Assembly (NCBI GenBank): GCA_028285205.1
Contig: JANQQA010000036.1
Coordinates: 1-64,000 of the forward strand
DNA: 64,000 nucleotides
Reading direction: 5' to 3'
Origin: Bythopirellula sp.
GTDB lineage: Bacteria; Planctomycetota; Planctomycetia; Pirellulales; Lacipirellulaceae
Part shown: positions 1 through 64,000 of the stretch, one piece after another
Numbering within the stretch: position 1 is the first letter of the stretch
How the letters are laid out: each line of letters starts with the position of its first letter
The notes under the pieces: model-generated
Seen by the model: only the letters and a program-made list of their open reading frames with translations
What the model was told of the DNA's origin: nothing
Databases searched by the model: none
Program-made: the position numbers and the translations under genes

Positions 1-1935
1 TCCCAATCGGACGTCGGCAATCGGTCCGACTTGATTCTTGCTAAAAGTCCGCGCCCGCAGACGACCACCGTCGGCCAAAGTAAGTGGCTGCTCGTAAAGC
101 GTCGATTGCTCCGTGGGCTCCGATCCGTCGAGCGTGTATCGAATCGTGGCGTCGGGATGCTCGTTGCGAATTTTCTTCCTGCCGCCATGTCGCTTCCAAT
201 TGAAGTCTTCACCTGTGGGTTTCGGGGCGAGCACGACCGCATGCGCGTCGTTACGCGCGATTTGGACGGATGGCGGTGGTTGCTTGTAGTAATGAGCCGA
301 GACTTCCGCGATCGTCGGTTGAAGTCGAGATGCAAGAACTCGGATCCGTAACCGATCCGTCGTCACGGTCGGGAACCGCAGGAATTTCTTGTAGCCGATG
401 GTCGTGCCGCGCGCGACTTCTTGCCATTGCCCGTCGAACCATGCGTCCAACGCGTGTCCCTCAACGCGTTGTCCGACCGAGGCGATCGCCTCCTGCACGA
501 CGATACGATTCAAGGTTGTTGGCTCGGGCAACAGAATGAGAACTGCATCATCATCCCCATCAGGCTGCCAGTAGGTTTGGAGATCACCATCACGAAGGCT
601 GGTTACTTCGCCCCCATTTTCCGACGTTGTCTTGGCTCCGGCTGCCAGATCGGATCCATAGGTTTCACGAATACGTTTGCCGACTTCTCGCAAGCAGGCC
701 TCGTCGCGTTCGGCGAAAAGGCCTTGGTTACTCGGTGGAATGTTTAGCAGAAATCCGGCATTGCCCCCGACGGTTCGCTCGTAGATATCGAACACGTCGT
801 CGGGAGTGCGTACTGATTGCTCATGCTCGTTGCGCCAGAACCAGCCGGCGCGTATCGAAGTGTCTACCTCGCTGATGAGGTACTGGAGCTGCTTACTCTC
901 GTAACGCTTGCCGTAGACTTCATAGCTTTCGCTCACCAGAGCTGTACGAGACCCGGGCGAAGCGTCTGGACGATCGACGCCGCTTAGCTTTCTGCTTTGC
1001 ACCGGCAGCACACTCCATTCCGATTCGCGTGTGTAACCGCCTTCGTTGCCACACCAGCGAATGTCTGGGCCGCCAAAAATTGCCGCTTCTGGTGCGAGTT
1101 CGCGAATCATTTGGAACCACTGATCCTTGACGTACTTCTGCCCGCCTTTGCGTTTCGGGTGAGCGCCGTCGAACCATACTTCATGAATCGGACCGTACTC
1201 TGTCAGCAACTCGTAGAGTTGGTTCATGAAGTATCGGTTGTAGTCGTCGACGCTGAGCGTGAACGTTGGTGCGTCGCTGGGAATGTCGCTGCGCACTCGT
1301 GCCGGTTGATCATGGAACGAAGCGGGGTCGGTGGGAATGGTCGACTCTTGGTAGGGACTTTCGTTGCCGTACAGCCCCTGAGCACTTTCGATTTGATAGA
1401 GATCCGCCGGAGAGAGATAGACGCCAAGCTTTAGACCAAACTTCTTGCAGGAGTCCGACAGCTCACGCAAGACGTCGCCTTTGCCATCGCGCCAGGGAGT
1501 GGCATGGACGGAGAAAGTGCTGTTGTATCGAGTTTGCCAGAGGCAGAATCCGTCGTGATGCTTAGCGGTAATGATGACCTTCTTCATCCCCACGTCTTTC
1601 ATGATTCGGCACCACTGGTCCGTATCCAGTGTCGACCCTGGATTGAATAGACGCGGATCTTCCTTGCCGTTGCCCCATTCGACACCGGTAAACGTGTTCG
1701 GCCCGAAATGAATGAACCCGGTGAACTCGTCCTGATGGTACAGGAGCTGCGGCCGGTTCGGCACAACACTGGCCGCCAACGTCATGATCTCTTCTGGACT
1801 CGCATCGCGAGGAATTTCGACGTTATGAACATACGGCGGGTCACTGGCGTGGCTCGCGTTCGGTCGAATCTCAACACATAGCAGCAAGCAGGCAATCGCT
1901 GGGAGATGCAGGGCGACATCAAGTACTTTAGGCAT
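1..1935 (-). CDS. GH29 alpha-L-fucosidase, secreted, 3' end cut by window edge
   Basis: At least 645 codons are open from the ATG at 1935 to the left edge. A signal-like hydrophobic stretch (LPAIACLLLCV) precedes a GH29 catalytic domain of about residues 45-400. The family motif ITAKHHDGFCLW lies near residue 120, and the motif EVWFDG carries the expected nucleophile Asp at residue 256. Beyond about residue 430 there is a discoidin-like (F5/8 C) module, then a chitobiase-type C-terminal module with the motif IRYTLDGSEPT. Family knowledge: GH29 enzymes release alpha-L-fucose by a retaining mechanism. It is the last visible gene of a minus-strand operon, 169 bases after the isomerase gene. The real C-terminus is outside the window, so total length is unknown. 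Some GH29 relatives act on other 6-deoxy or galacto-configured sugars, so the substrate is inferred. Confidence 0.88.
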   Translation of the reverse strand, partial: MPKVLDVALHLPAIACLLLCVEIRPNASHASDPPYVHNVEIPRDASPEEIMTLAASVVPNRPQLLYHQDEFTGFIHFGPNTFTGVEWGNGKEDPRLFNPGSTLDTDQWCRIMKDVGMKKVIITAKHHDGFCLWQTRYNSTFSVHATPWRDGKGDVLRELSDSCKKFGLKLGVYLSPADLYQIESAQGLYGNESPYQESTIPTDPASFHDQPARVRSDIPSDAPTFTLSVDDYNRYFMNQLYELLTEYGPIHEVWFDGAHPKRKGGQKYVKDQWFQMIRELAPEAAIFGGPDIRWCGNEGGYTRESEWSVLPVQSRKLSGVDRPDASPGSRTALVSESYEVYGKRYESKQLQYLISEVDTSIRAGWFWRNEHEQSVRTPDDVFDIYERTVGGNAGFLLNIPPSNQGLFAERDEACLREVGKRIRETYGSDLAAGAKTTSENGGEVTSLRDGDLQTYWQPDGDDDAVLILLPEPTTLNRIVVQEAIASVGQRVEGHALDAWFDGQWQEVARGTTIGYKKFLRFPTVTTDRLRIRVLASRLQPTIAEVSAHYYKQPPPSVQIARNDAHAVVLAPKPTGEDFNWKRHGGRKKIRNEHPDATIRYTLDGSEPTEQSTLYEQPLTLADGGRLRARTFSKNQVGPIADVRLG

Positions 1936-2104
1936 GTTCTTACTCGGCAGTAGATTTGGCCGGGGACCTAGCATTGCTACAACGCGGCAGACTGTTCACA
2001 GAATGTTGCCACGACGACCTTGAATTCCAATGTCGTCAGCCCAATCGCCCGGTACGAACGGGCGACTGGAACCGCGAGGTTGGCTTTAGCTTTGCAAAGA
2101 AATG

Positions 2105-3805
2105 CTAGACGGACTGACCAACGGCATTCTCGTTGGAAGCGAATTCAGCCCAGTGCTTGTCGTCTTTGCGTGTTCCACACAGGTGTACGTGGATTCCTAA
2201 CTCTTGCGCCATTGCAGCTCGTACCAATAGCGCTTCGTCGGCTGCGTCCGCATCGCCACCGTAGGCAACCTGGATATGGTTCGCCTGATGGCGTGCCATC
2301 ATCTGGTCGCGGCTGACGCCATAGGTTACCGCATGCATGATCGGCCACTGCGGAGTGGTGGAATTCCAACGGCGCTCGGTTTCTTCACGAGGCAGCTCGA
2401 TGGCCTTTCCTCGACCCATGTCCAAATGCAAAGCATCACTCTTGATGTAGATGCGGGACCAAACGATTTCTCCCGGCTTGGCAATCCCTCGGAGCGTTGA
2501 ACCACCGAGCGGAAAGTACATCGGCGGCTGTCGAAAGCCCTCGCTGCTTGCCCAACCACCTTCATGGTGTTCGACAGGAGCGGAGCCGGAGATCTCAAAC
2601 ACCCAAACGTAGTCGTCGACGGTGTTGGAATGATCATCGTCGCCCCAACGCAGGTCGTGCAAAGTCGTTTCTACGGGAAGCTCTAACGCGGCATGCACCT
2701 TCTGGATCAGCAGTCCGTCAAGCCCAGCACATTCGTCAACTTCATTGAAGTGCAGTACTGGTTGACCGGGGAAGAGTTCGCGCGATCCATCGCGGCTGAA
2801 GACCGGCGGGCGTTCTGTGCTGTTAAGCATCCCTTCGACCAAGTCGCTGGCAGGCAAGAGGTCCTTGAGCCCCTGTTGGTACTGAATGCCGATAAGATCG
2901 CACCCAAAGTCGTCCGCCAAGCGTACAGCAGCGATGTAAGTTTGACATTGCTTCTGAATCTGGTCATCGGTTAGCTCGGACTGCTCGTCCGTGCCCGTAT
3001 GAAACGTCATACCACGTTGCTCGAGCCACTGTCGCGCCGCATCTGCTTCTTCGACGGAACAGCACGTGGCTTCGTAGTAGAGCGCCGACTGACTGAGCCG
3101 CTCCTTAAACACACCGGTTCGATTCAGCAGATGATCAGGAATGATCGCATTGAACATTCCCATGCACCCTTCGTCGAATACGCCCATGATGGCCTTGTTG
3201 CGGACCAGGCTCTCGGCGAGTTCTCCGCCCAGATTCTTGGCAGTCTCGGGGACACGGTCGCTCGCGAGTGCTTGGACATGGGTCGTGTCGTGCTCCAGGC
3301 TACCCGACGAGAGCCAATCAGAAAGCCCTGTCGTGAAGAAGGAATCAGTGAAGTCTTCACTCCAGAGTGTCGAGTAATTGACTCCCGCCTTGGTCAACGA
3401 GCCGTTGAGATTCAACATCCCTACTAGACCGGGCCACTGGCCCGACCAATTCGCGACGGTCAGAATTGGCCCTTCGTGAGTGGTTAAGCCGGCTAGCACA
3501 TGGTGTGAGTACTGCCAAACTGCCTCTGCCACGATAAGGTGGGCATCGGAAGGGATGTTCTTGAAGACTTCGATGCCTTCGCGCTGACTGGCGATGAACC
3601 CGTGCCCGGTCGTTTCATCAAATGCATGGGCGCGATGGCACTCGTAACCCAGTTCTTCCAGAACAATTCGCAATGATGCTTCCATGTCATGCTGTGCTTG
3701 CCAGCACTGCTGGTTGGCTGACAGTCGTAGGTCGCCACTGGCGATCAAATAGACAGTCTTGCCCTTACCAGCGGGTGCGCCATTTCCATAGAGTGACTCA
3801 CGCAT
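2105..3805 (-). CDS. L-fucose/D-arabinose isomerase-like protein
   Basis: This 566-residue protein without a signal peptide resembles the L-fucose isomerase superfamily (COG2407 type). The C-terminal third carries [41 protein letters not shown] and TPQWPIMHA, followed by [12 protein letters not shown], which parallels the substrate-site region of fucose isomerases. Members of that superfamily interconvert L-fucose/L-fuculose and also D-arabinose/D-ribulose. The ATG at 3805 is preceded by AGGAG eight bases upstream; this site lies inside the end of the kinase gene, which overlaps by 8 bp, so translation is probably coupled. Cytoplasmic location and a place directly after a ribulokinase-type gene point to a ketopentose-producing step. 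Sequence similarity to characterised FucI is distant, so the exact sugar is inferred. Confidence 0.72.
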
Positions 3806-5438
3806 ACGTATTTCTCCTAGAACTTAGATGGTCTGCCAGCTGCCTGTATTTGGCGTAGGCAGCCTGGTAGTCGTTTGAATGCTCCACGGCGGGTTCGACA
3901 ATTTCTGCCCGTCGTGCGGGGTCGTCGTCTCGCGGTGCCGCCATCGTTTCAACTGCTTGCTCGGTCGTGGAAAAGCCACTGCGCTCTTCTCCTGCCGCGA
4001 TAGCGCCGAGTATCGCGGCGCCTAAAGCGGGCCCTTGTTTACTGGGGTGAACGAGAATCGGTCTGCCTAGAACGTCAGCGTAAATCTGAACTAGGGCCGG
4101 ATTGTGGTGAGGTAGGCCTCCAGTTGCCACTAAACTCTTTACGGAAATGCCAGACTCTTCCAAACAATCAACAATCCAACGTACACCAAATGCCGATGCT
4201 TCGAGCAAAGCACGGTAAAGGTGTGCCGGTCGGTGGTGCATTTTTAGTCCGCTGAAGCCCCCACTGAGTTCGCCATCCATTAGTGGCGTTCTACAGCCGT
4301 TCATCCAGTCAACGCAGGTCACGCCGTCGGCACCTGGCGGTATGTTCGCCGCCTGCTCAGCTAGTTCCGAGTGGTCTTTATGCCCAAGGAGACTGCGCAG
4401 CCAATCGAAGGCGTCGCCGACGGCTGCCTGTCCGGTTTCGTAACCATAGTAGCCAGGCAGAATGCCGTCCTTCACGATGCCCGCGACCCCTGATACCATG
4501 CTCGCGTTTGGCGCGTTTAGCATGTGACAACTACTTGTGCCCATCACCATCACGAGCGTTCCAGCAGAAGCCGCACCAACGCCCGGAACACCAGCGTGTG
4601 CGTCGATAATGGCGGCGCTAACGGGTGTGCCAACGTGCAGGCCGAGACGATCCGCCATGCCTGCACAGAGTCCGCCCGCCGCTTGCCCGGGCGCGACCAG
4701 CTTACCGGGTAGCTTGTTGACTACGGTCTCTGCTAGGCGTGGATGAACCGCGTTGAGATAGTCTGTGGAAGGATAGCCGTCCTCGGCTGACCACATTGCT
4801 TTGTAGCCCGCTTGGCAGGTCGAGCGGGGCAACTCGCCGGCGGCGCCACTTACTAGCTGCCAGACGAACCAATCTCCCGCTTCCAACCAGATCTCTGTCG
4901 CGTCGTACACGCCCGGCGCTTGTTCCAGCACCTCAAGTACTTTCGGAAAGAACCATTCCAGGCCAATCACGCCACCATAACGTTTAAGGAAATCCTCGTT
5001 TCGCTCTTTCGCAACCGCTGTCAGGCGATCGGCTTGCTGTTGGGCTCCATGGTGTTTCCAGAGCTTCGGCCAAGCATGAGGCTCACGTCGAAAGTCCGCT
5101 ACATTACAGAGCGGTGTGCCGTCTGCAGTAGTCGGCAGCATCGTACAGCTGGTGAAGTCAACACCCACGCCGATGACCGATTCCGGTTGCACGTTAGCGG
5201 AACGCATCGCTTCTTGGACAGCGCTAGCGGCACTGGAAATCCAATCATTGGGATCTTGCAAAGCGAATAATGCAGGTAACGGTTCTCCATCAGGAAGCGC
5301 ATTGAGAACCTGTCCTCTCGCATACTTGCTAACTGCTGACGCAATCTCTATTCCATTCAAATCAACAAGCAGTGCACGGACCGATTCGGTGCCAAAGTCG
5401 AGGCCTAACGCAAGCTTATTCGTAGTAACCAATACCAT
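3798..5438 (-). CDS. araB: AraB-type ribulokinase (FGGY family carbohydrate kinase)
   Basis: This 546-residue FGGY kinase begins with the ATP-binding motif [14 protein letters not shown] (residues 13-26) and has the AraB-like stretches [23 protein letters not shown] (121-130), [12 protein letters not shown] and [17 protein letters not shown]. Asp279 in IIDAHAG is the expected catalytic base and MGTSSCHML the family's second phosphate-contacting region. These are features of ribulokinases, which phosphorylate C5 of 2-ketopentoses, rather than of fuculokinases, which phosphorylate C1. Known AraB enzymes accept both L- and D-ribulose. The gene overlaps the isomerase gene and follows the propeller dehydrogenase by 34 bases. 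With an isomerase able to make D-ribulose, the pair would yield D-ribulose-5-phosphate. No AraA or AraD homologue is present in the window, which weakens an L-arabinose role. Confidence 0.85.
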
Positions 5439-5472
5439 TATCGTTCTCTAGAAATTCACCTTTCGCCATATG

Positions 5473-7092
5473 CTACACCGTACACTCTGATCGTGAAGTG
5501 CGACGATGTCGAATCGAGCATAAATATGCTTGAGTTAGTATGCCAGTAAGCATACATGTAGAGCTTGGCTCAGGAACTTGAAGCAATTGCGAAAAAGCGC
5601 CTGCGCCTTGCGCATTGTCGAACGCCGTCTTGAACAATTGGAAATCCAACACATCAACGACTAGGTTCCCATCAAAGTCACCTTGGGTAAAGGTCTCGTC
5701 TGGCGTAGATCCAGGGAACTCCATTCGATATGTCGGTTTGAACAATTGCCAATCTGCCGAAGTGACTTCACCGTCACCGTCCATGTCACCAAGAACAGAT
5801 GGTGGATCCCCAAACGACACACGATGAATGCGCCCACCAGCAACGTGTTGGCCGACCAGCAGATTCCCCAGAGGGTCAGTCAGCACGTCAATCGGATTAG
5901 CAAATCCGGTCGCGATGGTTGTCACATCACCTGTCACACCATCTACAGCCAGCAAGTCCTTTCCAGCAGCAAATCGGACAATGAACGCATCGCCGGCAAA
6001 TTCGGGATTCACATCACTAAAGTCGAGGCCGTTGGCTGACGCATGATTGCCAAGGGTTGCAACTGGGGCTTCAAAAGACTGGAAGAATCCGGCGTTTATC
6101 GCATCGGCATTGGTCTTCCAATCGCCTGAGATTTCATTGCCTTTTGGGAACTGATGATCATCTTGAAAGTCGCTCCGGTGGATTTCATCAGGTGCCAATG
6201 GGTTCTCGTTCTGATTCATCGAGACCCATAACTGTCCTTCGTCGTCGAATGCCAAACCGTAGTTGTTGCGAAAACCGGTCGAGTAGACGGTCAGTTTTCC
6301 CTGGTCCGTCGATGTGAACGGTCTTGTATCAGACTCGGGGTTGGTGATGTCAAACCTTGCCAAGTTGGTGGTCGTCGTATCGGAACTCAACTGCGTAAGA
6401 TCGCGAATCCAGTTTACAGAACCCGTGTACGAATACTCGCCATCACTCGGACTCGGGGGGCCTGACAGCTCGCTGATATCTCCACCCGTTCGAGTTCGGC
6501 TACCTATTCCCACGTACAACGTGTCGTCGCGAATCTGCATCTGGTTAACCTGATGCAAATCGGTAACGCCAAGGTTGGACACAATGGTTTGATTCACCTC
6601 GCCAGCCTCACCCCAAGAACCGTCCTGATCGTCATCGGTCAGGCGAATAATGTCCTGCGGCCAATCGATTGGTTCCGGTGCAAATGTGAACGGCACAGCC
6701 GGGGAGATATACATCACATGACCCAATGTCGGATCATCATGAAAAGCAATGCCCAACGAGCCATTGCGACGGCCCTCACTAGGCTCATCGGGTCGCGACC
6801 AAATTGTGACTTCGTTGCTGACGTTGCCCAATGGGTCATAGTCGTATCGCTTGATGCCATTGGACAACGTCGCAACATAGAGTTTGCCGTCCGGCCCGAA
6901 TGTCATCTGCGTAATATTGCCAATACTCGAACCAATCTGTTCGATGCCGGAAAAATTCTCCTGGACGATTGGATCAGTTGAAAGCTGCTGAGCCTGCAAC
7001 TGGGTACACATGACCAGAATCGCCAGAACGCCCGCATACCTTATGCCACGAGAACAAACACTACGGTTCCGAATTACTTTCAATGCTTTCAC
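5473..7092 (-). CDS. Secreted glucose/sorbosone dehydrogenase-like beta-propeller with dockerin and PEP-CTERM tail
   Basis: The GTG at 7092 is chosen because GGGAGG lies eight bases upstream; the nearby ATG is out of frame. The 539-residue product has a signal peptide ending near LQAQ (about residue 35), then a six-bladed-propeller-like domain (about 50-430) with ITQMTFGPDGKLYVAT, GIAFHDDP and STGFRNNYGLAFDDEGQLW, as in PQQ-dependent sugar dehydrogenases of the sorbosone family. Dockerin-like loops follow (LGDMDGDGEVTSADWQLFK and GDFDGNLVVDVLDFQLFK), then a VPEPSS sorting motif. The C-terminal helix after PEP is short and contains cysteines, so the sorting signal is atypical. It sits between GH172 and the kinase with 31 and 34 base gaps, so it is almost certainly co-transcribed. 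Oxidation of a released sugar or a purely binding role are both possible. Confidence 0.75.
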   Translation of the reverse strand: MKALKVIRNRSVCSRGIRYAGVLAILVMCTQLQAQQLSTDPIVQENFSGIEQIGSSIGNITQMTFGPDGKLYVATLSNGIKRYDYDPLGNVSNEVTIWSRPDEPSEGRRNGSLGIAFHDDPTLGHVMYISPAVPFTFAPEPIDWPQDIIRLTDDDQDGSWGEAGEVNQTIVSNLGVTDLHQVNQMQIRDDTLYVGIGSRTRTGGDISELSGPPSPSDGEYSYTGSVNWIRDLTQLSSDTTTTNLARFDITNPESDTRPFTSTDQGKLTVYSTGFRNNYGLAFDDEGQLWVSMNQNENPLAPDEIHRSDFQDDHQFPKGNEISGDWKTNADAINAGFFQSFEAPVATLGNHASANGLDFSDVNPEFAGDAFIVRFAAGKDLLAVDGVTGDVTTIATGFANPIDVLTDPLGNLLVGQHVAGGRIHRVSFGDPPSVLGDMDGDGEVTSADWQLFKPTYRMEFPGSTPDETFTQGDFDGNLVVDVLDFQLFKTAFDNAQGAGAFSQLLQVPEPSSTCMLTGILTQAYLCSIRHRRTSRSECTV

Positions 7093-7123
7093 ATCAAATA
7101 CCTCCCATTGACTTCTCTGCGCT

Positions 7124-9808
7124 TTAAATCAGGCGAGGGTTCCGGCAGAATCGACAAGACGATACAGCCATTCCCAACAGGCACACGAGTACGGTCATTG
7201 ACGGTTCGGGCACTGTTACGAGCTGCTGAAATGCGTTCGCGCCATTTGCGGAAGTGTAGGCGTCCTTAAACAGGCCAAAGTCAATTGCGTTGCCTATTCC
7301 GTCATCATTAAGGTCGCTAACAGTAGATCCATAATTGTCACGGAAGATCACCCAGTCATTTGCATCCACCAAGCCATCGCCATCTAAATCACCCAGGATA
7401 TCGATCGGAACTGTGAAGTCAGCTGAGATGATCGCCCTCAATAAGGACTCGTCGCCAAACAAACTTTCATTGCCGCCGTTACCCAGCACGAAGTCGACGC
7501 TCTGCCCCGGGGAGATGGTCGCGTCAAAGTCGAAGGGCGTTTCGTCCAAGGTACTGCCGGTCCCATTCACAGAGAACTCCAGCACTCCATCTACATAGAT
7601 GTAAAACTCAACACTGTCTCCGGAAACGATGAAGTTACGAATGGAACCTCCAATATTGATGAGGCCGTCGACCGAGTCGCCGGCTGTCCACTGGGCGACC
7701 ACATACTGACGAGCTGCGTCACCCTGGAAGCCATCACCGCCTGGATGCAGCGACAGCTCGTGGTATCCCGGTGATCCTTGAATGCCAATATTGTCTCCGC
7801 CATCGACGAACAAGAACTCGTCCGAGATTGCTGCGAGGTTATACATGCCGTTTTCCCCCCCGCTAAATCCTTGATTACCAGCGTTTCCAACGTCCCCCCA
7901 CGTCATCAGCTGCAAATCGACGCCAGCAGCCGACGGGTTGGCATTGTCGGAGGAATAGTAGCTCCAGCTTCCTTCACCGGTGGTATCGGAGATCCCGCTT
8001 GCCGCATCGCCTGGGTTGTCCGCGGCTCGAAAGTCGGCGGCCAAGTCCGCTACGGTATTGAGAGCAACTGCGCCTGGGCGGCCGTACCAAAAGGTTGCTG
8101 CACCGATGTCAAGTGAGCCCTGCCGCCATTTCCAAACTTCCATATCGAACTTCAGCGATTCCTCAAACGGAAGCGTATCCAATCCACGCACGCGTCCGTT
8201 TACGGTTAGGCCGTTTCCCGTTGCGTCACGCTGACCAGTGGCAATAGGCTGAGTCACGAAGGGGCTGTCGAAAAGAGCTGCGCTACCGAACGAGTAGCCA
8301 TAGTAGTCTTCAGTGCCGGTGCCGACCTGATTGGGCGTAGACTCGGAACCATCACCATTGCCATCCAGATAGTCGACGTAGATCTTCTCGTCTCCTTCAC
8401 CCCACCAAAAGTCTCCGCTGGTACTAGAGCCAATGTTACGATTGCGGATTGACATGGTGTCACCGACATACACGCCACGCCCTCGAATATTGATGAAGCG
8501 AAAGTCAGCGTCACCCTCCGCACTATACCGTTCGTTTGATGGAATATTTCCATTGCCAACATCACGGGTCAGGATATCGTTTTCAGACCGGTAGTTGGAG
8601 TGGAAGTGCATCGAGTCGTTCGTCCACTGGTAGGCGCCTGTTTTGATTTCGAGGTCAACATTGACCGGGTTACCGCCAGCATTGATCAAGCGGACTTTCG
8701 CATCGTTTTGGTAAGGCATCACCCACCGTGAGGTTAGCGTGCCATCGCCTACGACGGTGCGGAAATAATCAGTCCCTTCGTTGTAGACATTGCTTGAATT
8801 CTCACTCCACCCGTTGCCGAAGAATTGGCCCGCCGGAACGCGCGCGGTCATTTGGCCATCAAACGTCAGCTCAATATACGTATCTGCCAAGGCATCACGC
8901 TGCTCAGCCGTCGAGCCGCCGTTAAACTTAAGCGTGATCTCTCGGATCGCCTGGCCATTGCTCGCGCCGCTGGGCGCTGTGAAGTTGCGATCGTAGACGG
9001 CACCAGTGACAAGCGATTGGCCGGTCGTGGTGTCGGTCGCATCCACCTGTCCGTGAATCGTGGAGCTACTAAGGCGGCTGTTGACGTTGCTAAGCTCGCT
9101 AGCGTAAGTCGCCGTCGAGCTGCCCGTGTAGGATTGAACGTCTGTACCCGGGGCATATTTTCGATAGTTGATGTTATACCAAAACGCGTTGCCCGTATTG
9201 TGTTCAGTCCCGCCGTTGGCGACGTACTCGCCGATGTTGGCAAACCCGCCATGGGTAGTGGGGCCATCCCAAGTTACTTTGACACCCGACGAATAAGTGA
9301 CGGGACCATAGAAGTTTCCTCCCAAGTTGGGAGTGCCAAAGTTAAGCGACGAGCCAAAACCAACGTTGTTACCACCGACCAGGCCTGTGGCACTTTGAGT
9401 CAACACCGGGGAGTTACTTCCGTTGACGTAGATACGGAAGTTGTTGTTATTGAGCAATGCGCCGTTAATCCCGGTAGACCACCAGCGTGTGATCGCGCCC
9501 GGACCGGAGTCCTCAAACAAGACCAACTCCTGCCGGCCCTGGTTGGTTTCCTGACGGATATAATTGCCGAAGTCGACATTCTCAAATCCCCAAGGTGAGC
9601 CTAGCTGGCTCCCAAGTGCAGTTCCATTTCGTGTGTCATGGCTTGATGCTTGCTCAAGCGTAAAACTGTTGCCTGGATGTTGCGTCAACTGGTCACGATC
9701 CGCCAATTCGTCTGCCAAGGTCCCTATCGTGATCTGAGCTGATGCTATACCTAATACAACGGAGTAAGCAATCGCTATACATATCGCCTGCTGCAAATAT
9801 AACCTCAT
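7124..9808 (-). CDS. GH172 (DUF2961) glycoside hydrolase A with dockerin and PEP-CTERM
   Basis: This 894-residue protein has a signal peptide (cut after IASAQ, about residue 25), a GH172/DUF2961 catalytic region of about residues 26-600, a following beta-sandwich-like module of unknown fold assignment (about 610-800, motif NIGIQGSPGYHELSLHPGG), a two-loop dockerin-like segment (806-850) and a VPEPS sorting signal at 867 with a short membrane helix and Arg/Cys-containing tail. Glu471 in WWGEGDEKIYVD and Glu500 in GTGTEDYYGYSFG match the two acidic residues known to be catalytic in GH172. Characterised family members act on alpha-D-arabinofuranosides or alpha-D-fructofuranosides. AAAGG lies about five bases before the ATG at 9808. 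It is the first gene of the sugar operon, preceded by a hairpin that ends the upstream gene. Confidence 0.88.
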   Translation of the reverse strand: MRLYLQQAICIAIAYSVVLGIASAQITIGTLADELADRDQLTQHPGNSFTLEQASSHDTRNGTALGSQLGSPWGFENVDFGNYIRQETNQGRQELVLFEDSGPGAITRWWSTGINGALLNNNNFRIYVNGSNSPVLTQSATGLVGGNNVGFGSSLNFGTPNLGGNFYGPVTYSSGVKVTWDGPTTHGGFANIGEYVANGGTEHNTGNAFWYNINYRKYAPGTDVQSYTGSSTATYASELSNVNSRLSSSTIHGQVDATDTTTGQSLVTGAVYDRNFTAPSGASNGQAIREITLKFNGGSTAEQRDALADTYIELTFDGQMTARVPAGQFFGNGWSENSSNVYNEGTDYFRTVVGDGTLTSRWVMPYQNDAKVRLINAGGNPVNVDLEIKTGAYQWTNDSMHFHSNYRSENDILTRDVGNGNIPSNERYSAEGDADFRFINIRGRGVYVGDTMSIRNRNIGSSTSGDFWWGEGDEKIYVDYLDGNGDGSESTPNQVGTGTEDYYGYSFGSAALFDSPFVTQPIATGQRDATGNGLTVNGRVRGLDTLPFEESLKFDMEVWKWRQGSLDIGAATFWYGRPGAVALNTVADLAADFRAADNPGDAASGISDTTGEGSWSYYSSDNANPSAAGVDLQLMTWGDVGNAGNQGFSGGENGMYNLAAISDEFLFVDGGDNIGIQGSPGYHELSLHPGGDGFQGDAARQYVVAQWTAGDSVDGLINIGGSIRNFIVSGDSVEFYIYVDGVLEFSVNGTGSTLDETPFDFDATISPGQSVDFVLGNGGNESLFGDESLLRAIISADFTVPIDILGDLDGDGLVDANDWVIFRDNYGSTVSDLNDDGIGNAIDFGLFKDAYTSANGANAFQQLVTVPEPSMTVLVCLLGMAVSSCRFCRNPRLI

Positions 9809-9887
9809 AATGCCTTTCCTCGGCTCCAGTCTTCTCTGTTCTTTCCTCTGTCATACAGAACAATCTACCAGCCAGATCAGCATAAAT

Positions 9888-9919
9888 GCCTGGCCACCCG
9901 TATCTGCGAGTGGCCAGGC
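9888..9919 (-). terminator. Hairpin between PEP-CTERM gene and GH172 operon
   Basis: A perfect 10-bp stem (GCCTGGCCAC with GTGGCCAGGC) encloses a 12-base loop. It lies 46 bases after the stop of the minus-strand gene ending at 9966. On that strand it is followed by ATTTATGC, only a weak T-tract, so intrinsic termination is probable rather than certain. It separates the upstream gene from the GH172-led operon, whose promoter must then lie in about 9809-9887. Confidence 0.55.
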
Positions 9920-9965
9920 GGTAGAGTTAACGGCACGCAAAGCTACCGTCGTTCCGTCTCAGCTA

Positions 9966-10748
9966 CTACTTCCGACGCCGGAAGGAGAGTGAGCTCAGCA
10001 TTGCCAAGCTCAACAGCGCTGCGGATGCCGGTTCAGGGATGAAGGTACCTTCCACGGTGAATTCGATCGCCGAAATAAATCCGTTAGCATCCGTCGCGGC
10101 ATTCCCAGCGGCATTCTCGATCAGCCGAATACCGACGATAGCGTCCTGCTCAGCAAAATCGAAAGTCGCGACGGCCGAGACCGTAGCATTGGGAAATCCT
10201 GTACCTCGAACGTTACCCGTTAGTGCAGCAACATAATCATTGGTGGTAGCCACGTCCGTCCAGGTCGAGCCGTCGGTGGTCACCTGAAGCGTCGGTGCGG
10301 TGATATCGCCGGCCGCTAGCGGAGCGCCACCTGCAACCGTGTCAGTTGGTCCCCACCAGCCGCCATCGTTGGCCAGGAAGTGCTGAATCGTGACCTGGGT
10401 CACGTCATCGACTGGAATGCCCCATTCGACGCCGACGTAGTCATACTCCTTGCCTACTTCGGGAATTGCACCCGCCCAGGTGTCCGTGCCGTTACCCAAT
10501 GCAGCTGTACTGCCGTCGCCGTTGATGACGACGGCATCGCCAGGCGTACCGGAGATACCATCGTTAATCTCAGTCGTCGCAGGACCATTGGAATGAGCAA
10601 TTGGTCCCGCCCCTGCCAGGTCATCGGCAAGGCCCATAATGGCCGTTCCGTTTGGAGCAATGTTATCAGCGTGTGTGCATTGCGCAACGGCGAACAGCGC
10701 ACAACTGGCCAGAGCCAAACCAAACAAATTCGTCTTAATCAACCTCAT
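9966..10748 (-). CDS. Discoidin-like PEP-CTERM protein
   Basis: The ATG at 10748 has AGGAG nine bases upstream. The 260-residue product has a signal peptide (about 1-27), one ectodomain of about 205 residues and a C-terminal IPEPASAALLSLAML helix ending SFRRRK, a textbook PEP-CTERM signal. The ectodomain pattern (EINDGIS, YVGVEWGIPVDDVTQVTIQHF, LQVTTDGSTWTDV) is that of a discoidin/F5-8 type C-like fold, which usually binds carbohydrate; that fold call is by pattern only. It is strongly similar to the first and second ectodomains of the large joined protein at 16594-20634, so the three copies are recent duplicates. No catalytic motif is visible. An exosortase, absent from the window, would be expected to sort it to the cell surface. 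Confidence 0.8.
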   Translation of the reverse strand: MRLIKTNLFGLALASCALFAVAQCTHADNIAPNGTAIMGLADDLAGAGPIAHSNGPATTEINDGISGTPGDAVVINGDGSTAALGNGTDTWAGAIPEVGKEYDYVGVEWGIPVDDVTQVTIQHFLANDGGWWGPTDTVAGGAPLAAGDITAPTLQVTTDGSTWTDVATTNDYVAALTGNVRGTGFPNATVSAVATFDFAEQDAIVGIRLIENAAGNAATDANGFISAIEFTVEGTFIPEPASAALLSLAMLSSLSFRRRK

Positions 10749-10991
10749 TAGTCAATTCTCCTACTTGAAAAGAAAAAAAACCAAACACTACAGATTCAAT
10801 TGGCTAACGATATCCAAGAGGAGATCGCTAGCACCTACAACAAAAAATGGGGAGTTGGAATTCCACAGGGCATAAGCCAAAGTTTGACAAATCTGCAGAT
10901 CCTTCAGTGATTTGATTTCTCCAAACTTCTTACCCCAACCAAGACAACTTACTCACACATGTCCTTTCACTATTACCAAGGAAGCTATCGA

Positions 10992-13900
10992 TTATTGGAT
11001 ATCCGAAATAAGTAGTTCGTCGATAGAAGTCGGCCTGTCGTCAGTTTCCCGATCGGCGCCAAACGCCTCTAAATCACCATTACGAAGCAATCTATTGATC
11101 CTTGTTCTTGCGCTTTGCTCTGCCTGGTCGGCGCGGGAGAGTTTACCTTCTTCCGCCACATTCCGAACCTTGCGAACAACGATGTCGCCCGTCGCGCCTT
11201 CCTCAACAGGCTGCTTGCTGGTACTTCCATCAGGCCAGCGAACCGTGATCATCTCGACGGGACTGACTTCGGATTCCGCAAGCAGTATTGCTGCCCCCGA
11301 CTGCGAGAGGTAACCGTCACCGGCATGGACCTCTCGTGTGACATTCTCTCCGCCGGTCAGTTGGATGCGAACACGAGCACCGACTCCGGTCGGGTTGCCA
11401 TCGTCACCTTGAAGCAGCACCTTTCTCAATCGCTTAGCTGCCTTCTGCGCCTGGAATACGCGGCTTCTGCCATTGTTCACGCCCACCATCACTCCCAAAC
11501 GCCCATCCCCGACAAGGTCGGCGACGATTAGACTCTTGGCATCCCCTGGAACCAGCAACCCGCTTTGACGCGACGGAACTGCGGCAAGCTCTCCGCGTCC
11601 ATCACCTAACATGAGTTGACTAACGCCACCGTCCATTCTGCCGGTTTCTCGCTGAGGTGTGAAGAAATTATGGACCACATATGCATCCGCATTTCCATCA
11701 CCATTGAAATCAGCGATCGCAGAACCAAACGCTGGCGCAACCTGAGCGATTCGTGGTAGCGGCTGAAACTGAAACCGCGCTTGCCCATCATTTATCAGCA
11801 TGCCATGGCGTAGTTCGCTTGCGTCGACTTGGTAGGCGTCGACGAGACTCTTTGGCGTGTAGATCTCATTCAATAAAGAAGATGCGAACTCGTGGTAGGT
11901 CGGCAGCTTCGAGCTAATAAATGGCATCGCGTTCTGCGAGCAACTTTTCCCGCGCACAGGCAGAAAACCGTCTGCGGTGCATTTGGCTTCAATGATTCGA
12001 GACTTGCCCGTTTCGTCGAACTCGCCATAGAACAGCATCGCTGGCTTCTTCGTGGTAGGGTGATACTTCGTGTTCAGTCCGAAGTTGGTTACGAGGTAAT
12101 CGATGTCACCGTCTTTGTCGATGTCACCAGCGGAGATCCCGTTCCACCAACCTTTGCGGCTTTCCAATCCAGAATCCTCCGTATGGTCACGGAGCACACC
12201 TTGTTCGTTCAGAAAAACTCCGACCGGCCCCCACTCGGTCGTCACTAGAAGGTCTATCCAACCGTCGTCATTGGCGTCCGACCAAACGGCTCCGGTTACC
12301 ATACCAACCTGCTTCAGGCCGAGAGCTAACTTATCGGTAACTTCAGTAAATTTAGGGCCTTCCTGGCCACTTTCGTTTAGCAGCAGCGTACTCTGTGGCA
12401 CCTGAGGATAGCTACCTGGGACGACTCGACCTCCTACGAACAAATCTAGATCGCCGTCACGGTCGAAATCTGCTGCGACCACACAACTACCGCTGGACTT
12501 TAGCTGCGGCAGGGCATTCACTGCTTTCTCAAACTCGCCCGTTCCGCTGTTGATGTAGAGACGATCTTGGAGCAGCTCCGAGTCTGGTCCAGATTCGACG
12601 CCGCCGCTTACGACATAGAGATCAAGATCTCCGTCACCATCAGCATCGAACAGCAACGCGCCCATGTCTTCGCACGGAGAATCTGGCTCGAAGGCGGGCG
12701 TTGAGTTTTTCCGGAATTGAATCGTGTCTGACTGATTCCGTATGGTGAATAACCGGCCTGCGGATCCAGCTGCCCCACCCATGTACAATTCGTCGACTCC
12801 GTCGCCGTCGACATCTCCGAAAGCAAGACCTGGACCAAGTTGTGATAACTTGTTGGGAAGTAACGGCTGCGAAGCAAAATCGTCGAACGGCCTCTCATTA
12901 TGTCGCGGCGAATTCCCGTCTTCGTTTGAGACGAAGTCTGTCGTTACCGCTTTCGCTGCGAATTCCGATTGGGATCCTACGCTGGGCTCAGTGACGGTGT
13001 ACACAAAGTTGGCTGCGATATCCCGTAGCGTCTGGACGCGTTGGCTTGGCCATAGGATTTTTACCTTGTCAATGACCTCAACGTCTCCCAATCCAAATTG
13101 AATGACCGGCTGATCATTTGACATAAACCCACGAGCCAACGTTAAGTAGCGTGATTGAACACCATCAGCGGTGTAAATGCGAACTAGCGCACCGATTCCT
13201 TGGGAGTTGCTCTCTGTTCCACGTAGTCGAAGAATCACGCGATTACCCACCGCAACGTCGTTTCGATAAACCGATGCGGGTTCGTCAAAGTTGTTGACGA
13301 TAAGGTCGAGGTCGCCATCTCCGTCAAAGTCTCCATAGCCCGCACCAAAGCTGACAGACTCTAGATTAAGCCCCCAGGATGCACTTCGGTCTGCAAACTC
13401 CAGATCGCCAAGATTCCGAAAAGCTAGATTTGCGTCGTCCTTTCTACTGACGTGATGACGGAGCGTGTCAAATCCCCCGCCATGTTCCGCTCGAATATCG
13501 CTGTTGAGCCAATCGCCTGTCATGCCGTTGGAGATGAACAAATCGCACCAGCCGTCGCAGTCCAGGTCAGCGAATTTCACTGCCCAAGTCCAGTCAGAAT
13601 TGGAAAGGCCTGCCATGTGGGCCACTTCCAGGAAACGATCGCTTCCTGTGTTGACGTACACGGCATTTCGCATGTACTGCGGTGGGTCGGAGCTATCGAG
13701 GAACCAAGCACTGTCCGACATATCACCCATGCCAAGCTTTTGCTTGTAATGCGAGGTTCCCGACATGTCCGATGCCATAAAATCCAGTAAACCATCGTTG
13801 TTGACGTCTGCCACGTCGGTTCCCATGGAGAACCAGGGAATATGAGGCAGGACATCTCTCGCAACATCGTCGAACGTGCCATCTCCGTTATTCCGATAGA

Positions 13901-14972
13901 ATCGGTCGGCCCCGTAGAAGTCGTTGGCGACGTATAAATCGGCGTGCCCGTCGTGGTTGTAGTCCATCCAAGTTGCCGACAGTGTCATGCCGTAGTCATC
14001 GATACCGGCTTCATCAGACACGTCGACAAATTTCCCACTTCCGTCATTCTGCATGAGCATGGCACGTTGTCCCGCCTGCACAATACGCACCTTACCCCGT
14101 TCGGGAAAAAAAATGACCTCCCAGTACTCGCGCAGGTGGTCTGGCATCACTGGACCGAGAACGGTCTTCTTCAACTGCCGAAAGGCATCATCGATTGAGG
14201 GCGCCCATGCATAAGAGCCATTTTCATCCGGCGGGGTGAATCGATTTCGAACTAAGAATACATCTAAGTCGCCATCGTTGTCGTAGTCAGAAAACGATGC
14301 CATTACCGACGCTCCGTGGATAGCTAAGCCCCGTGATTCTGCTTCTTCGCGGAATGTACCGTTCTGCTGATTGACAAACAGACGGTTGGGGCAATCGTAT
14401 CCACATAAGTAGAGATCAAGCGCGCCGTCGTTATTGATGTCAACGAACGAACAGCCCGTCCCCCAGCTCTTGTCTAGTGAAAGCCCTGCAACTTCGGTAA
14501 CGTCCTCAAACTTGAACTCACCTAGGTTCCGGTACAGACGCCCTCCGCCGAATGGCCGTGAGAGGTAGACATCTGGAAGTCCATCGCCGTCATAATCGCC
14601 GACGGCAACCCCACCTCCTGCGAAGGAACTTTCCAGCAAACGTTCGTACGCCTCAGGTGGTGTCCATTTATGAACAAATGTGACACCAGTCTCATCGGCG
14701 TCGAGCCGTGTAAACATACGCTTCTCGTCACTCGGGAAGGACCCGCCAAAAGGTCCTTGCCTTTGGACAGACGATGCGAGTGGAGCACGAGTTGCGAGAA
14801 GTGGAGAATCTGCGTCGCCCGATACCTTGATGTCTAGCTCATCCACAGCGTCGACATTTGCAGGTGCTTGAGCGATCTGTGCGCCGACGGGTGTGGTGGA
14901 ACGATTACCGCACCCAATAGCGCCAATGCATGACACAATCAGAACCAGGACTAGTTGATTGGGCACACTCAT
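10992..14972 (-). CDS. CRTAC1-family FG-GAP/VCBS lipoprotein with two ASPIC/UnbV modules
   Basis: This 1326-residue protein starts with a lipoprotein signal peptide whose lipobox reads AIGC at residues 18-21. Many FG-GAP/VCBS repeats follow, recognisable from DYDGDGLPDVYLSRPFGGG, DINNDGALDLYL, DFDGDGDLDLIVNNFD and DFDRDGDLDLFVGGR, which build calcium-binding propellers. There are two ASPIC/UnbV-type modules, one near residues 575-660 (LRLRGTESNSQGIGALVRI) and one near 1195-1260 (GVGARVRIQLTGG), so the protein is a tandem of two propeller-plus-UnbV units. The gene follows the small lipoprotein gene by 22 bases. Such proteins are frequent in planctomycetes beside DUF1559 genes; their function is unknown, with roles in surface binding or enzyme maturation proposed. 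No clear Shine-Dalgarno sequence precedes the ATG, which agrees with coupling to the gene before it. Confidence 0.85.
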   Translation of the reverse strand: MSVPNQLVLVLIVSCIGAIGCGNRSTTPVGAQIAQAPANVDAVDELDIKVSGDADSPLLATRAPLASSVQRQGPFGGSFPSDEKRMFTRLDADETGVTFVHKWTPPEAYERLLESSFAGGGVAVGDYDGDGLPDVYLSRPFGGGRLYRNLGEFKFEDVTEVAGLSLDKSWGTGCSFVDINNDGALDLYLCGYDCPNRLFVNQQNGTFREEAESRGLAIHGASVMASFSDYDNDGDLDVFLVRNRFTPPDENGSYAWAPSIDDAFRQLKKTVLGPVMPDHLREYWEVIFFPERGKVRIVQAGQRAMLMQNDGSGKFVDVSDEAGIDDYGMTLSATWMDYNHDGHADLYVANDFYGADRFYRNNGDGTFDDVARDVLPHIPWFSMGTDVADVNNDGLLDFMASDMSGTSHYKQKLGMGDMSDSAWFLDSSDPPQYMRNAVYVNTGSDRFLEVAHMAGLSNSDWTWAVKFADLDCDGWCDLFISNGMTGDWLNSDIRAEHGGGFDTLRHHVSRKDDANLAFRNLGDLEFADRSASWGLNLESVSFGAGYGDFDGDGDLDLIVNNFDEPASVYRNDVAVGNRVILRLRGTESNSQGIGALVRIYTADGVQSRYLTLARGFMSNDQPVIQFGLGDVEVIDKVKILWPSQRVQTLRDIAANFVYTVTEPSVGSQSEFAAKAVTTDFVSNEDGNSPRHNERPFDDFASQPLLPNKLSQLGPGLAFGDVDGDGVDELYMGGAAGSAGRLFTIRNQSDTIQFRKNSTPAFEPDSPCEDMGALLFDADGDGDLDLYVVSGGVESGPDSELLQDRLYINSGTGEFEKAVNALPQLKSSGSCVVAADFDRDGDLDLFVGGRVVPGSYPQVPQSTLLLNESGQEGPKFTEVTDKLALGLKQVGMVTGAVWSDANDDGWIDLLVTTEWGPVGVFLNEQGVLRDHTEDSGLESRKGWWNGISAGDIDKDGDIDYLVTNFGLNTKYHPTTKKPAMLFYGEFDETGKSRIIEAKCTADGFLPVRGKSCSQNAMPFISSKLPTYHEFASSLLNEIYTPKSLVDAYQVDASELRHGMLINDGQARFQFQPLPRIAQVAPAFGSAIADFNGDGNADAYVVHNFFTPQRETGRMDGGVSQLMLGDGRGELAAVPSRQSGLLVPGDAKSLIVADLVGDGRLGVMVGVNNGRSRVFQAQKAAKRLRKVLLQGDDGNPTGVGARVRIQLTGGENVTREVHAGDGYLSQSGAAILLAESEVSPVEMITVRWPDGSTSKQPVEEGATGDIVVRKVRNVAEEGKLSRADQAEQSARTRINRLLRNGDLEAFGADRETDDRPTSIDELLISDIQ

Positions 14973-14994
14973 ATCTGATTATTCGAAGAAAAGC

Positions 14995-15408
14995 TTACTT
15001 GCCGCCGACCAATTTGAAGTCGACGCCTTTGTTATCACCTGGTAGCAAATCAACCGTTAAGTCGGTTGTCTCCAATCTCCCGTATTTTCGCGGTAGCGGG
15101 ACATAGGCAGAACGATCGCCTGCCAAAACTGACGTCGTATCGATGACCACATGGCTCTTCCCTATCGGAGAACCTGCCAATCGAAAAGTGCCATCGGGAC
15201 GAAGTATCCCAGTGGCACGCTTTCGGGGATTTTCATCTGACACAATCGATATCATGCCTCCGGTGATTGGTTTGTCATCAATTGTCGCCGACCCATACAC
15301 CGTTGATGTCGATGGATTTGCGGCGGGTTTCTGCGAACAACCCAGAACTGCTACGCAGCTTATTAGTACGAAGAAATTCTGAGCGAAACGGAACCTCTTG
15401 GTGTTCAT
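14995..15408 (-). CDS. Small carboxypeptidase-regulatory-like lipoprotein
   Basis: The ATG at 15408 is preferred over a longer reading frame beginning at 15477, because it puts a normal signal peptide (MNTKRFRFAQNFFVLI) and the lipobox VLGC at the N-terminus and removes an overlap with the gene before it. The mature part, about 110 residues, reads TVYGSATIDDKPITGGMIS and DGTFRLAG, the pattern of a transthyretin/carboxypeptidase regulatory-like beta-sandwich. In planctomycetes such proteins regularly stand between a DUF1559 gene and other secreted genes, as here. It is probably anchored by lipid and facing the periplasm. The function is unknown. Confidence 0.75.
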   Translation of the reverse strand: MNTKRFRFAQNFFVLISCVAVLGCSQKPAANPSTSTVYGSATIDDKPITGGMISIVSDENPRKRATGILRPDGTFRLAGSPIGKSHVVIDTTSVLAGDRSAYVPLPRKYGRLETTDLTVDLLPGDNKGVDFKLVGGK

Positions 15409-15473
15409 ACCAATACTCGTCCGTGAAGATCTTGTGTGCTTCAAGGGGAAAAACAATCCAGCTCGAAAACTCG

Positions 15474-16490
15474 TCATCCTCGAGGCCCCCCACCCCTCGG
15501 TCCGCCACCACCGAAAGACCTGCCACAGTCAGTTGGGGGAACTACGCCCCCATCGTCTGGGAAAATCAGCAAAGTCCAGACGTCGATATCGATATCCCCC
15601 GAAACTGCTTGTACAGACCCGTCCATGTGCGCCATGTTCAATATGCCTGGATGCTGGCTCTGGACTGTGAACGGGTTGCAATCTTCCGGCAGCGGACCAG
15701 TCTGTGGCTGATTGATCAATGCACCCGTCTGGACACACCAAGCGAAAACGGAGTCGTATTGAGTTGGATAGGTACCAAAAACGGCGGTACGTCCGTTGGC
15801 CCACGCTTGGGGAAGGGGACATTGAGTATAGCGTTCAGTAAATACGACAGTATTACTTGAGCCGTCGGTAACTTGAGCATAAGTCACGTAAGAATCCTCG
15901 CGAGGTTGATCAGCCCACCTCCCTCCCCCGCCGTCTGGGTGCCGGCTGCCGATGTGATAAAGAGCCTGGACATTCGCTACATAATTACCTGCTGGCCAGG
16001 CGTGATCATCCACCCGTGCAATGCCATCGTCAGTCGTTGTTTCCGATGGGCAGCGGAAAGTGTCAGGGCAATACAGTTGTTCGTTGCCAGCGTTCGGTCC
16101 TCCACTAATCCACATGGTATTCTGCGTTGACCCCCACATCTGCTTGTGGAGCGCATCTTGCTCGATGAAGGGCAGAATGAAGTATTGCACCGAACCGAGA
16201 GTTGCTGGTGGTTCGCCGCTGAGTGTCGCCGTCCCCTTAGGGAAATAGCCAGCTGCCTGTGGCATGTAACCGAAGGTAGACTCGAGGTTCGCTAGCCCCA
16301 ATCCCATCTGCTTGAGACGATTCAGGCACTGGGAACGACGCGCCGACTCCCGTGCCGCCTGGACAGCTGGCAACAGCAAAGCAACCAACACGCCAATAAT
16401 CGCTATCACCACCAACAGCTCTACCAATGTGAACGCTTTGCGTCCACGATTGGACATGGGCTGAACCCGAATCCTGCGGTACCGCGTCAT
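15474..16490 (-). CDS. DUF1559 prepilin-like protein with Gly-rich tail
   Basis: This 338-residue protein begins with a short basic leader and the prepilin cleavage/methylation segment GRKAFTLVELLVVIAIIGVL (about residues 16-35). The DUF1559 body follows, with ARESARRSQCLNRLKQMGLGL and the C-terminal motif MAHMDGSVQAVSG, which corresponds to the H-X9-DG region of this planctomycete-expanded family. The start at 16490 is backed by AAAGGA about nine bases upstream; a second ATG at 16457 lacks one. The last 14 residues are Gly/Pro/Arg-rich (SFGGGGPRGGGPRG), which is unusual for the family and may be a disordered tail. DUF1559 proteins are thought to be pseudopilin-like surface or secretion components. 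The gene leads a cluster with the lipoprotein and CRTAC1 genes. Confidence 0.9.
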   Translation of the reverse strand: MTRYRRIRVQPMSNRGRKAFTLVELLVVIAIIGVLVALLLPAVQAARESARRSQCLNRLKQMGLGLANLESTFGYMPQAAGYFPKGTATLSGEPPATLGSVQYFILPFIEQDALHKQMWGSTQNTMWISGGPNAGNEQLYCPDTFRCPSETTTDDGIARVDDHAWPAGNYVANVQALYHIGSRHPDGGGGRWADQPREDSYVTYAQVTDGSSNTVVFTERYTQCPLPQAWANGRTAVFGTYPTQYDSVFAWCVQTGALINQPQTGPLPEDCNPFTVQSQHPGILNMAHMDGSVQAVSGDIDIDVWTLLIFPDDGGVVPPTDCGRSFGGGGPRGGGPRG

Positions 16491-16593
16491 GAGTTACCAT
16501 CCTTTGAATGAAGTCTTGTGCTAATCTTGATTGCCGATATTCGGCAAAAAGGGTTTAGGAATTACTACGTAAGTGGGACTCGGTGACTTAGGC

Positions 16594-19500
16594 CTATTGA
16601 AATCTCCGACGTGTGAACTGCAAGAAGGCAACTCCGCCAAAGGCAATGAGGCTCATCGTATTTGGCTCGGGAACTGCTTCCAAAGCTTGAAACGGGAACC
16701 CCCCTTGAACGCCAGCCGCTAGGAGGCCGTTGTGCAGAATGAACACGTCACCAAGGTCGACAGTACCGTCGAAGTTGAGGTCGCCGTTCTGCCGAGAAGT
16801 CCAGTCACCGACCTGTGCACCGCCAACAACGTTCTGGCTTTTCCAACCCGGCAAAAACGCAGTGATGTCGGCTCCATTAACGGTGCCGTCTAGATTGACG
16901 TCGGCAGCATCTGTGACCCCCAGATTTGCCAGCTGGGCGACAATCCACTCGTTGTCTTCGGCAAGACTGAAATCGCCATAGTCCATACCCACCGCGGCAG
17001 GGTTGTTGTTGGTTTCGGTCGTACCGGAATTGTCCCCAAACACAAACAGTTTGACGTCATCCAATGTTCCCTGGAAGAAATTGTCTGTACCATCTTGATT
17101 GGCTCCGATGGTAAGTGCGGTGGCTTCGCCAAAGTAGAAACCTTGATCCACGCCGGCTGCGCTTCCGTCGAGAAATAGCGCTCCGCCCCCAGCGGCGGTC
17201 ACATTCATGACATGTACCCATTGATCATAGGCGACGCTCACCCCGGTATCCGTTTCACGCCCACCGAAGAGCAGTCCCCAGGTATCGTTCTCGGTAATGT
17301 ATATGCCATGCTGTTGAGTATCGATAACGATATCCTGGCGGACACCTTGCTTGCCAGAATTAGGTCTCACCCAAGCTTGGATTCCCCTGCCGAGCACACC
17401 ATCGTAATTCAATGGGTAATCATTGTTGGGGAAAAAATCCTGATTGTCCCAATAGTCATTCGGTGAGTTCAAGCTTATGACGGCAGCCAGGTATTCGGCG
17501 ACTCCATCGAAATCCGCACCAAGTGCACCGCTCGATGCGCCCAAGCGTGACGAAGCGTCCGCGTAAGTCGGTGTACCGAGCACTTGGATGTCCTGGGCGT
17601 CGACGAAATTAACCGTGTCCACAACCGCGCTGTCAGCCGTGAATCTTCCACCCGGGCCCGTGAAGTTGGCACCGACTTCGCCGCCGAGAACTGCGCCCTC
17701 GACAGAATCGTCACCCAATTGGTAGTCCCGATCCAGCGTCACTGCGGCGCTGGACACACTGAGCATTGAAAACAGGGCAAGCGATGCGGCCACGACGCCC
17801 AAGACTCGTGGAGCTACCTTGGAAGTGGAGTCGATTTTTTCTCGACGAAAGCCTCTGCGACGGCGACCACCGAGCGCCGCAAACGCCGCCACTGCAGCAA
17901 GTATTCCTGTGGATGGCTCAGGGACCGTGGCGATAGAAGCTGCTAGAGTTCCAGCACCATAGTTCTGCTGCCAATCGTTGAGTCCACCCGGGGTGCCATC
18001 AACACGCTGCCACGCTAGGAAGTCAGCGCCATCGACATCACCATCTCCGTCAAAGTCACCGGCCTGGCTATCAATGAAGATGACATTTCCATCGACCAAC
18101 TGCCCACCTGACCGGAACGTGAACGCCAAACTGTCTTCGTCTGCTGGACTCGATCCGTCATAAATGTCGCCAAGCGAGAAGGGACCGTTGCTGTTGTTGA
18201 TTTCAGAACTGCCGGCCAAGAAGGCTTCAGCGAGCTCATTACCATCCAAGTTCCCGAGCTTCTCCCAGCCGTCACCGACGCCAGTACCCGAAGGCAGCTG
18301 CCCTCCACCGCTGAGGCCAGTAAATCCGGTGTTGAGCACACCCTGGTCACTCGTGATGCTGTAAAAGTCGATGTCGAAGGGGGTACCGGTATCGTTGTCG
18401 ATAACGGCGGTCCCCGAGTTTCGATTTACCTCCAGTGTCAACGTGGGAACGAAACCTTCAACTTCAAACTCAATCGTGGAAATGAAGCCGTTGCCATCGC
18501 CGCCCGCGTTGCCGGCACCGTTGCCGATCAAACGGATACCCAAGATATTATCCTGGGGTGCGAAATCAAACGTGGCGAAATCTGAAACCACCGCGTCAGG
18601 GAAGCCTGTACCACGGACGTTTCCGGTCAGCGACGTGACATAATCGTTGGTGGTTGCAACATCCGTCCACGCCGTTCCATCAACAGTGACCTGCAGGGTC
18701 GGAGCCAACAGGTCACCCGCTGTCAGTGGTTGACCGGCATCTACGGTAGTAGTTGGACCCCACCAGCCGCCGTCATTTGCGAGGAAATGCTGAACTCTCA
18801 CCTGATCGACTCCCGTGACCGGGGAGGCCCATTCGATACCGACCCAGTCAAACTCCTTGGCAACCTCCGCAATGCCGCCGGCCCATGTGTCAATTCCATT
18901 GCCTGCGGCCGCGGATTCTCCCGTACCGTTAATGACTACTGCTTCCGCTGGGGTACCCGAAATGCCGTCATTCACCTCTGTCAGCGCAACACCATTCACG
19001 TGATCGATGGCGCCGGCTCCTGCGATATCATCTGCAATACCCATGATGGCAGTACCACTGGGGGCAATGTTTGCTGCCATTGCACTCGAACTAGCAAATA
19101 AAATTGGCAGGCAAGCCAACGCACAGACGTTCGCTCTCGTAGTTAGTTTCACTGATCGACTCCCCGTTGTTGTTCCTTCGCTGTTGCTGTCGCAAGAGCT
19201 CTTTTGAATTCGCGAACGGCCCGCCACGGTGGCCAAGCCAATGACAAGTAGGGCCAATCCAGAGGGCTCGGGTACGGGCTGCCCCGCAACCATTGCCGCA
19301 AACGCCGCAGCCCCCTGATTGGCGATAAACGCATCTTTGAACAATCCGTAGTCAACAACATCGACAACTCCGTTGCCGTCCATATCTCCCATTTGATAAC
19401 TCTGAGCTGGCGTGAGAGCAGCCAAGTCGGCGTTGTAGTTATCACGCACCGTCGGCCAATCGGCCGCATCAACAGCACCACTGCGATCAAAATCGCCGAC

Positions 19501-20634
19501 GATTAGAGGATTCGAAGACGAGACTCCGTCGTAGCTGATTTGCACGTTCGATCGAGTTCCGTCGTCGAACAAGAGTTCCATCTGCAAATCGTCACCAAAC
19601 GGATTAGGCGTCCAAATCTGACCTAGAGACATCGACAAGCCGGCTCCGAACTGAGCTCCGTCACCGGAGGGCACATTGAGTTCAGCTTCGCCAATGCTGG
19701 TTGCGGAGCCTGGCAGCTCAGTCCAGTTGTCGTTCGTATCCACCTGCACGCCGCCTGTGGGACCCGAGTTGGCATCGTAGTTATCTGCGATCGAAGTCCA
19801 ACCAGTAGGATCCAATGCACCGACACTTGCTGCTGAGGTAATGTCGTAGCCAATGATATTGCCGGGGATACCGGTTGGCGAGTTCAAGACTAATTCGCCT
19901 GTTACCGTATCCACGTCCAGCGTCAAGGTTGTAGCACCTTCCACTGTGAACTCGATTGCTGAGATGAATCCATTTGCATCCGTTGCGGCATTACCGGCGG
20001 CATTTTCGATCAATCGAATACCGAGCAGTCCGTCCTGCTCAGCAAAATCGAAGGTAGCGACGCCCGAGACAGTACCGTTGGGAAACCCGGTGCCGCGAAC
20101 GTTGCCTGTAAGCGCCGCAACGTAGTCGTTGGTGGTCGGCACGTCCGTCCAAATCGAACCGTCAGTGGTCACTTGCAGCGTCGGTGCGGTGATGTCGCCG
20201 GCCGCCAGCGCTACGCCACTCTCAACTGTAGTCACCGGTCCCCACCAGCCACCGTCGTTGGCGAGAAAGTGCTGGACTGTAACTTGGGTGGCGTCATTGA
20301 CCGGAGTGCCCCATTCGATGCCGACGAAATCGAATTCTTTGCCCACTTCAGGAATGGCACCGGCCCAGGTGTCCGTTCCGTTGCCGGTTGCACCTGACGT
20401 ACCATCGCCGTTGATCACAACTGCACCGCCAGGTGCCCCCGAGATGCCATCGTTAATTTCCGTTGTAGCCGGTCCGTTGGAGTGAAGAATTGATCCCGCC
20501 CCAGTAATGTCATCGGCAAGTCCCATTATGGCTGTACCGCTCGGGGCGACGTTCGCTGCCATCGCAGTCGCACTTAGAAGGCTAATTGACGCACAAGCTA
20601 GTACAGCGCTAGCGGCTGCTCTTCCAATATTCAT
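16594..20634 (-). CDS. Three PEP-CTERM proteins joined in one reading frame (possible polyprotein)
   Basis: From the ATG at 20634 (GGAGAG five bases upstream) one frame of 1346 residues runs without a stop. Cassette 1: signal peptide 1-26, discoidin-like domain 27-234, two dockerin-like loops 379-436, PEP at 455-457, helix and basic tail to about 478. Cassette 2: second signal peptide about 495-520, second discoidin-like domain 521-729, one dockerin loop about 859-874, PEP 905-907, helix, RRRR at 924-927. Cassette 3: third signal peptide about 938-964, LamG-like domain about 1034-1199 (IQAWVRP, DDVKLFVFG), dockerin pair 1244-1304, PEP 1322-1324, helix, final RRR. Each sorting helix ends in basic residues and is followed by a new signal peptide, so alternating membrane insertion and processing into three products is topologically possible. 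Loss of stop codons by mutation or small sequence errors at the joints is the main alternative. Confidence 0.8.
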   Translation of the reverse strand: MNIGRAAASAVLACASISLLSATAMAANVAPSGTAIMGLADDITGAGSILHSNGPATTEINDGISGAPGGAVVINGDGTSGATGNGTDTWAGAIPEVGKEFDFVGIEWGTPVNDATQVTVQHFLANDGGWWGPVTTVESGVALAAGDITAPTLQVTTDGSIWTDVPTTNDYVAALTGNVRGTGFPNGTVSGVATFDFAEQDGLLGIRLIENAAGNAATDANGFISAIEFTVEGATTLTLDVDTVTGELVLNSPTGIPGNIIGYDITSAASVGALDPTGWTSIADNYDANSGPTGGVQVDTNDNWTELPGSATSIGEAELNVPSGDGAQFGAGLSMSLGQIWTPNPFGDDLQMELLFDDGTRSNVQISYDGVSSSNPLIVGDFDRSGAVDAADWPTVRDNYNADLAALTPAQSYQMGDMDGNGVVDVVDYGLFKDAFIANQGAAAFAAMVAGQPVPEPSGLALLVIGLATVAGRSRIQKSSCDSNSEGTTTGSRSVKLTTRANVCALACLPILFASSSAMAANIAPSGTAIMGIADDIAGAGAIDHVNGVALTEVNDGISGTPAEAVVINGTGESAAAGNGIDTWAGGIAEVAKEFDWVGIEWASPVTGVDQVRVQHFLANDGGWWGPTTTVDAGQPLTAGDLLAPTLQVTVDGTAWTDVATTNDYVTSLTGNVRGTGFPDAVVSDFATFDFAPQDNILGIRLIGNGAGNAGGDGNGFISTIEFEVEGFVPTLTLEVNRNSGTAVIDNDTGTPFDIDFYSITSDQGVLNTGFTGLSGGGQLPSGTGVGDGWEKLGNLDGNELAEAFLAGSSEINNSNGPFSLGDIYDGSSPADEDSLAFTFRSGGQLVDGNVIFIDSQAGDFDGDGDVDGADFLAWQRVDGTPGGLNDWQQNYGAGTLAASIATVPEPSTGILAAVAAFAALGGRRRRGFRREKIDSTSKVAPRVLGVVAASLALFSMLSVSSAAVTLDRDYQLGDDSVEGAVLGGEVGANFTGPGGRFTADSAVVDTVNFVDAQDIQVLGTPTYADASSRLGASSGALGADFDGVAEYLAAVISLNSPNDYWDNQDFFPNNDYPLNYDGVLGRGIQAWVRPNSGKQGVRQDIVIDTQQHGIYITENDTWGLLFGGRETDTGVSVAYDQWVHVMNVTAAGGGALFLDGSAAGVDQGFYFGEATALTIGANQDGTDNFFQGTLDDVKLFVFGDNSGTTETNNNPAAVGMDYGDFSLAEDNEWIVAQLANLGVTDAADVNLDGTVNGADITAFLPGWKSQNVVGGAQVGDWTSRQNGDLNFDGTVDLGDVFILHNGLLAAGVQGGFPFQALEAVPEPNTMSLIAFGGVAFLQFTRRRFQ
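19150..19165 (-). promoter_or_regulatory. Internal Shine-Dalgarno and GTG start for the second PEP-CTERM cassette
   Basis: Exactly at the N-terminus of the second internal signal peptide lies GGGGAG (19165-19160), seven bases and then an in-frame GTG (19152-19150) that would start MKLTTRANVCAL. In the next frame a TGA overlaps this GTG (GTGA), the usual arrangement of coupled genes. So cassette 2 can probably be started independently even though the frame from cassette 1 is open. It suggests either dual expression or a recent fusion of two coupled genes. Confidence 0.55.
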
Positions 20635-21581
20635 AGTTGCTCTCCGAGAATTGAATTTACGCTGCAACAATCCGCTGATACCTGGCCAAAACCATTTAGA
20701 CTTACGCCGCACCATACCTAAGTTAGTGAACAAGTAGCGCGAACCATTATGAGTGATGAGTTCAGTGATGCGAGAAGAGTGAATTGAGCGGAAGAGCGAC
20801 GACAGTGGTGAGCACAAAAACTCCCGCTACATCCCTATTGAAATCAGAAGTTGTGATCCTGTACATGGAATATGTCACTTCGTGGATGGATATATTAGCA
20901 CTGGCTAGTCGACTGGCTATGACACCGTTTGAGATGGAACACGACGCTATACGAGGTAACCCGCTTCCCACAATATACGGCTAGTGTTTCGACTCTCATG
21001 TGCAGCCTGTCCCTTGATTCAGATAACCGAGTACCCTGGATATACTATCCTCTACGTGCCCTGGACAAATGCCATATGGCTCAACAGAAAGGTTCTGCCG
21101 CTCGCGACCGCCATCGCGAATCCGTGCCGATCACGTCCAATAAACGCGATTTCTAGCCATCAGACGAAACGGACGCCATTCACCCTGCACAAGCGCGGAG
21201 GGTTGCCGCCCAATCGTCCTGCCGACACGCGGAAATCGCCCAGGCCGAGGCACAACCGTTCAGAACGGGCGCGGTAAAACCAGAGTTGGGCAACAAGAAA
21301 GTTGACGAAAAGCACAGTCAGCAGCAGTGGATTCCGCCATGCTACGCTTACAGGACACCCATAGGTTGCCTGTGCTGGCCAGTCTAATCAATGCCAATAT
21401 AGGCAAGTTGTTTTGATTCAGGTGGGCAGCAAGTATTCCAAGTTTTGCGGCTACACGCAAAACATCGAAGCGACTCTTGAAGTCTCTGAACTCGGCAGAG
21501 TCATTCACGAAGTTATCTCTAGGGACTCGATCACTTCGGCCGTGTCAGTCTCAGATGACCTAGCATTTTCGGGGGCGTCGG
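20635..21581. other. Intergenic region, no gene recognised
   Basis: About 950 bases lie between the start of the joined PEP-CTERM gene and the decayed GH172 copy. Only short, compositionally unconvincing reading frames are present on either strand. The promoter of the minus-strand PEP-CTERM gene must lie within the first few hundred bases. I see no transposase remnant, tRNA or strong hairpin here. Confidence 0.5.
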
Positions 21582-24035
21582 TCATTCCTCGTAATCGAGA
21601 TCAACGAGCGATTCGATCGGGGGTCGATAGTTGGCTGATATAACAGCCCTAAGCAATGATTCGTCACCCAACGAATTATTCGTGCCGCCATTGCCGAGCA
21701 CAAAGTCAACAGACTGGCTTGGTCGAACTATGGTGTCGAAATCGAAATACGTTTCTGCCAGGGTAGCGCCCTCTCCATCGACTGAGAACTTGAGGACACC
21801 GTCCACGCAAATGAAAAAGATGACGCTATCGCCGTTGGCAACGAAGTTGCGAATTGAACCGGCAATGTTAACCAACCCGTCGACTGCGTCACCAGCAGTC
21901 CAGCGGGCGACCAGGTAGTCATACTCGGTATTCTGACCACCAGGATGCAATGCCAACTCGTAATAGCCTGGTGCTCCTTGGACGCCAAGGTTCTTATTGC
22001 CGTAAACGAACAGGTACTCGTGGGAAACTGCTGCTGCGTTCTATGGTCCTTTCTCACCGCCACCATATCCCTAGCTGCCTGCGTGACCGACCTTTCCCCA
22101 AACCAGTGCTACCCGATCGGCTGCGGCCTCAGACGGACCTGCCCGGTTAGACTTGAAGTACTTCCAGTGGCCTTTGCCTGTCGAATCTGGGACATTCATC
22201 GCCCGCTTTCCTTGGACCAACGCTTGGAAGTCAGCGGCGAGATTTGCAACTTCGCTCAGCGAGACGGCTCCGGGCGACCCATACCAAAACGTCGCGTCGC
22301 CGTGATCGACCTCACCCTAACGCCATTTCCACACTTCCAGATCGAATTTGAAGGATTTGCGAAACGGGATCGTGTCCAGACCGCGTATGCGGCCGTTGAC
22401 GGTCAGCCCTCTGGGGTTGTTGCGTTGGCCGGTTGCGATGGGCTGAGTGACGAAAGGGCTAGTAAAGTGCGTGCCGCTGCCGAACGAATAACCGTAGTAG
22501 TCTTCGCACCGGTGCCAACGTGAACCGGTTTGGCGGACGATCCGTCGCCGTTCTCGTCTCCTTCCCCCACCATCCATCCGGACTCCCGCCGTCTCCGACA
22601 TCGCGGTTGCGCACTGAGAGCGTATCGCCGACGAATTACGCCACGTCCGCGGACAACGAGAAAACGGAAGTTGGCATCTGCCTGTCCGGCGCTATCAATG
22701 TTGCGGTGTTTCGTCACTGCACGGGTTTTGATGCCTTTGCTCTCGCGCTAGTCGGCGTGAAAGTGCATCGAGTCGTTCGTCCAACTGTAGTCTCCCACCT
22801 TCACTTGCAGGTCAAAGTCCACCTCTTGGCCATATCTATTGATCAGACGTACGGCGGCCTCGTGTTGGTAAGGCATGACCCACCGCTTAGCGTGCCATCG
22901 GAGGCGACGGTGCGGTAGTAGTCGCTGCCTGGGTTATCAGCGTTGCGAGAATTTTCGCTCCAGTCATTTCCGAAGAACTGACCAACAGGGACCCGAGCCG
23001 TCATCTGACCGTCAAAAGTCAACTCAACCAACACCCCGGCCAACGCATCGCGCAGATCAGCAGGGCTCGAACCATTGAACTTTAGCACTAGCTCGCGAAT
23101 CGCTTGACCATTTCCCTTCTCGGTGGGAGCTTGGTAGCTACGCGAAAAAGTGGCGCCGGCGACTAGTTTCTGGCTCGTTATCGTATCAATGCCGCTGAGA
23201 TGGCCTTGGACCGTCGCCGACCCAAGGCGGATGCTGGCGGTATCAAGTTCAGGGGCGTACTTCGTGGTTGAACTTGCGGTGAAGTCCTCGACGATGGTTC
23301 CTGGTGCATACTTCCGATAGTTGATGTTGTCCCAAGTGGAATTGGTACGCTGCTCAAGGTTACCGGTGCCTGTCGCCAGTTGTCGGCTCAGCAGGTTTGG
23401 ATAGTCGACGCCGTCACGATGGTGTGTAGAAGGGCCGTCCCAAGTCACCTTAATGCCGTGCGCATAGGGAATTGGTCCGTAGGAATTCCCGCCTAAGTTA
23501 GGCGTCATGAAGCTGAAGCTTTCGCCGAACCCCCAACGTGTTCTTGTGGCCATTCCGACCAACAAATTCGTTTGCGCTAATGGTCGTGACAGGAGATTCC
23601 GAGAATCTTCCCTAGCTGTCGGCCATGTAGATGCGGATATCATTGTCGAGGATGCCGCTGTTCAACGCGGTTGTCCACCACCGAGTAATTACACCGGGGC
23701 CCAAATCTTCGAATGCGACCAACTCGCGGCGCCCGCTGTTTGTTTCGAAGCGCTCCCAGTTACCGAAATCCGCGTTCAGCCCACCCCATGGCCTGCTCAG
23801 CGAAGAAGTCAGGCCGGACACGCCGTTGCGCCGGTCATGGCTGGATGACTGTTGAAGCGTGTCGTACGCTGGAGAAAAACGTGAGGGCATCACGGTCCGC
23901 CAACTCGTTGGCTAGCGTTCCAACGGTAATTTGCGCGGAATCCGGGGCAGATAAGAGCCCTGCCGCAACAAGCAAGACTATTCGTGTAAGTCGAAAGTGT
24001 TCACAACTCAATCGAATTCGGCGCCTCGATCCCAC
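21582..24035 (-). pseudogene. Decayed GH172 copy B
   Basis: Fragments of a GH172 protein follow each other on the minus strand but in different frames: the N-terminal signal and TLANELADRDALTFF (about 24035-23850), PWGGLNADFGNWERFETN (23893-23612), a long middle piece (23643-22843), EDYYGYSFGSGTHF and NGRIRGLDTIPF (22601-22317), and the beta-sandwich module (21956-21582), which ends in a stop just where the dockerin would begin. The GEGDE motif region (22717-22500) is scrambled, and at least four frameshifts and stops are needed to read it. The pieces are close to gene C, which faces away across 24036-24406, e.g. both contain ALHPGGQNTEYDYLVARW. This is a decayed duplicate; expression of a working enzyme is excluded as sequenced. 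Confidence 0.85.
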
Positions 24036-24174
24036 TATGCCCCCCGTTGCTCTTCAACCTGACCAGCATGCCCAGAAAAACTATTCAGATTTCGATGATA
24101 TGATGTCTAGTTACGCGAAGGGCAATGCTGTAGGTCTAATTGGGCTGCCGTGCGGTAAGCTGCAAAATTAGCCA

Positions 24175-24193
24175 AGTGCTAAAATGTCTATGC
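24175..24193 (+). promoter_or_regulatory. Candidate AraC-family operator in the GH172 B/C divergent region
   Basis: The 19-base sequence AGTGCTAAAATGTCTATGC occurs here and, inverted, at 27561-27579 just before the AraC-family regulator. A related half-site (GCAAAATTAGC) lies directly upstream. Downstream, TACAATATAATG (24228-24239) looks like a sigma-70-type -10 region, about 47 bases from the AAAATGTCTA core. An exact 19-base repeat between two non-coding promoter regions of the same locus is unlikely by chance. Binding by the neighbouring AraC-type protein is inferred. Confidence 0.55.
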
Positions 24194-24406
24194 TCTTTAT
24201 TGTTCAGTCCATGGCTTGTGTTGTAACTACAATATAATGTGAAAAGCGAGGCGAAACTATTCGAAACAATTCTGGTGGCGCTCACATCGACAACCTCTAG
24301 CGTCGCATCAACCTCATCGACTACGTCAACGACTTGGCCGCTGGACTATTTGTGTTGTTCCTCGCATGCACCGGGATAATTCTGGTACCAATTTGGAGAC
24401 CGACTC

Positions 24407-27163
24407 TTGAGACAACATAAGCCGACCGTAGCACCAACCGCGTCGTTGATGCTCTTGTTTCTGTTGTTGACATGCTTGATGCCATGCACAGTTTTCGCGC
24501 AAGTTACGGTTGGCTCGCTTGCTAACGAATTGGGCGATCGCGATGCGTTGACACTTTTCCCGACGGGCTCCAGCGTCTACACGCAAGAGCAAGCCTCAAG
24601 CCATGATATGCGTAACGGAGACCCGAGCCTGACATCCTCCCTGGGCCGACCTTGGGGTCAGCTCAATGCCGATTTTGGCAACTGGCAGAGAATCGAAACG
24701 AATCAGGGCCGACAAGAGTTGGTCGCCTTTGAAGATCTCGGCCCTGGCGCGATCACGCGATGGTGGACGACAGCTGTCAATGCAGGTGTGTTGGACAACA
24801 ACTATCGAATCTATCTGGCCGATTCCAGCGGCAATTTTTCTCAGGCACCAGACTTTACTCTCACCGGAAACGACCTGACCGGTCGCAACGGCGCCGGCAA
24901 CGCGCTAGGCTTTGCTTCAGGACTTAACTACGCCACACCTTTGCACGGGGGCAACTCGTACGGTCCGATCACCTACCAGCACGGCGTCAAGGTCACTTGG
25001 GACGGACCGACCACTCACAATGCAAACGGCACACACGCCAACATCCGCGATCAGGCCTTGGCGGGAAGCAACAATATCAGCTTTAGTAATGCTGTCTGGT
25101 ACAACATCAACTACCGCAAATACCAGCCAGGCACCGTGGTTGAGGACTTCAGCTCAAGTTCCGCCTCAACCTACTCGAGCGAACTCACTCAGGTAAGCTC
25201 GCGGCTGACATCACCGGCCACCTACGGACATGTAGGCGCAACGGATACGATTAGCGATCAGGCCATCTCCAACGGTGGCACGTTAACTCGCAACTACACC
25301 GCCGGTGGTGGCACTAACGGCAAAGCGATCCGGGAGATCTCGTTGAACTTCAACGGCGCAAATACGGCGGATCATGCTGCAGCGTTAGCAAATACCTTTG
25401 TGGAATTGACCTTCGACGGCCAGACGACGGCGCGGGTGCCTGCTGGTCAATTTTTCGGGAATGGGTGGAGTTCCGTAAGCGGCGGCGATTACAACGACGG
25501 AGGCGACTACTTTCGCTCGGTTGGTTCCGATCAGCACATGACCGCACGTTGGGTCATGCCTTTTCAAAGCACTGCCGAAGTCAAACTCGTAAATGGCAGT
25601 GGCCAAGTCGTAAACGTCGATCTAGAAGTCAAGACCGGCGACTATCAATGGTCTAGCGATTCGATGCACTTTCACGCGGACTTCCGGAGTAGTGAAGACA
25701 TCAAGACCCGTGAGGTGTTCAATAACAACGAATTAGGCGATGCCGATGTGCGCTTCATTAATGCCCGTGGTCGTGGCGTTTACGTTGGCGATACCATGTC
25801 GATCCGCAACATAGATGACGGTAGCCGCAACAACCACTGGTGGGGCGAGGGCGACGAGAAAATCTACGTCGACTACCTAGGCGCGAATGGAGAGGGCCAT
25901 TCGACCGCGCCCGTTCACTTGGGCACGGGGACGGAGGATTACTACGGATACTCATTTGGCTGGGACACCGAGTTCGGCATCAACGACGACCCACCCTCTG
26001 AGTTCTTCGTCAGCTCATTTGTCGCCCAGCCCAATGGATCGGTCAACCTGGGGCCTGACGTAGCTGGTCGTATTTTGGACCTCAACAATGTCACAATTAA
26101 CAGCCGTATCCGTGGCCTGGACGCAATTCCATTTCAAGATTCTTTCAAGTTCGATATGGAAGTGTGGAAATGGGCAGAGGGCTCTGTCGACATCGGAGCG
26201 GCAACTTTCTGGTACGGTGAGCCGGGCGCTGTGTCGCTCAACACCGTTGCCGATTTGGCGAGTGATTTCCAAGCTGCAAGCAACGGGACGTTAGCAGAAA
26301 GTATCCCGGACACGACCGGCACAGGACAATGGGATTACTTCAAGTCCGACAACGCCGATCCGTCAGCGATTGGAGTCGACCTGCAGACTCTCGCCTGGGG
26401 CGATGTCGGCAACGCCGGCAACCAGGGATATGGTGGCGGAGAAGAGGGGTCTTGGAACGTAGCAGCGATATCTGATCAGTTCATCTTTACAGACGGAAGT
26501 GATAATATCGGCATTCAAGGTGAGCCAGGCTACCAAGAGCTAGCCCTACATCCTGGTGGTCAGAATACCGAGTATGACTACCTGGTCGCCCGCTGGACTG
26601 CTGGTGACGCAGTCGACGGGTTGGTTAACATTGCCGGTTCAATCCGCAACTTCATCAACAACAGCGACAGTGTTGAGTTCTTTATCTACGTCGATGGTGT
26701 GCTTGAGTTTTCTGTCGATGCTCTCGGAACAACGCTCGACGAAACGTATTTTGATTTCGATTCTACAGTCAGCTCAGGCCATACGGTCGAATTCGTACTC
26801 GGCAACGGTGGTGCGGACAATGTATTCGGCGACGAATCGATTTTGAAAGCTGTTATTTCAGCCAACTATTTGGCGCCCGTCGAATTGCTACAGCTGTTCG
26901 GAGATCTTGATGGAAATGGTTCTATCGGTGCAGGTGACTGGCAAATTCTTCGTGATGGATATGGCACCTCCGTAGGCGACCTGAATGACGATGGCGTAAA
27001 CGACGTGGTCGACTTTGGGCTCTTCAAAGACGTTTACATCGCCACGCACGGTGCAGCCGCCTTCGAAGCGATCTCGGTACCCGAGCCTCAGGCGATCATG
27101 AGCGCCGGCATGCTATTTATGATTCTAACGGGTAGCCGCTTACGCAACACTTCTGGTCGATAG
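24407..27163 (+). CDS. GH172 (DUF2961) glycoside hydrolase C with dockerin and PEP-CTERM
   Basis: This 918-residue protein has the same plan as copy A: signal peptide (to about residue 31, VFAQ), GH172 region about 32-620, the NIGIQGEPGYQELALHPGG beta-sandwich module, a two-loop dockerin-like segment (FGDLDGNGSIGAGDW and GDLNDDGVNDVVDF) and a VPEPQ sorting motif with a short helix. Glu481 in WWGEGDEKIYVD and Glu510 in GTGTEDYYGYSFG are the expected catalytic pair, 29 residues apart as in copies A and G. The TTG at 24407 is supported by GGAG eight bases upstream; an in-frame ATG at 24449 is the alternative and would shorten the signal peptide. The gene is divergent from the decayed copy B and is preceded by the candidate operator at 24175. 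Secreted or surface-anchored exo-furanosidase activity is inferred from the family. Confidence 0.88.
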   Translation: MRQHKPTVAPTASLMLLFLLLTCLMPCTVFAQVTVGSLANELGDRDALTLFPTGSSVYTQEQASSHDMRNGDPSLTSSLGRPWGQLNADFGNWQRIETNQGRQELVAFEDLGPGAITRWWTTAVNAGVLDNNYRIYLADSSGNFSQAPDFTLTGNDLTGRNGAGNALGFASGLNYATPLHGGNSYGPITYQHGVKVTWDGPTTHNANGTHANIRDQALAGSNNISFSNAVWYNINYRKYQPGTVVEDFSSSSASTYSSELTQVSSRLTSPATYGHVGATDTISDQAISNGGTLTRNYTAGGGTNGKAIREISLNFNGANTADHAAALANTFVELTFDGQTTARVPAGQFFGNGWSSVSGGDYNDGGDYFRSVGSDQHMTARWVMPFQSTAEVKLVNGSGQVVNVDLEVKTGDYQWSSDSMHFHADFRSSEDIKTREVFNNNELGDADVRFINARGRGVYVGDTMSIRNIDDGSRNNHWWGEGDEKIYVDYLGANGEGHSTAPVHLGTGTEDYYGYSFGWDTEFGINDDPPSEFFVSSFVAQPNGSVNLGPDVAGRILDLNNVTINSRIRGLDAIPFQDSFKFDMEVWKWAEGSVDIGAATFWYGEPGAVSLNTVADLASDFQAASNGTLAESIPDTTGTGQWDYFKSDNADPSAIGVDLQTLAWGDVGNAGNQGYGGGEEGSWNVAAISDQFIFTDGSDNIGIQGEPGYQELALHPGGQNTEYDYLVARWTAGDAVDGLVNIAGSIRNFINNSDSVEFFIYVDGVLEFSVDALGTTLDETYFDFDSTVSSGHTVEFVLGNGGADNVFGDESILKAVISANYLAPVELLQLFGDLDGNGSIGAGDWQILRDGYGTSVGDLNDDGVNDVVDFGLFKDVYIATHGAAAFEAISVPEPQAIMSAGMLFMILTGSRLRNTSGR

Positions 27164-27560
27164 TCATATGCCCTCACGGCGGCTTGCGTAGATTTTTGGG
27201 CTGAAGAACTAACTGATGCGCAGAACTGTTGCAGCAAGCAACGCATGTTCAGCAGTCAGACAAGCTTGCACTAATCCGCTCGCCAATCAGCGAGTTCTTC
27301 AAACGTCGATCTATTGCCCTTGGAGTTCTTCACAAATTCCACTGGCTTGCGGCTCTATCACGTTAGACCGCCGCACACCGAGGCGGCATTTGCGTTGCAT
27401 TCATGGCCCTCAGTAGCACGCGACGCAGTTTCGATTAGCGATCGCGCGGAGCTGCTGGCATCGTCTGACAGGTCCAATTGGTTGCAATTCGGTATGCTCA
27501 CAGCCCAATTCTTGGATTCGGCCTCGAATCACTATCGCCACCTGGAGTATTTCACGTGAA
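27164..27560. other. Intergenic region before the AraC-type regulator
   Basis: About 400 bases after GH172 C hold no convincing reading frame, RNA or repeat. The interval ends at the palindromic operator candidate that precedes the regulator gene. No strong terminator hairpin for the GH172 C transcript was recognised. Confidence 0.45.
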
Positions 27561-27602
27561 GCATAGACATTTTAGCACTATGCGAAATGCGAAAATGTCT
27601 AT
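27561..27602 (+). promoter_or_regulatory. Palindromic operator candidate upstream of the AraC-type regulator
   Basis: The left arm AGACATTTTAGC (27565-27576) and right arm GCGAAAATGTCT (27589-27600) are inverted repeats with one mismatch and a 12-base spacer. The left arm belongs to a 19-base sequence that is found exactly, in the other orientation, at 24175-24193. A TACAAT (27642-27647) about 50 bases from the AAAATGTCTA core of the right arm resembles a -10 box in the same relative position as at the GH172 promoter. This suits autoregulation plus control of GH172 C by the regulator. No binding data exist; this is inference from sequence. Confidence 0.6.
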
Positions 27603-27725
27603 TCGCCGCAGTCCAACGTGGTTCTCGTGTTCCTGTGTTCTTACAATAGAATGCGGGTAATCGAGGTTCGTGTGGGAAGCCAGTGTGAGTTGAAATATCC
27701 TTGTGACTCGAATATCCTATCCTCT

Positions 27726-28631
27726 ATGACTGAAGGACGACTACAGCTTCACGGACAAGTGATACCAATCGCGACGGCAGTCACTGATGCCGCGTATTGC
27801 TTCAAGAAGTACGAAAACAAGCAGTCCACTGGTGAGGGCCCAAAGCTGCTGTGCGCGGGCCGCGAGAAATGCAAGCCGAACTACCATGTGGCGCGATCTG
27901 ATTTCTCGTGCAACCTTATCGAATTCGTATGCATGGGAAGAGGGCGGTTGAACTTGCTAGGCGAGTCGCACGCATTGACTGCTGGCCACATTTTCAGTTA
28001 CGGAATGACGTCGGCACACGATCTGTGGAGTGATGCTGATGAGCCAATGACTAAGTACTTTGCTGCTTATCTTTGGGACTCTGAGGCCGGTGGTTCCAGC
28101 GAAAACACGCTGCTGCCGGGTATGATTCGCTGGTCGCGTGATATCGCTGTGTTGAGGACGCTGTTCGATGAGTTGATCAAAGAAGGACAGCAAAGCGGTA
28201 AGATGCACGAAGAGATTACTGCACGCTATTTAGAGCTGATTCTATTGAAGGGCGGTGAAGCTCTTTTGCCGGAAGCCGCACGAGGTAACGGTGGATCGGA
28301 CTCTTTTGACCGCGTAATGGGACTTATTGACGGGAGCTTTTCTGAAATTGATTCGCTGGAAGAGCTTGGGAAGTTGTGCGGGTTACAACCAAACTATATT
28401 TGCCGTCTCTTCCGTAAATTCAGTCAGGAAACTCCAAACCAGTGCCTAACTCGGCTTAAGCTAAATCGAGCGGCCGAGCTTCTGTTAGCGCACTCAACAT
28501 CGGTGAGCGAGATCGCTCGACAGGTTGGGTATGCAGATCCATTTTACTTTTCGCGGGTGTTCAAGCAGCGTTTTGGTTGTTCTCCGAAGGATTTTCGCGA
28601 ATCGCCGATCCAAGGGAAGAAGTCGAGTTAG
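27726..28631 (+). CDS. AraC/XylS-family transcriptional regulator
   Basis: The product has an N-terminal cupin-like sensing region (about residues 30-130, with ARSDFSCNLIEFVCMGRGRL) and a C-terminal double helix-turn-helix of about 100 residues, seen as SLEELGKLCGLQPNYICRLF, then VSEIARQVGYADPFYFSRVF and FGCSPKDFRES. These are the AraC family hallmarks. The frame is open back to 27618, but a likely -10 box at 27642-27647 makes upstream starts improbable; the ATG at 27726 gives a family-typical 301 residues, though it lacks a clear Shine-Dalgarno sequence. AraC proteins usually bind a sugar and activate catabolic genes. Its place amid GH172 genes and the shared operator motif suggest it controls this locus. 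The start site is uncertain. Confidence 0.85.
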   Translation: MTEGRLQLHGQVIPIATAVTDAAYCFKKYENKQSTGEGPKLLCAGREKCKPNYHVARSDFSCNLIEFVCMGRGRLNLLGESHALTAGHIFSYGMTSAHDLWSDADEPMTKYFAAYLWDSEAGGSSENTLLPGMIRWSRDIAVLRTLFDELIKEGQQSGKMHEEITARYLELILLKGGEALLPEAARGNGGSDSFDRVMGLIDGSFSEIDSLEELGKLCGLQPNYICRLFRKFSQETPNQCLTRLKLNRAAELLLAHSTSVSEIARQVGYADPFYFSRVFKQRFGCSPKDFRESPIQGKKSS

Positions 28632-28857
28632 CAACGGCAACGCAGCGCAATCGGCGTTGACGCGTAGTAGCGATGCGTAAGTCCGCCTTGTGCGGTCGTA
28701 GGCAGAATGATCAGCCTTAAGGTCTAGCGCTCGCAAGGTCGCTTAATCGCGGTCGCACGCGCGACGTGAGCTATTTTTTGCATCGACGACTTTGTGGCCT
28801 GACACTGCGCAAATCAACTATCTCACCCCCCTCAGTTCCAAGGAGACACTACAGGAC

Positions 28858-31800
28858 ATGATAGTCTCAAATCAGCTATTGTGGGCAAGTACAGTGGCGA
28901 TCTGTTTTATCTTTTTCGGGGCCGGAATCGCGGCTGGTCAAGAATTGCAGAGCTACGAAATTGTTGACGAGCGACTCTCGCTACAACTGCTTGATACGTC
29001 GAAGGACGAGTCCTTTCTCTCAGTGACTGCCGATTCCGAAGGGCAGGTGTTTGTCGGTGGGCGCGAAGTTCTCCTCGTCTACCGGCCTGACGGCGAAGGG
29101 GGCCTCTTACCGCCGGTGGAACTCTATCGATTTACTAAGGACAGCTGGGTCTACGACATCGCGGTCCGCGGCGACGACCTCTACGTGTCCACGGTTACCA
29201 CACTCTACGTAATTCCAGGCGGTCGAAAGCAACAGCAGGACCTTAAGGCCAAGCCTCTGCTTTGGGGGATGCCGGTTGGCAGCTATCCGGAGCCTACCTA
29301 CGGTGTGCATCAAGGCATGCACGGCCTGGCATGGGGCCCGGAAGGCGATTTGTACATCTCCTTCGGTGATCCGCTCTGGTATTACGGAGATTTTGACCGC
29401 CCCGACCACTGGGGCCATTGGTACTTCTACCTCGCCGACGGTTCCAAGCAGTCCTACAACGGCGTGGGTGGTGTCGCTCGCCTTCGCCACGATGGCAGTC
29501 ATTTTCAAGTGTTCGCGACGGGGCTGCGAAATCCTTGTGGAATCGCCTTCGATAACCAATGGGTGCTTTTTTCCCACGACAACGATCATGAGCAACGTCC
29601 CGATCTCTATGTCCCAGGGAGACTGCTGCATGTGGCCGAAGGCAACGACTTTTGCTGGCCAAGAGGTTGGATGGTCACCAAGTCGCCGGAACGCAAAGAT
29701 CTGCTGCACACGATGTTTGACGGAATGCGTCGCACGGTGCCGGTCGGCCAATCGTACTATGGGGAAAAGCGGCTTCCCAAGGAGTATTTCGACACGATCT
29801 TGCTAGCGCGTTGGGGACAGCGTTCATTGACCTCCTACCCCAAGTGGCCTGAAGGAGCATCTTATCGGGGGAACGAGGAAACGCTCCTCAAGTGTTCTGG
29901 GGACGCGCGTCCAGTGGGTGTGTGCGTCGGTCCGCAAGGGCGGATCTTCGCCGCCGTGTGCTACATGTCTCACAATGAAAAGTCGCCAATCTATCGCAGC
30001 GACCTGGTCGTGCTTGACGCAGCGAAGGGTCCCGCGCTCGACGCGCGAACACTCGTAGATGTGACTGCTGCAGCCGATGTTCAGCTGCGAACAGCTCTCG
30101 ACAACCCGAATTGGCAGGTTCGTCAAGCGGCTCATTTGGAGCTGCTGCGACGCGGTGGCAGCGATCTTGCAGAGGCCGTTGAGCATTCTTGCAGCGTTGA
30201 TTTTGCCAATGCCAGCCCTGAGTTGGTGGCCCATGCTGTTCGCTTGATCGGAACGGACTCGTCTGAGAAAGCGGTAAGCACCCTAAAGCAATTGTCGCTC
30301 CATCCACGAGATAACGTCCGACTGCACGCGGTTGAGGCTCTGGCAGGCTGTTCGACGGACTCAGTTTCCGAAGCGTTGTTTGTGGAGAGACTGTCCGACA
30401 AGTCAGCTCCAGTTCAATTGGCTGCTATCGAAGGGCTTCACAACTACGAGGGAATTCCACAGGCAATCATCACAGGACCCGCCTGTTCGGCGGATACGTA
30501 CCTGCGGCAGGCGGCGGTTCGATTGATGGAAGCTAAGCTGACGGCAAGTGAGTTGGCATCGCTGCTGGGTTCGACGAACGACCGAGTGCGTCTGGGGGCT
30601 GTGCTCGCGCTCGGCAGACAGTTGACCATCCCGAAAATAGATTTTGTCCCTCCGCAAGACCTGCCTTTGGCGAAGACCGTGGGGCCAAAGGTTTATCTGG
30701 ATCGGGAGCTGATCGATCTCCGCGAGTTGGATCGAATCGGCAACTACACCACGGTGGAGTACTGGAATTTTCAGCGAGATGCGCTCGACACCCAGTTTCA
30801 GGCGCTGCTTCGAGTTTTGAATGATCCTTCCGCGGCGGTGCGTGTTCATGCGGCCTACTTTTTGTCGCTGCTGAACGATGAGCAGGCGGAGTCGCGGGTA
30901 CGACAGACTCGCGAAAATGCGTTCGACGATCGACTTGCGAAGCTTGAACCCACACCGATTACCGCGGCGTGGCTCTGCGGGCCATTCGACGACGTCGCTG
31001 ACGAAAGTCGCCAGCACGGTCCCGAGCTTGGACCGACGGACCTGGGTCGGAGCTTCACGCGCAACGGAACGACGATTGGCTGGGCAAGGTTGGAGCAAGC
31101 CGAAGGAAACTTCGGCGGCCTCCTCGATCTGGCGAACGGACCTAGTTCGTACTACGCAAGCTTTCAGGTTCAAAGTGCAGCGAAACAAAGGGCTTGGTTG
31201 ATTCTGGAATCCAGCGGCGTCGGGACTGTTTGGCACAACGGTCGCTCGATCTGGAATGAGCAACTGGCGAGTTCCCAGAAATCCACTGTTGATCGCATTG
31301 CCTTAGAACTTCACGCAGGTACAAACACCCTGCTGATTCGTGTCAAGCGTCCGCCGAATACAGGCGTCCTCGCGCTGGGACTAAGCTGCTTGGAGAAGAC
31401 CTTCATCTCCACCCCCGACGCGGCAGATGCTCCGATGTCGGACCGACTTAAGAACGCGGGCACCGGAAACTCGGACATCAAGCCATTCTTGGAGGTTGAC
31501 TGGCGCAAAGCCGTGACGAGCGGCGATGTCGAGCAAGGAAAAAAACTGTTCAAATCGATCGGTTGCGTGAAGTGTCATGCCATTTCGAACGACGTGCCAG
31601 TCAGTGGCGGTCCAAGCCTAGCCGACGCGGGTCGTCGGTTCACGGTCGACTACTTGGTCGAATCGGTTTTGCTTCCAAGCAATAAGGTGTCCGAGTTCTT
31701 TAAGAATACGATTATCGTCACCTCGTCCGGCAAGTCTCTCAGCGGCGTCATCACTAGCGAGACCGCCAGGGAAATCAATTTGCTACAGGCGAACGGCGAA

Positions 31801-31944
31801 CGGATCAAGGTCAGCAAAGAAGAGATCGAAGTGCGCAAGGAGTCCGATTTGTCGCCAATGCCCAGCGGCCTGGTCAAGACGGTCAAGGAGCTGCAGCACC
31901 TGGTCGCCTATCTGATCGCTGACGATGCGGCTGAAACCCCCTGA
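28858..31944 (+). CDS. PVC-type membrane-bound dehydrogenase: propeller, HEAT repeats and C-terminal cytochrome c
   Basis: The ATG at 28858 is chosen over one at 28792 because AGGAG lies 12 bases upstream and a signal peptide (MIVSNQLLWASTVAICFIF) begins there. The 1028-residue protein has an N-terminal sorbosone-dehydrogenase-like propeller (about 35-400, with GVHQGMHGLAWGPEGDLYISF and GLRNPCGIAFDN), HEAT-like repeats (about 420-620), a beta-rich segment, and a cytochrome c domain with the haem motif CVKCH at residues 903-907, followed by PVC-specific SVLLPSNKVSEFF and GVITSETAREINLLQANG. This architecture is typical of planctomycete putative membrane-bound dehydrogenases. The electron acceptor and substrate are unknown. 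With the ThuA gene 94 bases downstream it may form an oxidative sugar-processing pair. Confidence 0.85.
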   Translation: MIVSNQLLWASTVAICFIFFGAGIAAGQELQSYEIVDERLSLQLLDTSKDESFLSVTADSEGQVFVGGREVLLVYRPDGEGGLLPPVELYRFTKDSWVYDIAVRGDDLYVSTVTTLYVIPGGRKQQQDLKAKPLLWGMPVGSYPEPTYGVHQGMHGLAWGPEGDLYISFGDPLWYYGDFDRPDHWGHWYFYLADGSKQSYNGVGGVARLRHDGSHFQVFATGLRNPCGIAFDNQWVLFSHDNDHEQRPDLYVPGRLLHVAEGNDFCWPRGWMVTKSPERKDLLHTMFDGMRRTVPVGQSYYGEKRLPKEYFDTILLARWGQRSLTSYPKWPEGASYRGNEETLLKCSGDARPVGVCVGPQGRIFAAVCYMSHNEKSPIYRSDLVVLDAAKGPALDARTLVDVTAAADVQLRTALDNPNWQVRQAAHLELLRRGGSDLAEAVEHSCSVDFANASPELVAHAVRLIGTDSSEKAVSTLKQLSLHPRDNVRLHAVEALAGCSTDSVSEALFVERLSDKSAPVQLAAIEGLHNYEGIPQAIITGPACSADTYLRQAAVRLMEAKLTASELASLLGSTNDRVRLGAVLALGRQLTIPKIDFVPPQDLPLAKTVGPKVYLDRELIDLRELDRIGNYTTVEYWNFQRDALDTQFQALLRVLNDPSAAVRVHAAYFLSLLNDEQAESRVRQTRENAFDDRLAKLEPTPITAAWLCGPFDDVADESRQHGPELGPTDLGRSFTRNGTTIGWARLEQAEGNFGGLLDLANGPSSYYASFQVQSAAKQRAWLILESSGVGTVWHNGRSIWNEQLASSQKSTVDRIALELHAGTNTLLIRVKRPPNTGVLALGLSCLEKTFISTPDAADAPMSDRLKNAGTGNSDIKPFLEVDWRKAVTSGDVEQGKKLFKSIGCVKCHAISNDVPVSGGPSLADAGRRFTVDYLVESVLLPSNKVSEFFKNTIIVTSSGKSLSGVITSETAREINLLQANGERIKVSKEEIEVRKESDLSPMPSGLVKTVKELQHLVAYLIADDAAETP

Positions 31945-32038
31945 TTGCCAGAACGTTGGCCTATCTCGCCGAGAAAGAGCGGGCTAGCCAGCTGATAGTT
32001 CATCGAGATCGATCACACGACTGTATAGGGAGCTATTC

Positions 32039-33145
32039 ATGCGAAGAATGAACAAGTTGATAATGCTATATGCCATCACCTGCAGTATCTGTCTTCTCGG
32101 CCAAGGTGGACCGAAAGCATGGGGCGACGACACGTATGTCGTCTACCAGGGCGGCGACGGTCCAGGCCAAGATCGGCACGTCGTACTAATATCCGGCGAT
32201 GAGGAGTATCGCTCAGAAGAGATGATGCCTCAGCTAGGGAAGATTCTGTCGACCCATCACGGCTTTCGATGCACGGTTCTGTTCGCCGTGGTGCCGGACA
32301 GCGGCATGATTGATCCCAACCATGTAACGAATATCCCAGGTCTGGCAGCCTTGGCGGACGCCGATCTCATGATCTTGTTTACGCGTTTCCGCAACTTGCC
32401 TGACGATCAGATGCAACACGTGGATCAATACCTGAAGTCGGGAAAGCCGGTCATTGGTATCCGCACCGCGACCCACGCTTTCAAATTGAAGCAAAGTTCA
32501 CCTTGGAACCACTACAGCGACGGCTATGGCGGTGAGCAGAAAGCCTGGAAGGACGGCTTTGGTCGCCTTGTGCTCGGAGAAAAATGGCTTCGGCATCATG
32601 GACACCATAAACACGAAAGCACTCGCGGAATCATCGCGCCTGACGCACAGGCTCATCCGATTGTGCGAGGCATCAAGAACGGTGCTGTCTGGGGCCCGAC
32701 CGACGTTTACGGAGTACGTTTGCCGCTGCCCGGCGACAGCTCGCCTGTGCTATTGGGAGAAGTGCTAAAGAGAGCAGGCGAATTCGACTCTGCTGACATT
32801 CATTTTGGTATGAAACCAGGCGATCCGGTGCTTCAGGATGGCAAAAAAAACGATCCGATGATGCCGATCGCCTGGACGAAGAGCTACCAGCTGCCCGGCG
32901 GCAAGCAAGGCAAGGCGTTTGTATCAACAATCGGCGCAGCGACTGATTTCGTGAGCGAAGGCACGCGCCGACTGCTGGTCAACTCCGTCTACTGGGCACT
33001 TGAGATGACGGACCAACTCGGTGACGAAGGGGCAAACGTTGATTTGGTCGGAGAGTACAAGCCATCCGCATACGGTTTCCACGATGACAAGCATTGGAAA
33101 GAACGCAACTTGTACCCGGCAGACTTTAAGCTGAACGCAAACTAA
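32039..33145 (+). CDS. ThuA-like protein, secreted
   Basis: AGGGAG is positioned about seven bases before the ATG at 32039. The 368-residue product has a signal peptide (about 1-28, ending near KAWG) and a ThuA-like domain related to class I glutamine amidotransferase folds, with HVVLISGDEEYRSEEMMPQL, LADADLMILFTRFRNLPDDQ, GKPVIGIRTATHAF and a terminal LLVNSVYWALEM. ThuA-type proteins are linked to trehalose and other disaccharide use, and some act in oxidoreductive sugar processing beside Gfo/Idh/MocA enzymes; the exact reaction is not established. It follows the PVC-type dehydrogenase in the same direction and is probably in the same transcript. Function is therefore named at family level only. 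Confidence 0.85.
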   Translation: MRRMNKLIMLYAITCSICLLGQGGPKAWGDDTYVVYQGGDGPGQDRHVVLISGDEEYRSEEMMPQLGKILSTHHGFRCTVLFAVVPDSGMIDPNHVTNIPGLAALADADLMILFTRFRNLPDDQMQHVDQYLKSGKPVIGIRTATHAFKLKQSSPWNHYSDGYGGEQKAWKDGFGRLVLGEKWLRHHGHHKHESTRGIIAPDAQAHPIVRGIKNGAVWGPTDVYGVRLPLPGDSSPVLLGEVLKRAGEFDSADIHFGMKPGDPVLQDGKKNDPMMPIAWTKSYQLPGGKQGKAFVSTIGAATDFVSEGTRRLLVNSVYWALEMTDQLGDEGANVDLVGEYKPSAYGFHDDKHWKERNLYPADFKLNAN

Positions 33146-33329
33146 AAGGCGACAGCAATGTCTTATGTACCCTGTCTTGAAAAACTCGACAATCAATTGG
33201 GCATCATCAATCTTTAACTGTTGGATATTCGTTGTTGTGCAACAGTCCTCCAACACAAGGTTCAACTGGCTAGCCGTCGTTGTATGCTTCTTTGTTCTCC
33301 GTCGATCCAACGCGACAGTAGAAGAATGC

Positions 33330-34252
33330 CACGCGCAAGGCGATCAACTTTTGGGGTCATCCGGGCGCCGACGAAGCAGGCGGGATCGACTCCACGCACA
33401 CGCATCGTCATGCCTTATCACTCGAGGTGATTGAGATTGCCGAGATTCACTTGCCTAAGGGGACTCATATCCTCAGCGCGATCGAGCTGACCGGTTCTGC
33501 GGAGGCGTTGGCCAACGCACGTGACGCGCGGATCGAAATCTACTGGAACAAAAAGGACGTCTACAACAACAACGAAAAACCCTCCGTGATGCTCCCGCTG
33601 TCCTACCTGTTCGGCAATAGCAGTCGTGACGGCGTGTCCCGTTCGCTCATCTCGGGAACCGAGAAAGAGCGTTGGTACTGCTTCCTACCGACGCCGTCCA
33701 GTCAGTTTGCTCGCATGACGATCCGGGCCAACAAGGCCTTCGACGCCAAGCTGTCGATTAACGTCAAGTCGCTGAGCACCTGGGAAGTGGGCCTACCTTC
33801 ACGGCAGTTGGCGTCAGGAACTTCCTACCTAGCGCGGTCGGAACTATCTCTGGTGGAACCAAAGTAAGGTTCGTGGCCATTATGTCGGTACAATCTTGGA
33901 CACCGAGGGAGTGCAACCCGAGCGCGATTGGCTACCGATTTGGCTGGAAGGCGAGGAGACATTCCACGTCGATGGCGAGCTTGTTCATCACGGGACTCGC
34001 ACCGAAGACTACTTTGACTGCGGATGGTACGGTGTGCCCAAGCGGCTCGACAATCCAGGGACTTACCCGCTGCACGGTTACACGGCATACTTCCAGGGTC
34101 CTCCGACGACTTACGCCACCAGTTATCGCTGGCACTTACCCGATCCGATACCGTTTGCGGATAGCATTCGTGCGCAGATCGAGGTAGGCCCCACGAACAA
34201 TATCCGAGCCAACTACAATAGTGCTGTGTTTTACTACCTAGACAAACCATAA
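33330..34252 (+). pseudogene. Decayed, N-terminally truncated GH172-like gene D
   Basis: A first piece in frame 1 (about 33427-33800: VIEIAEIHLPKGTHILSAIE, then SGTEKERWYCFLPTP) and a second in frame 2 (about 33850-34252: GHYVGTILDTEGV, WLEGEETFHVDGE, HGTRTEDYFDCGWYG, YRWHLPDPIPFADSI) together make a DUF2961-like protein of the YRWH/IPF subtype. Between them there is a frameshift near 33795 and an in-frame TAG close by. The N-terminal half with the signal peptide is missing: upstream to 33146 only a degraded sequence is seen. The stop at 34252 is followed 15 bases later by GH172 gene E. A product is unlikely unless the frameshift is a sequencing error, which would still leave the front truncated. 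Confidence 0.75.
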
Positions 34253-34267
34253 GGCTGCACCGAAAGA

Positions 34268-36472
34268 ATGAACAAGCAACTTATAGCCCTTCTGTTTACA
34301 CTCTGCATTACCCTGCTAACTTCGCAGCCGTTGCCTGCTCAGCTAAAGCAATCGGACTCCCCGCCAGTCATTCCGATCGGGCTTGATGCCTACGCAATGT
34401 GGGATAAGTTACCTCAGCATCGCATTGGCGCGCGGGCCTACATGCGCAGCACCTATGACCGTCAAGGCAACAATCGGTACGCCGATGCGAGCCATTTCCT
34501 CTATCAACACGCGGACGACTTCAACGTATCGTTGGATATCGCTGGTTCAGGGGTTCTCTATTTCAAACGCACTAACCACTGGCACGGTTCTCCATGGCAC
34601 TACGAAGTCGATGGCGTCGATACGATTGTCAAAGAGACCGCAACCGCCGACCCTGTCAACGCGAAGCGAAAGTTCCGCAAGACCACCTTTATCCCTGAGA
34701 AACTGTTCCCCAATCCGCTCACCTGGACCTGGTCGACAACCAAGGGGGCCAACCTGATGTGGGTGCCCCTGCCGTTTGAAAAGACCTTCCGATTCGCATA
34801 CTCCCGAACCTTTTACGGAACGGGCTACTACATCTATCACCTGTTCGAACCTGGCATCGAGCACATCTCTCGCCCCCTGCAATCGTGGACGAAGACGCCT
34901 CCAACGAAAGACGTATTGGAGCTGATCAATAGATCGGGAACCGACATTGCACCCAAAGGTCCGTCGGTCCAAACCATTGCGAAGCAAGCCGTTCGTTTCC
35001 AGCAAAATTCGTGGACAACGCTGACTGAGATTAGCGGCCCCGGCAACGTACGCGCCCTCAAGTTTACGGTGCCGCGAGATCAGGCGATGGATTTTGGCAA
35101 AGCGCGATTGCGCATCACTTGGGACAATCGTTGGCACGCGTCGGTTGACGCCCCGGTTGAATTATTCTTTGGAGCCGGACTGCTCCACAATGACAACGGA
35201 CGAGAATACCTGGTCAAAGGCTTCCCGCTATCGATTCGTTACACCGAAGACAAGGTGCATCTCGCCTGCTACTGGCCGATGCCCTTCTTCAGCAACGCGA
35301 AGATTGAGATCCAACCTCGCGGAGAACTCGCAGAGCTATCAGCGGACTACGAAATTCGCGTCGACGAATTGACCGGACCCGCAAACCACTACACGTACTT
35401 CCACGCGACCTATTCGGATCATCCCAAGCCACTGTTGGGGCAGGACAACACGTTCCTGGATACGACGAAGGTCGAAGGAGGCGGCGATTGGTCGGGCAAC
35501 TTTGTCGGCATGAGCTGGATCTTCAGTCGGAATGGACATCTGCAGACGCTCGAAGGCGATCCGCGGTTCTTCTTCGACGACTCGCAGACTCCTCAAGGTT
35601 GGGGAACTGGCACAGAGGAATGGGGAGGCGGCGGCGATTACTGGGGCGGGCTGAACATGACCCTGCCGTTTGCTGGCCATCCGATCGGTAAAGAAAAGAA
35701 ACACATCAAGTCCGACTACGACCTGATTAATTCTGCCTATCGCTTCCTAATTGCCGATCACTTTCCCTTTGGAAAGAATGCGAAGATCAACTTGGAGCAT
35801 GGTAGCGTCAACGAAACCAATGAGCACTACTCGGGAGTAGTGTACTGGTATGGCATCGATCGACCGACGCTTGTGCTGACCGATCACTTTGACGCCTGCG
35901 ACGAACAGGTCGAAATCCCCGAGCACGACTACAATAGCCCGACTGCCAAGAAGCCGTACACCTTGGTATCACGCTACGAATGGGGGCCCGATCACCGAGG
36001 CGCGCGGATGCACTTCCCCGCCCAGGAAGATCAAGTTCGCACGATGAGCGGCGTTTCTACTTTCAAGATGCGACTGGACTCAAACAATCACGGAGCGCTA
36101 CTCCGCCGCAAGTTTGATTACCTTTATCCCAACCAGAAAGCCCGCGTTTCCGCCCGACCAGCTGCTGGCGGAGAATGGCAAGAGGTTGGGATCTGGTACA
36201 CCGCCGGCTCAAACACGTGCGTCTATAGCAATCCGCTGAGTGTTGGCGAGCTCGGTCCGGCGGAGCACCAAATCATCACCTCCAACCGTCGTTGGCGGGA
36301 GGAAGAGTTCCTGCTGCCCGCCCGACTGACACGAGGCTTGGACAGAATCGAAATCCGGATCGAGCATCTACCTGACGAGCGCGAACTCTTCCCAGGACAG
36401 CCGTTCCCTTCCGAATCGCTGTGGTCGGAAGCTCGGTATTGGTTGTACTCCTATAAACTTCCTACGCTATAA
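34268..36472 (+). CDS. GH172 (DUF2961) glycoside hydrolase E, divergent subtype
   Basis: This 734-residue protein has a signal peptide (to about residue 24, LPAQ) but no dockerin and no PEP-CTERM signal, so it is probably free in the periplasm or medium. Two DUF2961-like halves can be made out: a first beta-sandwich (about 40-370) with GSGVLYFKRTNHWHGSPWHYEVDG, and a second (about 375-580) with the acidic pair Glu429 in LEGDPRFFFDD and Glu450 in GWGTGTEEWGGG, 21 residues apart as in the characterised GH172 enzyme. The WWGEGDE and GTGTEDYYGY forms of the other copies are altered here (EGDPRF and GTGTEEW), so substrate range probably differs. It follows decayed gene D by 15 bases. Confidence 0.75.
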   Translation: MNKQLIALLFTLCITLLTSQPLPAQLKQSDSPPVIPIGLDAYAMWDKLPQHRIGARAYMRSTYDRQGNNRYADASHFLYQHADDFNVSLDIAGSGVLYFKRTNHWHGSPWHYEVDGVDTIVKETATADPVNAKRKFRKTTFIPEKLFPNPLTWTWSTTKGANLMWVPLPFEKTFRFAYSRTFYGTGYYIYHLFEPGIEHISRPLQSWTKTPPTKDVLELINRSGTDIAPKGPSVQTIAKQAVRFQQNSWTTLTEISGPGNVRALKFTVPRDQAMDFGKARLRITWDNRWHASVDAPVELFFGAGLLHNDNGREYLVKGFPLSIRYTEDKVHLACYWPMPFFSNAKIEIQPRGELAELSADYEIRVDELTGPANHYTYFHATYSDHPKPLLGQDNTFLDTTKVEGGGDWSGNFVGMSWIFSRNGHLQTLEGDPRFFFDDSQTPQGWGTGTEEWGGGGDYWGGLNMTLPFAGHPIGKEKKHIKSDYDLINSAYRFLIADHFPFGKNAKINLEHGSVNETNEHYSGVVYWYGIDRPTLVLTDHFDACDEQVEIPEHDYNSPTAKKPYTLVSRYEWGPDHRGARMHFPAQEDQVRTMSGVSTFKMRLDSNNHGALLRRKFDYLYPNQKARVSARPAAGGEWQEVGIWYTAGSNTCVYSNPLSVGELGPAEHQIITSNRRWREEEFLLPARLTRGLDRIEIRIEHLPDERELFPGQPFPSESLWSEARYWLYSYKLPTL

Positions 36473-36653
36473 GCAACGCATAGAATGCAAGCTTCGCCTT
36501 GGGAAAGGCCAACCTGAGTACAGCTTTTGCGCGAGCAATCCTTCTCGACTCGGACTAATATGTCCAGGCGAGGTCTACTGGTCCATGGTCAGGTTGTGAC
36601 TCGCGATGGTAGCATTGAAGGTCTAGCTTATCTCGTGTTCGGGAGTTGCTCTC

Positions 36654-37303
36654 GTGAACAAATCTTCCTCCGTGAATGTTGATGCGGTACTTTCCTCTGC
36701 GTTGCGTACAAGGAGTGCGAACTGCTCCTCGGACGAAGCAAGTAATGGTGAACGCTCGTTCCGATTTCGTTTGAATTCTCTCTTGGCATTCGTGAAGACT
36801 CCGCCAGTTGCCCTACCTGCGCTGCTTCTCACAATTGCTGCTTTTGGTGTTTCCTCAACCTCGACGGCGGTCGCCGCGCGGGTTGTTCCAGGGGCGCACG
36901 CTGTGGCGATGGTCGACAGCCGTGCTGCTGGATTTAGTCGTCAAATTACTTTGTCAGGGGCCACCCTGAACAATCATGGTGAAGTGGCGTTTCAGTCGTT
37001 CGCGACGGCGATCGACTCGACGTGGATAACGACCCTGTAAGCGAGGATTACCACACGGTAAGCGAAATACAGTTCGGCAGCGGTTTCCAATTTCAGCCCA
37101 ACCGTGCCTTCAATGACCGCGATGAAGTCGCTTTTGTTGCCAACTTCGACGATGGCACTAGCGGCGTGATGATTGCGAACGTGAATGCAATTCCAGAACC
37201 AACGGCCGCGGCGATGTTCGTGCTTGGTTTCATCACGATGAGTACGCCCGCGACTCGCTGCCGAAGAGGACGGCGCATTCGAATGAAAAAGTCAATTCGT
37301 TAG
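36654..37303 (+). pseudogene. Decayed NxxGxxxF-repeat PEP-CTERM protein
   Basis: Two overlapping pieces in different frames belong together. The first (36654 to about 36990) has a long N-terminal signal region and the repeat LNNHGEVAFQSF. The second (about 36995-37303) continues as VRDGDRLDVDNDPVSE, with the repeat FNDRDEVAFVANFDDGTSG and a PEP-CTERM tail (IPEPTAAAMFVLGFI, then an Arg-rich end). NxxGxxxF repeats occur in long planctomycete surface proteins with many copies; here only about two remain. A frameshift near 36990 and the shortness suggest internal deletion. If the frameshift were a sequence error, a small PEP-CTERM protein of about 215 residues would result. Confidence 0.6.
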
Positions 37304-37375
37304 TAAGTTCACCGCACATCATCGACGTCGCGGTCTACCTGTCAACTTATGCCCTAAACAGCGGACACTCCACAA

Positions 37376-39508
37376 ATGAATCCAAATCGATCAATCACCT
37401 TGAAACGACCACAACTGTTGCTCTTTGTGACCAGCTGGCTATTGCTCACTTGCGGAACTGCGCTCGCGAACGTCACCTTCGAATCGCTGCTTGAAGAAAT
37501 GGTGAATCGCGACGTCGTCGCGCAATGGCCCGCCCATCCTTACGCATGCAAACAATCGTCGAGCTACGACCGTGACTCCAGCGACCCTAACAACGCCGAC
37601 ACTTGGTACGCCAACTGGGATCGCAGCCAGTTTGTTCGTACCGAAGAGCGGGCTGACGGTCGCAAGGAGTATGTGCTGATGGACGAGACGGGCCCCGGCG
37701 CGGTCGTGCGTTTCTGGGGCACCTGGCACGGCCCCCAAGGCGGCAAGTTCAGCAACGGCACGCTGCGTGTGTACTTGGATGGTGAAGACAAGCCGGCGAT
37801 CGAAGGACCGATTCGCGAGATCCTCAGCGGCGGCGCTCTGGTAGGGCCTCCGCTTTCTGACTACGTCTCAAAAAAGTGCCCGGTGGGCAACCGGGCGCAC
37901 AACCTCTACTTGCCAATCCCCTACGCGAAACAATGCAAGATTACCTACGAGACCGACGTGTTGGTCGACCAGGGCGGTCGCCAAGGCGAAGCACTTTACT
38001 ATCAAATCAATTATCGCAGCTATGAACCCAGTACAGCAGTGCGGACGTTCGCCCAAGCCGATTTGAGCCGTCATCATGTAACGATCGAGCGCGTACAGTC
38101 GCTGCTCGCTGAGCGGGCGGACCGAAGTCCACAAGAAGGCGACGACACGGCCGATCTTTCCGGAACACTGGCTGTCGGTCAATCTCGTGAGATCACCATG
38201 GACGGGCCAGCCGCGATTCGTTCGCTCCGTTTCCGTCTGCAGGCTGATGACACCGCCCAGGCACTGCGCTCGACGGTGCTGGAGATCTCTTTCGATGGAC
38301 AGCGAACCGTGTGGTGCCCGGTGGGAGATTTCTTCGGCGCTGCCTACCAGCCTCAGAGCTTCAAGACATGGTACACCGCAGCGTCGGACGACAACTTGCT
38401 GTCCGCTCAATGGGTAATGCCGTTCGCTAGTTCGGCAACGGTACGTGTTCACAACCTAGGCGATACCGAGGTCGATCTCGACGTTGCTGAGATTGTTACG
38501 TCCGACTGGGACTGGGACGACCGTAGTATGCATTTTCACACGACTTGGCGTGAGTATGCGAACTACGCAACGCAAAACACCAATATGTCTGGTCGCAACG
38601 GACCGAAGGATGAGAACTATGTGACGATCGATGGCCAGGGCGTCTATGTGGGCGACACGCTGAGTCTGTTCGACGCGGCACCAGCCTGGTGGGGCGAAGG
38701 CGATGAAAAGATCTATGTCGATGGCGAGACCTTCCCGTCCCACTTCGGCACCGGAACTGAAGACTACTACGGCTACGCTTGGTGTCGTGGTGAATATTTT
38801 TCGAATCCGTTTCACGCCCAACCGATCGGCGACGGCAACCTCGGCACAGGACCGGCTGTGAATAGCCGGTTCCGCACACTCGACGCGATCCCTTTCGAAA
38901 AGTCGTACCGATTCGACATGGAAATCTGGAGTTGGGCCAGCACCAAAATCAACTACGCACCGACGACGTTCTGGTACGCCCGCCCGGGAGCGAAAAGCAA
39001 CGTCGAACCACTGCCCGCGTTGGCCAAGGCACCGATCGCGAAGGAGGTCGACGATCTTGTCCCTGTCTACCGCGCTAAAGGAGCTATCGAAGGCGAATCG
39101 TTGGAAGTCGCGCGACGCACCGGCGGTACGTCGGAGGTGCAGGACGGACCACAGTTTGGCTGGTCCGGCCAGCAGCAAATTTGGTGGCGAGATGCCAACG
39201 TTGGTGACGAACTCGAAATGCACTTCGATGTGGAACGATCCGGAAGCCACAAGATTAGTGCTGAGCTAACGAAGGCAGAAGACTACGGAATCGTCCGTAT
39301 CTCGATTGATGGCAAAGAACTAGAGAACGAATTCGATCTCTATGCCGAGCGTGTGGAACACAGCACCTTCGATCTCGGCGAGCATCGTCTCGATGCAGGG
39401 AAGCACACAATGACGATTCGGATCGTTGGCGCCAACAAGCGGGCTATCAAGAGGTACATGTTCGGTCTGGACTACCTCATGCTGCGACTCAACGATCCGA
39501 TTCGTTAA
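37376..39508 (+). CDS. GH172 (DUF2961) glycoside hydrolase F with C-terminal binding-like domain
   Basis: This 710-residue protein has a signal peptide (about 1-31, GTALA) and a GH172 region of about residues 32-540 with TWYANWDRSQFVRTEER, GPGAVVRFWGTWHG and YQINYRSY. Glu441 in WWGEGDEKIYVDGE and Glu462 in FGTGTEDYYGYAW are 21 residues apart, exactly the spacing of the two catalytic glutamates in the characterised Bifidobacterium enzyme. A C-terminal beta-sandwich (about 570-710, with GQQQIWWRDANVGDELEMHF and the closing YMFGLDYLMLRL) looks like a carbohydrate-binding-type module. There is no dockerin or PEP-CTERM signal. The gene is the closest full-length relative of gene H (43894-45945). 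Secreted furanosidase activity is inferred. Confidence 0.88.
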   Translation: MNPNRSITLKRPQLLLFVTSWLLLTCGTALANVTFESLLEEMVNRDVVAQWPAHPYACKQSSSYDRDSSDPNNADTWYANWDRSQFVRTEERADGRKEYVLMDETGPGAVVRFWGTWHGPQGGKFSNGTLRVYLDGEDKPAIEGPIREILSGGALVGPPLSDYVSKKCPVGNRAHNLYLPIPYAKQCKITYETDVLVDQGGRQGEALYYQINYRSYEPSTAVRTFAQADLSRHHVTIERVQSLLAERADRSPQEGDDTADLSGTLAVGQSREITMDGPAAIRSLRFRLQADDTAQALRSTVLEISFDGQRTVWCPVGDFFGAAYQPQSFKTWYTAASDDNLLSAQWVMPFASSATVRVHNLGDTEVDLDVAEIVTSDWDWDDRSMHFHTTWREYANYATQNTNMSGRNGPKDENYVTIDGQGVYVGDTLSLFDAAPAWWGEGDEKIYVDGETFPSHFGTGTEDYYGYAWCRGEYFSNPFHAQPIGDGNLGTGPAVNSRFRTLDAIPFEKSYRFDMEIWSWASTKINYAPTTFWYARPGAKSNVEPLPALAKAPIAKEVDDLVPVYRAKGAIEGESLEVARRTGGTSEVQDGPQFGWSGQQQIWWRDANVGDELEMHFDVERSGSHKISAELTKAEDYGIVRISIDGKELENEFDLYAERVEHSTFDLGEHRLDAGKHTMTIRIVGANKRAIKRYMFGLDYLMLRLNDPIR

Positions 39509-40151
39509 CGATCCATTGGCAGCCGGTCTAGTCTGATTCACTAACCCTCGTTCCCACTAGGTAGACGAATGGTCGCTTCGGCGCCGTGTGCATCATCATC
39601 GACGACAGCAGTCTCCGGCAGACCTGCAATGAAAGCTCATCCCAACCACGCGCCGTCGGTCCCACTGCTCGTCAAGTTCAAGGCCCAGATTATCTAGGTA
39701 CCGATCGTTTTCTGTCCATGTAGTTCCGTGTGGCAGGGATGTAAAATGATGAGAGTTGTGGTGAAAACCCCGATTCATCCAAGTCACTTGCAAGGTAGCC
39801 GAGATTAGGCTCTGAGTGTTAGTGTGCTTGAGCAATCGGTAGCCTCGCGTTCGGAACCGCCACCTTCGACCCAGCAGATTTTGTGGAGTCGGCGCGCTGC
39901 AAGAACGTATGTTGCCAGCATTCGACGCGGGCTCCTCACTTTGCCATCTCAATATTGTTTGCGTCGCAAACAGCCTGAAGGTATTGACGCTTAGTGCAAA
40001 TCTCATCGACAAGTTGCGAAGCAGATACGCTAGTTTTCTTCAACTTCCAGCAGAATGCCATCGAGGCATGCTCGCACACAGATGTTTCACATCTCAAGAC
40101 CTTACAGCTTCTGAAAACTTGAAGCTAGATAGAAAGATTGATCAAAGAATT
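39509..40151. other. Intergenic region before GH172 G
   Basis: About 640 bases separate GH172 F from the signal peptide of GH172 G. The GH172 G frame stays open back to 39909, but its upstream translation has no secretion signal or domain and is judged non-coding. On the minus strand near 39620-39530 a short piece (ATIRLPSGNEG) faintly recalls the end of a histidine kinase, which is too little to call. The promoter of GH172 G is expected here. Confidence 0.4.
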
Positions 40152-42521
40152 ATGCGTCCACTTCTAATGGCAAGCCCTCGTTACTCCAGAACATTCTCGA
40201 TCGCTCTCTTGGTGGTGTCATTGGGTGTCGCGCACTACGCCACTGCCGAAGTGAATTTGAGCACTCTTGTTACAGAGCTTTCCGATCGCGACAGCTTGGC
40301 AGTTCACCCAAACAACGCTTACACCCAGCAGCAGGCTTCGAGTCACGATACTCGAAATGCAGAAGGATACTCTCGACTGGGCGCGCCTTGGGGCTTTGCC
40401 AACGCAGACTTCGGCAACTACCTTCGCCAAGAAACGATCGATGGCCGAGAAGAATGGGTCCTGATGGACGACCAAGGGCCTGGTGTCATCACTCGATGGT
40501 GGGCGACTGGTATTAGCCAAGAACTGCTGGACGATAATCGCATCCGCATCTACATCGATGGGGCGACAACGCCGACGGTTGAAGCCACAGCCGAGCAACT
40601 CGTCGGCGGTGACAACATGGGATTTGGTCCGGGCCTGAACTTTGAAACCCCGGAGAAAGGTGGCAACCTCTACGGGCCCCTGCCCTACCAAAAACGCGTA
40701 TTAATTACCTGGGATGGCCCTACCACGCACGGCGACGCGCATGTGGCGCTTCGCGACCCAAGTCTGAAAAATAGCATAGAAAGCGCTCTGTGGTACAATA
40801 TCAACTATCGCAAGCTCCCCAAAGGCGCAGAAGTTGATAGCTACGACAGCTCCGATCTGTCGGCGCACCAAACTGCACTCGACAGAGTGAACGAAGTGCT
40901 GAGCAACCCGGCAGCAACGGGTTCGATCGAACTGCGTCACAAAGCTAGCCAAGAGTTGGCTCATGGCCAATCTATAGCGCACTCGATTGCTAGCGCTGGA
41001 GCGATCCGTCGAGTTCGAGTCTCGGTGAGCGGCGAAGATCAGTTGGCAGCTTTGTCGAAGGTTCATTTGGTCCTCGCGTTTGATGGACAAGAAACAGCAC
41101 GAGTACCTGTCGGAGAGTTCTTCGGCAATGGCCTGTGCGATAGCGCTGACAACCCCTACAACGAGGGCGGAGACTATATGCGAAGCGTCGCTGCTGACGG
41201 CAGCATGACTAGCTTCTGGGTAATGCCATTTGCACAGACCGCCAAAGTCCGATTGGAGAATCAAAGCGGTCAGGCAGTTCAGGCCGATCTCGAAGTCGAC
41301 TCAGGGGAATGGACGTGGTCGGACGATTCCATGCACTTTCACGCAGACTACATATTCGAAGAGAAGATTCGTACTCGCACGGCCGAGGGTGGCCCATGGC
41401 CCGGCGATGCGGGCAAGCGTGAATTGTACAGCCACGAGGGCGACGCGGATTTTCGTTTCCTGACGGTTCGTGGGCGCGGCGTTTTCGTCGGTGACACGAT
41501 GTCGATTCGAAACAAGACTACAGGCGCGGGTCTCAATTCTTGGTGGGGCGAGGGCGACGAGAAAATCTATGTCGATTACGTCAACGAGCAGGGAGAGTAT
41601 GCGAAGGCCACCCCTGATCACGTAGGCACCGGCACCGAGGATTACTACGGCTATTCGTTTGGCAGCGGCAAAGAGTTCACCAGTCCCTTCGTCACCCAAC
41701 CAAACGCCGCCGGCAATCGGGCCGACAACGGAGCGTTGACCGTCAATGGGCGGGTTCGCGGTTTGGACGCGATACCATTCGATCACTCGTTCAAATTCGA
41801 CATGGAGGTTTGGAAATGGAAGCAGGGCATGCTCGATATTGGCGCTGCGACGTTCTGGTACGGTGTGCCAGGAGCGAAATCACTGCGCATCGTGGCCGAC
41901 TTGGCTGGAGACCTGAGTGAGACGGACAACTTCGACACCGCTGGCGATGGAAGTTGGAGCTATTACGCATCCGACCAGTCGAATCCCAGTGCCCCAGAAG
42001 CAAAACTGGCTCCGCTGGAATGGGGGCCCGTCGGAGAACTCGTCAGCAATGGCTTTGGCGGTGGTCAAAACGGTTCGGCTAATCTGCCGGCAATTTCTAC
42101 CGGATCGTTATTCGAGACCGGCCGAGACCAGAACCTTGGCATTCATGGCGACCCAGGCAATTACGAGATTGCAGTACATGCTGGAGGCGATGACTTCAAT
42201 GACAGCGATGCAGATCAGCCCTACTTGGTCGCTCGTTGGAAGGCTGGGCCCTCATCCACAGGCATGATCAATATTTCCGGCTCAGTGCGTAACTTTGTTG
42301 CCGGAAACGACAGCGTCGACTTTTATATCTATGTCGATGGCCAGCTTGCATTCGAAGCCCATGGAAGCAGCGACGACGGTAAGCTTCCAGAGACCTATTT
42401 TGAGCTAGACAAGAAGCTCCAGGTTGGCGAGTACGTGGATTTTGTGGTCGGCAACGGCGGTGACGGCAATCTGTTTGACGATGAGACGATACTCAAGGCA
42501 CTAATTCGCGCCCCAAAGTGA
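40152..42521 (+). CDS. GH172 (DUF2961) glycoside hydrolase G, without sorting signal
   Basis: The ATG at 40152 (or 40168) is chosen because a signal peptide starts there (MASPRYSRTFSIALLVVSLG, cut near ATAE); the longer open frame to 39909 lacks one. From 40152 the product is 789 residues: GH172 region about 34-590, then the beta-sandwich module also seen in copies A and C (NLGIHGDPGNYEIAVHAGG, GSVRNFVAGNDSVDFYIYVDG), ending RALIRAPK... in short at LIRAPK with neither dockerin nor PEP-CTERM. Glu467 in WWGEGDEKIYVD and Glu496 in GTGTEDYYGYSFG form the catalytic pair, 29 apart. It is thus a released version of the A/C type. It is transcribed toward the serine protease gene 73 bases downstream. 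Confidence 0.87.
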   Translation: MRPLLMASPRYSRTFSIALLVVSLGVAHYATAEVNLSTLVTELSDRDSLAVHPNNAYTQQQASSHDTRNAEGYSRLGAPWGFANADFGNYLRQETIDGREEWVLMDDQGPGVITRWWATGISQELLDDNRIRIYIDGATTPTVEATAEQLVGGDNMGFGPGLNFETPEKGGNLYGPLPYQKRVLITWDGPTTHGDAHVALRDPSLKNSIESALWYNINYRKLPKGAEVDSYDSSDLSAHQTALDRVNEVLSNPAATGSIELRHKASQELAHGQSIAHSIASAGAIRRVRVSVSGEDQLAALSKVHLVLAFDGQETARVPVGEFFGNGLCDSADNPYNEGGDYMRSVAADGSMTSFWVMPFAQTAKVRLENQSGQAVQADLEVDSGEWTWSDDSMHFHADYIFEEKIRTRTAEGGPWPGDAGKRELYSHEGDADFRFLTVRGRGVFVGDTMSIRNKTTGAGLNSWWGEGDEKIYVDYVNEQGEYAKATPDHVGTGTEDYYGYSFGSGKEFTSPFVTQPNAAGNRADNGALTVNGRVRGLDAIPFDHSFKFDMEVWKWKQGMLDIGAATFWYGVPGAKSLRIVADLAGDLSETDNFDTAGDGSWSYYASDQSNPSAPEAKLAPLEWGPVGELVSNGFGGGQNGSANLPAISTGSLFETGRDQNLGIHGDPGNYEIAVHAGGDDFNDSDADQPYLVARWKAGPSSTGMINISGSVRNFVAGNDSVDFYIYVDGQLAFEAHGSSDDGKLPETYFELDKKLQVGEYVDFVVGNGGDGNLFDDETILKALIRAPK

Positions 42522-42594
42522 TGGGGAGTTGGTCCTTACGACCGGCGACTAGCTGAACGATCAATTCAAATTCAAAGTGGAGAGGCAATCACTC

Positions 42595-43830
42595 ATGAAT
42601 TGTAATTCCTTCAGAACATACGTTTTCTCACTAGTAATCATGCTTGGAGATAGCACTGTAGCCTCCTATGGAATTGTCGTGAATGACTTTGAGTTCGCCG
42701 CAAGCGGTGGTAGTGTCGCTAATGTCGCGGGAACACTGGACGCGGGGTACTCGACTGCTCGTGAAGCAAGTTTTGTCCCACAGCTCCAAGCCTGTGGCAC
42801 TTTCGGACACTGCACGGGCACTTGGATCGGTAACGATGGTAATTCGAGCTATTTCCTTACCGCTGCGCACTGCTTCCAATCGAGCAACACCGAAAATGCA
42901 ATCACGGCCACCTTCACCGACTATGCTGGCAACGTGGTCGCTTCGGGTTCAGGCACCTTCCATGTGCCGCCGGAACGCATCAATCGTCCGCCAGGCTTGG
43001 GGGGAGCATCCACGGACATTGGCATCGTCGAATTACCAGGAACCACAACGATTCTCCGACCAGACGGTAAACCGATTTTCCAGCCGATGATTTATGACGG
43101 CAATGAAGAGTTTGGGAAGGAAGTCACGCTGTCCGGATATGGTTCGTGGGGAATTGGCAGCCAAGGAAGCAACGGCGGCTTGATGCCGAGCAGCGGTCCT
43201 CGTCGAGCTGCTGTTACAAACGTCATCGACCGCCTCTTTGAAAGCGATCATGGAATCGGCTATACGTTCGACGCGCCAGGAACAGGAAATGCAACGTCGC
43301 GAGAAGGCGGCATTGCTTCCGGCGACAGTGGATCGGCATGGTGGCAAGAGCATGCCGGGGCCTGGTCAATCATTGCAACGACGAATGGTGGTTCTGGAAC
43401 AGGTTACGGGGGCCGTGGAGGCGGAGCACGTGTGAGCCAGTGGCTTGACTGGGTCGAGACGGTCTTTCCCGAAGCCTTGCTATTCTCTGAGCAACTGACC
43501 GGCGTCGACGGTGACGTCAACCAAGATGGCTTCTTGAATCAACTTGACATTAACGATCTTGTTGCCGGTTGGAATTCCGATACCACTTCTATGTCTATTT
43601 CCAATGCAACGCAACATGGCGATCTCAACCTAGATGGAACCACATCGTTGGAGGACGTTTTCTTGCTCCACGAGGCGTTGACGGCAGGGGGGTCCAGAAT
43701 TTCCGTAGGCGAACTGCTCGCCGCCGTGCAGATTCCTGAGCCCTCAACGCTCGTATGTCTTGTGACTGGTCTTCTCATGCTAACCGTGCGGTCGAACCGC
43801 GACTTACTGTCGAGCTACATTGGCAAGTAA
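42595..43830 (+). CDS. Trypsin-like (S1) serine protease with dockerin and PEP-CTERM
   Basis: The ATG at 42595 has GGAGAGG about nine bases upstream; the frame is open six codons further but without a better start. The 411-residue product has a signal peptide (about 1-24), then a chymotrypsin-fold domain with the full triad: His92 in LTAAHC, Asp141 in STDIGIVEL and Ser245 in ASGDSGSAWW. Two dockerin-like loops follow (DGDVNQDGFLNQLDINDL and GDLNLDGTTSLEDVFLLH), then IPEPSTLVCLVTGLLML and a basic tail. It is a surface-anchored or surface-sorted protease. Its position between two GH172 genes, with similar spacing on both sides, suggests joint expression; it may trim glycoproteins or mature neighbouring enzymes. 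Substrate is unknown. Confidence 0.88.
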   Translation: MNCNSFRTYVFSLVIMLGDSTVASYGIVVNDFEFAASGGSVANVAGTLDAGYSTAREASFVPQLQACGTFGHCTGTWIGNDGNSSYFLTAAHCFQSSNTENAITATFTDYAGNVVASGSGTFHVPPERINRPPGLGGASTDIGIVELPGTTTILRPDGKPIFQPMIYDGNEEFGKEVTLSGYGSWGIGSQGSNGGLMPSSGPRRAAVTNVIDRLFESDHGIGYTFDAPGTGNATSREGGIASGDSGSAWWQEHAGAWSIIATTNGGSGTGYGGRGGGARVSQWLDWVETVFPEALLFSEQLTGVDGDVNQDGFLNQLDINDLVAGWNSDTTSMSISNATQHGDLNLDGTTSLEDVFLLHEALTAGGSRISVGELLAAVQIPEPSTLVCLVTGLLMLTVRSNRDLLSSYIGK

Positions 43831-43893
43831 TGAGCAGAATTCGTGCCGATCTAGGTTGTTGTGTCTTAGCTTTGTAGTTGTCTGGAGGTATAA

Positions 43894-45945
43894 ATGCGAA
43901 TTTGGCATGCGTTGGCCAACCTAGTCCTTGGGCTTAGTTGCATTGCTTCTAACTGTGATGGGCAAGATGTAGATTTCGGTACGCTGCTGGACGAGATGGT
44001 CGACCGCGATGATCTGCCGAAGGTGCCGATTCACGACTACCGCATACTCCAAGCAAGCAGCTATGACCGTCAGTCGGTGTCTCCAGAGGAAGGCTGGTAC
44101 GCGAACGGAGATGGGGGCGGTTTCATTCGTACGGAAACGAATCAGGGACGTACGGAACGCGTGCTCATGGATGCCGAAGGTCCAGGCTGCATCGTGCGGT
44201 TTTGGAGTACGTATTTGACGTGGCAGTTCAGCGACGGCAAACTCCGTTTCTATTTTGACGGTTCGGAAACCCCTCAAATTGAGGGCCGTCTGACAGAAAT
44301 CTTGCATGGGACACACCTTGTTGACGGCGTGCTTGCGCAAACAACAGGAGGATTCCTAGAAAACAACCATATCCTGGCCGGCCGCAACCTCTACTTGCCA
44401 ATTCCGTATGCGTCCAGCTGCAAAGTAACCTACGAAGGCAGCGATTCGCCGTTCTACTTCGCTATCAACTATCGAAAGTACGCAGATGACGTGACAGTGC
44501 AGACCTTCTCGATGGATGATCTCAAGCAACACGAGGCCCGGCTGGTGGAGACGCAACAGGAGTTGGAGAACGATGCCTCGATCGTTGAGGGAACTTGTTC
44601 GATCTCGGCCCAAGATGTGTACATCGCAGCCGGGAACTCTCACTTATCTCGAATTCATGGCAGTCAGGCGATTCGCCTGCTGGCACTCACGCTTGATGCC
44701 AAAGACTATCAGCAAGCACTGCGCTCCACCGTTTTGGAGATCAGGTGCGACGACAAACAAACGGTTTGGGCACCGGTTGGCGACTTCTTCGGGACCGGCT
44801 ACCAGATTTCGCAGTACGAAACTCGCTACCAGAAGGTGACTTTGGATGGCCGCATGCTGTCTCGATGGGTCATGCCATTCCAGCAAGCCGCGGAGATCTT
44901 GATACACAACCATGGCGAGCAAGACATCACCCTCAAAGATTTTGAAGTGAGCCACTCACCATGGATCTGGGATCAACGCAGCCTCTACTTCCACGCCAGT
45001 TGGCGACTCTACCCCGAGGAACCCTCCGCGAAAGGTAGAGATACCAACTTCGTAACGCTTACGGGGCGAGGCAAGTACGTGGGCGACAGTCTAGCAATCT
45101 TTAACGGGGTTTCCGGCAACGAACATCAACCTTGGTGGGGCGAAGGTGATGAGAAAATCTACGTAGACGGTGAAGAGTTTCCCTCGAACTTTGGCACAGG
45201 AACCGAAGACTACTACGGCTATGCGTGGGTTGGATGTACACCGTTCTCGCACCCTTTTCTCGCTCAACCCAGGGCACAAGGTAATCGCGGCCGTGGATTG
45301 ACGGTAAACAATCGCGTTCGTGCTCTGGACGCCATGCCATTCCACAGTTCGCTCAAACTGGATATGGAGATTTGGCATTGGGTAGACGGCGTAACCGTAG
45401 ATTACGCTCCCACGACATTTTGGTATGCAACGCATGAGAGCAAGCGGATCACCAATCTCTATGCGGACTCCCCTGCTGAGCAACCGAACGATCTTGCCGC
45501 AACAAAACGTCCGGTGCGTCGCGTCGACCGTATCGAAGCTGAAACAATGGTCGTCGAACAAGGCCAGCCGGGGTCTGTCGTTGTGCATACCATGCCAAAC
45601 GACAAGAAGCTCAGCAATCGCAGCTATTGGCTTGTTCGCGGACTAAAGGTGGGCGATGCTGTAACAGGCCAGTTCCATGTTGATGCCGCATCAACGGGCA
45701 CACTGCAGATCGCCTTCGTGCGTTCGGCACGGTCAATGACTGTCGACATATTTCTGAATGGAGAACTGCTACTCGAAGGAATCGATCTGAACGGCAGTCT
45801 AGCAGAACCGTTTCTTCACGAAATTCCCAACTTCACGATCCGCAAAGGTAAAAACGACCTAACTGCTGTAGCAGTGAACGCGAGCACAAAAAAACCGAAC
45901 GCGAATGAAATAGGTGTAGATTTCCTGCAATTGCTCGATCACTAA
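43894..45945 (+). CDS. GH172 (DUF2961) glycoside hydrolase H with C-terminal binding-like domain
   Basis: GGAGG stands about six bases before the ATG at 43894. The 683-residue protein has a signal peptide (about 1-23, SNCDGQ), a GH172 region of about 24-520 (GGGFIRTETNQGRTERVLM, GPGCIVRFWSTY, FAINYRKYADD) and a C-terminal beta-rich domain (about 535-683, IEAETMVVEQGQPG), ending in EIGVDFLQLLDH, a plan shared with gene F. Glu417 in WWGEGDEKIYVDGE and Glu438 in FGTGTEDYYGYAW are the catalytic pair, 21 apart. No dockerin or PEP-CTERM is present. It is the last gene of the GH172 array; an IS5-type remnant begins within 50 bases of its stop codon. Secreted exo-furanosidase activity is inferred from the family. 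Confidence 0.88.
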   Translation: MRIWHALANLVLGLSCIASNCDGQDVDFGTLLDEMVDRDDLPKVPIHDYRILQASSYDRQSVSPEEGWYANGDGGGFIRTETNQGRTERVLMDAEGPGCIVRFWSTYLTWQFSDGKLRFYFDGSETPQIEGRLTEILHGTHLVDGVLAQTTGGFLENNHILAGRNLYLPIPYASSCKVTYEGSDSPFYFAINYRKYADDVTVQTFSMDDLKQHEARLVETQQELENDASIVEGTCSISAQDVYIAAGNSHLSRIHGSQAIRLLALTLDAKDYQQALRSTVLEIRCDDKQTVWAPVGDFFGTGYQISQYETRYQKVTLDGRMLSRWVMPFQQAAEILIHNHGEQDITLKDFEVSHSPWIWDQRSLYFHASWRLYPEEPSAKGRDTNFVTLTGRGKYVGDSLAIFNGVSGNEHQPWWGEGDEKIYVDGEEFPSNFGTGTEDYYGYAWVGCTPFSHPFLAQPRAQGNRGRGLTVNNRVRALDAMPFHSSLKLDMEIWHWVDGVTVDYAPTTFWYATHESKRITNLYADSPAEQPNDLAATKRPVRRVDRIEAETMVVEQGQPGSVVVHTMPNDKKLSNRSYWLVRGLKVGDAVTGQFHVDAASTGTLQIAFVRSARSMTVDIFLNGELLLEGIDLNGSLAEPFLHEIPNFTIRKGKNDLTAVAVNASTKKPNANEIGVDFLQLLDH

Positions 45946-45953
45946 GTGCGTTC

Positions 45954-45981
45954 CAACAAAACCTGATTGAGTGTTTTGTTG
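45954..45981 (+). terminator. Hairpin just after GH172 H
   Basis: A perfect 9-bp stem (CAACAAAAC with GTTTTGTTG) and a 10-base loop begin nine bases after the GH172 H stop codon. There is no run of T after it on either strand, so it may be a weak terminator, a transcript-end protecting hairpin, or a relic of the IS5-type element that abuts it. Confidence 0.4.
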
Positions 45982-46450
45982 AACAGATTATAACCATTCC
46001 TAGTGGCATTAAGACCTCGTGGGTATCATACCTTCGATCGTATGGTGTACGGAGGCGTCGAAATGGATGCAGCCAAGCCAACGTTCTTTCAACAGGCCAA
46101 TGCAGGATGCCCAATCCGCTACCGTATTTGGTGTAGCGTTTGGCAAGCACTGCTTCGATGCCTCACCGACGAAGTTCTCGTTGATGCGGCTCGGAGTCAT
46201 AGCCACGGTCGCCTTGAACGATCGTGGGACGCCTGCGTGGTCGCCCCGGCTAGCCGCCCACGGGCGGAATCGCGTCGACCAGCAGCAACAGCTGCGTCAC
46301 GGACGTGTGTGTGCACACCGGTCAAGATCGCCGCGAGAGGCTGCCCTCCGCGTCGGTAATTACATGGTGCTTGCTGCCGCATTTTCGACGCGACCGGGCA
46401 AGAAAGCCAAACTCTTTGGGCGCTGACAGACCACGCGCGGCTCTTTATAG
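45980..46450 (-). pseudogene. IS5-family transposase remnant
   Basis: Reading the minus strand from about 46450 to 45980 gives the C-terminal half of an IS5-type DDE transposase in pieces: GSKHHVITDAEG, PLAAILTGVHTHV, VTQLLLLVDAIPP, VQGDRGYDSEPHQRELRR, then an in-frame TGA, and VLAKRYTKYGSGLGILHWPV followed by ERTLAWLHPFRRLRTPYDRR. The second catalytic Asp (GDRGYD) and the Glu (VERT) are still visible, but at least two frameshifts and one stop interrupt it, and the N-terminal third was not found. It cannot transpose. It marks the right-hand edge of the GH172 array. Terminal inverted repeats and target duplications were not recognised. Confidence 0.75.
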
Positions 46451-46501
46451 TCTGATACGATTAAGATATGGAACGTCGGCAGCCAACAAAACGATTGTCC
46501 C

Positions 46502-46837
46502 ATGAAGTTCAGCAACCTTAGTTCTGTTGACCGATATTACGCTGGATAGGCACAGTTTCAGCGAGAACGCACTATAGGTGTAGTAGCTTTCGTTCTATGG
46601 GCTCCTGTAAGTGCTATAATTGCAGCTTTTTTTGACTCAGTCGTCGGTTCCAACACACTGGCGGGAGTTGCCGTTCTCTTTACAATCTTATCACTAGTGT
46701 ACTTCGTATAACGTGCTAATCAGTCAAAATGTCGTCGATGCTCAAAGCCATTTAGCTTCAAGAATTTCTACCCCGGGAATTTCTATGTGAAGCATTGTGT
46801 GAATTGCGGACTTGAGAAGTACGCAGACGAATCTTAG
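46502..46837 (+). pseudogene. Small zinc-ribbon membrane protein interrupted by two stop codons
   Basis: A single frame of 112 codons from the ATG at 46502 makes sense throughout if two stops are ignored: TAG after MKFSNLSSVDRYYAG and TAA after a second hydrophobic segment. Between them lie two membrane-helix-like stretches (IGVVAFVLWAPVSAIIAAFF and LAGVAVLFTILSLVYFV), and after them a zinc-ribbon-like tail, CRRCSKPF with HCVNCGLEKYA, giving a Cys-X2-Cys...Cys-X2-Cys set. Small membrane proteins with such a tail are common in planctomycetes. The coding character survives on both sides of each stop, so the stops look recent. The alternative, stop read-through, is not supported by anything else in the window. 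Confidence 0.6.
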
Positions 46838-47048
46838 GAAAGGTATTTCCATACAGTTCGGTGAACAGCTAGGGCTTCAAAGAGAGTAGTGGCCGAGATG
46901 GTCGCGTGCATCGAAGGGACTCGCCGACTGTGGAATCTGCGACTTCCCAATCCGCCTTCGCGTTTCACGCCCGTGCAGTGACGCTCAGCTAACCCCGAAA
47001 TGTGAACGTGTGATTGTTGCACTGCAGAAATCTACCGAGAATATCGCT

Positions 47049-47972
47049 TCATCTATGGGTTAACGTTCCTTTACGAGCAATTGCACCACCGATGATCATG
47101 ACAATGACAAGTCCGACCGAAGTCGGTTCAGGCACGTGTGAGAGTGTTATCGTGAATGGATCGTTTTGACGGGAGTAAAACAACCCGATTCTTGGCGTTG
47201 GGAATGGCGGGAAGCCTTCGCTAGTCGTTTCACCGAGCGAGATTTGATCTTCCAGAGATATATGTGAACCAAGAGTGATTTCGACATCAAGTGGCAATGC
47301 CGCCTCTGATGCCTCAAGAGTGTATAAAAAACGGTTCTTGTCTGTGCCTGGAACGTTTGTCAGCTTCCTACTGAAGCGCTCATCGCCCGTTCCAATCGAA
47401 CCCGACGACATCAAAGTGCCGCCCGGTGTCGGCGTGGAAACAACCGACCCGCCTCCTCCTCGCAATGGGTCGAACTGTGGAATCGTGAGAAAACGAGATT
47501 GACTGGGCATTTCACCACCTTCGGGATAATCCCACGCAAACAGAAAAGTGCTGCCGTTGCGAATCTCATGAGCCGGGGTCGGGCTAAAAAGCTCAGGTGC
47601 CGCTCTATTGATTGACTCTATTGATAGGGCTTCGATGCTGAAGTCGTATGTAGCTGTTCGTTCAGGAAAGCGAGAATCCACGGTCGCATGCCAAGTCCCC
47701 TGAACATATCCAATGGCATCCTCCAGCGAATCGAAGCGGCGCACAAGATCACTGAAGAGTCCATCCTCAAGAACGGTGCTTGAGTCTAAGGTTTCACCTG
47801 CAGGAGAGATGAGCTGATTGCTTTGAAAAAACGAGTCATCTAAGCCTCGAATCCATAGACTAACTGCGGCCTCTGGGCCAGATTCGATTATAGAGAATTC
47901 GAACGCTTTCGAGGGTGCCGTGAGGCCAACTAACAATGAAAACACAGACACTAGTCGACCAGTGCAGTTCAT
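47049..47972 (-). CDS. PEP-CTERM protein of unknown function
   Basis: The start at 47972 (MNCTGRLVSVFSLLVGLTAP) gives a clean signal peptide; an ATG at 47993 would add seven residues. The mature region of about 260 residues is beta-rich (YVQGTWHATVDSRFPERTATY, TFLFAWDYPEGGEM, TLGSHISLEDQISLG) and matches no family I recognise. It ends in VPEPTSVGLVIVMIIGG with ARKGTLTHR, a PEP-CTERM sorting signal. There is a Gly/Ser/Pro linker in the middle (RGGGGSVVSTPTPGG). It stands alone among decayed genes. Surface sorting by an exosortase is inferred; the role is unknown. Confidence 0.72.
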   Translation of the reverse strand: MNCTGRLVSVFSLLVGLTAPSKAFEFSIIESGPEAAVSLWIRGLDDSFFQSNQLISPAGETLDSSTVLEDGLFSDLVRRFDSLEDAIGYVQGTWHATVDSRFPERTATYDFSIEALSIESINRAAPELFSPTPAHEIRNGSTFLFAWDYPEGGEMPSQSRFLTIPQFDPLRGGGGSVVSTPTPGGTLMSSGSIGTGDERFSRKLTNVPGTDKNRFLYTLEASEAALPLDVEITLGSHISLEDQISLGETTSEGFPPFPTPRIGLFYSRQNDPFTITLSHVPEPTSVGLVIVMIIGGAIARKGTLTHR

Positions 47973-47993
47973 CCACCATATGTTCCGTTCCAT

Positions 47994-48454
47994 AAGATCA
48001 GCAAGCCTCTATGCTGTGAGCTCACAAGACGCTTGTGGGTACAACTGCACTTGCAGGTGATCAGTGAAAGGCGAATATTACGCGCGCCCACCTTATCTCC
48101 TGGGAACTCAAACTGGAGGTCTTTTTGGTCTCGCGAATATGGTGCCAAATACATGCGCAGAAGAGCGTCTACTCAAGAATTCAAGGATTCCTACAGCCTC
48201 GTAGGCTTTAATGCCGCTCTAACCTCCTGATGACACACAAAGGCAGGAGCGTTTAGGAACAGATAACCCGTTGCGACTAGTGCACTTGCTTAGTGCAGTG
48301 AGACTTTAATCATACCTCAGTTCCATGCGACTGTGGTCGTTCTGATGACACGATGTATTGAAACAATACAGCAATTGGCAACAGAAGGCATGGCTAGTTA
48401 ATCTTGCATCCAGCGGAGACATCTGAGCTTTACGCATGTAATAGTTCGTGATTT
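47994..48454. other. Intergenic region, nothing recognised
   Basis: About 460 bases between the PEP-CTERM gene and the IS110 remnant. Only short frames with no recognisable domain are found on either strand, and no strong hairpin or repeat was seen. The promoter for the minus-strand PEP-CTERM gene should lie in the first part. Confidence 0.4.
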
Positions 48455-49042
48455 TCATATTTTTTCTGGCTCCAAGTAGGGTCTTATTTCAGGATAGCGT
48501 TGCTGCAGTTGTTCGATGTAGCGGTCACAGTCGACGGGAATTCGCGTTTGCCACACTCGGAACAGGATTCGGATCCACGAGCGTGCGAGCTTCCGGACTT
48601 CCGCATGATGCTTCATACCCCGGTCTCGAAGCAGTCGATAGCGGGCCCTGCTCCAGGGGCAGTATATCCTGGCACTATCGGCAAACTCATGGAGTATTTG
48701 CCGCAGATACTTCGGACACGCGAATCTTCTATGAACCTGGCAGAGTTTGCCACTTTTCTTGGTCACTGGTGCGATGCCGCTGAACGCTGCCAAACTATCA
48801 GCATTCTTCCAGCGATCTCGTTGCGATCCAAAGGCACAGAGTAATCGTGGAGCAAGCGCTGCACCAGCGCCGCGTAGGCCCCAATCCTGCCTGCTAAGCC
48901 TTACCGCAGATTCTGACAATACGTTCTGTGGCACGGTATCCGGCACGGTAAAGAGTAGACTGGCACGCAATTGCCGATAGAATCTGGAAAGTGGGCAAGC
49001 CACAGTCGTATCCTTAAAGAAACCTAAAGCCAAATCAGCCAA
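48455..49042 (-). pseudogene. IS110-family transposase remnant (C-terminal part)
   Basis: The 195-codon frame has the C-terminal Transposase_20 domain of IS110/IS116/IS902 elements: AAFGSQRDRWKNADSLAAFS, GIAPVTKKSGKLCQVHRRFA, CPKYLRQILHEFAD and MKHHAEVRKLARSWIRILFR. The N-terminal catalytic DEDD half is absent, and the first 50 residues look frame-shifted (only GAALAPRLLCAFG fits the family). IS110 enzymes carry out site-specific recombination of circular intermediates, so the truncated copy should be inactive. It ends close to the tRNA-3'-half-like sequence at 49086-49131. Element ends were not found. Confidence 0.75.
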
Positions 49043-49085
49043 CGAGTTACTGCGAAATCCATCAAGCGCACCGTTTCACAACCGG

Positions 49086-49131
49086 TGACCTTCTAATCCG
49101 TAGGTCCCAGGTTCGAATCCTGGCGGGCGTG
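49086..49131 (+). other. tRNA 3'-half-like sequence (T-arm and acceptor strand), possible attachment site
   Basis: A perfect T-arm (CCAGG, TTCGAAT, CCTGG at 49107-49123) is followed by a seven-base acceptor-like strand CGGGCGT and a G. Just before it is CTTCTAA, which would be an Arg (TCT) anticodon loop, but the stem around it does not pair, and no matching 5' acceptor strand (ACGCCCG) occurs within the preceding 100 bases, which instead hold the IS110 remnant. So it is not a functional tRNA. Such 3' tRNA fragments commonly remain at one end of integrated elements. Whether this is an attachment-site remnant or a truncated tRNA gene cannot be decided here. Confidence 0.5.
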
Positions 49132-49235
49132 CTCGAGTTACGACGATTCCAGCTCTTAGGTGTACCCGCTCTTTTCTGGGTACACATCTACCTGCATTCG
49201 ATCTAGTGACAGGCATCGAATGTACCTGTTGCTTC

Positions 49236-49631
49236 TCACTGAAATGACTTTCGTATCAATTTCCTGAGGACCTCACTCTCGATTAAGTCGACTGCCTCGC
49301 AAGGCGAGAAGACGCCACGCGAACGCATGTGTTGCTCTTCCCACTCATGCAGTAAAGTCTGCACGCGGAGTCGATAAACGAGCACGTTACATTCTCCGCC
49401 CCACTTATGGTATTGGTAACTACCAAGTTCTGTAGAATCGATTTCGCCAACAATGCCGCCTTCTTCTTCCGCCTCTTTTGCTGCGGATTCCCAAGGTGAC
49501 ATATTACTTTCAATGACCCCTTTTGGAATAATCCACCTTTTCGACTTTCGAGAAGTGATCAAGACCACTTGCCCATTAAGTATGGGAATTGCTCCAGACT
49601 GCCTGAAGAGCCAATCGGGTTTCTTTGCCAT
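49236..49631 (-). CDS. Nudix hydrolase, diphosphoinositol-polyphosphatase-like
   Basis: This 131-residue protein has the Nudix box as GVIESNMSPWESAAKEAEEEGG, fitting G-x5-E-x7-REUxEExGU with Met in place of the first Glu and Lys in place of Arg; the metal-binding EEE core is kept. The preceding SRKSKRWIIPKG is characteristic of the DIPP/Ap4A-type subgroup, which hydrolyses nucleoside polyphosphates or related diphosphates. It is cytoplasmic, without a signal peptide. The gene stands alone, with no close same-strand neighbour that would suggest a pathway. The substrate cannot be given from sequence, and the altered Nudix box could lower activity. Confidence 0.82.
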   Translation of the reverse strand: MAKKPDWLFRQSGAIPILNGQVVLITSRKSKRWIIPKGVIESNMSPWESAAKEAEEEGGIVGEIDSTELGSYQYHKWGGECNVLVYRLRVQTLLHEWEEQHMRSRGVFSPCEAVDLIESEVLRKLIRKSFQ

Positions 49632-49845
49632 CGTTTGGTACCTGCGACTTTTTTTACTTCAAACTTACGCAGAGCAGTCTACTTGTCGTATTTGCCACCA
49701 TCCATAATCGTCCGGGATTGCCAGGGCTGGCCATCATTTTAGCGACGTTCGTAACGTGCGTCAGTCAACGTCGATGAATCTCTTCGCAAGTCTGTGGGAA
49801 CGGGCCACTGCGAATCGAAATCTAACTGCAGCTAGAAATGGCCGC

Positions 49846-51555
49846 CTAACGACCAATAGGAATCGCAGTGAACTTGGACCTCGGCGCATCTGATGGATGG
49901 CTTCGAGGTTTCGCGTGCGGCGACGCGGTCTTCGATGCGTATGGCGGCAGGACCGTCTTGCGTACTTCGAGTCGACTGGCAGATGGTTTCCAACTGAGAC
50001 TGTTGCGATGCTGTGGAGAAGCCTTGCTGGGGCTCAATTGCGAGAGCTTAGATCCTGCTGCTGGCAGACCATTGTTAGGCTGCCAGTTATCGGTTTCACG
50101 TCCGCTGTTGCTGAGATTTAAGCGTGACTGCTGAGAAAACGACGGCGATTTAAGGTCACGACGAGACTGCCGGTCGGTTGCAAGCTTGTCAGATTGTGCC
50201 GGTGGCAACGCAGGTGGCAATCGCGTCGAAGTCCTTTTGGAGTGGATGAATTCCGCCCCCTCGCGCATCGACCAAGTGTTTGTCGATTTGAAAATCTCGA
50301 AATGATCCGTTCGATAAGACGATGTTCCTGGTTGCGATTCTCGGACTGCCCCGAAATCGAACTGGTTTAGTGGATTGTTTAATTTGGCCGGTGAGGAACC
50401 ATGGCTTCCATAGTTACTTGAAAGTCCCAAATTGTCATACTTGCTGGCACCAGCCGCTTGTCGCTTGAAAGTGGAATGTGTCCGTGTAGCGACATCGGGC
50501 CTACTCTCAGAATTGCCCCACTCTGGCTCCGAAGAAAACGGTTGTCGTCGCCTAGGCACGTGTCTTACTGTCCCATACGGCGTTGATCCTTGAATTCCTG
50601 CTGCATCCATCTGATTTGGTTGAGAGAAGGCTTCACGTTTGTGACTCGGAGTGCTCGCTGGCCAGTCGCGCATTCGAAGGCTTCCTTCCGGACCGCCGTC
50701 CGCCAGCGCATCACGCAGGTCATAAAGCAGTGTAATTCCAGCATCCCATGAGTCGATCGATTCTAGGCGATTTATTGGCGTGAGATTACCTATCGCGGGG
50801 GCGGCAAAACCTGTCAGCTCGATCTCTGATTGTTCCCTGCGAACGCCAGATTTCCCGAGCATGTCCTGAACGCTGCCGATATCGTCGGCTGGGGTCTCGT
50901 GTCGATCCGAGAAAATCGCACTCGGAACTCCTTGCACCTGTGATCCAAGATCTAGACTAGGGACTGGTGTTGCGCCGGCTGAGGCAGTTTCGACGGGATG
51001 CTCAATGACATCGGTGGAAAACTTAGGGAGATATTCGTAATCGTCGCCGATATCTTCTAGATCGACCAGATGTTGATGATCACCTGTATTGCGCACGTCG
51101 TTTTCTTCGTCCACAACCGGCGGCGCCGAATTGGTTGCCGCTTCTGGGGATTCGCTCGCGTCGAGCAGCTGGCCAGGCGTGTTGGTAGCGACTTTGGGCG
51201 GTATTGCGATCGGAAACTTCAGATGTGCCAATCCCAACAGCGTGGCAGCCAGTGTGATCACGATCGCGCATGCCTTTAGCGAGCGCTCAAGAACGGTGGC
51301 CCTCGGAGGATCTGGTGCAACAAACGGAAACCGTTCAGAATCCTTGGGCTGCTCAACTACGGCGCGCTTGGAGAGCTGCTCATAAGCAAACTGGATTTGC
51401 TTAAAGCGATTAGCCGCGTGAGGATCACCGTAGTTGCTGTCGGGGTGGTGAACGCGGGCCAAGCGATAATACGCTTCGCGGATCTCAGCTTCGCTGGCGT
51501 GGCAGCTCACACCCAGTGTGCGAAAATACTCGGATGTATGATCCCGTGCAGACAT
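49846..51555 (-). CDS. Membrane-anchored J-domain protein with long disordered C-terminus
   Basis: The first 70 residues are a J-domain (EYFRTLGVSCHASEAEIREA, with the key HPD in RVHHPDSN at about residues 36-38), so it should stimulate an Hsp70. A single hydrophobic segment at about 90-112 (ACAIVITLAATLLGLAHLKF) follows. The remaining 450 residues are rich in Ser, Asn, Gln, Pro and Arg, with no recognised domain, no DnaJ Gly/Phe region and no CxxCxGxG zinc motifs. It is therefore a class C (J-only) protein, with the J-domain predicted cytoplasmic and the long tail probably outside. No clear Shine-Dalgarno sequence precedes the ATG at 51555. The partner chaperone and role are unknown. Confidence 0.78.
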   Translation of the reverse strand: MSARDHTSEYFRTLGVSCHASEAEIREAYYRLARVHHPDSNYGDPHAANRFKQIQFAYEQLSKRAVVEQPKDSERFPFVAPDPPRATVLERSLKACAIVITLAATLLGLAHLKFPIAIPPKVATNTPGQLLDASESPEAATNSAPPVVDEENDVRNTGDHQHLVDLEDIGDDYEYLPKFSTDVIEHPVETASAGATPVPSLDLGSQVQGVPSAIFSDRHETPADDIGSVQDMLGKSGVRREQSEIELTGFAAPAIGNLTPINRLESIDSWDAGITLLYDLRDALADGGPEGSLRMRDWPASTPSHKREAFSQPNQMDAAGIQGSTPYGTVRHVPRRRQPFSSEPEWGNSESRPDVATRTHSTFKRQAAGASKYDNLGLSSNYGSHGSSPAKLNNPLNQFDFGAVRESQPGTSSYRTDHFEIFKSTNTWSMREGAEFIHSKRTSTRLPPALPPAQSDKLATDRQSRRDLKSPSFSQQSRLNLSNSGRETDNWQPNNGLPAAGSKLSQLSPSKASPQHRNSLSWKPSASRLEVRKTVLPPYASKTASPHAKPRSHPSDAPRSKFTAIPIGR

Positions 51556-51749
51556 GCGATCGATTCAAGAGTGCATGGCAAATCAAGAAGTTTTTGAGCT
51601 GAGCTCTGGGCGGTTTCCAGTACATCGGCCGTAAACGCTGCAATGCACTACCACACTACTACCACAGCGTACCGACAACGGACGAATGAGTCAAATTGCG
51701 CAGGGCCTACCAGCGCGGGAGACCTGCATATCTTGGCCCGGTCAAAGCA

Positions 51750-51890
51750 GCGTCACCGACATATCCCGGCGCGATGGGCTTCGCTCATCTGCTCTCACAC
51801 GACAACTTCAGCGGTGTCACTTCTTCATTGCGCGGATACAAGGAGGGAACCATTCGTGAAGGCGGAGTGCGTGTCGGCTGCGTCGATGCG
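51750..51890 (+). pseudogene. Sulfatase fragment
   Basis: One frame reads HDNFSGVTSSLRGYKEGTIREGGVRVG, which resembles the conserved sulfatase stretch that normally reads like LRGGKGTLYEGGIRVP after the metal-binding SDNGG. Only about 45 codons are recognisable, and no start region, Cys-x-Pro-x-Arg activation motif or C-terminal part is nearby. It is best seen as a scrap of an arylsulfatase gene. Chance similarity is possible. Confidence 0.4.
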
Positions 51891-52303
51891 CTCGACAAGC
51901 GATCTGTCTCGCTCCGTCAACAGTGCCAGTTGAAGTCACTCGGAACATCGCGGCTTAGATTGAGAAGTAAGCGATTCTGCACCTGATGAAGTCTATCCAA
52001 ACGACTAAACGCACTTCTGCAATCGCACCCGGGTACAACACGACCGAGTGGTCAGTGGTCGGTTTCCGTTCTTGAACACGACACGGGATCGATTACACTC
52101 TTTAGCAACGATGCGGCATCGAAGCAGCAATCCCGAAATCCGTTGTGCGACAGCCCTTTGGGCACGACAAAGTTTTGGTAATCTATTCACGGGGCAACTC
52201 TCTACGTCCGGCATTGGGTATCGTTGCAGCGGAAAAGGCACTGGCAGCATGAATCGATATCGACACAAACAGCAATGGTCATTCCACCTGGAGGAAGAAT
52301 AGT

Positions 52304-53344
52304 ATGTTGCGAGTAGGAGTCGTTGGCATCGGTTTTATGGGGATGGTGCACTATCTGTCCTACCAGAAACTTCGCGACGTCCAGGTTACGGCACTCTGCG
52401 AAAAACAGCAGAAACGCCTCGATGGAGATTGGCGCGACATTAAGGGCAATTTTGGTCCCGCTGGCGAGCAGATGGATTTATCCGGGATCGAGACCTTTAC
52501 GGAAGTGGAAGATCTGCTCGCTTCCGATGTCGATCTGGTCGATATCACTTTGCCGCCCGCGCTTCACGCCGACGTCGCGGTTCGATCGTTGGCGGCTGGC
52601 AAACACGTGTTTTGTGAAAAGCCAATGGCGCTCAAGGTGGAAGATTGTCAGCGGATGACCAAAGCGGCTGAACAAGCGGGCAAGCTGCTGATGGTAGGGC
52701 ACGTCCTACCCTTCTTTCCGGAGTATCAATGGGCGTTGCAGGTCGTGCAGAGCGGTCAGTTCGGGAAACTGCTGGGTGGAAGCTTCAAGCGTGTGATCTC
52801 CGATCCCAGCTGGCTCGCTAATTTCTGGCAGCCTGATCAGGTGGGCGGTCCTTTGCTTGATTTGCATATCCATGACGCGCATTTCATACGTTTGTTGTTC
52901 GGCATGCCCAACTCAGTTTCCAGCTGTGGGAGTCAAAAGAATGGCTTGCCTGAATACTGGCATACACATTTCGACTACGGAGAATCTGGCCCTGTTGTAC
53001 ATGCCACCAGTGGTACATTGCGTCAGCAAGGCCGTAGCTTCGATCATGGGTTCGAGATTCAGCTTGAGGGTGCCACGCTTGCGTTTGAGTTCTCGGTCAC
53101 CGGCGATCAAGCGGACTACCATTGTCCGCCAACTCTTTTGGCAGCGGAATCTAAGGTCGAGTATCCGCAACTTCCAGACGGCGATCCGATGCATGCCTTT
53201 GCTGCCGAATTAGGCGAAGTCGTCGCTAGTGTGCAGCGCGGAACGTCAATAGAGATTCTCGACAGTGCGTTAGCCCAAGACGCGTTACTGCTTTGCCACA
53301 AACAGGCTGAAAGCATCCAATCGCGACGACGGGTCGAGGTGTGA
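52304..53344 (+). CDS. Gfo/Idh/MocA-family NAD(P)-dependent oxidoreductase
   Basis: GGAGGAAG about six bases upstream supports the ATG at 52304. The 346-residue protein has the N-terminal nucleotide-binding motif VGVVGIGFMGMVHYLSY, the family motif EKPMAL (about residues 104-109), the central HVLPFFPEYQWA and the GGPLLDLHIHDAHFIRLLFG helix whose His residues contribute to the active site. There is no signal peptide, so it is cytoplasmic. Members oxidise or reduce sugars, inositols or their derivatives, and planctomycetes carry many. No same-strand partner adjoins it, so the substrate is open. It could process sugars from the GH172 locus, but the separation by about 6 kb of decayed DNA gives no direct support. 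Confidence 0.88.
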   Translation: MLRVGVVGIGFMGMVHYLSYQKLRDVQVTALCEKQQKRLDGDWRDIKGNFGPAGEQMDLSGIETFTEVEDLLASDVDLVDITLPPALHADVAVRSLAAGKHVFCEKPMALKVEDCQRMTKAAEQAGKLLMVGHVLPFFPEYQWALQVVQSGQFGKLLGGSFKRVISDPSWLANFWQPDQVGGPLLDLHIHDAHFIRLLFGMPNSVSSCGSQKNGLPEYWHTHFDYGESGPVVHATSGTLRQQGRSFDHGFEIQLEGATLAFEFSVTGDQADYHCPPTLLAAESKVEYPQLPDGDPMHAFAAELGEVVASVQRGTSIEILDSALAQDALLLCHKQAESIQSRRRVEV

Positions 53345-53594
53345 TCAACCAAGACCATCGCGTCTCCGTCGACAGTCGGAAGCATCGCCTGCCAGGTGTC
53401 GACAACCGGTCGCGCGCCCGTGAGTGATCGCGGCGAGCGTACTTGCGTTAGACCGTTCGATGGTTCAGTCCTTCGCCGGATAGCTTTGATTGGTAGTATC
53501 CTGAAGAGATGAACACTTCGTTGGGGCTGCGACGGAATGGCGAAACCTCTGATGTTGCGGGCTCTGTTCGTTGGTGCATCAGCACAACGCCTAG

Positions 53595-54566
53595 TCACTG
53601 AACAAGTCGTTGCTCGATTTCATCTTGAAATATTGATGGCACCGCGATTTCGATCGGGTCTGCTTTCGCAGTTCTCCGCACTTCGCGAACGACCGGCTCG
53701 CTTCGATCGTCTAGACTACTCCATCGAATCGATAGCCTGGCTTTGCCTCGGTCGTCAAAAAGAACGAGGATATCTGCCGTAGAACTGCGAAGCTCGTCAG
53801 AATGACGCGTCGGTCGTGGCCAAAAGCTCTCGCCCGTCTTCTTTACCGAGACAACAAGTTCCTGAATGCCTTTAGGCGTGGAGAGCGAGTTTCTCAGATA
53901 GAGCGAGGTCAAGTTCGAAAGGTTCGTCAAGTGCTTCAATCCATCGTCGGTAATCTTTGTGCGACTTAGCCACAAATGTCGTAGTTTCTGCATTGATCCG
54001 ATGATTTCAGCACCACGATCTCCGATGTCCGTTCCGCCGAGGTTTAGCGATTCTAATCTTTCATATCTACGTAGCACGCCGAGGCCATTATCGGTGACAC
54101 CGGTGAGCGGCAAAGAGAGTTTCCGCAGGTTGGTTAGGGCATGCAGCTCAGCAAGCGTTTTGTCTGTTACGCGTGGGCCCGTCAGCCTTAGTTCTTCGAG
54201 GTTTGTCAGCCGGCGGATGTATTTCATGCCCTGGTCAGTAATTCTCGTGCCCACTATTGTTAGGCGTTCGAGACCCTTAAGACTTGAAAAGAGATCAATA
54301 TTCTGGTCGTCAAACCGTCGACCTCTTAGCTCCACTTCAATGACTTGCTGAAAGTACTTTTTTCCGATCAAGTCAACTAGCCATATTGGTATATTTGGAT
54401 CAATAGTGCATTCATAGGTCCCTCCCAATTTGCGAATTGTGTCTAAGGCGGACTGTTGAGTTCGAGCCTGGTACGTACGAGTCCCGAGCCCAATGCACAC
54501 CAGCGTGAGAAGTATAAGGAGCGTAGACACACGAAATCGAGAGATTCTTCGCAAGTACGTATTCAT
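53595..54566 (-). CDS. Leucine-rich-repeat membrane protein
   Basis: This 323-residue protein begins with a basic N-terminus and one hydrophobic segment (VSTLLILLTLVCIGLG, about 14-29) without a clear cleavage site, so it is probably membrane-anchored by its N-terminus. About residues 75-230 carry six leucine-rich repeats of the planctomycete type (LERLTIVGTRITDQGMKYI, LRKLSLPLTGVTDNGLGVL, LRHLWLSRTKITDDGLKHL). The C-terminal 90 residues are unique. The pattern is that of a protein-binding scaffold outside the membrane. Function and partners are unknown. The neighbouring PEP-CTERM gene on the same strand lies 58 bases upstream, so they may be co-transcribed. Confidence 0.8.
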   Translation of the reverse strand: MNTYLRRISRFRVSTLLILLTLVCIGLGTRTYQARTQQSALDTIRKLGGTYECTIDPNIPIWLVDLIGKKYFQQVIEVELRGRRFDDQNIDLFSSLKGLERLTIVGTRITDQGMKYIRRLTNLEELRLTGPRVTDKTLAELHALTNLRKLSLPLTGVTDNGLGVLRRYERLESLNLGGTDIGDRGAEIIGSMQKLRHLWLSRTKITDDGLKHLTNLSNLTSLYLRNSLSTPKGIQELVVSVKKTGESFWPRPTRHSDELRSSTADILVLFDDRGKARLSIRWSSLDDRSEPVVREVRRTAKADPIEIAVPSIFQDEIEQRLVQ

Positions 54567-54624
54567 GCGAGCAGATGTCTAGGAATAGTAGAGCCGTCCA
54601 TGGATCGCAACAATTGCTGCGAAC

Positions 54625-55935
54625 TTAGGGTCGGCCACTGCATAAAAGTAGTGCGGAAATCAACAGCGCCAGTGTCGACGGTTCAGGGACGACAAACCGA
54701 TACGCGGCTCCAGCACTATCCCCCGCAGCATCGTGCCCGATAGCGCCAATCAACGCTTGCCCTCCGGATATGCTGGCCGAGAACCCGAATAGGTCGCCGA
54801 TGCGTGCTTCCTCGGGGAGAGCCTTTACTGTGAACTCATCCGGCAAGCTTGAGACATCGTGGAAGTATGCCGCACCAACGTCGCGCCCACGTGCGTCGTC
54901 TGCAATTGCGCCGACAACGACATTAGCTCCGTCCACAGCTACAGCGGAACCATATTGATCCCCAAATGCGACGTCTCCAGGCGTAAGGTTGGTCTGAATG
55001 ATGTTTTGGGCATCACTTATGTCGAACAGATAGGCTGCCCCCGTCCCTCCCGCAGCAGTTGCTGGGGATAGATTGTGAGGCGCGCCTACGACGGCAAAGT
55101 TGCCACTAAGGGCAACCGAAGATCCGAAGACATCGTCTTTTGTCGCATCGTCGGCCACCAACTGCGTTTCATGCAGATTGTTGGCGTCGCTGAAGTCGTA
55201 GAGGTACGCTGCCCCAGAGTCGCGAATGCCGCCTACATCCTCTGCAAACGATCCTACGAGGGCGTTTGTACCGTCGATAGCTACCGAGTAACCGAAACCA
55301 CTTTGGACTTGGGGGTCCGTCGGAGTCAACTTTGTTTCACTTATGCTGTTCCAGTCACTAAAGTCGAATAGGTATGCTACGCCAGCGTTGTCGCCATTCT
55401 CATCATTTCCGAAGCCGCCCACAATTGCTGTGGTTCCGCTGATTCCGACCGAATTGCCAAACACATCCCCAGCAGAGATTCCTGAAGGAAGCAGCTTCGT
55501 TTGCAAGATGTTGGTCGGATCGCGGAGGTCAAGCAGATATGCTGATCCAGCAGCCGTGCCATTTGCGCGATCTTGTCTGGCACCTACGACAGCAAACTGT
55601 CCATCTATCGCCACCGAGTAACCGAACCGCGAGTCGCGTTTCCCGTCGAAAGCTGTAATCTTCGTTGCGTTGAAATTGCTGGGATCCGCAAAATCATAGA
55701 TGTATACTGCACCAGCTCGACTTCGAATATCGCTATCATCAGGAGCACCGATGATGGCTAGATTACCACTTATTGCTACCGAAAGGCCAAACTGATCGCC
55801 CTGCGTACCATCGGGTGCGAGTAGCTTCGTCTGGCAGCAAGAGATATCATCAGAGCCTTCGGAGGCTTTCGCGATTAAGGAGTTTGACCAAGCGACTATC
55901 GTAATGAAAACCAAAGATATCAGTCTTCTGTACAT
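54625..55935 (-). CDS. FG-GAP repeat PEP-CTERM protein
   Basis: AAGGCGAG lies just before the ATG at 55935. The 436-residue product has a signal peptide (about 1-24, LIAKAS) and seven similar repeats of about 55 residues of FG-GAP/integrin-alpha-like type, each with a core such as GDQFGLSVAISGNLAIIGAP, FGYSVAIDGQFAVVGARQD or FGSSVALSGNFAVVGAP and a following AYLFDFSD strand. Seven repeats suit a closed seven-bladed propeller. It ends VPEPSTLALLISALLL with CSGRP, a PEP-CTERM signal with only one Arg in the tail. It is presumably displayed at the cell surface. The binding partner is unknown. Confidence 0.83.
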   Translation of the reverse strand: MYRRLISLVFITIVAWSNSLIAKASEGSDDISCCQTKLLAPDGTQGDQFGLSVAISGNLAIIGAPDDSDIRSRAGAVYIYDFADPSNFNATKITAFDGKRDSRFGYSVAIDGQFAVVGARQDRANGTAAGSAYLLDLRDPTNILQTKLLPSGISAGDVFGNSVGISGTTAIVGGFGNDENGDNAGVAYLFDFSDWNSISETKLTPTDPQVQSGFGYSVAIDGTNALVGSFAEDVGGIRDSGAAYLYDFSDANNLHETQLVADDATKDDVFGSSVALSGNFAVVGAPHNLSPATAAGGTGAAYLFDISDAQNIIQTNLTPGDVAFGDQYGSAVAVDGANVVVGAIADDARGRDVGAAYFHDVSSLPDEFTVKALPEEARIGDLFGFSASISGGQALIGAIGHDAAGDSAGAAYRFVVPEPSTLALLISALLLCSGRP

Positions 55936-56472
55936 TAGACTCGCCTTTCTTATAATGTCTCAACAATCAGGAAATATGGTTGGATTACTTCATGTCACTA
56001 TTGTAGCGGAATACGTGTCTGCAAACAAAACTGGGTACATCGGTTCAGTCACGACGAGTAGGACGCGACAGATTGCCCCACGTCGCACGCGGCTGAGAAA
56101 TGGAAAGCCGAATTCAAGAGTGCACTGATGTGCACCGAGAGATGAAGTTAACACACTGCTGTTCCGTTCCGAACTGAAGACGTAGCAGACTACTTTAGTT
56201 GCAGAATGGGGCGATTGCAGGCGAGAAGTCGGCAGAACGTGTGCATCAATAGACTAAAGCGTTGCGTTTCGGTGGTGCAACGGATTCCGCTGCACTTCAC
56301 TCACCTTACCATTGCACGCAAGCAGCAGTCAGCCAGAACCTCCCGCGCACCTCGATTCCGCATGAGGTGGGACGAAGCGGGGACGGAGGTGAAGCCTGCG
56401 TAGCACGTCCGACGAATTCTGGTCGGCAGCGATCCCAGTGCGTGCCCGTGTCCACGCCAGCTTCACAGCTTG
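55936..56472. other. Intergenic region, nothing recognised
   Basis: About 540 bases lie between the FG-GAP gene start and the small gene after hppA. A minus-strand frame spans part of it (56306-56662) but overlaps the real small gene in another frame and has no domain. The region near 56330-56440 is G+C-rich compared with the A+T-richer part before it. Promoter of the FG-GAP gene is expected near 55936-56100. Confidence 0.4.
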
Positions 56473-56646
56473 CTAGCGCGTCACGGCAAAGTAGATCACG
56501 TACAGCCAGGACAGTAAGCCCGCGAGGATGGCCCACAGGATCGAGCGGTTGCGGTCCCACGAGCAGACGACCGCGACGGCAGAACCCAAGCCGATGCCGG
56601 ATTCCGCGACTTGCTCCGCCACGTGACCGAGGATCAGGCAGTCCAC
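56473..56646 (-). CDS. 57-residue membrane protein directly abutting hppA
   Basis: A GTG at 56646 follows the hppA stop codon with no gap (TAAGTG on the minus strand), and the frame runs 57 codons to TAG at 56473. The product starts MDCLILGHVAEQVAESGIGL, continues through GSAVAVVCSWDRNRSILW, and ends with a clear membrane helix, AILAGLLSWLYVIYFAVTR. The region has the G+C-rich codon character of hppA and ends in a basic residue as expected for a small membrane protein. Translation is probably coupled to hppA through reinitiation. It could be an accessory of the pyrophosphatase or just a neighbour. The short length means it is easily missed by gene finders; I am fairly sure it is coding. Confidence 0.65.
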   Translation of the reverse strand: MDCLILGHVAEQVAESGIGLGSAVAVVCSWDRNRSILWAILAGLLSWLYVIYFAVTR

Positions 56647-59325
56647 TTAGAACAAACCCCACGCCGACAGGCTATAACGAACGACTAATCCAGCGACCAC
56701 CACACTGGTCATGCTCATGAGCTTGATCAGAATGTTCAGGCTCGGGCCACTGGTGTCTTTGAAGGGGTCGCCTACCGTGTCGCCGACGACGGCCGCTTTA
56801 TGGGCGTCGGTACCTTTGCCACCTTGCGCACCCGCCTCGATATACTTCTTGGCGTTATCCCAAGCACCACCTGAGTTGGCCATGAAAACCGCCAAACAGA
56901 AGCCGCTGGTGAGTGTTCCCATCAGCAGTCCCAACACGCCGGCCACTCCCAGCAACAGACCAATGGCAACGGGTAAGCACAGTCCCAGCAGCGAGGGTAG
57001 CACCATCTCTTTTTGTGCCGCCAACGTGCTGATCTCGACGGGGCGTTCGTAGTCGGGTTCGGCCGAGCCGTCCATGATCCCGACGATTTCCTTGAACTGT
57101 CGGCGTACTTCACGGACCATTCCCTGTGCGGCGCGGCCTACGGCGGTCATCGTCATCGCGCAGAACACAAAGGTCGCCATTGCGCCGGCAAACACGCCCA
57201 CCAGCACGCGAGGATTGACCAGTGTGGCCTCGAAGTAAGTGGCGAACTCAGGCAGTGTAACGTCGCGAATTGAGAGCATTTCGTCGCCGGACGAACGCCA
57301 CGTGGGCTTTCCATCCTCGCTGAGAGTCAGCACTGAATCGGCGGCACCCGTTGGCAGGCGTGAGCCAACTTCAATCGCTTTCCAAGCCTCGCCCTGATCG
57401 CCACGTTGCAAATCTTTGGGCATGATCAGGAAGCTGTCCTGCACGGTCATCGTGCGCTGCGAGTCCTCGCCTACGGCGGTTTCGTCGTTGGCGACCTGAA
57501 CGGCAAACAGCGGCGCAACCTTGTAGATGCCCTCGTCGAGTTGGCCGTTGTCGACCATTTCCTCGGCAAACGATTCACCCCAGCGATCGAATCCGACGCG
57601 AACGCCTTCAACGTACGCGGCTAGCAATGCCAAAGCCGTGAGCGCCGCGGAGCCAATGGCAAAGCCCTTGCCCGTTGCGGCAGTGGTATTGCCTAGACTG
57701 TCGAGCGCGTCGGTGCGTTGGCGAACGATGGCCGGCAGACTTGACATTTCCGCGTTGCCGCCGGCGTTGTCGGCAATCGGTCCATAGGCGTCGGTGGCCA
57801 ACGTGATGCCCAGCGTGCTGAGCATTCCGACCGCCGCGATGCCCACGCCGTAGAGGCCGAGCGAAAAGTACGTCATATCACTGAATTCCCACCCGGTCGC
57901 GAAACCGAAGGCTGCCAATGTTGCGACGCAAACCAACATTACCGGCACCCACACGCTCGCCATCCCATCGGCGATGCCGCCGATGATCACGGTGGCAGGC
58001 CCAGTCACCGCTTGTTCAGCGAGATTCTGCGTCGGTTTGTATTCGTCGCTTGTTACATACTCGGTCCACCAACCGATGAGCACGCCGGTGATCAGGCCGA
58101 TGACGATGCTCACACCGACTCCTGGGATGCCGCCGATGCCGATATCCGTCCCCGGGGTGAGTGGCATGATGAGTTTGGTCGCGACCATCGCGCTGACAAT
58201 CACCAACGCGGTCGACAGATTGATCCCGCGCGACAGCGCATGCAACAGGCTCTTTTGCGAGGCATCTTCGCCGGTGCGAACGGTGTAGATGCCGACGATT
58301 GATGAGAAGATGCCTAGTCCGGCGATCACCATTGGTAGGAACATCGCTCGTAGCTGGGCAGTTTCGGTCGCCATGTCTGGCGGCATGATTCCGTTGGCGG
58401 TAAACGCTGCCGCACCGAGTGCGGCAGTGGCGAGAATCGAGCCCGCGTAAGATTCGTACAGGTCAGCGCCCATGCCCGCGACATCGCCGACGTTGTCGCC
58501 CACGTTATCGGCGATGGTGGCTGGATTGCGTGGGTCGTCTTCTGGAATGTTCTGCTCCACCTTGCCGACCAGGTCGGCCCCGACATCCGCCGCCTTGGTG
58601 AAGATGCCGCCACCGACCCGTGCGAACAGCGCCTGCGCGCTTGCACCCATACCGAAGCAGAGCATCGTCGCGGTAATGTTGGTGAGGCTGAGCGGGTCGA
58701 AGCCCATCTGTGGCCACACCCAGTACAGGAACGCAAACCAAATTGCGATGTCCATCAGACCTAAGCCGACGACGGTCAGGCCCATGACGGCTCCCGAGCG
58801 AAACGCGACTTGCAGCCCTTGGTTGAGTGAGATCTGTGCGGCAGCGGCCGTCCGGCTGCTGGCAGCCGTGGCAGTGGTCATGCCAAACCAACCCGCCAAC
58901 CCCGAAAAGAACCCGCCCGTCAGAAACGCAAACGGCACGAACTCGCTTTGCACCTTCAAGCCAAATGCGGCAAAGCCGAGCAGCACGGCGATCACGAAGA
59001 AGAAAGCCGCCACGACTTTGAACTGCTGATCGAGATACGCATTGGCGCCCTTGCGGACATAGCCGGCGATCTGGCGCATCCGTTCGTTGCCTTCGTCTGC
59101 GCGTCGCATCGCTTCGAAGAAGAACTTCGCCTGGATGAGAGCGGCCATGGCGCCCGCGAAGGCAATTCCCCAACAGATCATTGCAAATTGCCCGTCAGAA
59201 CTCCCACCCTCGGTTGCCGTGTTCTCAGCAGCTGCGGCCCAGGCAGGTGCTAGCGAAGCGGCCCCGCACATCAGGAATTGCACGGTTCGCTTCGCAAATC
59301 GCTGGGGAATGGATGATGTCTCCAT
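56647..59325 (-). CDS. hppA: Membrane-bound ion-translocating pyrophosphatase
   Basis: This 892-residue, about 16-helix membrane enzyme couples hydrolysis of pyrophosphate to H+ (or Na+) transport. Substrate-binding motifs are intact: [11 protein letters not shown] (247-257), [20 protein letters not shown] (262-281), [17 protein letters not shown] (512-528) and the C-terminal [30 protein letters not shown] at 545-554 has Ala and Gly where K+-independent enzymes have Lys and Thr, so it should be K+-dependent. It is longer than the usual about 700-770 residues because of a signal-like N-terminal extension (about 1-45) and an insertion of about 125 residues (574-700) between two helices. GGAG precedes the ATG at 59325. 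Na+ versus H+ specificity was not decided. Confidence 0.95.
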
Positions 59326-59519
59326 GCTTCAATTTCTCCGATATCCGCCATGCCGCTGGGCGACGAAGCGACGTTGCTCGTCGTGCGGCTGTAGAGTTGT
59401 CTTACAGCGAACTCCTGCCTTGGAGTTCCCATCCCCGGAGTTTAAGGAAGCATCGCGAATCAGGGAACCGGGGAATCGCTAAAACCACGAGGTTTGTGGA
59501 CCTCGGGCGCGATCGCGAA

Positions 59520-60581
59520 CTAGATGTGTGCAGCCGGGTATGCATGCTGTGCGAATATGCTCGCTAGATCGTCGAGCCAACATTCGATAAGCGTGGCCTG
59601 ATTGGCATTGCGGTCGAGTTGCACTTCTGCTTCCAACGAGCGGTCGAGAACCGCTAGAGCAAGGTCTTGCGCGGCAGCTCCCTGCGGTTGCAATTCGTGT
59701 AGCTCCGGGAGATCTGCGCTCTGGCTAGAACACGATGCGCGTAACAAGTGCCGGAAGTGGTTTGCGACCATCTGAATCGTCAGGCGGATTCGACCACGCC
59801 GTGCGTCGGCTTCTTTGCCGGCCTGATTCACAAACGCGGTCAGCTCGCTCGCCAGTCGCACGCTATCGAAGCGCGCGGGCGTGAGTTGCGGTAGCAGCGA
59901 TCGCTGCATATCCCACAGCTCGGGATCGATCAACTCAGCGGCTTTGCTGAGGCTCCCATCGCAGACGCGAGCGAGCTGCTCGGCTTGGGCGGGGTCGGTG
60001 GCGATTTGTTGTTCGATGAGCAGCTGGCGCACCGTGTCGGGGCTCAGCGCAGAAAACCGCACCGTCTGCGTCCGCGATAAAATCGTCGGTAGCTGGCGGC
60101 CGCGACTGGTGCCGATCAGAATCATCACGGCACCAGGTGGCGGTTCTTCCAAGGTCTTCAGCAGACAATTGGAGCTTTCGACCGTTAGGTGATCTGCATC
60201 GTCGATGATCGCCACGCGCCGCCTGCCCATCTGTGGCCGCAACGACACATTGTGGCACAGTCCAACTTGGTTGCGATGGTCGCGATCACCCAAGAATAGC
60301 TCCACCGGCAACCAACGCTTGCCTGCGGGCAAACCGACCACATCGAGATCGGGATGATTCCCGGCAGACACAAGTTGGCAAGACTCGCACTCGCCGCACG
60401 GCTGGAGTTGGCCTGCTTGGTCGCGTGGGCACAACAGCGCCTGCGCCAACTTGACCGCAAATGTCCGTTTTCCGACTCCCGGTGGTCCCAAGAACAAGTA
60501 GCTGGCCGCCAGTCGCCCGCTCGCTAGGCTATGCCGAAACCGCTCAACGACCACATCGTGTCCGTGAATGCCTTGCCACAT
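59520..60581 (-). CDS. holB: DNA polymerase III delta' subunit
   Basis: This 353-residue clamp-loader AAA+ protein has Walker A GPPGVGKRT (about 32-40), a zinc-binding module with CPRD, CGECESC and later His, Walker B VAIIDDAD, and the sensor/arginine-finger region TILSRTQ, where the usual SRC motif reads SRT. The N-terminal MWQGIHGHDVVVERFRHSLA is typical of HolB/DnaX-type proteins. The length (about 330-350) agrees with delta' rather than the longer gamma/tau. It lies 194 bases upstream of hppA on the same strand and divergent from the zinc-ribbon gene. It helps load the sliding clamp during replication. Confidence 0.88.
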   Translation of the reverse strand: MWQGIHGHDVVVERFRHSLASGRLAASYLFLGPPGVGKRTFAVKLAQALLCPRDQAGQLQPCGECESCQLVSAGNHPDLDVVGLPAGKRWLPVELFLGDRDHRNQVGLCHNVSLRPQMGRRRVAIIDDADHLTVESSNCLLKTLEEPPPGAVMILIGTSRGRQLPTILSRTQTVRFSALSPDTVRQLLIEQQIATDPAQAEQLARVCDGSLSKAAELIDPELWDMQRSLLPQLTPARFDSVRLASELTAFVNQAGKEADARRGRIRLTIQMVANHFRHLLRASCSSQSADLPELHELQPQGAAAQDLALAVLDRSLEAEVQLDRNANQATLIECWLDDLASIFAQHAYPAAHI

Positions 60582-60892
60582 AGATCGTTTGCGGATTTCG
60601 GAATACGGAATTCAGTGAAAACAGGTGTTTAGCTTACTTGTTTTCTGAGCCTCCCGACACCCACGCGAATTCGAGCCGATCCCAATACGTAGGACGGTCT
60701 CTCAGGGCTGCACGTCCAAAGAGCTCAGATTCGGACGGCCCTGCGGGCCTTACTACGTGATGGGTTGTGGGATAGGCACTAACCACGAACCATTCGATCG
60801 CCGGGATTCACGCTTCTTTGTTCCCCCAGCTGCGCCGCTTGGGTAGAATTAGGGACGGAACCGACTTACTTTTCTGCGAGGCCGCCATATCG
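60582..60892. other. Divergent promoter region between holB and the zinc-ribbon gene
   Basis: About 310 bases between two diverging genes. No reading frame of note, no RNA structure and no repeat was recognised. The frame of the zinc-ribbon gene stays open to 60818, but the first 25 codons lack the zinc-ribbon pattern. Promoters for both genes should lie here. Confidence 0.45.
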
Positions 60893-62308
60893 ATGCCGCT
60901 CTCTCCCACACGACTGTTTACTTGTACGGCATGCGGTGCCATGTTGCCTATCGAGGCGGAGCATGTGGGCAAGAAATGCCGCTGTGGACGTTGCGGGATG
61001 GTCAACCTCGTCGTTGACGAAGAGACCCAACGGCGCCAAAAGGAAGAAGCGCGCAAACAGCAGCAGATCATTTACTTGTTCTGCCGCGTGTGTGACACGC
61101 GCATGGCGGTACGATTCAAAGACGTTGGCAAGAAAGCGAAGTGTCCTGATTGCGGCGGCCTGACCAGAGTGCCCCCGCCGCAGCAGCCTCGACCGCCACA
61201 GATTCCCGAGGCAATGCACGGCCAACAGTACGGGCTGTGGGGCGTTGACGATGCGCCATCCCCCGACGAGTTGGTCGCGAAGCAGCCGAAGTTCTATCCC
61301 ATCTGGTGCCGCGTGTGTGACACGCTGATGCATGCCCGCGAGAGTCACATTGGGAAGAAACTGATCTGCCCCGATTGTGGCGCGAAAACGGCGGTGGTTG
61401 AACCGCCAAAGGAGGAACCTAAAAAATCGCCGCTCGTTCCTGATGGGCAGGAGTATCAGCTCGATGCAGCGCAGGTGCTACCGGCTCGCCCCGAACCGCA
61501 GTTTGTTCCGCCGGTGACTGAGGATCCCAAAGATGTGTTGCCGCCGATTCGCGAAGAGCGCCGAGATCGTCCGCGGCCGCCGGTGTTGCCCATTCTTCAA
61601 GGCGTAGCCAAGATGCTGGTCCGTTCTCCGGTCAGGCCGTGGTTCTTGGGGCTCAGCGCGTTCGGCATGACCATCGGCGGATTTATGATGGTCGTCGTCA
61701 GCGCGAATCCGGTCGCGGCGATCCCGTTCTTTATCTTTGCCTTTTTCGCATCGCTATTGGGTCTGGCAGGCTTCTGTTCGCTTTGCCTGGCCGTGCTCAC
61801 TGAAAGCGCTGAGGGCAACGATCGGCTTTACAGTCCACCGGGCCCAGTGTTCTTGGATTGGATCGGGGATGTGTTTTACTTGCTGATTCCCGGCGTGATC
61901 GCCGTTGCACCGCCGGCGATCTTGGTGCGCGCGTTCGGTCAGACGCTGCCGTTTGAGCAGCAGGCGCTGGTCGTGTTGGGCGGATGGCTCTGCGCGTTTC
62001 CGTTTTTTCTGCTCTCATGCCTGGAGAATGGTTCGCCGCTGGAACCCTTGTCACCCAAGATCTTCGGCAGCGTGGCGAGGCGCCCTATTCACTGGCTGCT
62101 GATGGTGCTGGCATCGGCGGGGATATTTATCGCGGGCGGCTACGCCTACGTCGAATTGATGCGTGTGGCACTTGAGCGCTCGCTAATGTTCGCGTTGCTG
62201 GAAACGCCACTGTTCGTCGCGGTAGGCCTGCTTTACTTCCGCGTGCTCGGACGTTTTGCTTGGTGGCTGTCTGACTCGCTGGGAGTGCCCGAGCACGTTG
62301 ATGAGTAG
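60893..62308 (+). CDS. Membrane protein with three N-terminal zinc ribbons
   Basis: Starting at the ATG at 60893 (MPLSPTRLFTCTACGAMLPI) the 471-residue product has three zinc-ribbon-like units in the first 180 residues: CTACG with CRCGRCG, CRVCDT with CPDCGG, and CRVCDT with CPDCGA. A Pro/Glu-rich linker follows (about 180-245), then four to six membrane helices (about 255-460; AIPFFIFAFFASLLGLAGFC, VFYLLIPGVIAVAPPAILV). An upstream ATG at 60818 is possible, but the 25 extra residues are unlike the domain. Such zinc-ribbon plus membrane proteins are frequent in planctomycetes and of unknown function. It overlaps the next gene by eight bases, so the two are coupled and probably act together. 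Confidence 0.8.
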   Translation: MPLSPTRLFTCTACGAMLPIEAEHVGKKCRCGRCGMVNLVVDEETQRRQKEEARKQQQIIYLFCRVCDTRMAVRFKDVGKKAKCPDCGGLTRVPPPQQPRPPQIPEAMHGQQYGLWGVDDAPSPDELVAKQPKFYPIWCRVCDTLMHARESHIGKKLICPDCGAKTAVVEPPKEEPKKSPLVPDGQEYQLDAAQVLPARPEPQFVPPVTEDPKDVLPPIREERRDRPRPPVLPILQGVAKMLVRSPVRPWFLGLSAFGMTIGGFMMVVVSANPVAAIPFFIFAFFASLLGLAGFCSLCLAVLTESAEGNDRLYSPPGPVFLDWIGDVFYLLIPGVIAVAPPAILVRAFGQTLPFEQQALVVLGGWLCAFPFFLLSCLENGSPLEPLSPKIFGSVARRPIHWLLMVLASAGIFIAGGYAYVELMRVALERSLMFALLETPLFVAVGLLYFRVLGRFAWWLSDSLGVPEHVDE

Positions 62309-64000
62309 CCGTCGGGCGGCGGCCAGCGGCAGATTAGAGACCGCTTTGAATGCCGGTTTCTGCCTGTTGTTCGCGCTCCTATGTGTCTACGCTCCACGAC
62401 TGTTGGCCTCCGACTCGCAGCAAGAGAATCCATTTCTCCCTCCGGGTCTGGAAGATAAGGGCTGGCCGTTCGTTCGAGGAGCTGCGTTCGACGGACATTC
62501 GCCAGAAATTCACCTTGCCGAGCGGTGGCCAGCGTCAGGTCCGCCGGTGTTGTGGGTCCGCGAATTAGGGCAGGGCTACTCGGCATTAGTTGCCTCTGGC
62601 GACCGAGTTTATACGCAGGCGCAATCACTCGCGGGGCAGTTCGTCTACTGCTTGGACGCCGATTCGGGAGAGACAATTTGGCGGTACCGCTATGCCGGAC
62701 CATACCAACTCGCCGGAGTCTACCCGGGTCCTCGTGCAACACCCACGGTTAGCGATCAGTTTGTGTACTTTGCTGCGCCGGACGGCCTGATCGGTTGTCT
62801 CACGTGTGAGTCGGGCAACCTCGTATGGTCACGTAACGTGGTCGAGGACTACCAAGGAGACGGTGGGGTCGGCTTTGGATTCTCGTGTTCTCCGACCTTG
62901 GTGGATGGAATGGTCCTCTTGCCCGTCGGTGGACTTGGGGCGAGCATCGTTGCGCTTGATGCTGATGACGGATCTGAAATCTGGACGGCAGGCGACGATG
63001 CCGCGAGCTATTCGCCCGCCTATCCAATTACGCTCGATGGTCGATCGCTGGTGATCGGCTATATGGAAAACTCACTCGTATTCCACGACAGAAGCACCGG
63101 CGAGCTGCTTGCGCGGCGCGAGCTGTCTGCTGGCTACGATGAGCATTCGGCTTGGCCCATTTACGCTGAGCCTAATGTGTGGCTTTCAGGTCCATTTCGC
63201 GCAGGATCTCAGCTGTTGGAGCTGTCTGCGTCGGCGGAAAACGACAGAATTCAAACGGTCTGGGACAGCGCCGTTCTCTCCAACGATGTCGTTTCCAGCG
63301 TACTCGTCGACGGACATATCTACGGCTTCGATTTGTTCGAAGCACAGTCAAAAACGCACCGCCCTTCGCGCGGGAAGTTTCGCTGCATCGAAATGTCCAC
63401 AGGAAGTGTGAATTGGTCTCAAGGTAGCGGCCGTCACCGCCGGTCGTTGGAAAAGACGGGCGCGGCAGCACAAGAAATCGGCCAGGCAGGAATTGTCGCC
63501 GCTGATGGCAAACTGATTCTACTCAATGAATTGGGCGATCTGATCTTGCTGCGCGCCGATGCGCAGCGCTACGACGAGCTCGCGCGAGCCAGCGTCCTGA
63601 AGGGTCAAATCACATGGACGCCACCCACACTTCATCGTGGGCGCGTCTATGTGCGCAATCACTCGCGTGCGGTGTGTGTTTACGTTGGCGAAGAAGATTT
63701 GTTGCGAACGGACGCCCCAGTGCTGGAGGTCGCGGATTTGCCACAACAAGAATACCGAGACTGGGCGACCCTCATTCTTGCTGTTGAGCCCGAATACGCG
63801 TTCGATATCCCGACGAATGAGTGGATGTGGAATTGGTTCGTGGCTTCACTGGCAATTCTGATCGTGGCAGAGTTAGGTGGATTGCTGACCAAGGTCTTAC
63901 TTCGACCACTGCTTCGCAATTTTGATTCGCGCTCGATAGGCCGACTCATGGCCTTCGTTGTGGGCGTCGTCGGTACAACGATACTCAGCAGATCAGCGGG
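62301..64000 (+). CDS. PQQ-like beta-propeller membrane protein, 3' end outside window
   Basis: The ATG at 62301 overlaps the stop of the zinc-ribbon gene, and the frame stays open for 566 codons to the right edge. A signal-anchor-like segment (FCLLFALLCVYAPRLLA, about 20-36) is followed by a PQQ/quinoprotein-like propeller with repeats such as FVYCLDADSGETIWRYRY, VYFAAPDGLIGCLTCESGNLVW and IVALDADDGSEIW. Near residues 510-550 there is a membrane helix (WFVASLAILIVAELGGLLT) and another begins at the edge. No PQQ-dehydrogenase catalytic Asp/Glu context was identified, so the propeller may only bind. It is transcribed with the zinc-ribbon gene. Total length is unknown. Confidence 0.8.
   Translation, partial: MSSRRAAASGRLETALNAGFCLLFALLCVYAPRLLASDSQQENPFLPPGLEDKGWPFVRGAAFDGHSPEIHLAERWPASGPPVLWVRELGQGYSALVASGDRVYTQAQSLAGQFVYCLDADSGETIWRYRYAGPYQLAGVYPGPRATPTVSDQFVYFAAPDGLIGCLTCESGNLVWSRNVVEDYQGDGGVGFGFSCSPTLVDGMVLLPVGGLGASIVALDADDGSEIWTAGDDAASYSPAYPITLDGRSLVIGYMENSLVFHDRSTGELLARRELSAGYDEHSAWPIYAEPNVWLSGPFRAGSQLLELSASAENDRIQTVWDSAVLSNDVVSSVLVDGHIYGFDLFEAQSKTHRPSRGKFRCIEMSTGSVNWSQGSGRHRRSLEKTGAAAQEIGQAGIVAADGKLILLNELGDLILLRADAQRYDELARASVLKGQITWTPPTLHRGRVYVRNHSRAVCVYVGEEDLLRTDAPVLEVADLPQQEYRDWATLILAVEPEYAFDIPTNEWMWNWFVASLAILIVAELGGLLTKVLLRPLLRNFDSRSIGRLMAFVVGVVGTTILSRSA

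Follow-up and report, generated by a model that had tools for sequence, protein, structure and literature searches.

A stop-free frame of 1346 codons on the minus strand of the window (the whole stretch of 64,000 nucleotides of Bythopirellula sp. DNA that was analysed) is, with a probability of about 0.72 judged from sequence, a genuine membrane-threaded surface-protein polyprotein that would be cut by signal peptidase and exosortase. The frame (16594..20634, minus strand) runs from ATG at 20634 to TAG at 16594, its stop-to-stop extent reaching ~20826. The preliminary description had recognised three PEP-CTERM units in one uninterrupted frame; the frame is indeed open throughout, with PEP triplets starting at exactly the residues given there (455, 905 and 1322). 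Pfam models detected three PEP-CTERM stretches (PF07589) and three dockerin stretches (PF00404) in the protein, which displays the PEP motif, the hydrophobic helix and the basic cluster of PEP-CTERM signals; as for extreme C-terminal placement, two of the three signals are internal and the third alone is terminal. Signal peptides, assigned by sequence inspection and hydropathy, comprise one at the N-terminus and one ahead of each later module, in line with the earlier claim of internal signal peptides at both joints: core 2 spans residues ~503-514, with an AMA/AN site at residues 518-520, and core 3 spans residues ~944-958, with an SSAA/V site at residues 961-964, so that the AxA-like ends fall at 520 and 964. 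Basic residues terminate both PEP-CTERM helices ahead of the joints, as had also been stated.

Features of the frame and its surroundings
20554..20634, minus: ATG and N-terminal signal peptide, residues 1-27, MNIGRAAASAVLACASISLLSATAMAA (from translation)
19276..20553, minus: module 1 ectodomain, residues 28-453, with dockerin-like repeats; its domain also occurs solo in the window
19201..19275, minus: internal PEP-CTERM signal 1, residues 454-478, VPEPSGLALLVIGLATVAGRSRIQK
19075..19200, minus: joint 1 and internal signal peptide 2, residues 479-520, ending AMA/AN
19150..19152, minus: in-frame GTG (V495) with GGGGAG 7 nt upstream, possible relict start of a formerly separate module-2 gene (from sequence)
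17926..19074, minus: module 2 ectodomain, residues 521-903, 55% identity to module 1, dockerin-like end
17836..17925, minus: internal PEP-CTERM signal 2 and basic tail, residues 904-933, VPEPSTGILAAVAAFAALGGRRRRGFRREK; PEP invariant in alignment A1
17743..17835, minus: joint 2 and internal signal peptide 3, residues 934-964; linker without ATG, GTG or TTG
16675..17742, minus: module 3 ectodomain, residues 965-1320, LamG/concanavalin-like jelly roll and dockerin pair (predicted model)
16594..16674, minus: terminal PEP-CTERM signal 3, residues 1321-1346, and stop codon
15474..16490, minus: downstream DUF1559 pseudopilin-like gene, a conserved neighbour of such genes (PF07596 and PF07963)
9966..10748, minus: solo PEP-CTERM protein corresponding to the module-1 N-terminal domain, 79% identity over residues 10-234

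Distribution and history of the multi-signal frames

The preliminary description implied that the frame was unique; instead, such frames are a recurrent trait of the Lacipirellulaceae, in which the same gene order occurs unfused too. When 59 related genomes were searched with the 1346-aa protein, dozens of open frames of 1300-1500 aa were found, and most of those examined in full carry three PEP-CTERM signals at positions similar to those in the window. The wider search that had been recommended yielded 60 distinct frames in the family (17 with two signals, 42 with three and 1 with four) and ten further ones in the complete genome G025, one of which carries five signals. We consider it fairly likely that the family as a whole makes secreted polyproteins of this kind, in which the tail of a sorting signal is shared as the next n-region and which are cut into two to five proteins. 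With an HMM of joint 2 and module 3, the third module was located in 24 of 43 Lacipirellulaceae genomes; of 297 genomes sampled from the class, nine had a match, all nine from Lacipirellulaceae, and a profile search of genome contigs with a 6-row subset of the alignment matched four loci. Among the PEP-CTERM signals listed for G025, 32 of 149 (counted by hand) lie in the same open frame as another signal of the list, compared with 0 of the 150 best-listed signals in six genomes from other families of the order; this is a contrast among the matches listed (the best 150 outside the family), not a full census.

Some of the individual frames have features of their own. At locus L184 (G025:C1:3720000-3730000), a frame at 17-6790 on the plus strand contains five PEP-CTERM signals and two successive 262-aa units that are 97% identical; its first unit is seemingly interrupted between 1246, the end of an upstream frame with signal peptide, and 2255, where the dockerin part continues, and the gap looks like an insertion of ~1 kb. 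A 1658-aa frame with four PEP-CTERM signals is present in Aeoliella straminimaris (L147, G033:C33, 3366-8339, minus strand), and the window's own genome, G000, has three more two-signal PEP-CTERM frames, L031 (C307), L034 (C124) and L167 (C261).

Orthologues of the third module are not always separate genes, given that, among 63 copies of module 3 in the loci retrieved, 49 are fused. The PEP triplet at joint 2 is present in all 49 module-3 genes that are fused to an upstream frame and is invariant in the 21 rows of alignment A1 (21/21; mean column identity 36%); together with the recurrence of multi-signal frames, this bears out the earlier argument that two joints without stops exceed chance. 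On the module-3 tree, fused-only branches make up 26.9 of a total of 37.1 substitutions per site, and the fused state needs ~5 changes compared with 11.2 in shuffles, suggesting that the fusion is old and has long been kept, with few gains or losses. The same module order is also found as three genes (L153, L154 and L155), as 2+1 genes (L150 and L152, and probably L149 and L156, both cut by the locus edge) and as 1+2 genes (L151 and L166). Unfused units begin with their own ATG and signal peptide. The existence of these forms suggests that each unit is a self-sufficient secreted protein and that the chain amounts to an operon in one frame.

The draft state of the window genome (373 contigs) would be compatible with a sequencing or assembly artefact, or with a recent, non-functional stop loss. 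However, the same architecture recurs in dozens of frames from independent assemblies, including seven single-contig genomes (G006, G023, G025, G027, G029, G030 and G035) and a cultured isolate of the family Lacipirellulaceae, Aeoliella straminimaris ICT_H6.2 (G033, contig NZ_JAMXLR010000036.1); furthermore, the joints are under purifying selection (see below), and only ~5 state changes are required on a deep module-3 tree. Thus, an artefact is extremely improbable for the window frame, whose architecture is repeated in so many independently assembled frames, and this explanation is already refuted at the level of the family. The joints had been expected to prove open in independent data, and the relatives, among them the seven single-contig genomes, keep them stop-free.

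Anatomy, translation and evolution of the joints

The 60 distinct frames provide 104 joints, all of which have the same order, namely, PEP helix, net-basic linker and signal-peptide core. The net charge of the linker is at least +2 in 104/104 joints, its median length is 13 aa, and an AxA-like site is found past the second helix in 100/104 joints (mean of 81 and maximum of 92 in 1000 shuffles). In many joints, e.g. L079 VPEPATWLSAVVGVVGFAMRRRAVCLLGLTLACGAMLATNATAQ, the PEP-CTERM arginines directly form the n-region of the signal peptide that follows. A two-helix hairpin would have the same anatomy as the joints, and the main rival to the polyprotein reading is an uncut, multi-anchored protein, which would be read through and would retain its helix pairs as membrane hairpins, yielding one polytopic protein with three linked ectodomains. 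This alternative appears unlikely: the internal PEP triplets are invariant and the AxA sites are above chance, whereas a mere hairpin needs neither, and the same units occur as separate PEP-CTERM proteins.

Alternatively, each module could be translated separately from an internal start codon, the missing stops being incidental. Plausible starts are indeed present at some joints (GTG at V495 with GGGGAG in joint 1 of the window, and ATG in L062 and L057), and separate-gene forms exist; the Shine-Dalgarno-like GGGGAG and its possibly relict GTG count against the polyprotein reading. However, 49 of the 104 linkers contain no ATG, GTG or TTG (80 of the 104 lack ATG), and the start codons that do occur in linkers are close to the expectation from composition (30 vs. 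21 for ATG, 31 vs. 38 for GTG, 26 vs. 27 for TTG), with an SD-like 4-mer upstream of only 21 of the 87 usable ones. Moreover, without a stop codon, the upstream ribosome elongates on regardless. At the 49 joints without a start codon, the downstream modules can be made by read-through only, yet they are conserved.

In the closest pairs, the dN/dS of the joints is ~0.3 (dN = 0.34 and dS = 1.02 for L080/L081; dN = 0.35 and dS = 1.11 for L139/L092). This ratio is above that of the ectodomains and similar to that of the terminal PEP-CTERM signal, which is short and nearly saturated in dS; the faster evolution of the joint sequences relative to the ectodomains counts against the polyprotein reading. 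Judging by these rates, the joints evolve as coding sequence under purifying constraint. The dS of the joints is not clearly lower than that of the ectodomains, which argues against a hidden ribosome-entry element and, likewise, against separate translation, an explanation that we consider quite improbable. Internal initiation as a general mechanism, a candidate prompted by the GTG and GGGGAG of joint 1, is rejected on the start-codon counts and the joint dS. Read-through translation of the joints is strongly supported by these nucleotide-level data; open frames, start-less joints and a joint dN/dS <1 together point to several complete proteins per frame that are translated through, as in a polyprotein.

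Module folds and gene neighbourhood

Module 3 is predicted to consist of a LamG/concanavalin-like jelly roll followed by a dockerin pair: its model (mb79d70f47124) aligns with AbnA domain 4, an arabinan-binding region (VIA Z 18.9, 186 residues, 2.4 A), and has a Foldseek E of 7e-9. Toxin binding domains and trypanosomal sialidases also appeared among the fold matches; these have in common only the LamG-like jelly roll, with no toxicity implied. The model of module 1 is poor (pLDDT 45), and no fold is claimed for it.

Of 48 fused loci, 29 have a DUF1559 pseudopilin-like gene directly downstream, as does the window frame, compared with 3 of the 64 other PEP-CTERM frames that these loci contain (Fisher p ~5e-11, an optimistic value because the loci are related). 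Genes for glycan-acting enzymes are often located upstream of multi-signal frames, and the genes near fused loci encode BNR sialidase-like proteins, a sulfatase, phosphodiesterases, GDPD and an alpha-L-fucosidase; the window also encodes fucose-isomerase-like, FGGY kinase and DUF2961 genes. The multi-signal proteins may serve to hold or forage glycans on the cell surface. A large FG-GAP/ASPIC-UnbV protein is encoded in the window (10992..14972, minus strand) downstream of the pseudopilin gene and of one for a lipoprotein-like product, and all three apparently form one operon with the polyprotein gene. In L148, L150, L156 and L158, sulfatase-like genes with their own PEP-CTERM signal adjoin solo module-3 genes, which belong to one clade with a DRWYRMG/DRWYQMG-type start.

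Proposed processing and comparison with known systems

From the observed open frame, its conservation, the anatomy and constraint of the joints, and the presence of exosortases, we infer the following topology, cleavage and product fate. One passage of the ribosome would produce three successive sets of signal peptide, ectodomain, PEP-CTERM helix and Arg/Lys loop. Each PEP-CTERM helix would stop transfer, its basic end remaining in the cytoplasm, and this end, in many relatives, would double as the positive n-region of the following signal peptide, which would re-enter the Sec channel and export the next ectodomain. Signal peptidase I would then cut behind each AxA and exosortase at each PEP, giving three separate dockerin/lectin-like proteins in a 1:1:1 ratio and leaving short hairpins of PEP helix and signal peptide behind in the membrane. 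The order of elements at the joints (PEP helix, basic loop, signal peptide, AxA) fits the topology put forward in the preliminary description, and the conserved AxA and PEP sites suggest that three proteins may be released by cleavage, as proposed there.

The genome of the window has three exosortase genes, two of which score above the TIGR02602 cut-off and none above the cut-off of any named subtype. One exosortase (L124, G000:C342 7945-11703) lies inside a 1794-aa open frame that runs on into TPR-like sequence, and this frame directly adjoins another with a TPEP sorting signal. Exosortase is not known to act at an internal PEP site, which counts against the polyprotein reading, and its enzymology is little known. 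If correct, the polyprotein reading would offer a handle on the enzyme, with one gene expected to give a set of predictable fragments in wild-type cells and larger products once exosortase is mutated. The frame would then be the first exosortase-processed polyprotein, and a strategy otherwise associated with viruses, namely, the production and sorting of several surface proteins within a single membrane-threaded chain, would operate in bacteria; software for gene calling or for predicting surface proteins would count one protein where two to five may exist.

A literature search on PEP-CTERM or exosortase with polyprotein, and on internal or tandem PEP-CTERM signals, found no PEP-CTERM polyprotein, most subscription journals being outside its scope; as far as we can tell, the parts are known and the chaining of PEP-CTERM units is undescribed. 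PEP-CTERM is an extreme C-terminal sorting signal, and sequences at atypical internal positions have been suggested to be non-functional (Haft 2006, PMC1569441), a suggestion that likewise counts against the polyprotein reading and that functional internal signals in these frames would contradict. The window units are like those of the PEP-CTERM/exosortase sorting system (TIGR02595/PF07589, PF09721), with PEP-CTERM scored by both Pfam and NCBIfam and exosortases in the genome; however, the signals of that system are at the extreme C-terminus, whereas in the present frames two of three (up to four of five) occupy internal positions, each with a further signal peptide behind it. The tandem PEP-CTERM operons of L153, L154 and L155, from the same family, share the module order and the third module with the window but consist of three genes, with stops and their own ATG-started signal peptides. 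Chaining looks like a conserved way to make surface proteins as one chain for cutting. In Bradyrhizobium, the cytochrome b/c1 precursor FbcH is a bacterial membrane polyprotein that signal peptidase cuts at an internal signal sequence; unlike the window frame, it involves one cut, two respiratory subunits and no sorting enzyme. In flavivirus-type envelope polyproteins, several ectodomains are threaded by stop-transfer helices in alternation with internal signal peptides, and host signal peptidase cuts the chain, but these polyproteins are viral, are made in a eukaryotic host and have no exosortase or PEP motif.

Follow-up and report, generated by a model that had tools for sequence, protein, structure and literature searches.

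A predicted AraC-type operator of two direct half-sites at GH172, PEP-CTERM and regulator promoters in a planctomycete

Overview

Two promoter regions share a 19-base site in a 64,000-nucleotide stretch of DNA from Bythopirellula sp. (the window). This site very probably represents the stronger half-site (H2) of a predicted AraC-type operator, within a circuit that would comprise activation of its targets, autoregulation and a furanose inducer. The most secure part of this reading, in which we place high confidence, is that the site belongs to a predicted operator of the AraC-type regulator encoded at 27726–28631; that the operator would activate its targets is probable, at a lower level of confidence. 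The system is best read as a narrow AraC-type regulon, a small and previously undescribed circuit of a familiar kind, and a search of the literature on AraC-type operators in Planctomycetes gave nothing relevant. The half-sites, their period, conservation, co-occurrence with the regulator and offset from the −10 element were read from sequence; binding, activation, autoregulation and the inducer are what we infer.

The repeated site and its palindrome

The sequence AGTGCTAAAATGTCTATGC occurs as an exact 19-mer at 24175–24193 on the plus strand and, inverted, at 27561–27579 on the minus strand, as an earlier, sequence-only reading of the window had described. A further copy with three mismatches is located at 27586–27604 (+). 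Both exact copies are intergenic, one upstream of the GH172 C gene and the other upstream of the AraC-type open reading frame (ATG at 27726), in agreement with their earlier placement in promoter regions. The palindrome reported at 27565–27600 does exist, with limits that had been slightly trimmed: its arms (27563–27577 and 27588–27602) are complementary at 14 of 15 positions and are separated by 10 nt.

In the shuffled window, 0.03 matches to the 19-mer are expected at up to three mismatches. Pattern searches of the whole 7.9-Mb assembly identified three copies of the 15-base core ATAGACATTTTNGCA with at most one mismatch, all three within the window; the remaining 28 genome matches all carry two mismatches, and the reversed-pattern control gave 17. 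Since shuffles predict so few matches and core copies are so few genome-wide, we regard the repeat as genuine and specific. The full-genome motif scan proposed by the sequence-only reading thus revealed no scatter at unrelated places, the outcome that would have spoken against it.

Operator architecture and conservation

Alignment of the upstream regions of regulator homologues revealed that the conserved element spans 37 bp and is built of two half-sites in direct repeat, with a period of 21 bp, described by the pattern MTGGA-N16-MTRGAHWWNHTAGYAC. The 19-mer is one half-site of this element, its core being H2 at 24176–24191. The earlier description of the site was therefore sound for the repeat but incomplete, as it was limited to one half-site and missed a fuller copy at 20865–20901. 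The window contains three predicted operators:

24176–24212 (−), predicted GH172 C operator, ATGGACTGAACAATAAAGAGC-ATAGACATTTTAGCAC; H2 at 24176–24191 and the weaker H1 at 24197–24212, 21-bp period
27542–27578 (+), predicted regulator-gene operator, CTGGAGTATTTCACGTGAAGC-ATAGACATTTTAGCAC; H1 at 27542–27557 (CTGGAGTATTTCACGT) and H2 at 27563–27578 (ATAGACATTTTAGCAC)
20865–20901 (+), additional predicted operator, ATGGAATATGTCACTTCGTGG-ATGGATATATTAGCAC; promoter side toward the minus-strand run below it

The mutual inversion of the two 19-mers, previously regarded as a feature of the site, arises because two operators lie in opposite orientation; the operator itself is a direct repeat of half-sites. 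Direct repeats with the 21-bp period precede the regulator gene of the window, its 74% identical paralogue on contig C110 of the same genome (ATGGAATATCTTGTCGTCGGC-ATGGATATTTTAGCAC), and the orthologues in genomes G014, G030 and G033. The H1-H2 direct pair and its constant period are present in all 11 well-supported operators, and all six genomes that encode a close homologue, two held-out ones among them, have an operator about 150–200 bp upstream of the regulator.

A matrix built from six regulator promoters, a training set that included the window's regulator promoter and excluded the GH172 C and 20865 sites, scored these two sites at 21.8 and 29.1, respectively, compared to at most 18.4 among 20 shuffled 64-kb windows. 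A second matrix, from three promoters of other genomes, recovered the held-out promoters of G064 (33.5) and G065 (23.7), as well as the C110 operator (21.0) and the 20865 operator (19.2) of the genome itself, with a null 95th percentile of 16.9. In this strictest held-out test, the two sites of the sequence-only reading scored 15.2 and 13.9, within the null range, and their support thus comes from the fuller matrix and the exact match.

The genome has exactly five perfect matches to the pattern, all on the two contigs bearing the two regulator copies. Ten occur in total in the 43 family genomes, confined to regulator-bearing genomes and each located at the regulator promoter or in the regulator's cluster. 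The G033 operator departs from the pattern at two positions, and one-mismatch matches in two regulator-less family genomes are at control level. As the final pattern was partly fitted to the sites reported with it, the held-out promoters and the regulator-less genomes weigh most. The site tracks the regulator across genomes, which upholds the link originally drawn between them.

The AraC-type regulator

27726–28631 (+), AraC-type regulator; N-terminal cupin-like sugar-sensor fold followed by a two-HTH AraC DNA-binding domain

The C-terminal domain of the regulator consists of two helix-turn-helix motifs (PF12833, E = 4.8e-21; PF00165, E = 1.1e-17), as required of an AraC/XylS family member. 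Proteins of this family recognize asymmetric half-sites, in many cases arranged as direct repeats, and the conserved 21-bp repeats at the regulator promoters may be sites of this type. The best NCBIfam match is the AraC equivalog NF007860, at 70.3 bits compared to a cut-off of 208, and an identity as the AraC of an L-arabinose operon was rejected on this basis. In the structural model (pLDDT 81.5), a cupin-like barrel at the N-terminus is followed by linker helices and a pair of HTH motifs. This N-domain resembles those of the lactose sensor BgaR and of AraC (2ARC), and its predicted fold is that of a cupin-type sugar-binding and dimerization domain.

Besides the paralogue on C110, homologues at 51–56% identity are present in five further genomes of the same family (G014, G030, G033, G064 and G065). 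Among 397 sampled genomes of the class, homologues at E below 1e-40 were confined to the family, and one scan of the genome contigs with the regulator as query returned distant AraC-family relatives only. Homologues at 27–38% identity (G031, G035, G045, G058 and G061) were set aside as candidate orthologues; in the three loci scanned, the G031 operator is degenerate at best, and G035 and G061 showed none.

Promoter geometry and target genes

24407–27163 (+), GH172 (DUF2961) protein C, alternative start at 24455; PF11175, E = 7.9e-39; behind the 24176 operator
24233–24238 (+), TATAAT, likely −10 of the GH172 C promoter by position; about 20–21 nt past the operator
20837–20842 (−), TTCAAT, −10-like; at the conserved offset from the 20865 operator, with AAT at 26–28 nt
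16594–20634 (−), tandem 'NIAPxGxAIMG' secreted PEP-CTERM protein; first in the run headed by the 20865 operator
7124–9808 (−), GH172 A; lower in the co-directional run below 20865
3798–5438 (−), AraB-type ribulokinase; same run; NF003154, 634 bits (cut-off 428)
2105–3805 (−), L-fucose/D-arabinose isomerase-type (FucI-like) protein; same run; weak Fucose_iso Pfam match

An AAT trinucleotide lies 26–28 nt beyond the operator on the H1 side in 8 of 12 operators, including that at 20865, and none of 5000 circular shifts was equally good at offset 26. H1 of the 24176–24212 operator points to the GH172 C promoter, whose −10 sits two nucleotides nearer the operator than in the other promoters. With the −10 at the conserved place, the operator would span about −35 to −71; because this position resembles that of araI2-araI1, the operator appears positioned for activation of GH172 C, of the PEP-CTERM gene and, in the relatives, of the gene divergent from the regulator. 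By eye, the target promoters lack a good −35 hexamer. The predicted layout, in which the operator abuts the −35 region at a constant distance from the −10, is that of class II activator-dependent promoters.

The same geometry bears on the possibility that the regulator is a repressor that keeps GH172 C and the PEP-CTERM run silent in the absence of the sugar. As H1 abuts or overlaps the −35 region, binding there could also block polymerase. However, promoters without a good −35 and with a constant operator-to-−10 distance are typical of activator-dependent class II regulation, and AraC-family proteins that bind direct repeats of such layout are mostly activators. We therefore consider repression improbable and favor activation.

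The 20865 operator heads a 19-kb minus-strand run encoding PEP-CTERM proteins, GH172, ribulokinase and the FucI-like isomerase. The regulon suggested from the sequence alone, GH172 C plus the regulator, was thus right in its members and too small in its extent, as the candidate set also takes in this run and the C110 cluster. The further suggestion that GH172 B was formerly a target was not borne out: the operator turns its conserved promoter side toward GH172 C, and nothing points to pseudogene B.

Several other features of the locus were observed. The open reading frame at 16594–20634 (−) passes through what appear to be three tandem PEP-CTERM proteins with no stop between them, its internal PEP-CTERM motifs being followed by fresh signal-peptide-like stretches. 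A strong hairpin of 13 pairs with a weak T tail (9888–9919, −) is located between the PEP-CTERM gene and GH172 A; it may terminate or modulate the long transcript of this strand, and could thus cut off GH172 A, the kinase and the isomerase from the 20865 operator. GH172 pseudogene B (21582–23939, −) is spread over several frames with a stop, and a GH172 remnant at 33767–34237 (+) contains two stops. Contig C110 (13,445 bases) carries a second cluster with the 74% identical regulator, a GH172 gene, a xylose-isomerase-like TIM-barrel protein and an alpha-L-fucosidase; a DUF1559-like gene on this contig has its own predicted operator at 11711–11747.

Among the relatives, a homologue of the PEP-CTERM protein is the divergent neighbor of the regulator in G014, G033, G064 and G065, and in G030 an isomerase homologue lies directly behind the regulator's operator, followed by GH172. 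The window regulator no longer has a divergent partner. A search for operators near other GH172 and isomerase genes of G014, G033, G064 and G065, within the stretches covered, found none at the isomerase genes and none at most of the GH172 genes. On this basis, the conserved core is the PEP-CTERM protein and not GH172 control. At least five GH172 matches, some of them fragments of one gene, occur in six of six regulator genomes compared to 1 of 37 others (Fisher 1e-6, with kinship and genome size ignored). One family genome, G026, has 18 GH172 matches and neither this regulator nor the operator.

The regulator promoter and the third half-site

27690–27718 (+), regulator promoter, TTGAAA-17 nt-TATCCT; 7 nt before the ATG at 27726
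27587–27602 (−), third half-site H3 (ATAGACATTTTCGCAT), inverted; palindrome partner of H2; score 14.0 (null 99th percentile 8.2)

The pattern TTG-N20-TAN3T is found upstream of all seven regulator homologues (background frequency 0.0002). As it ends only 6–7 nt ahead of the ATG in each of them, the regulator mRNA is likely leaderless in this group. The conserved −10 is missing from the divergent side of the regulator operators of the window and of C110, which lie 120–185 bp from the regulator start. A candidate autorepression half-site over the regulator −10 (CTGGACTATCTTTGC, in G014 and relatives) was rejected, with a low score except in G065.

Among the seven regulator promoters, five have their best inverted half-site at +9..+24; the four other target promoters do not share this offset. 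H3 and the palindrome thus characterize the promoter region of the regulator and are not part of the operator shared with the targets. The inverted half-site is strong in the window (14.0) and in G033 (11.8) and weak at the remaining regulator promoters. The nearly perfect arms (14/15) might suggest that a regulator of the conventional symmetric type uses the palindrome at 27563–27602 as its operator, the copy at 24175, the better conserved half of its pair, being a lone half-site. This is very unlikely, given the direct H1-H2 pairs at every well-supported operator and an inverted partner that is strong at just two regulator promoters and absent at non-regulator targets. That the 24175/27561 identity is a relic of a duplication or inversion within the locus and has no part in regulation, as a locus rich in GH172 duplicates and with a pseudogene might invite, can be dismissed almost entirely, since the similarity of the two sites ends at the operator and the element is kept in other genera, with held-out orthologues at 54% protein identity.

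E. coli AraC switches by looping to araO2. The regulator promoter of the window could conceivably be a compact three-half-site switch, H1>H2><H3, with H2 common to both pairs, an arrangement that we consider unlikely. One dimer would then bridge either the direct H1-H2 pair (active) or the inverted H2-H3 pair (resting or autorepressing), and if it works in this manner, the classic AraC switch would have a counterpart that needs no loop.

Proposed circuit and inducer

At the predicted targets (GH172 C, the run below 20865 and the C110 DUF1559 gene), H1 would abut the −35 region with the −10 about 20–22 nt further on. RNA polymerase would be recruited by a sugar-bound regulator dimer occupying H2-H1, in the manner of AraC at araI1-I2. 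In the promoter of the regulator itself, H3 faces H2 in the palindrome, an arrangement that may serve autoregulation. The GH172 enzymes would set free the inducer, probably D-arabinose or a related furanose. D-arabinose would be converted to D-ribulose and then to D-ribulose 5-phosphate, for which the isomerase and ribulokinase types of the run would be just the enzymes needed.

Gene families expected for D-arabinofuranoside use are present, namely GH172, ribulokinase and isomerase (the last with a weak Fucose_iso match). GH172 members include exo-D-arabinofuranosidases (PMC10115798), and others act on alpha-D-fructofuranosides (PMC8605356). The assignment of D-arabinofuranosides as the substrate is tentative and could nearly as readily hold as fail. 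The predicted operator, regulator and target set in a planctomycete group are ready for testing, and would tie GH172 enzymes to a pentose route via an AraC-type sensor.

Comparison with known systems

The predicted system resembles E. coli AraC/araBAD in its two direct half-sites, the weaker one being nearest the promoter (PMC4760080, PMC2893085), with araI1-I2 as the activation site of AraC (PMC4760080). The half-site core TGGA/TAGA is as in TATGGATAAAAATGCTA, the reverse complement of araI1, and the operator has the same orientation toward the target promoter. The E. coli araI1-I2 sequence, as checked, reads TAGCATTTTTATCCATA-AGAT-TAGCGGATCCTACCTG, then 21 nt, then TACTGT, which we take to be the araBAD −10; the −10 is thus about 21 nt past the operator in araBAD, compared to 20–22 nt here. 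In both systems, the regulator is often divergent from its target and a ribulokinase is encoded in the same cluster, and the modeled sugar-sensor fold is similar to that of 2ARC. In contrast, the regulator is not an AraC equivalog, its predicted targets are GH172 and PEP-CTERM genes, and the regulator promoter carries an inverted third half-site, with no distal araO2-like site identified. The operator matrix does not recognize araI1-I2 (−8.9). Its best match in the E. coli ara region, presumably araO1, is marginal, and recognition of that region by the same matrix was rejected (p = 0.05 at best).

BgaR is the best single-domain structural match to the modeled N-domain (6nwo, TMt about 0.78), despite an identity of about 14%. 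PUL42 of Dysgonomonas gadei, a D-arabinan locus from another phylum, combines GH172 exo-D-arabinofuranosidases with an abundant fucose isomerase (PMC10115798), a likeness that here lies in the gene families.
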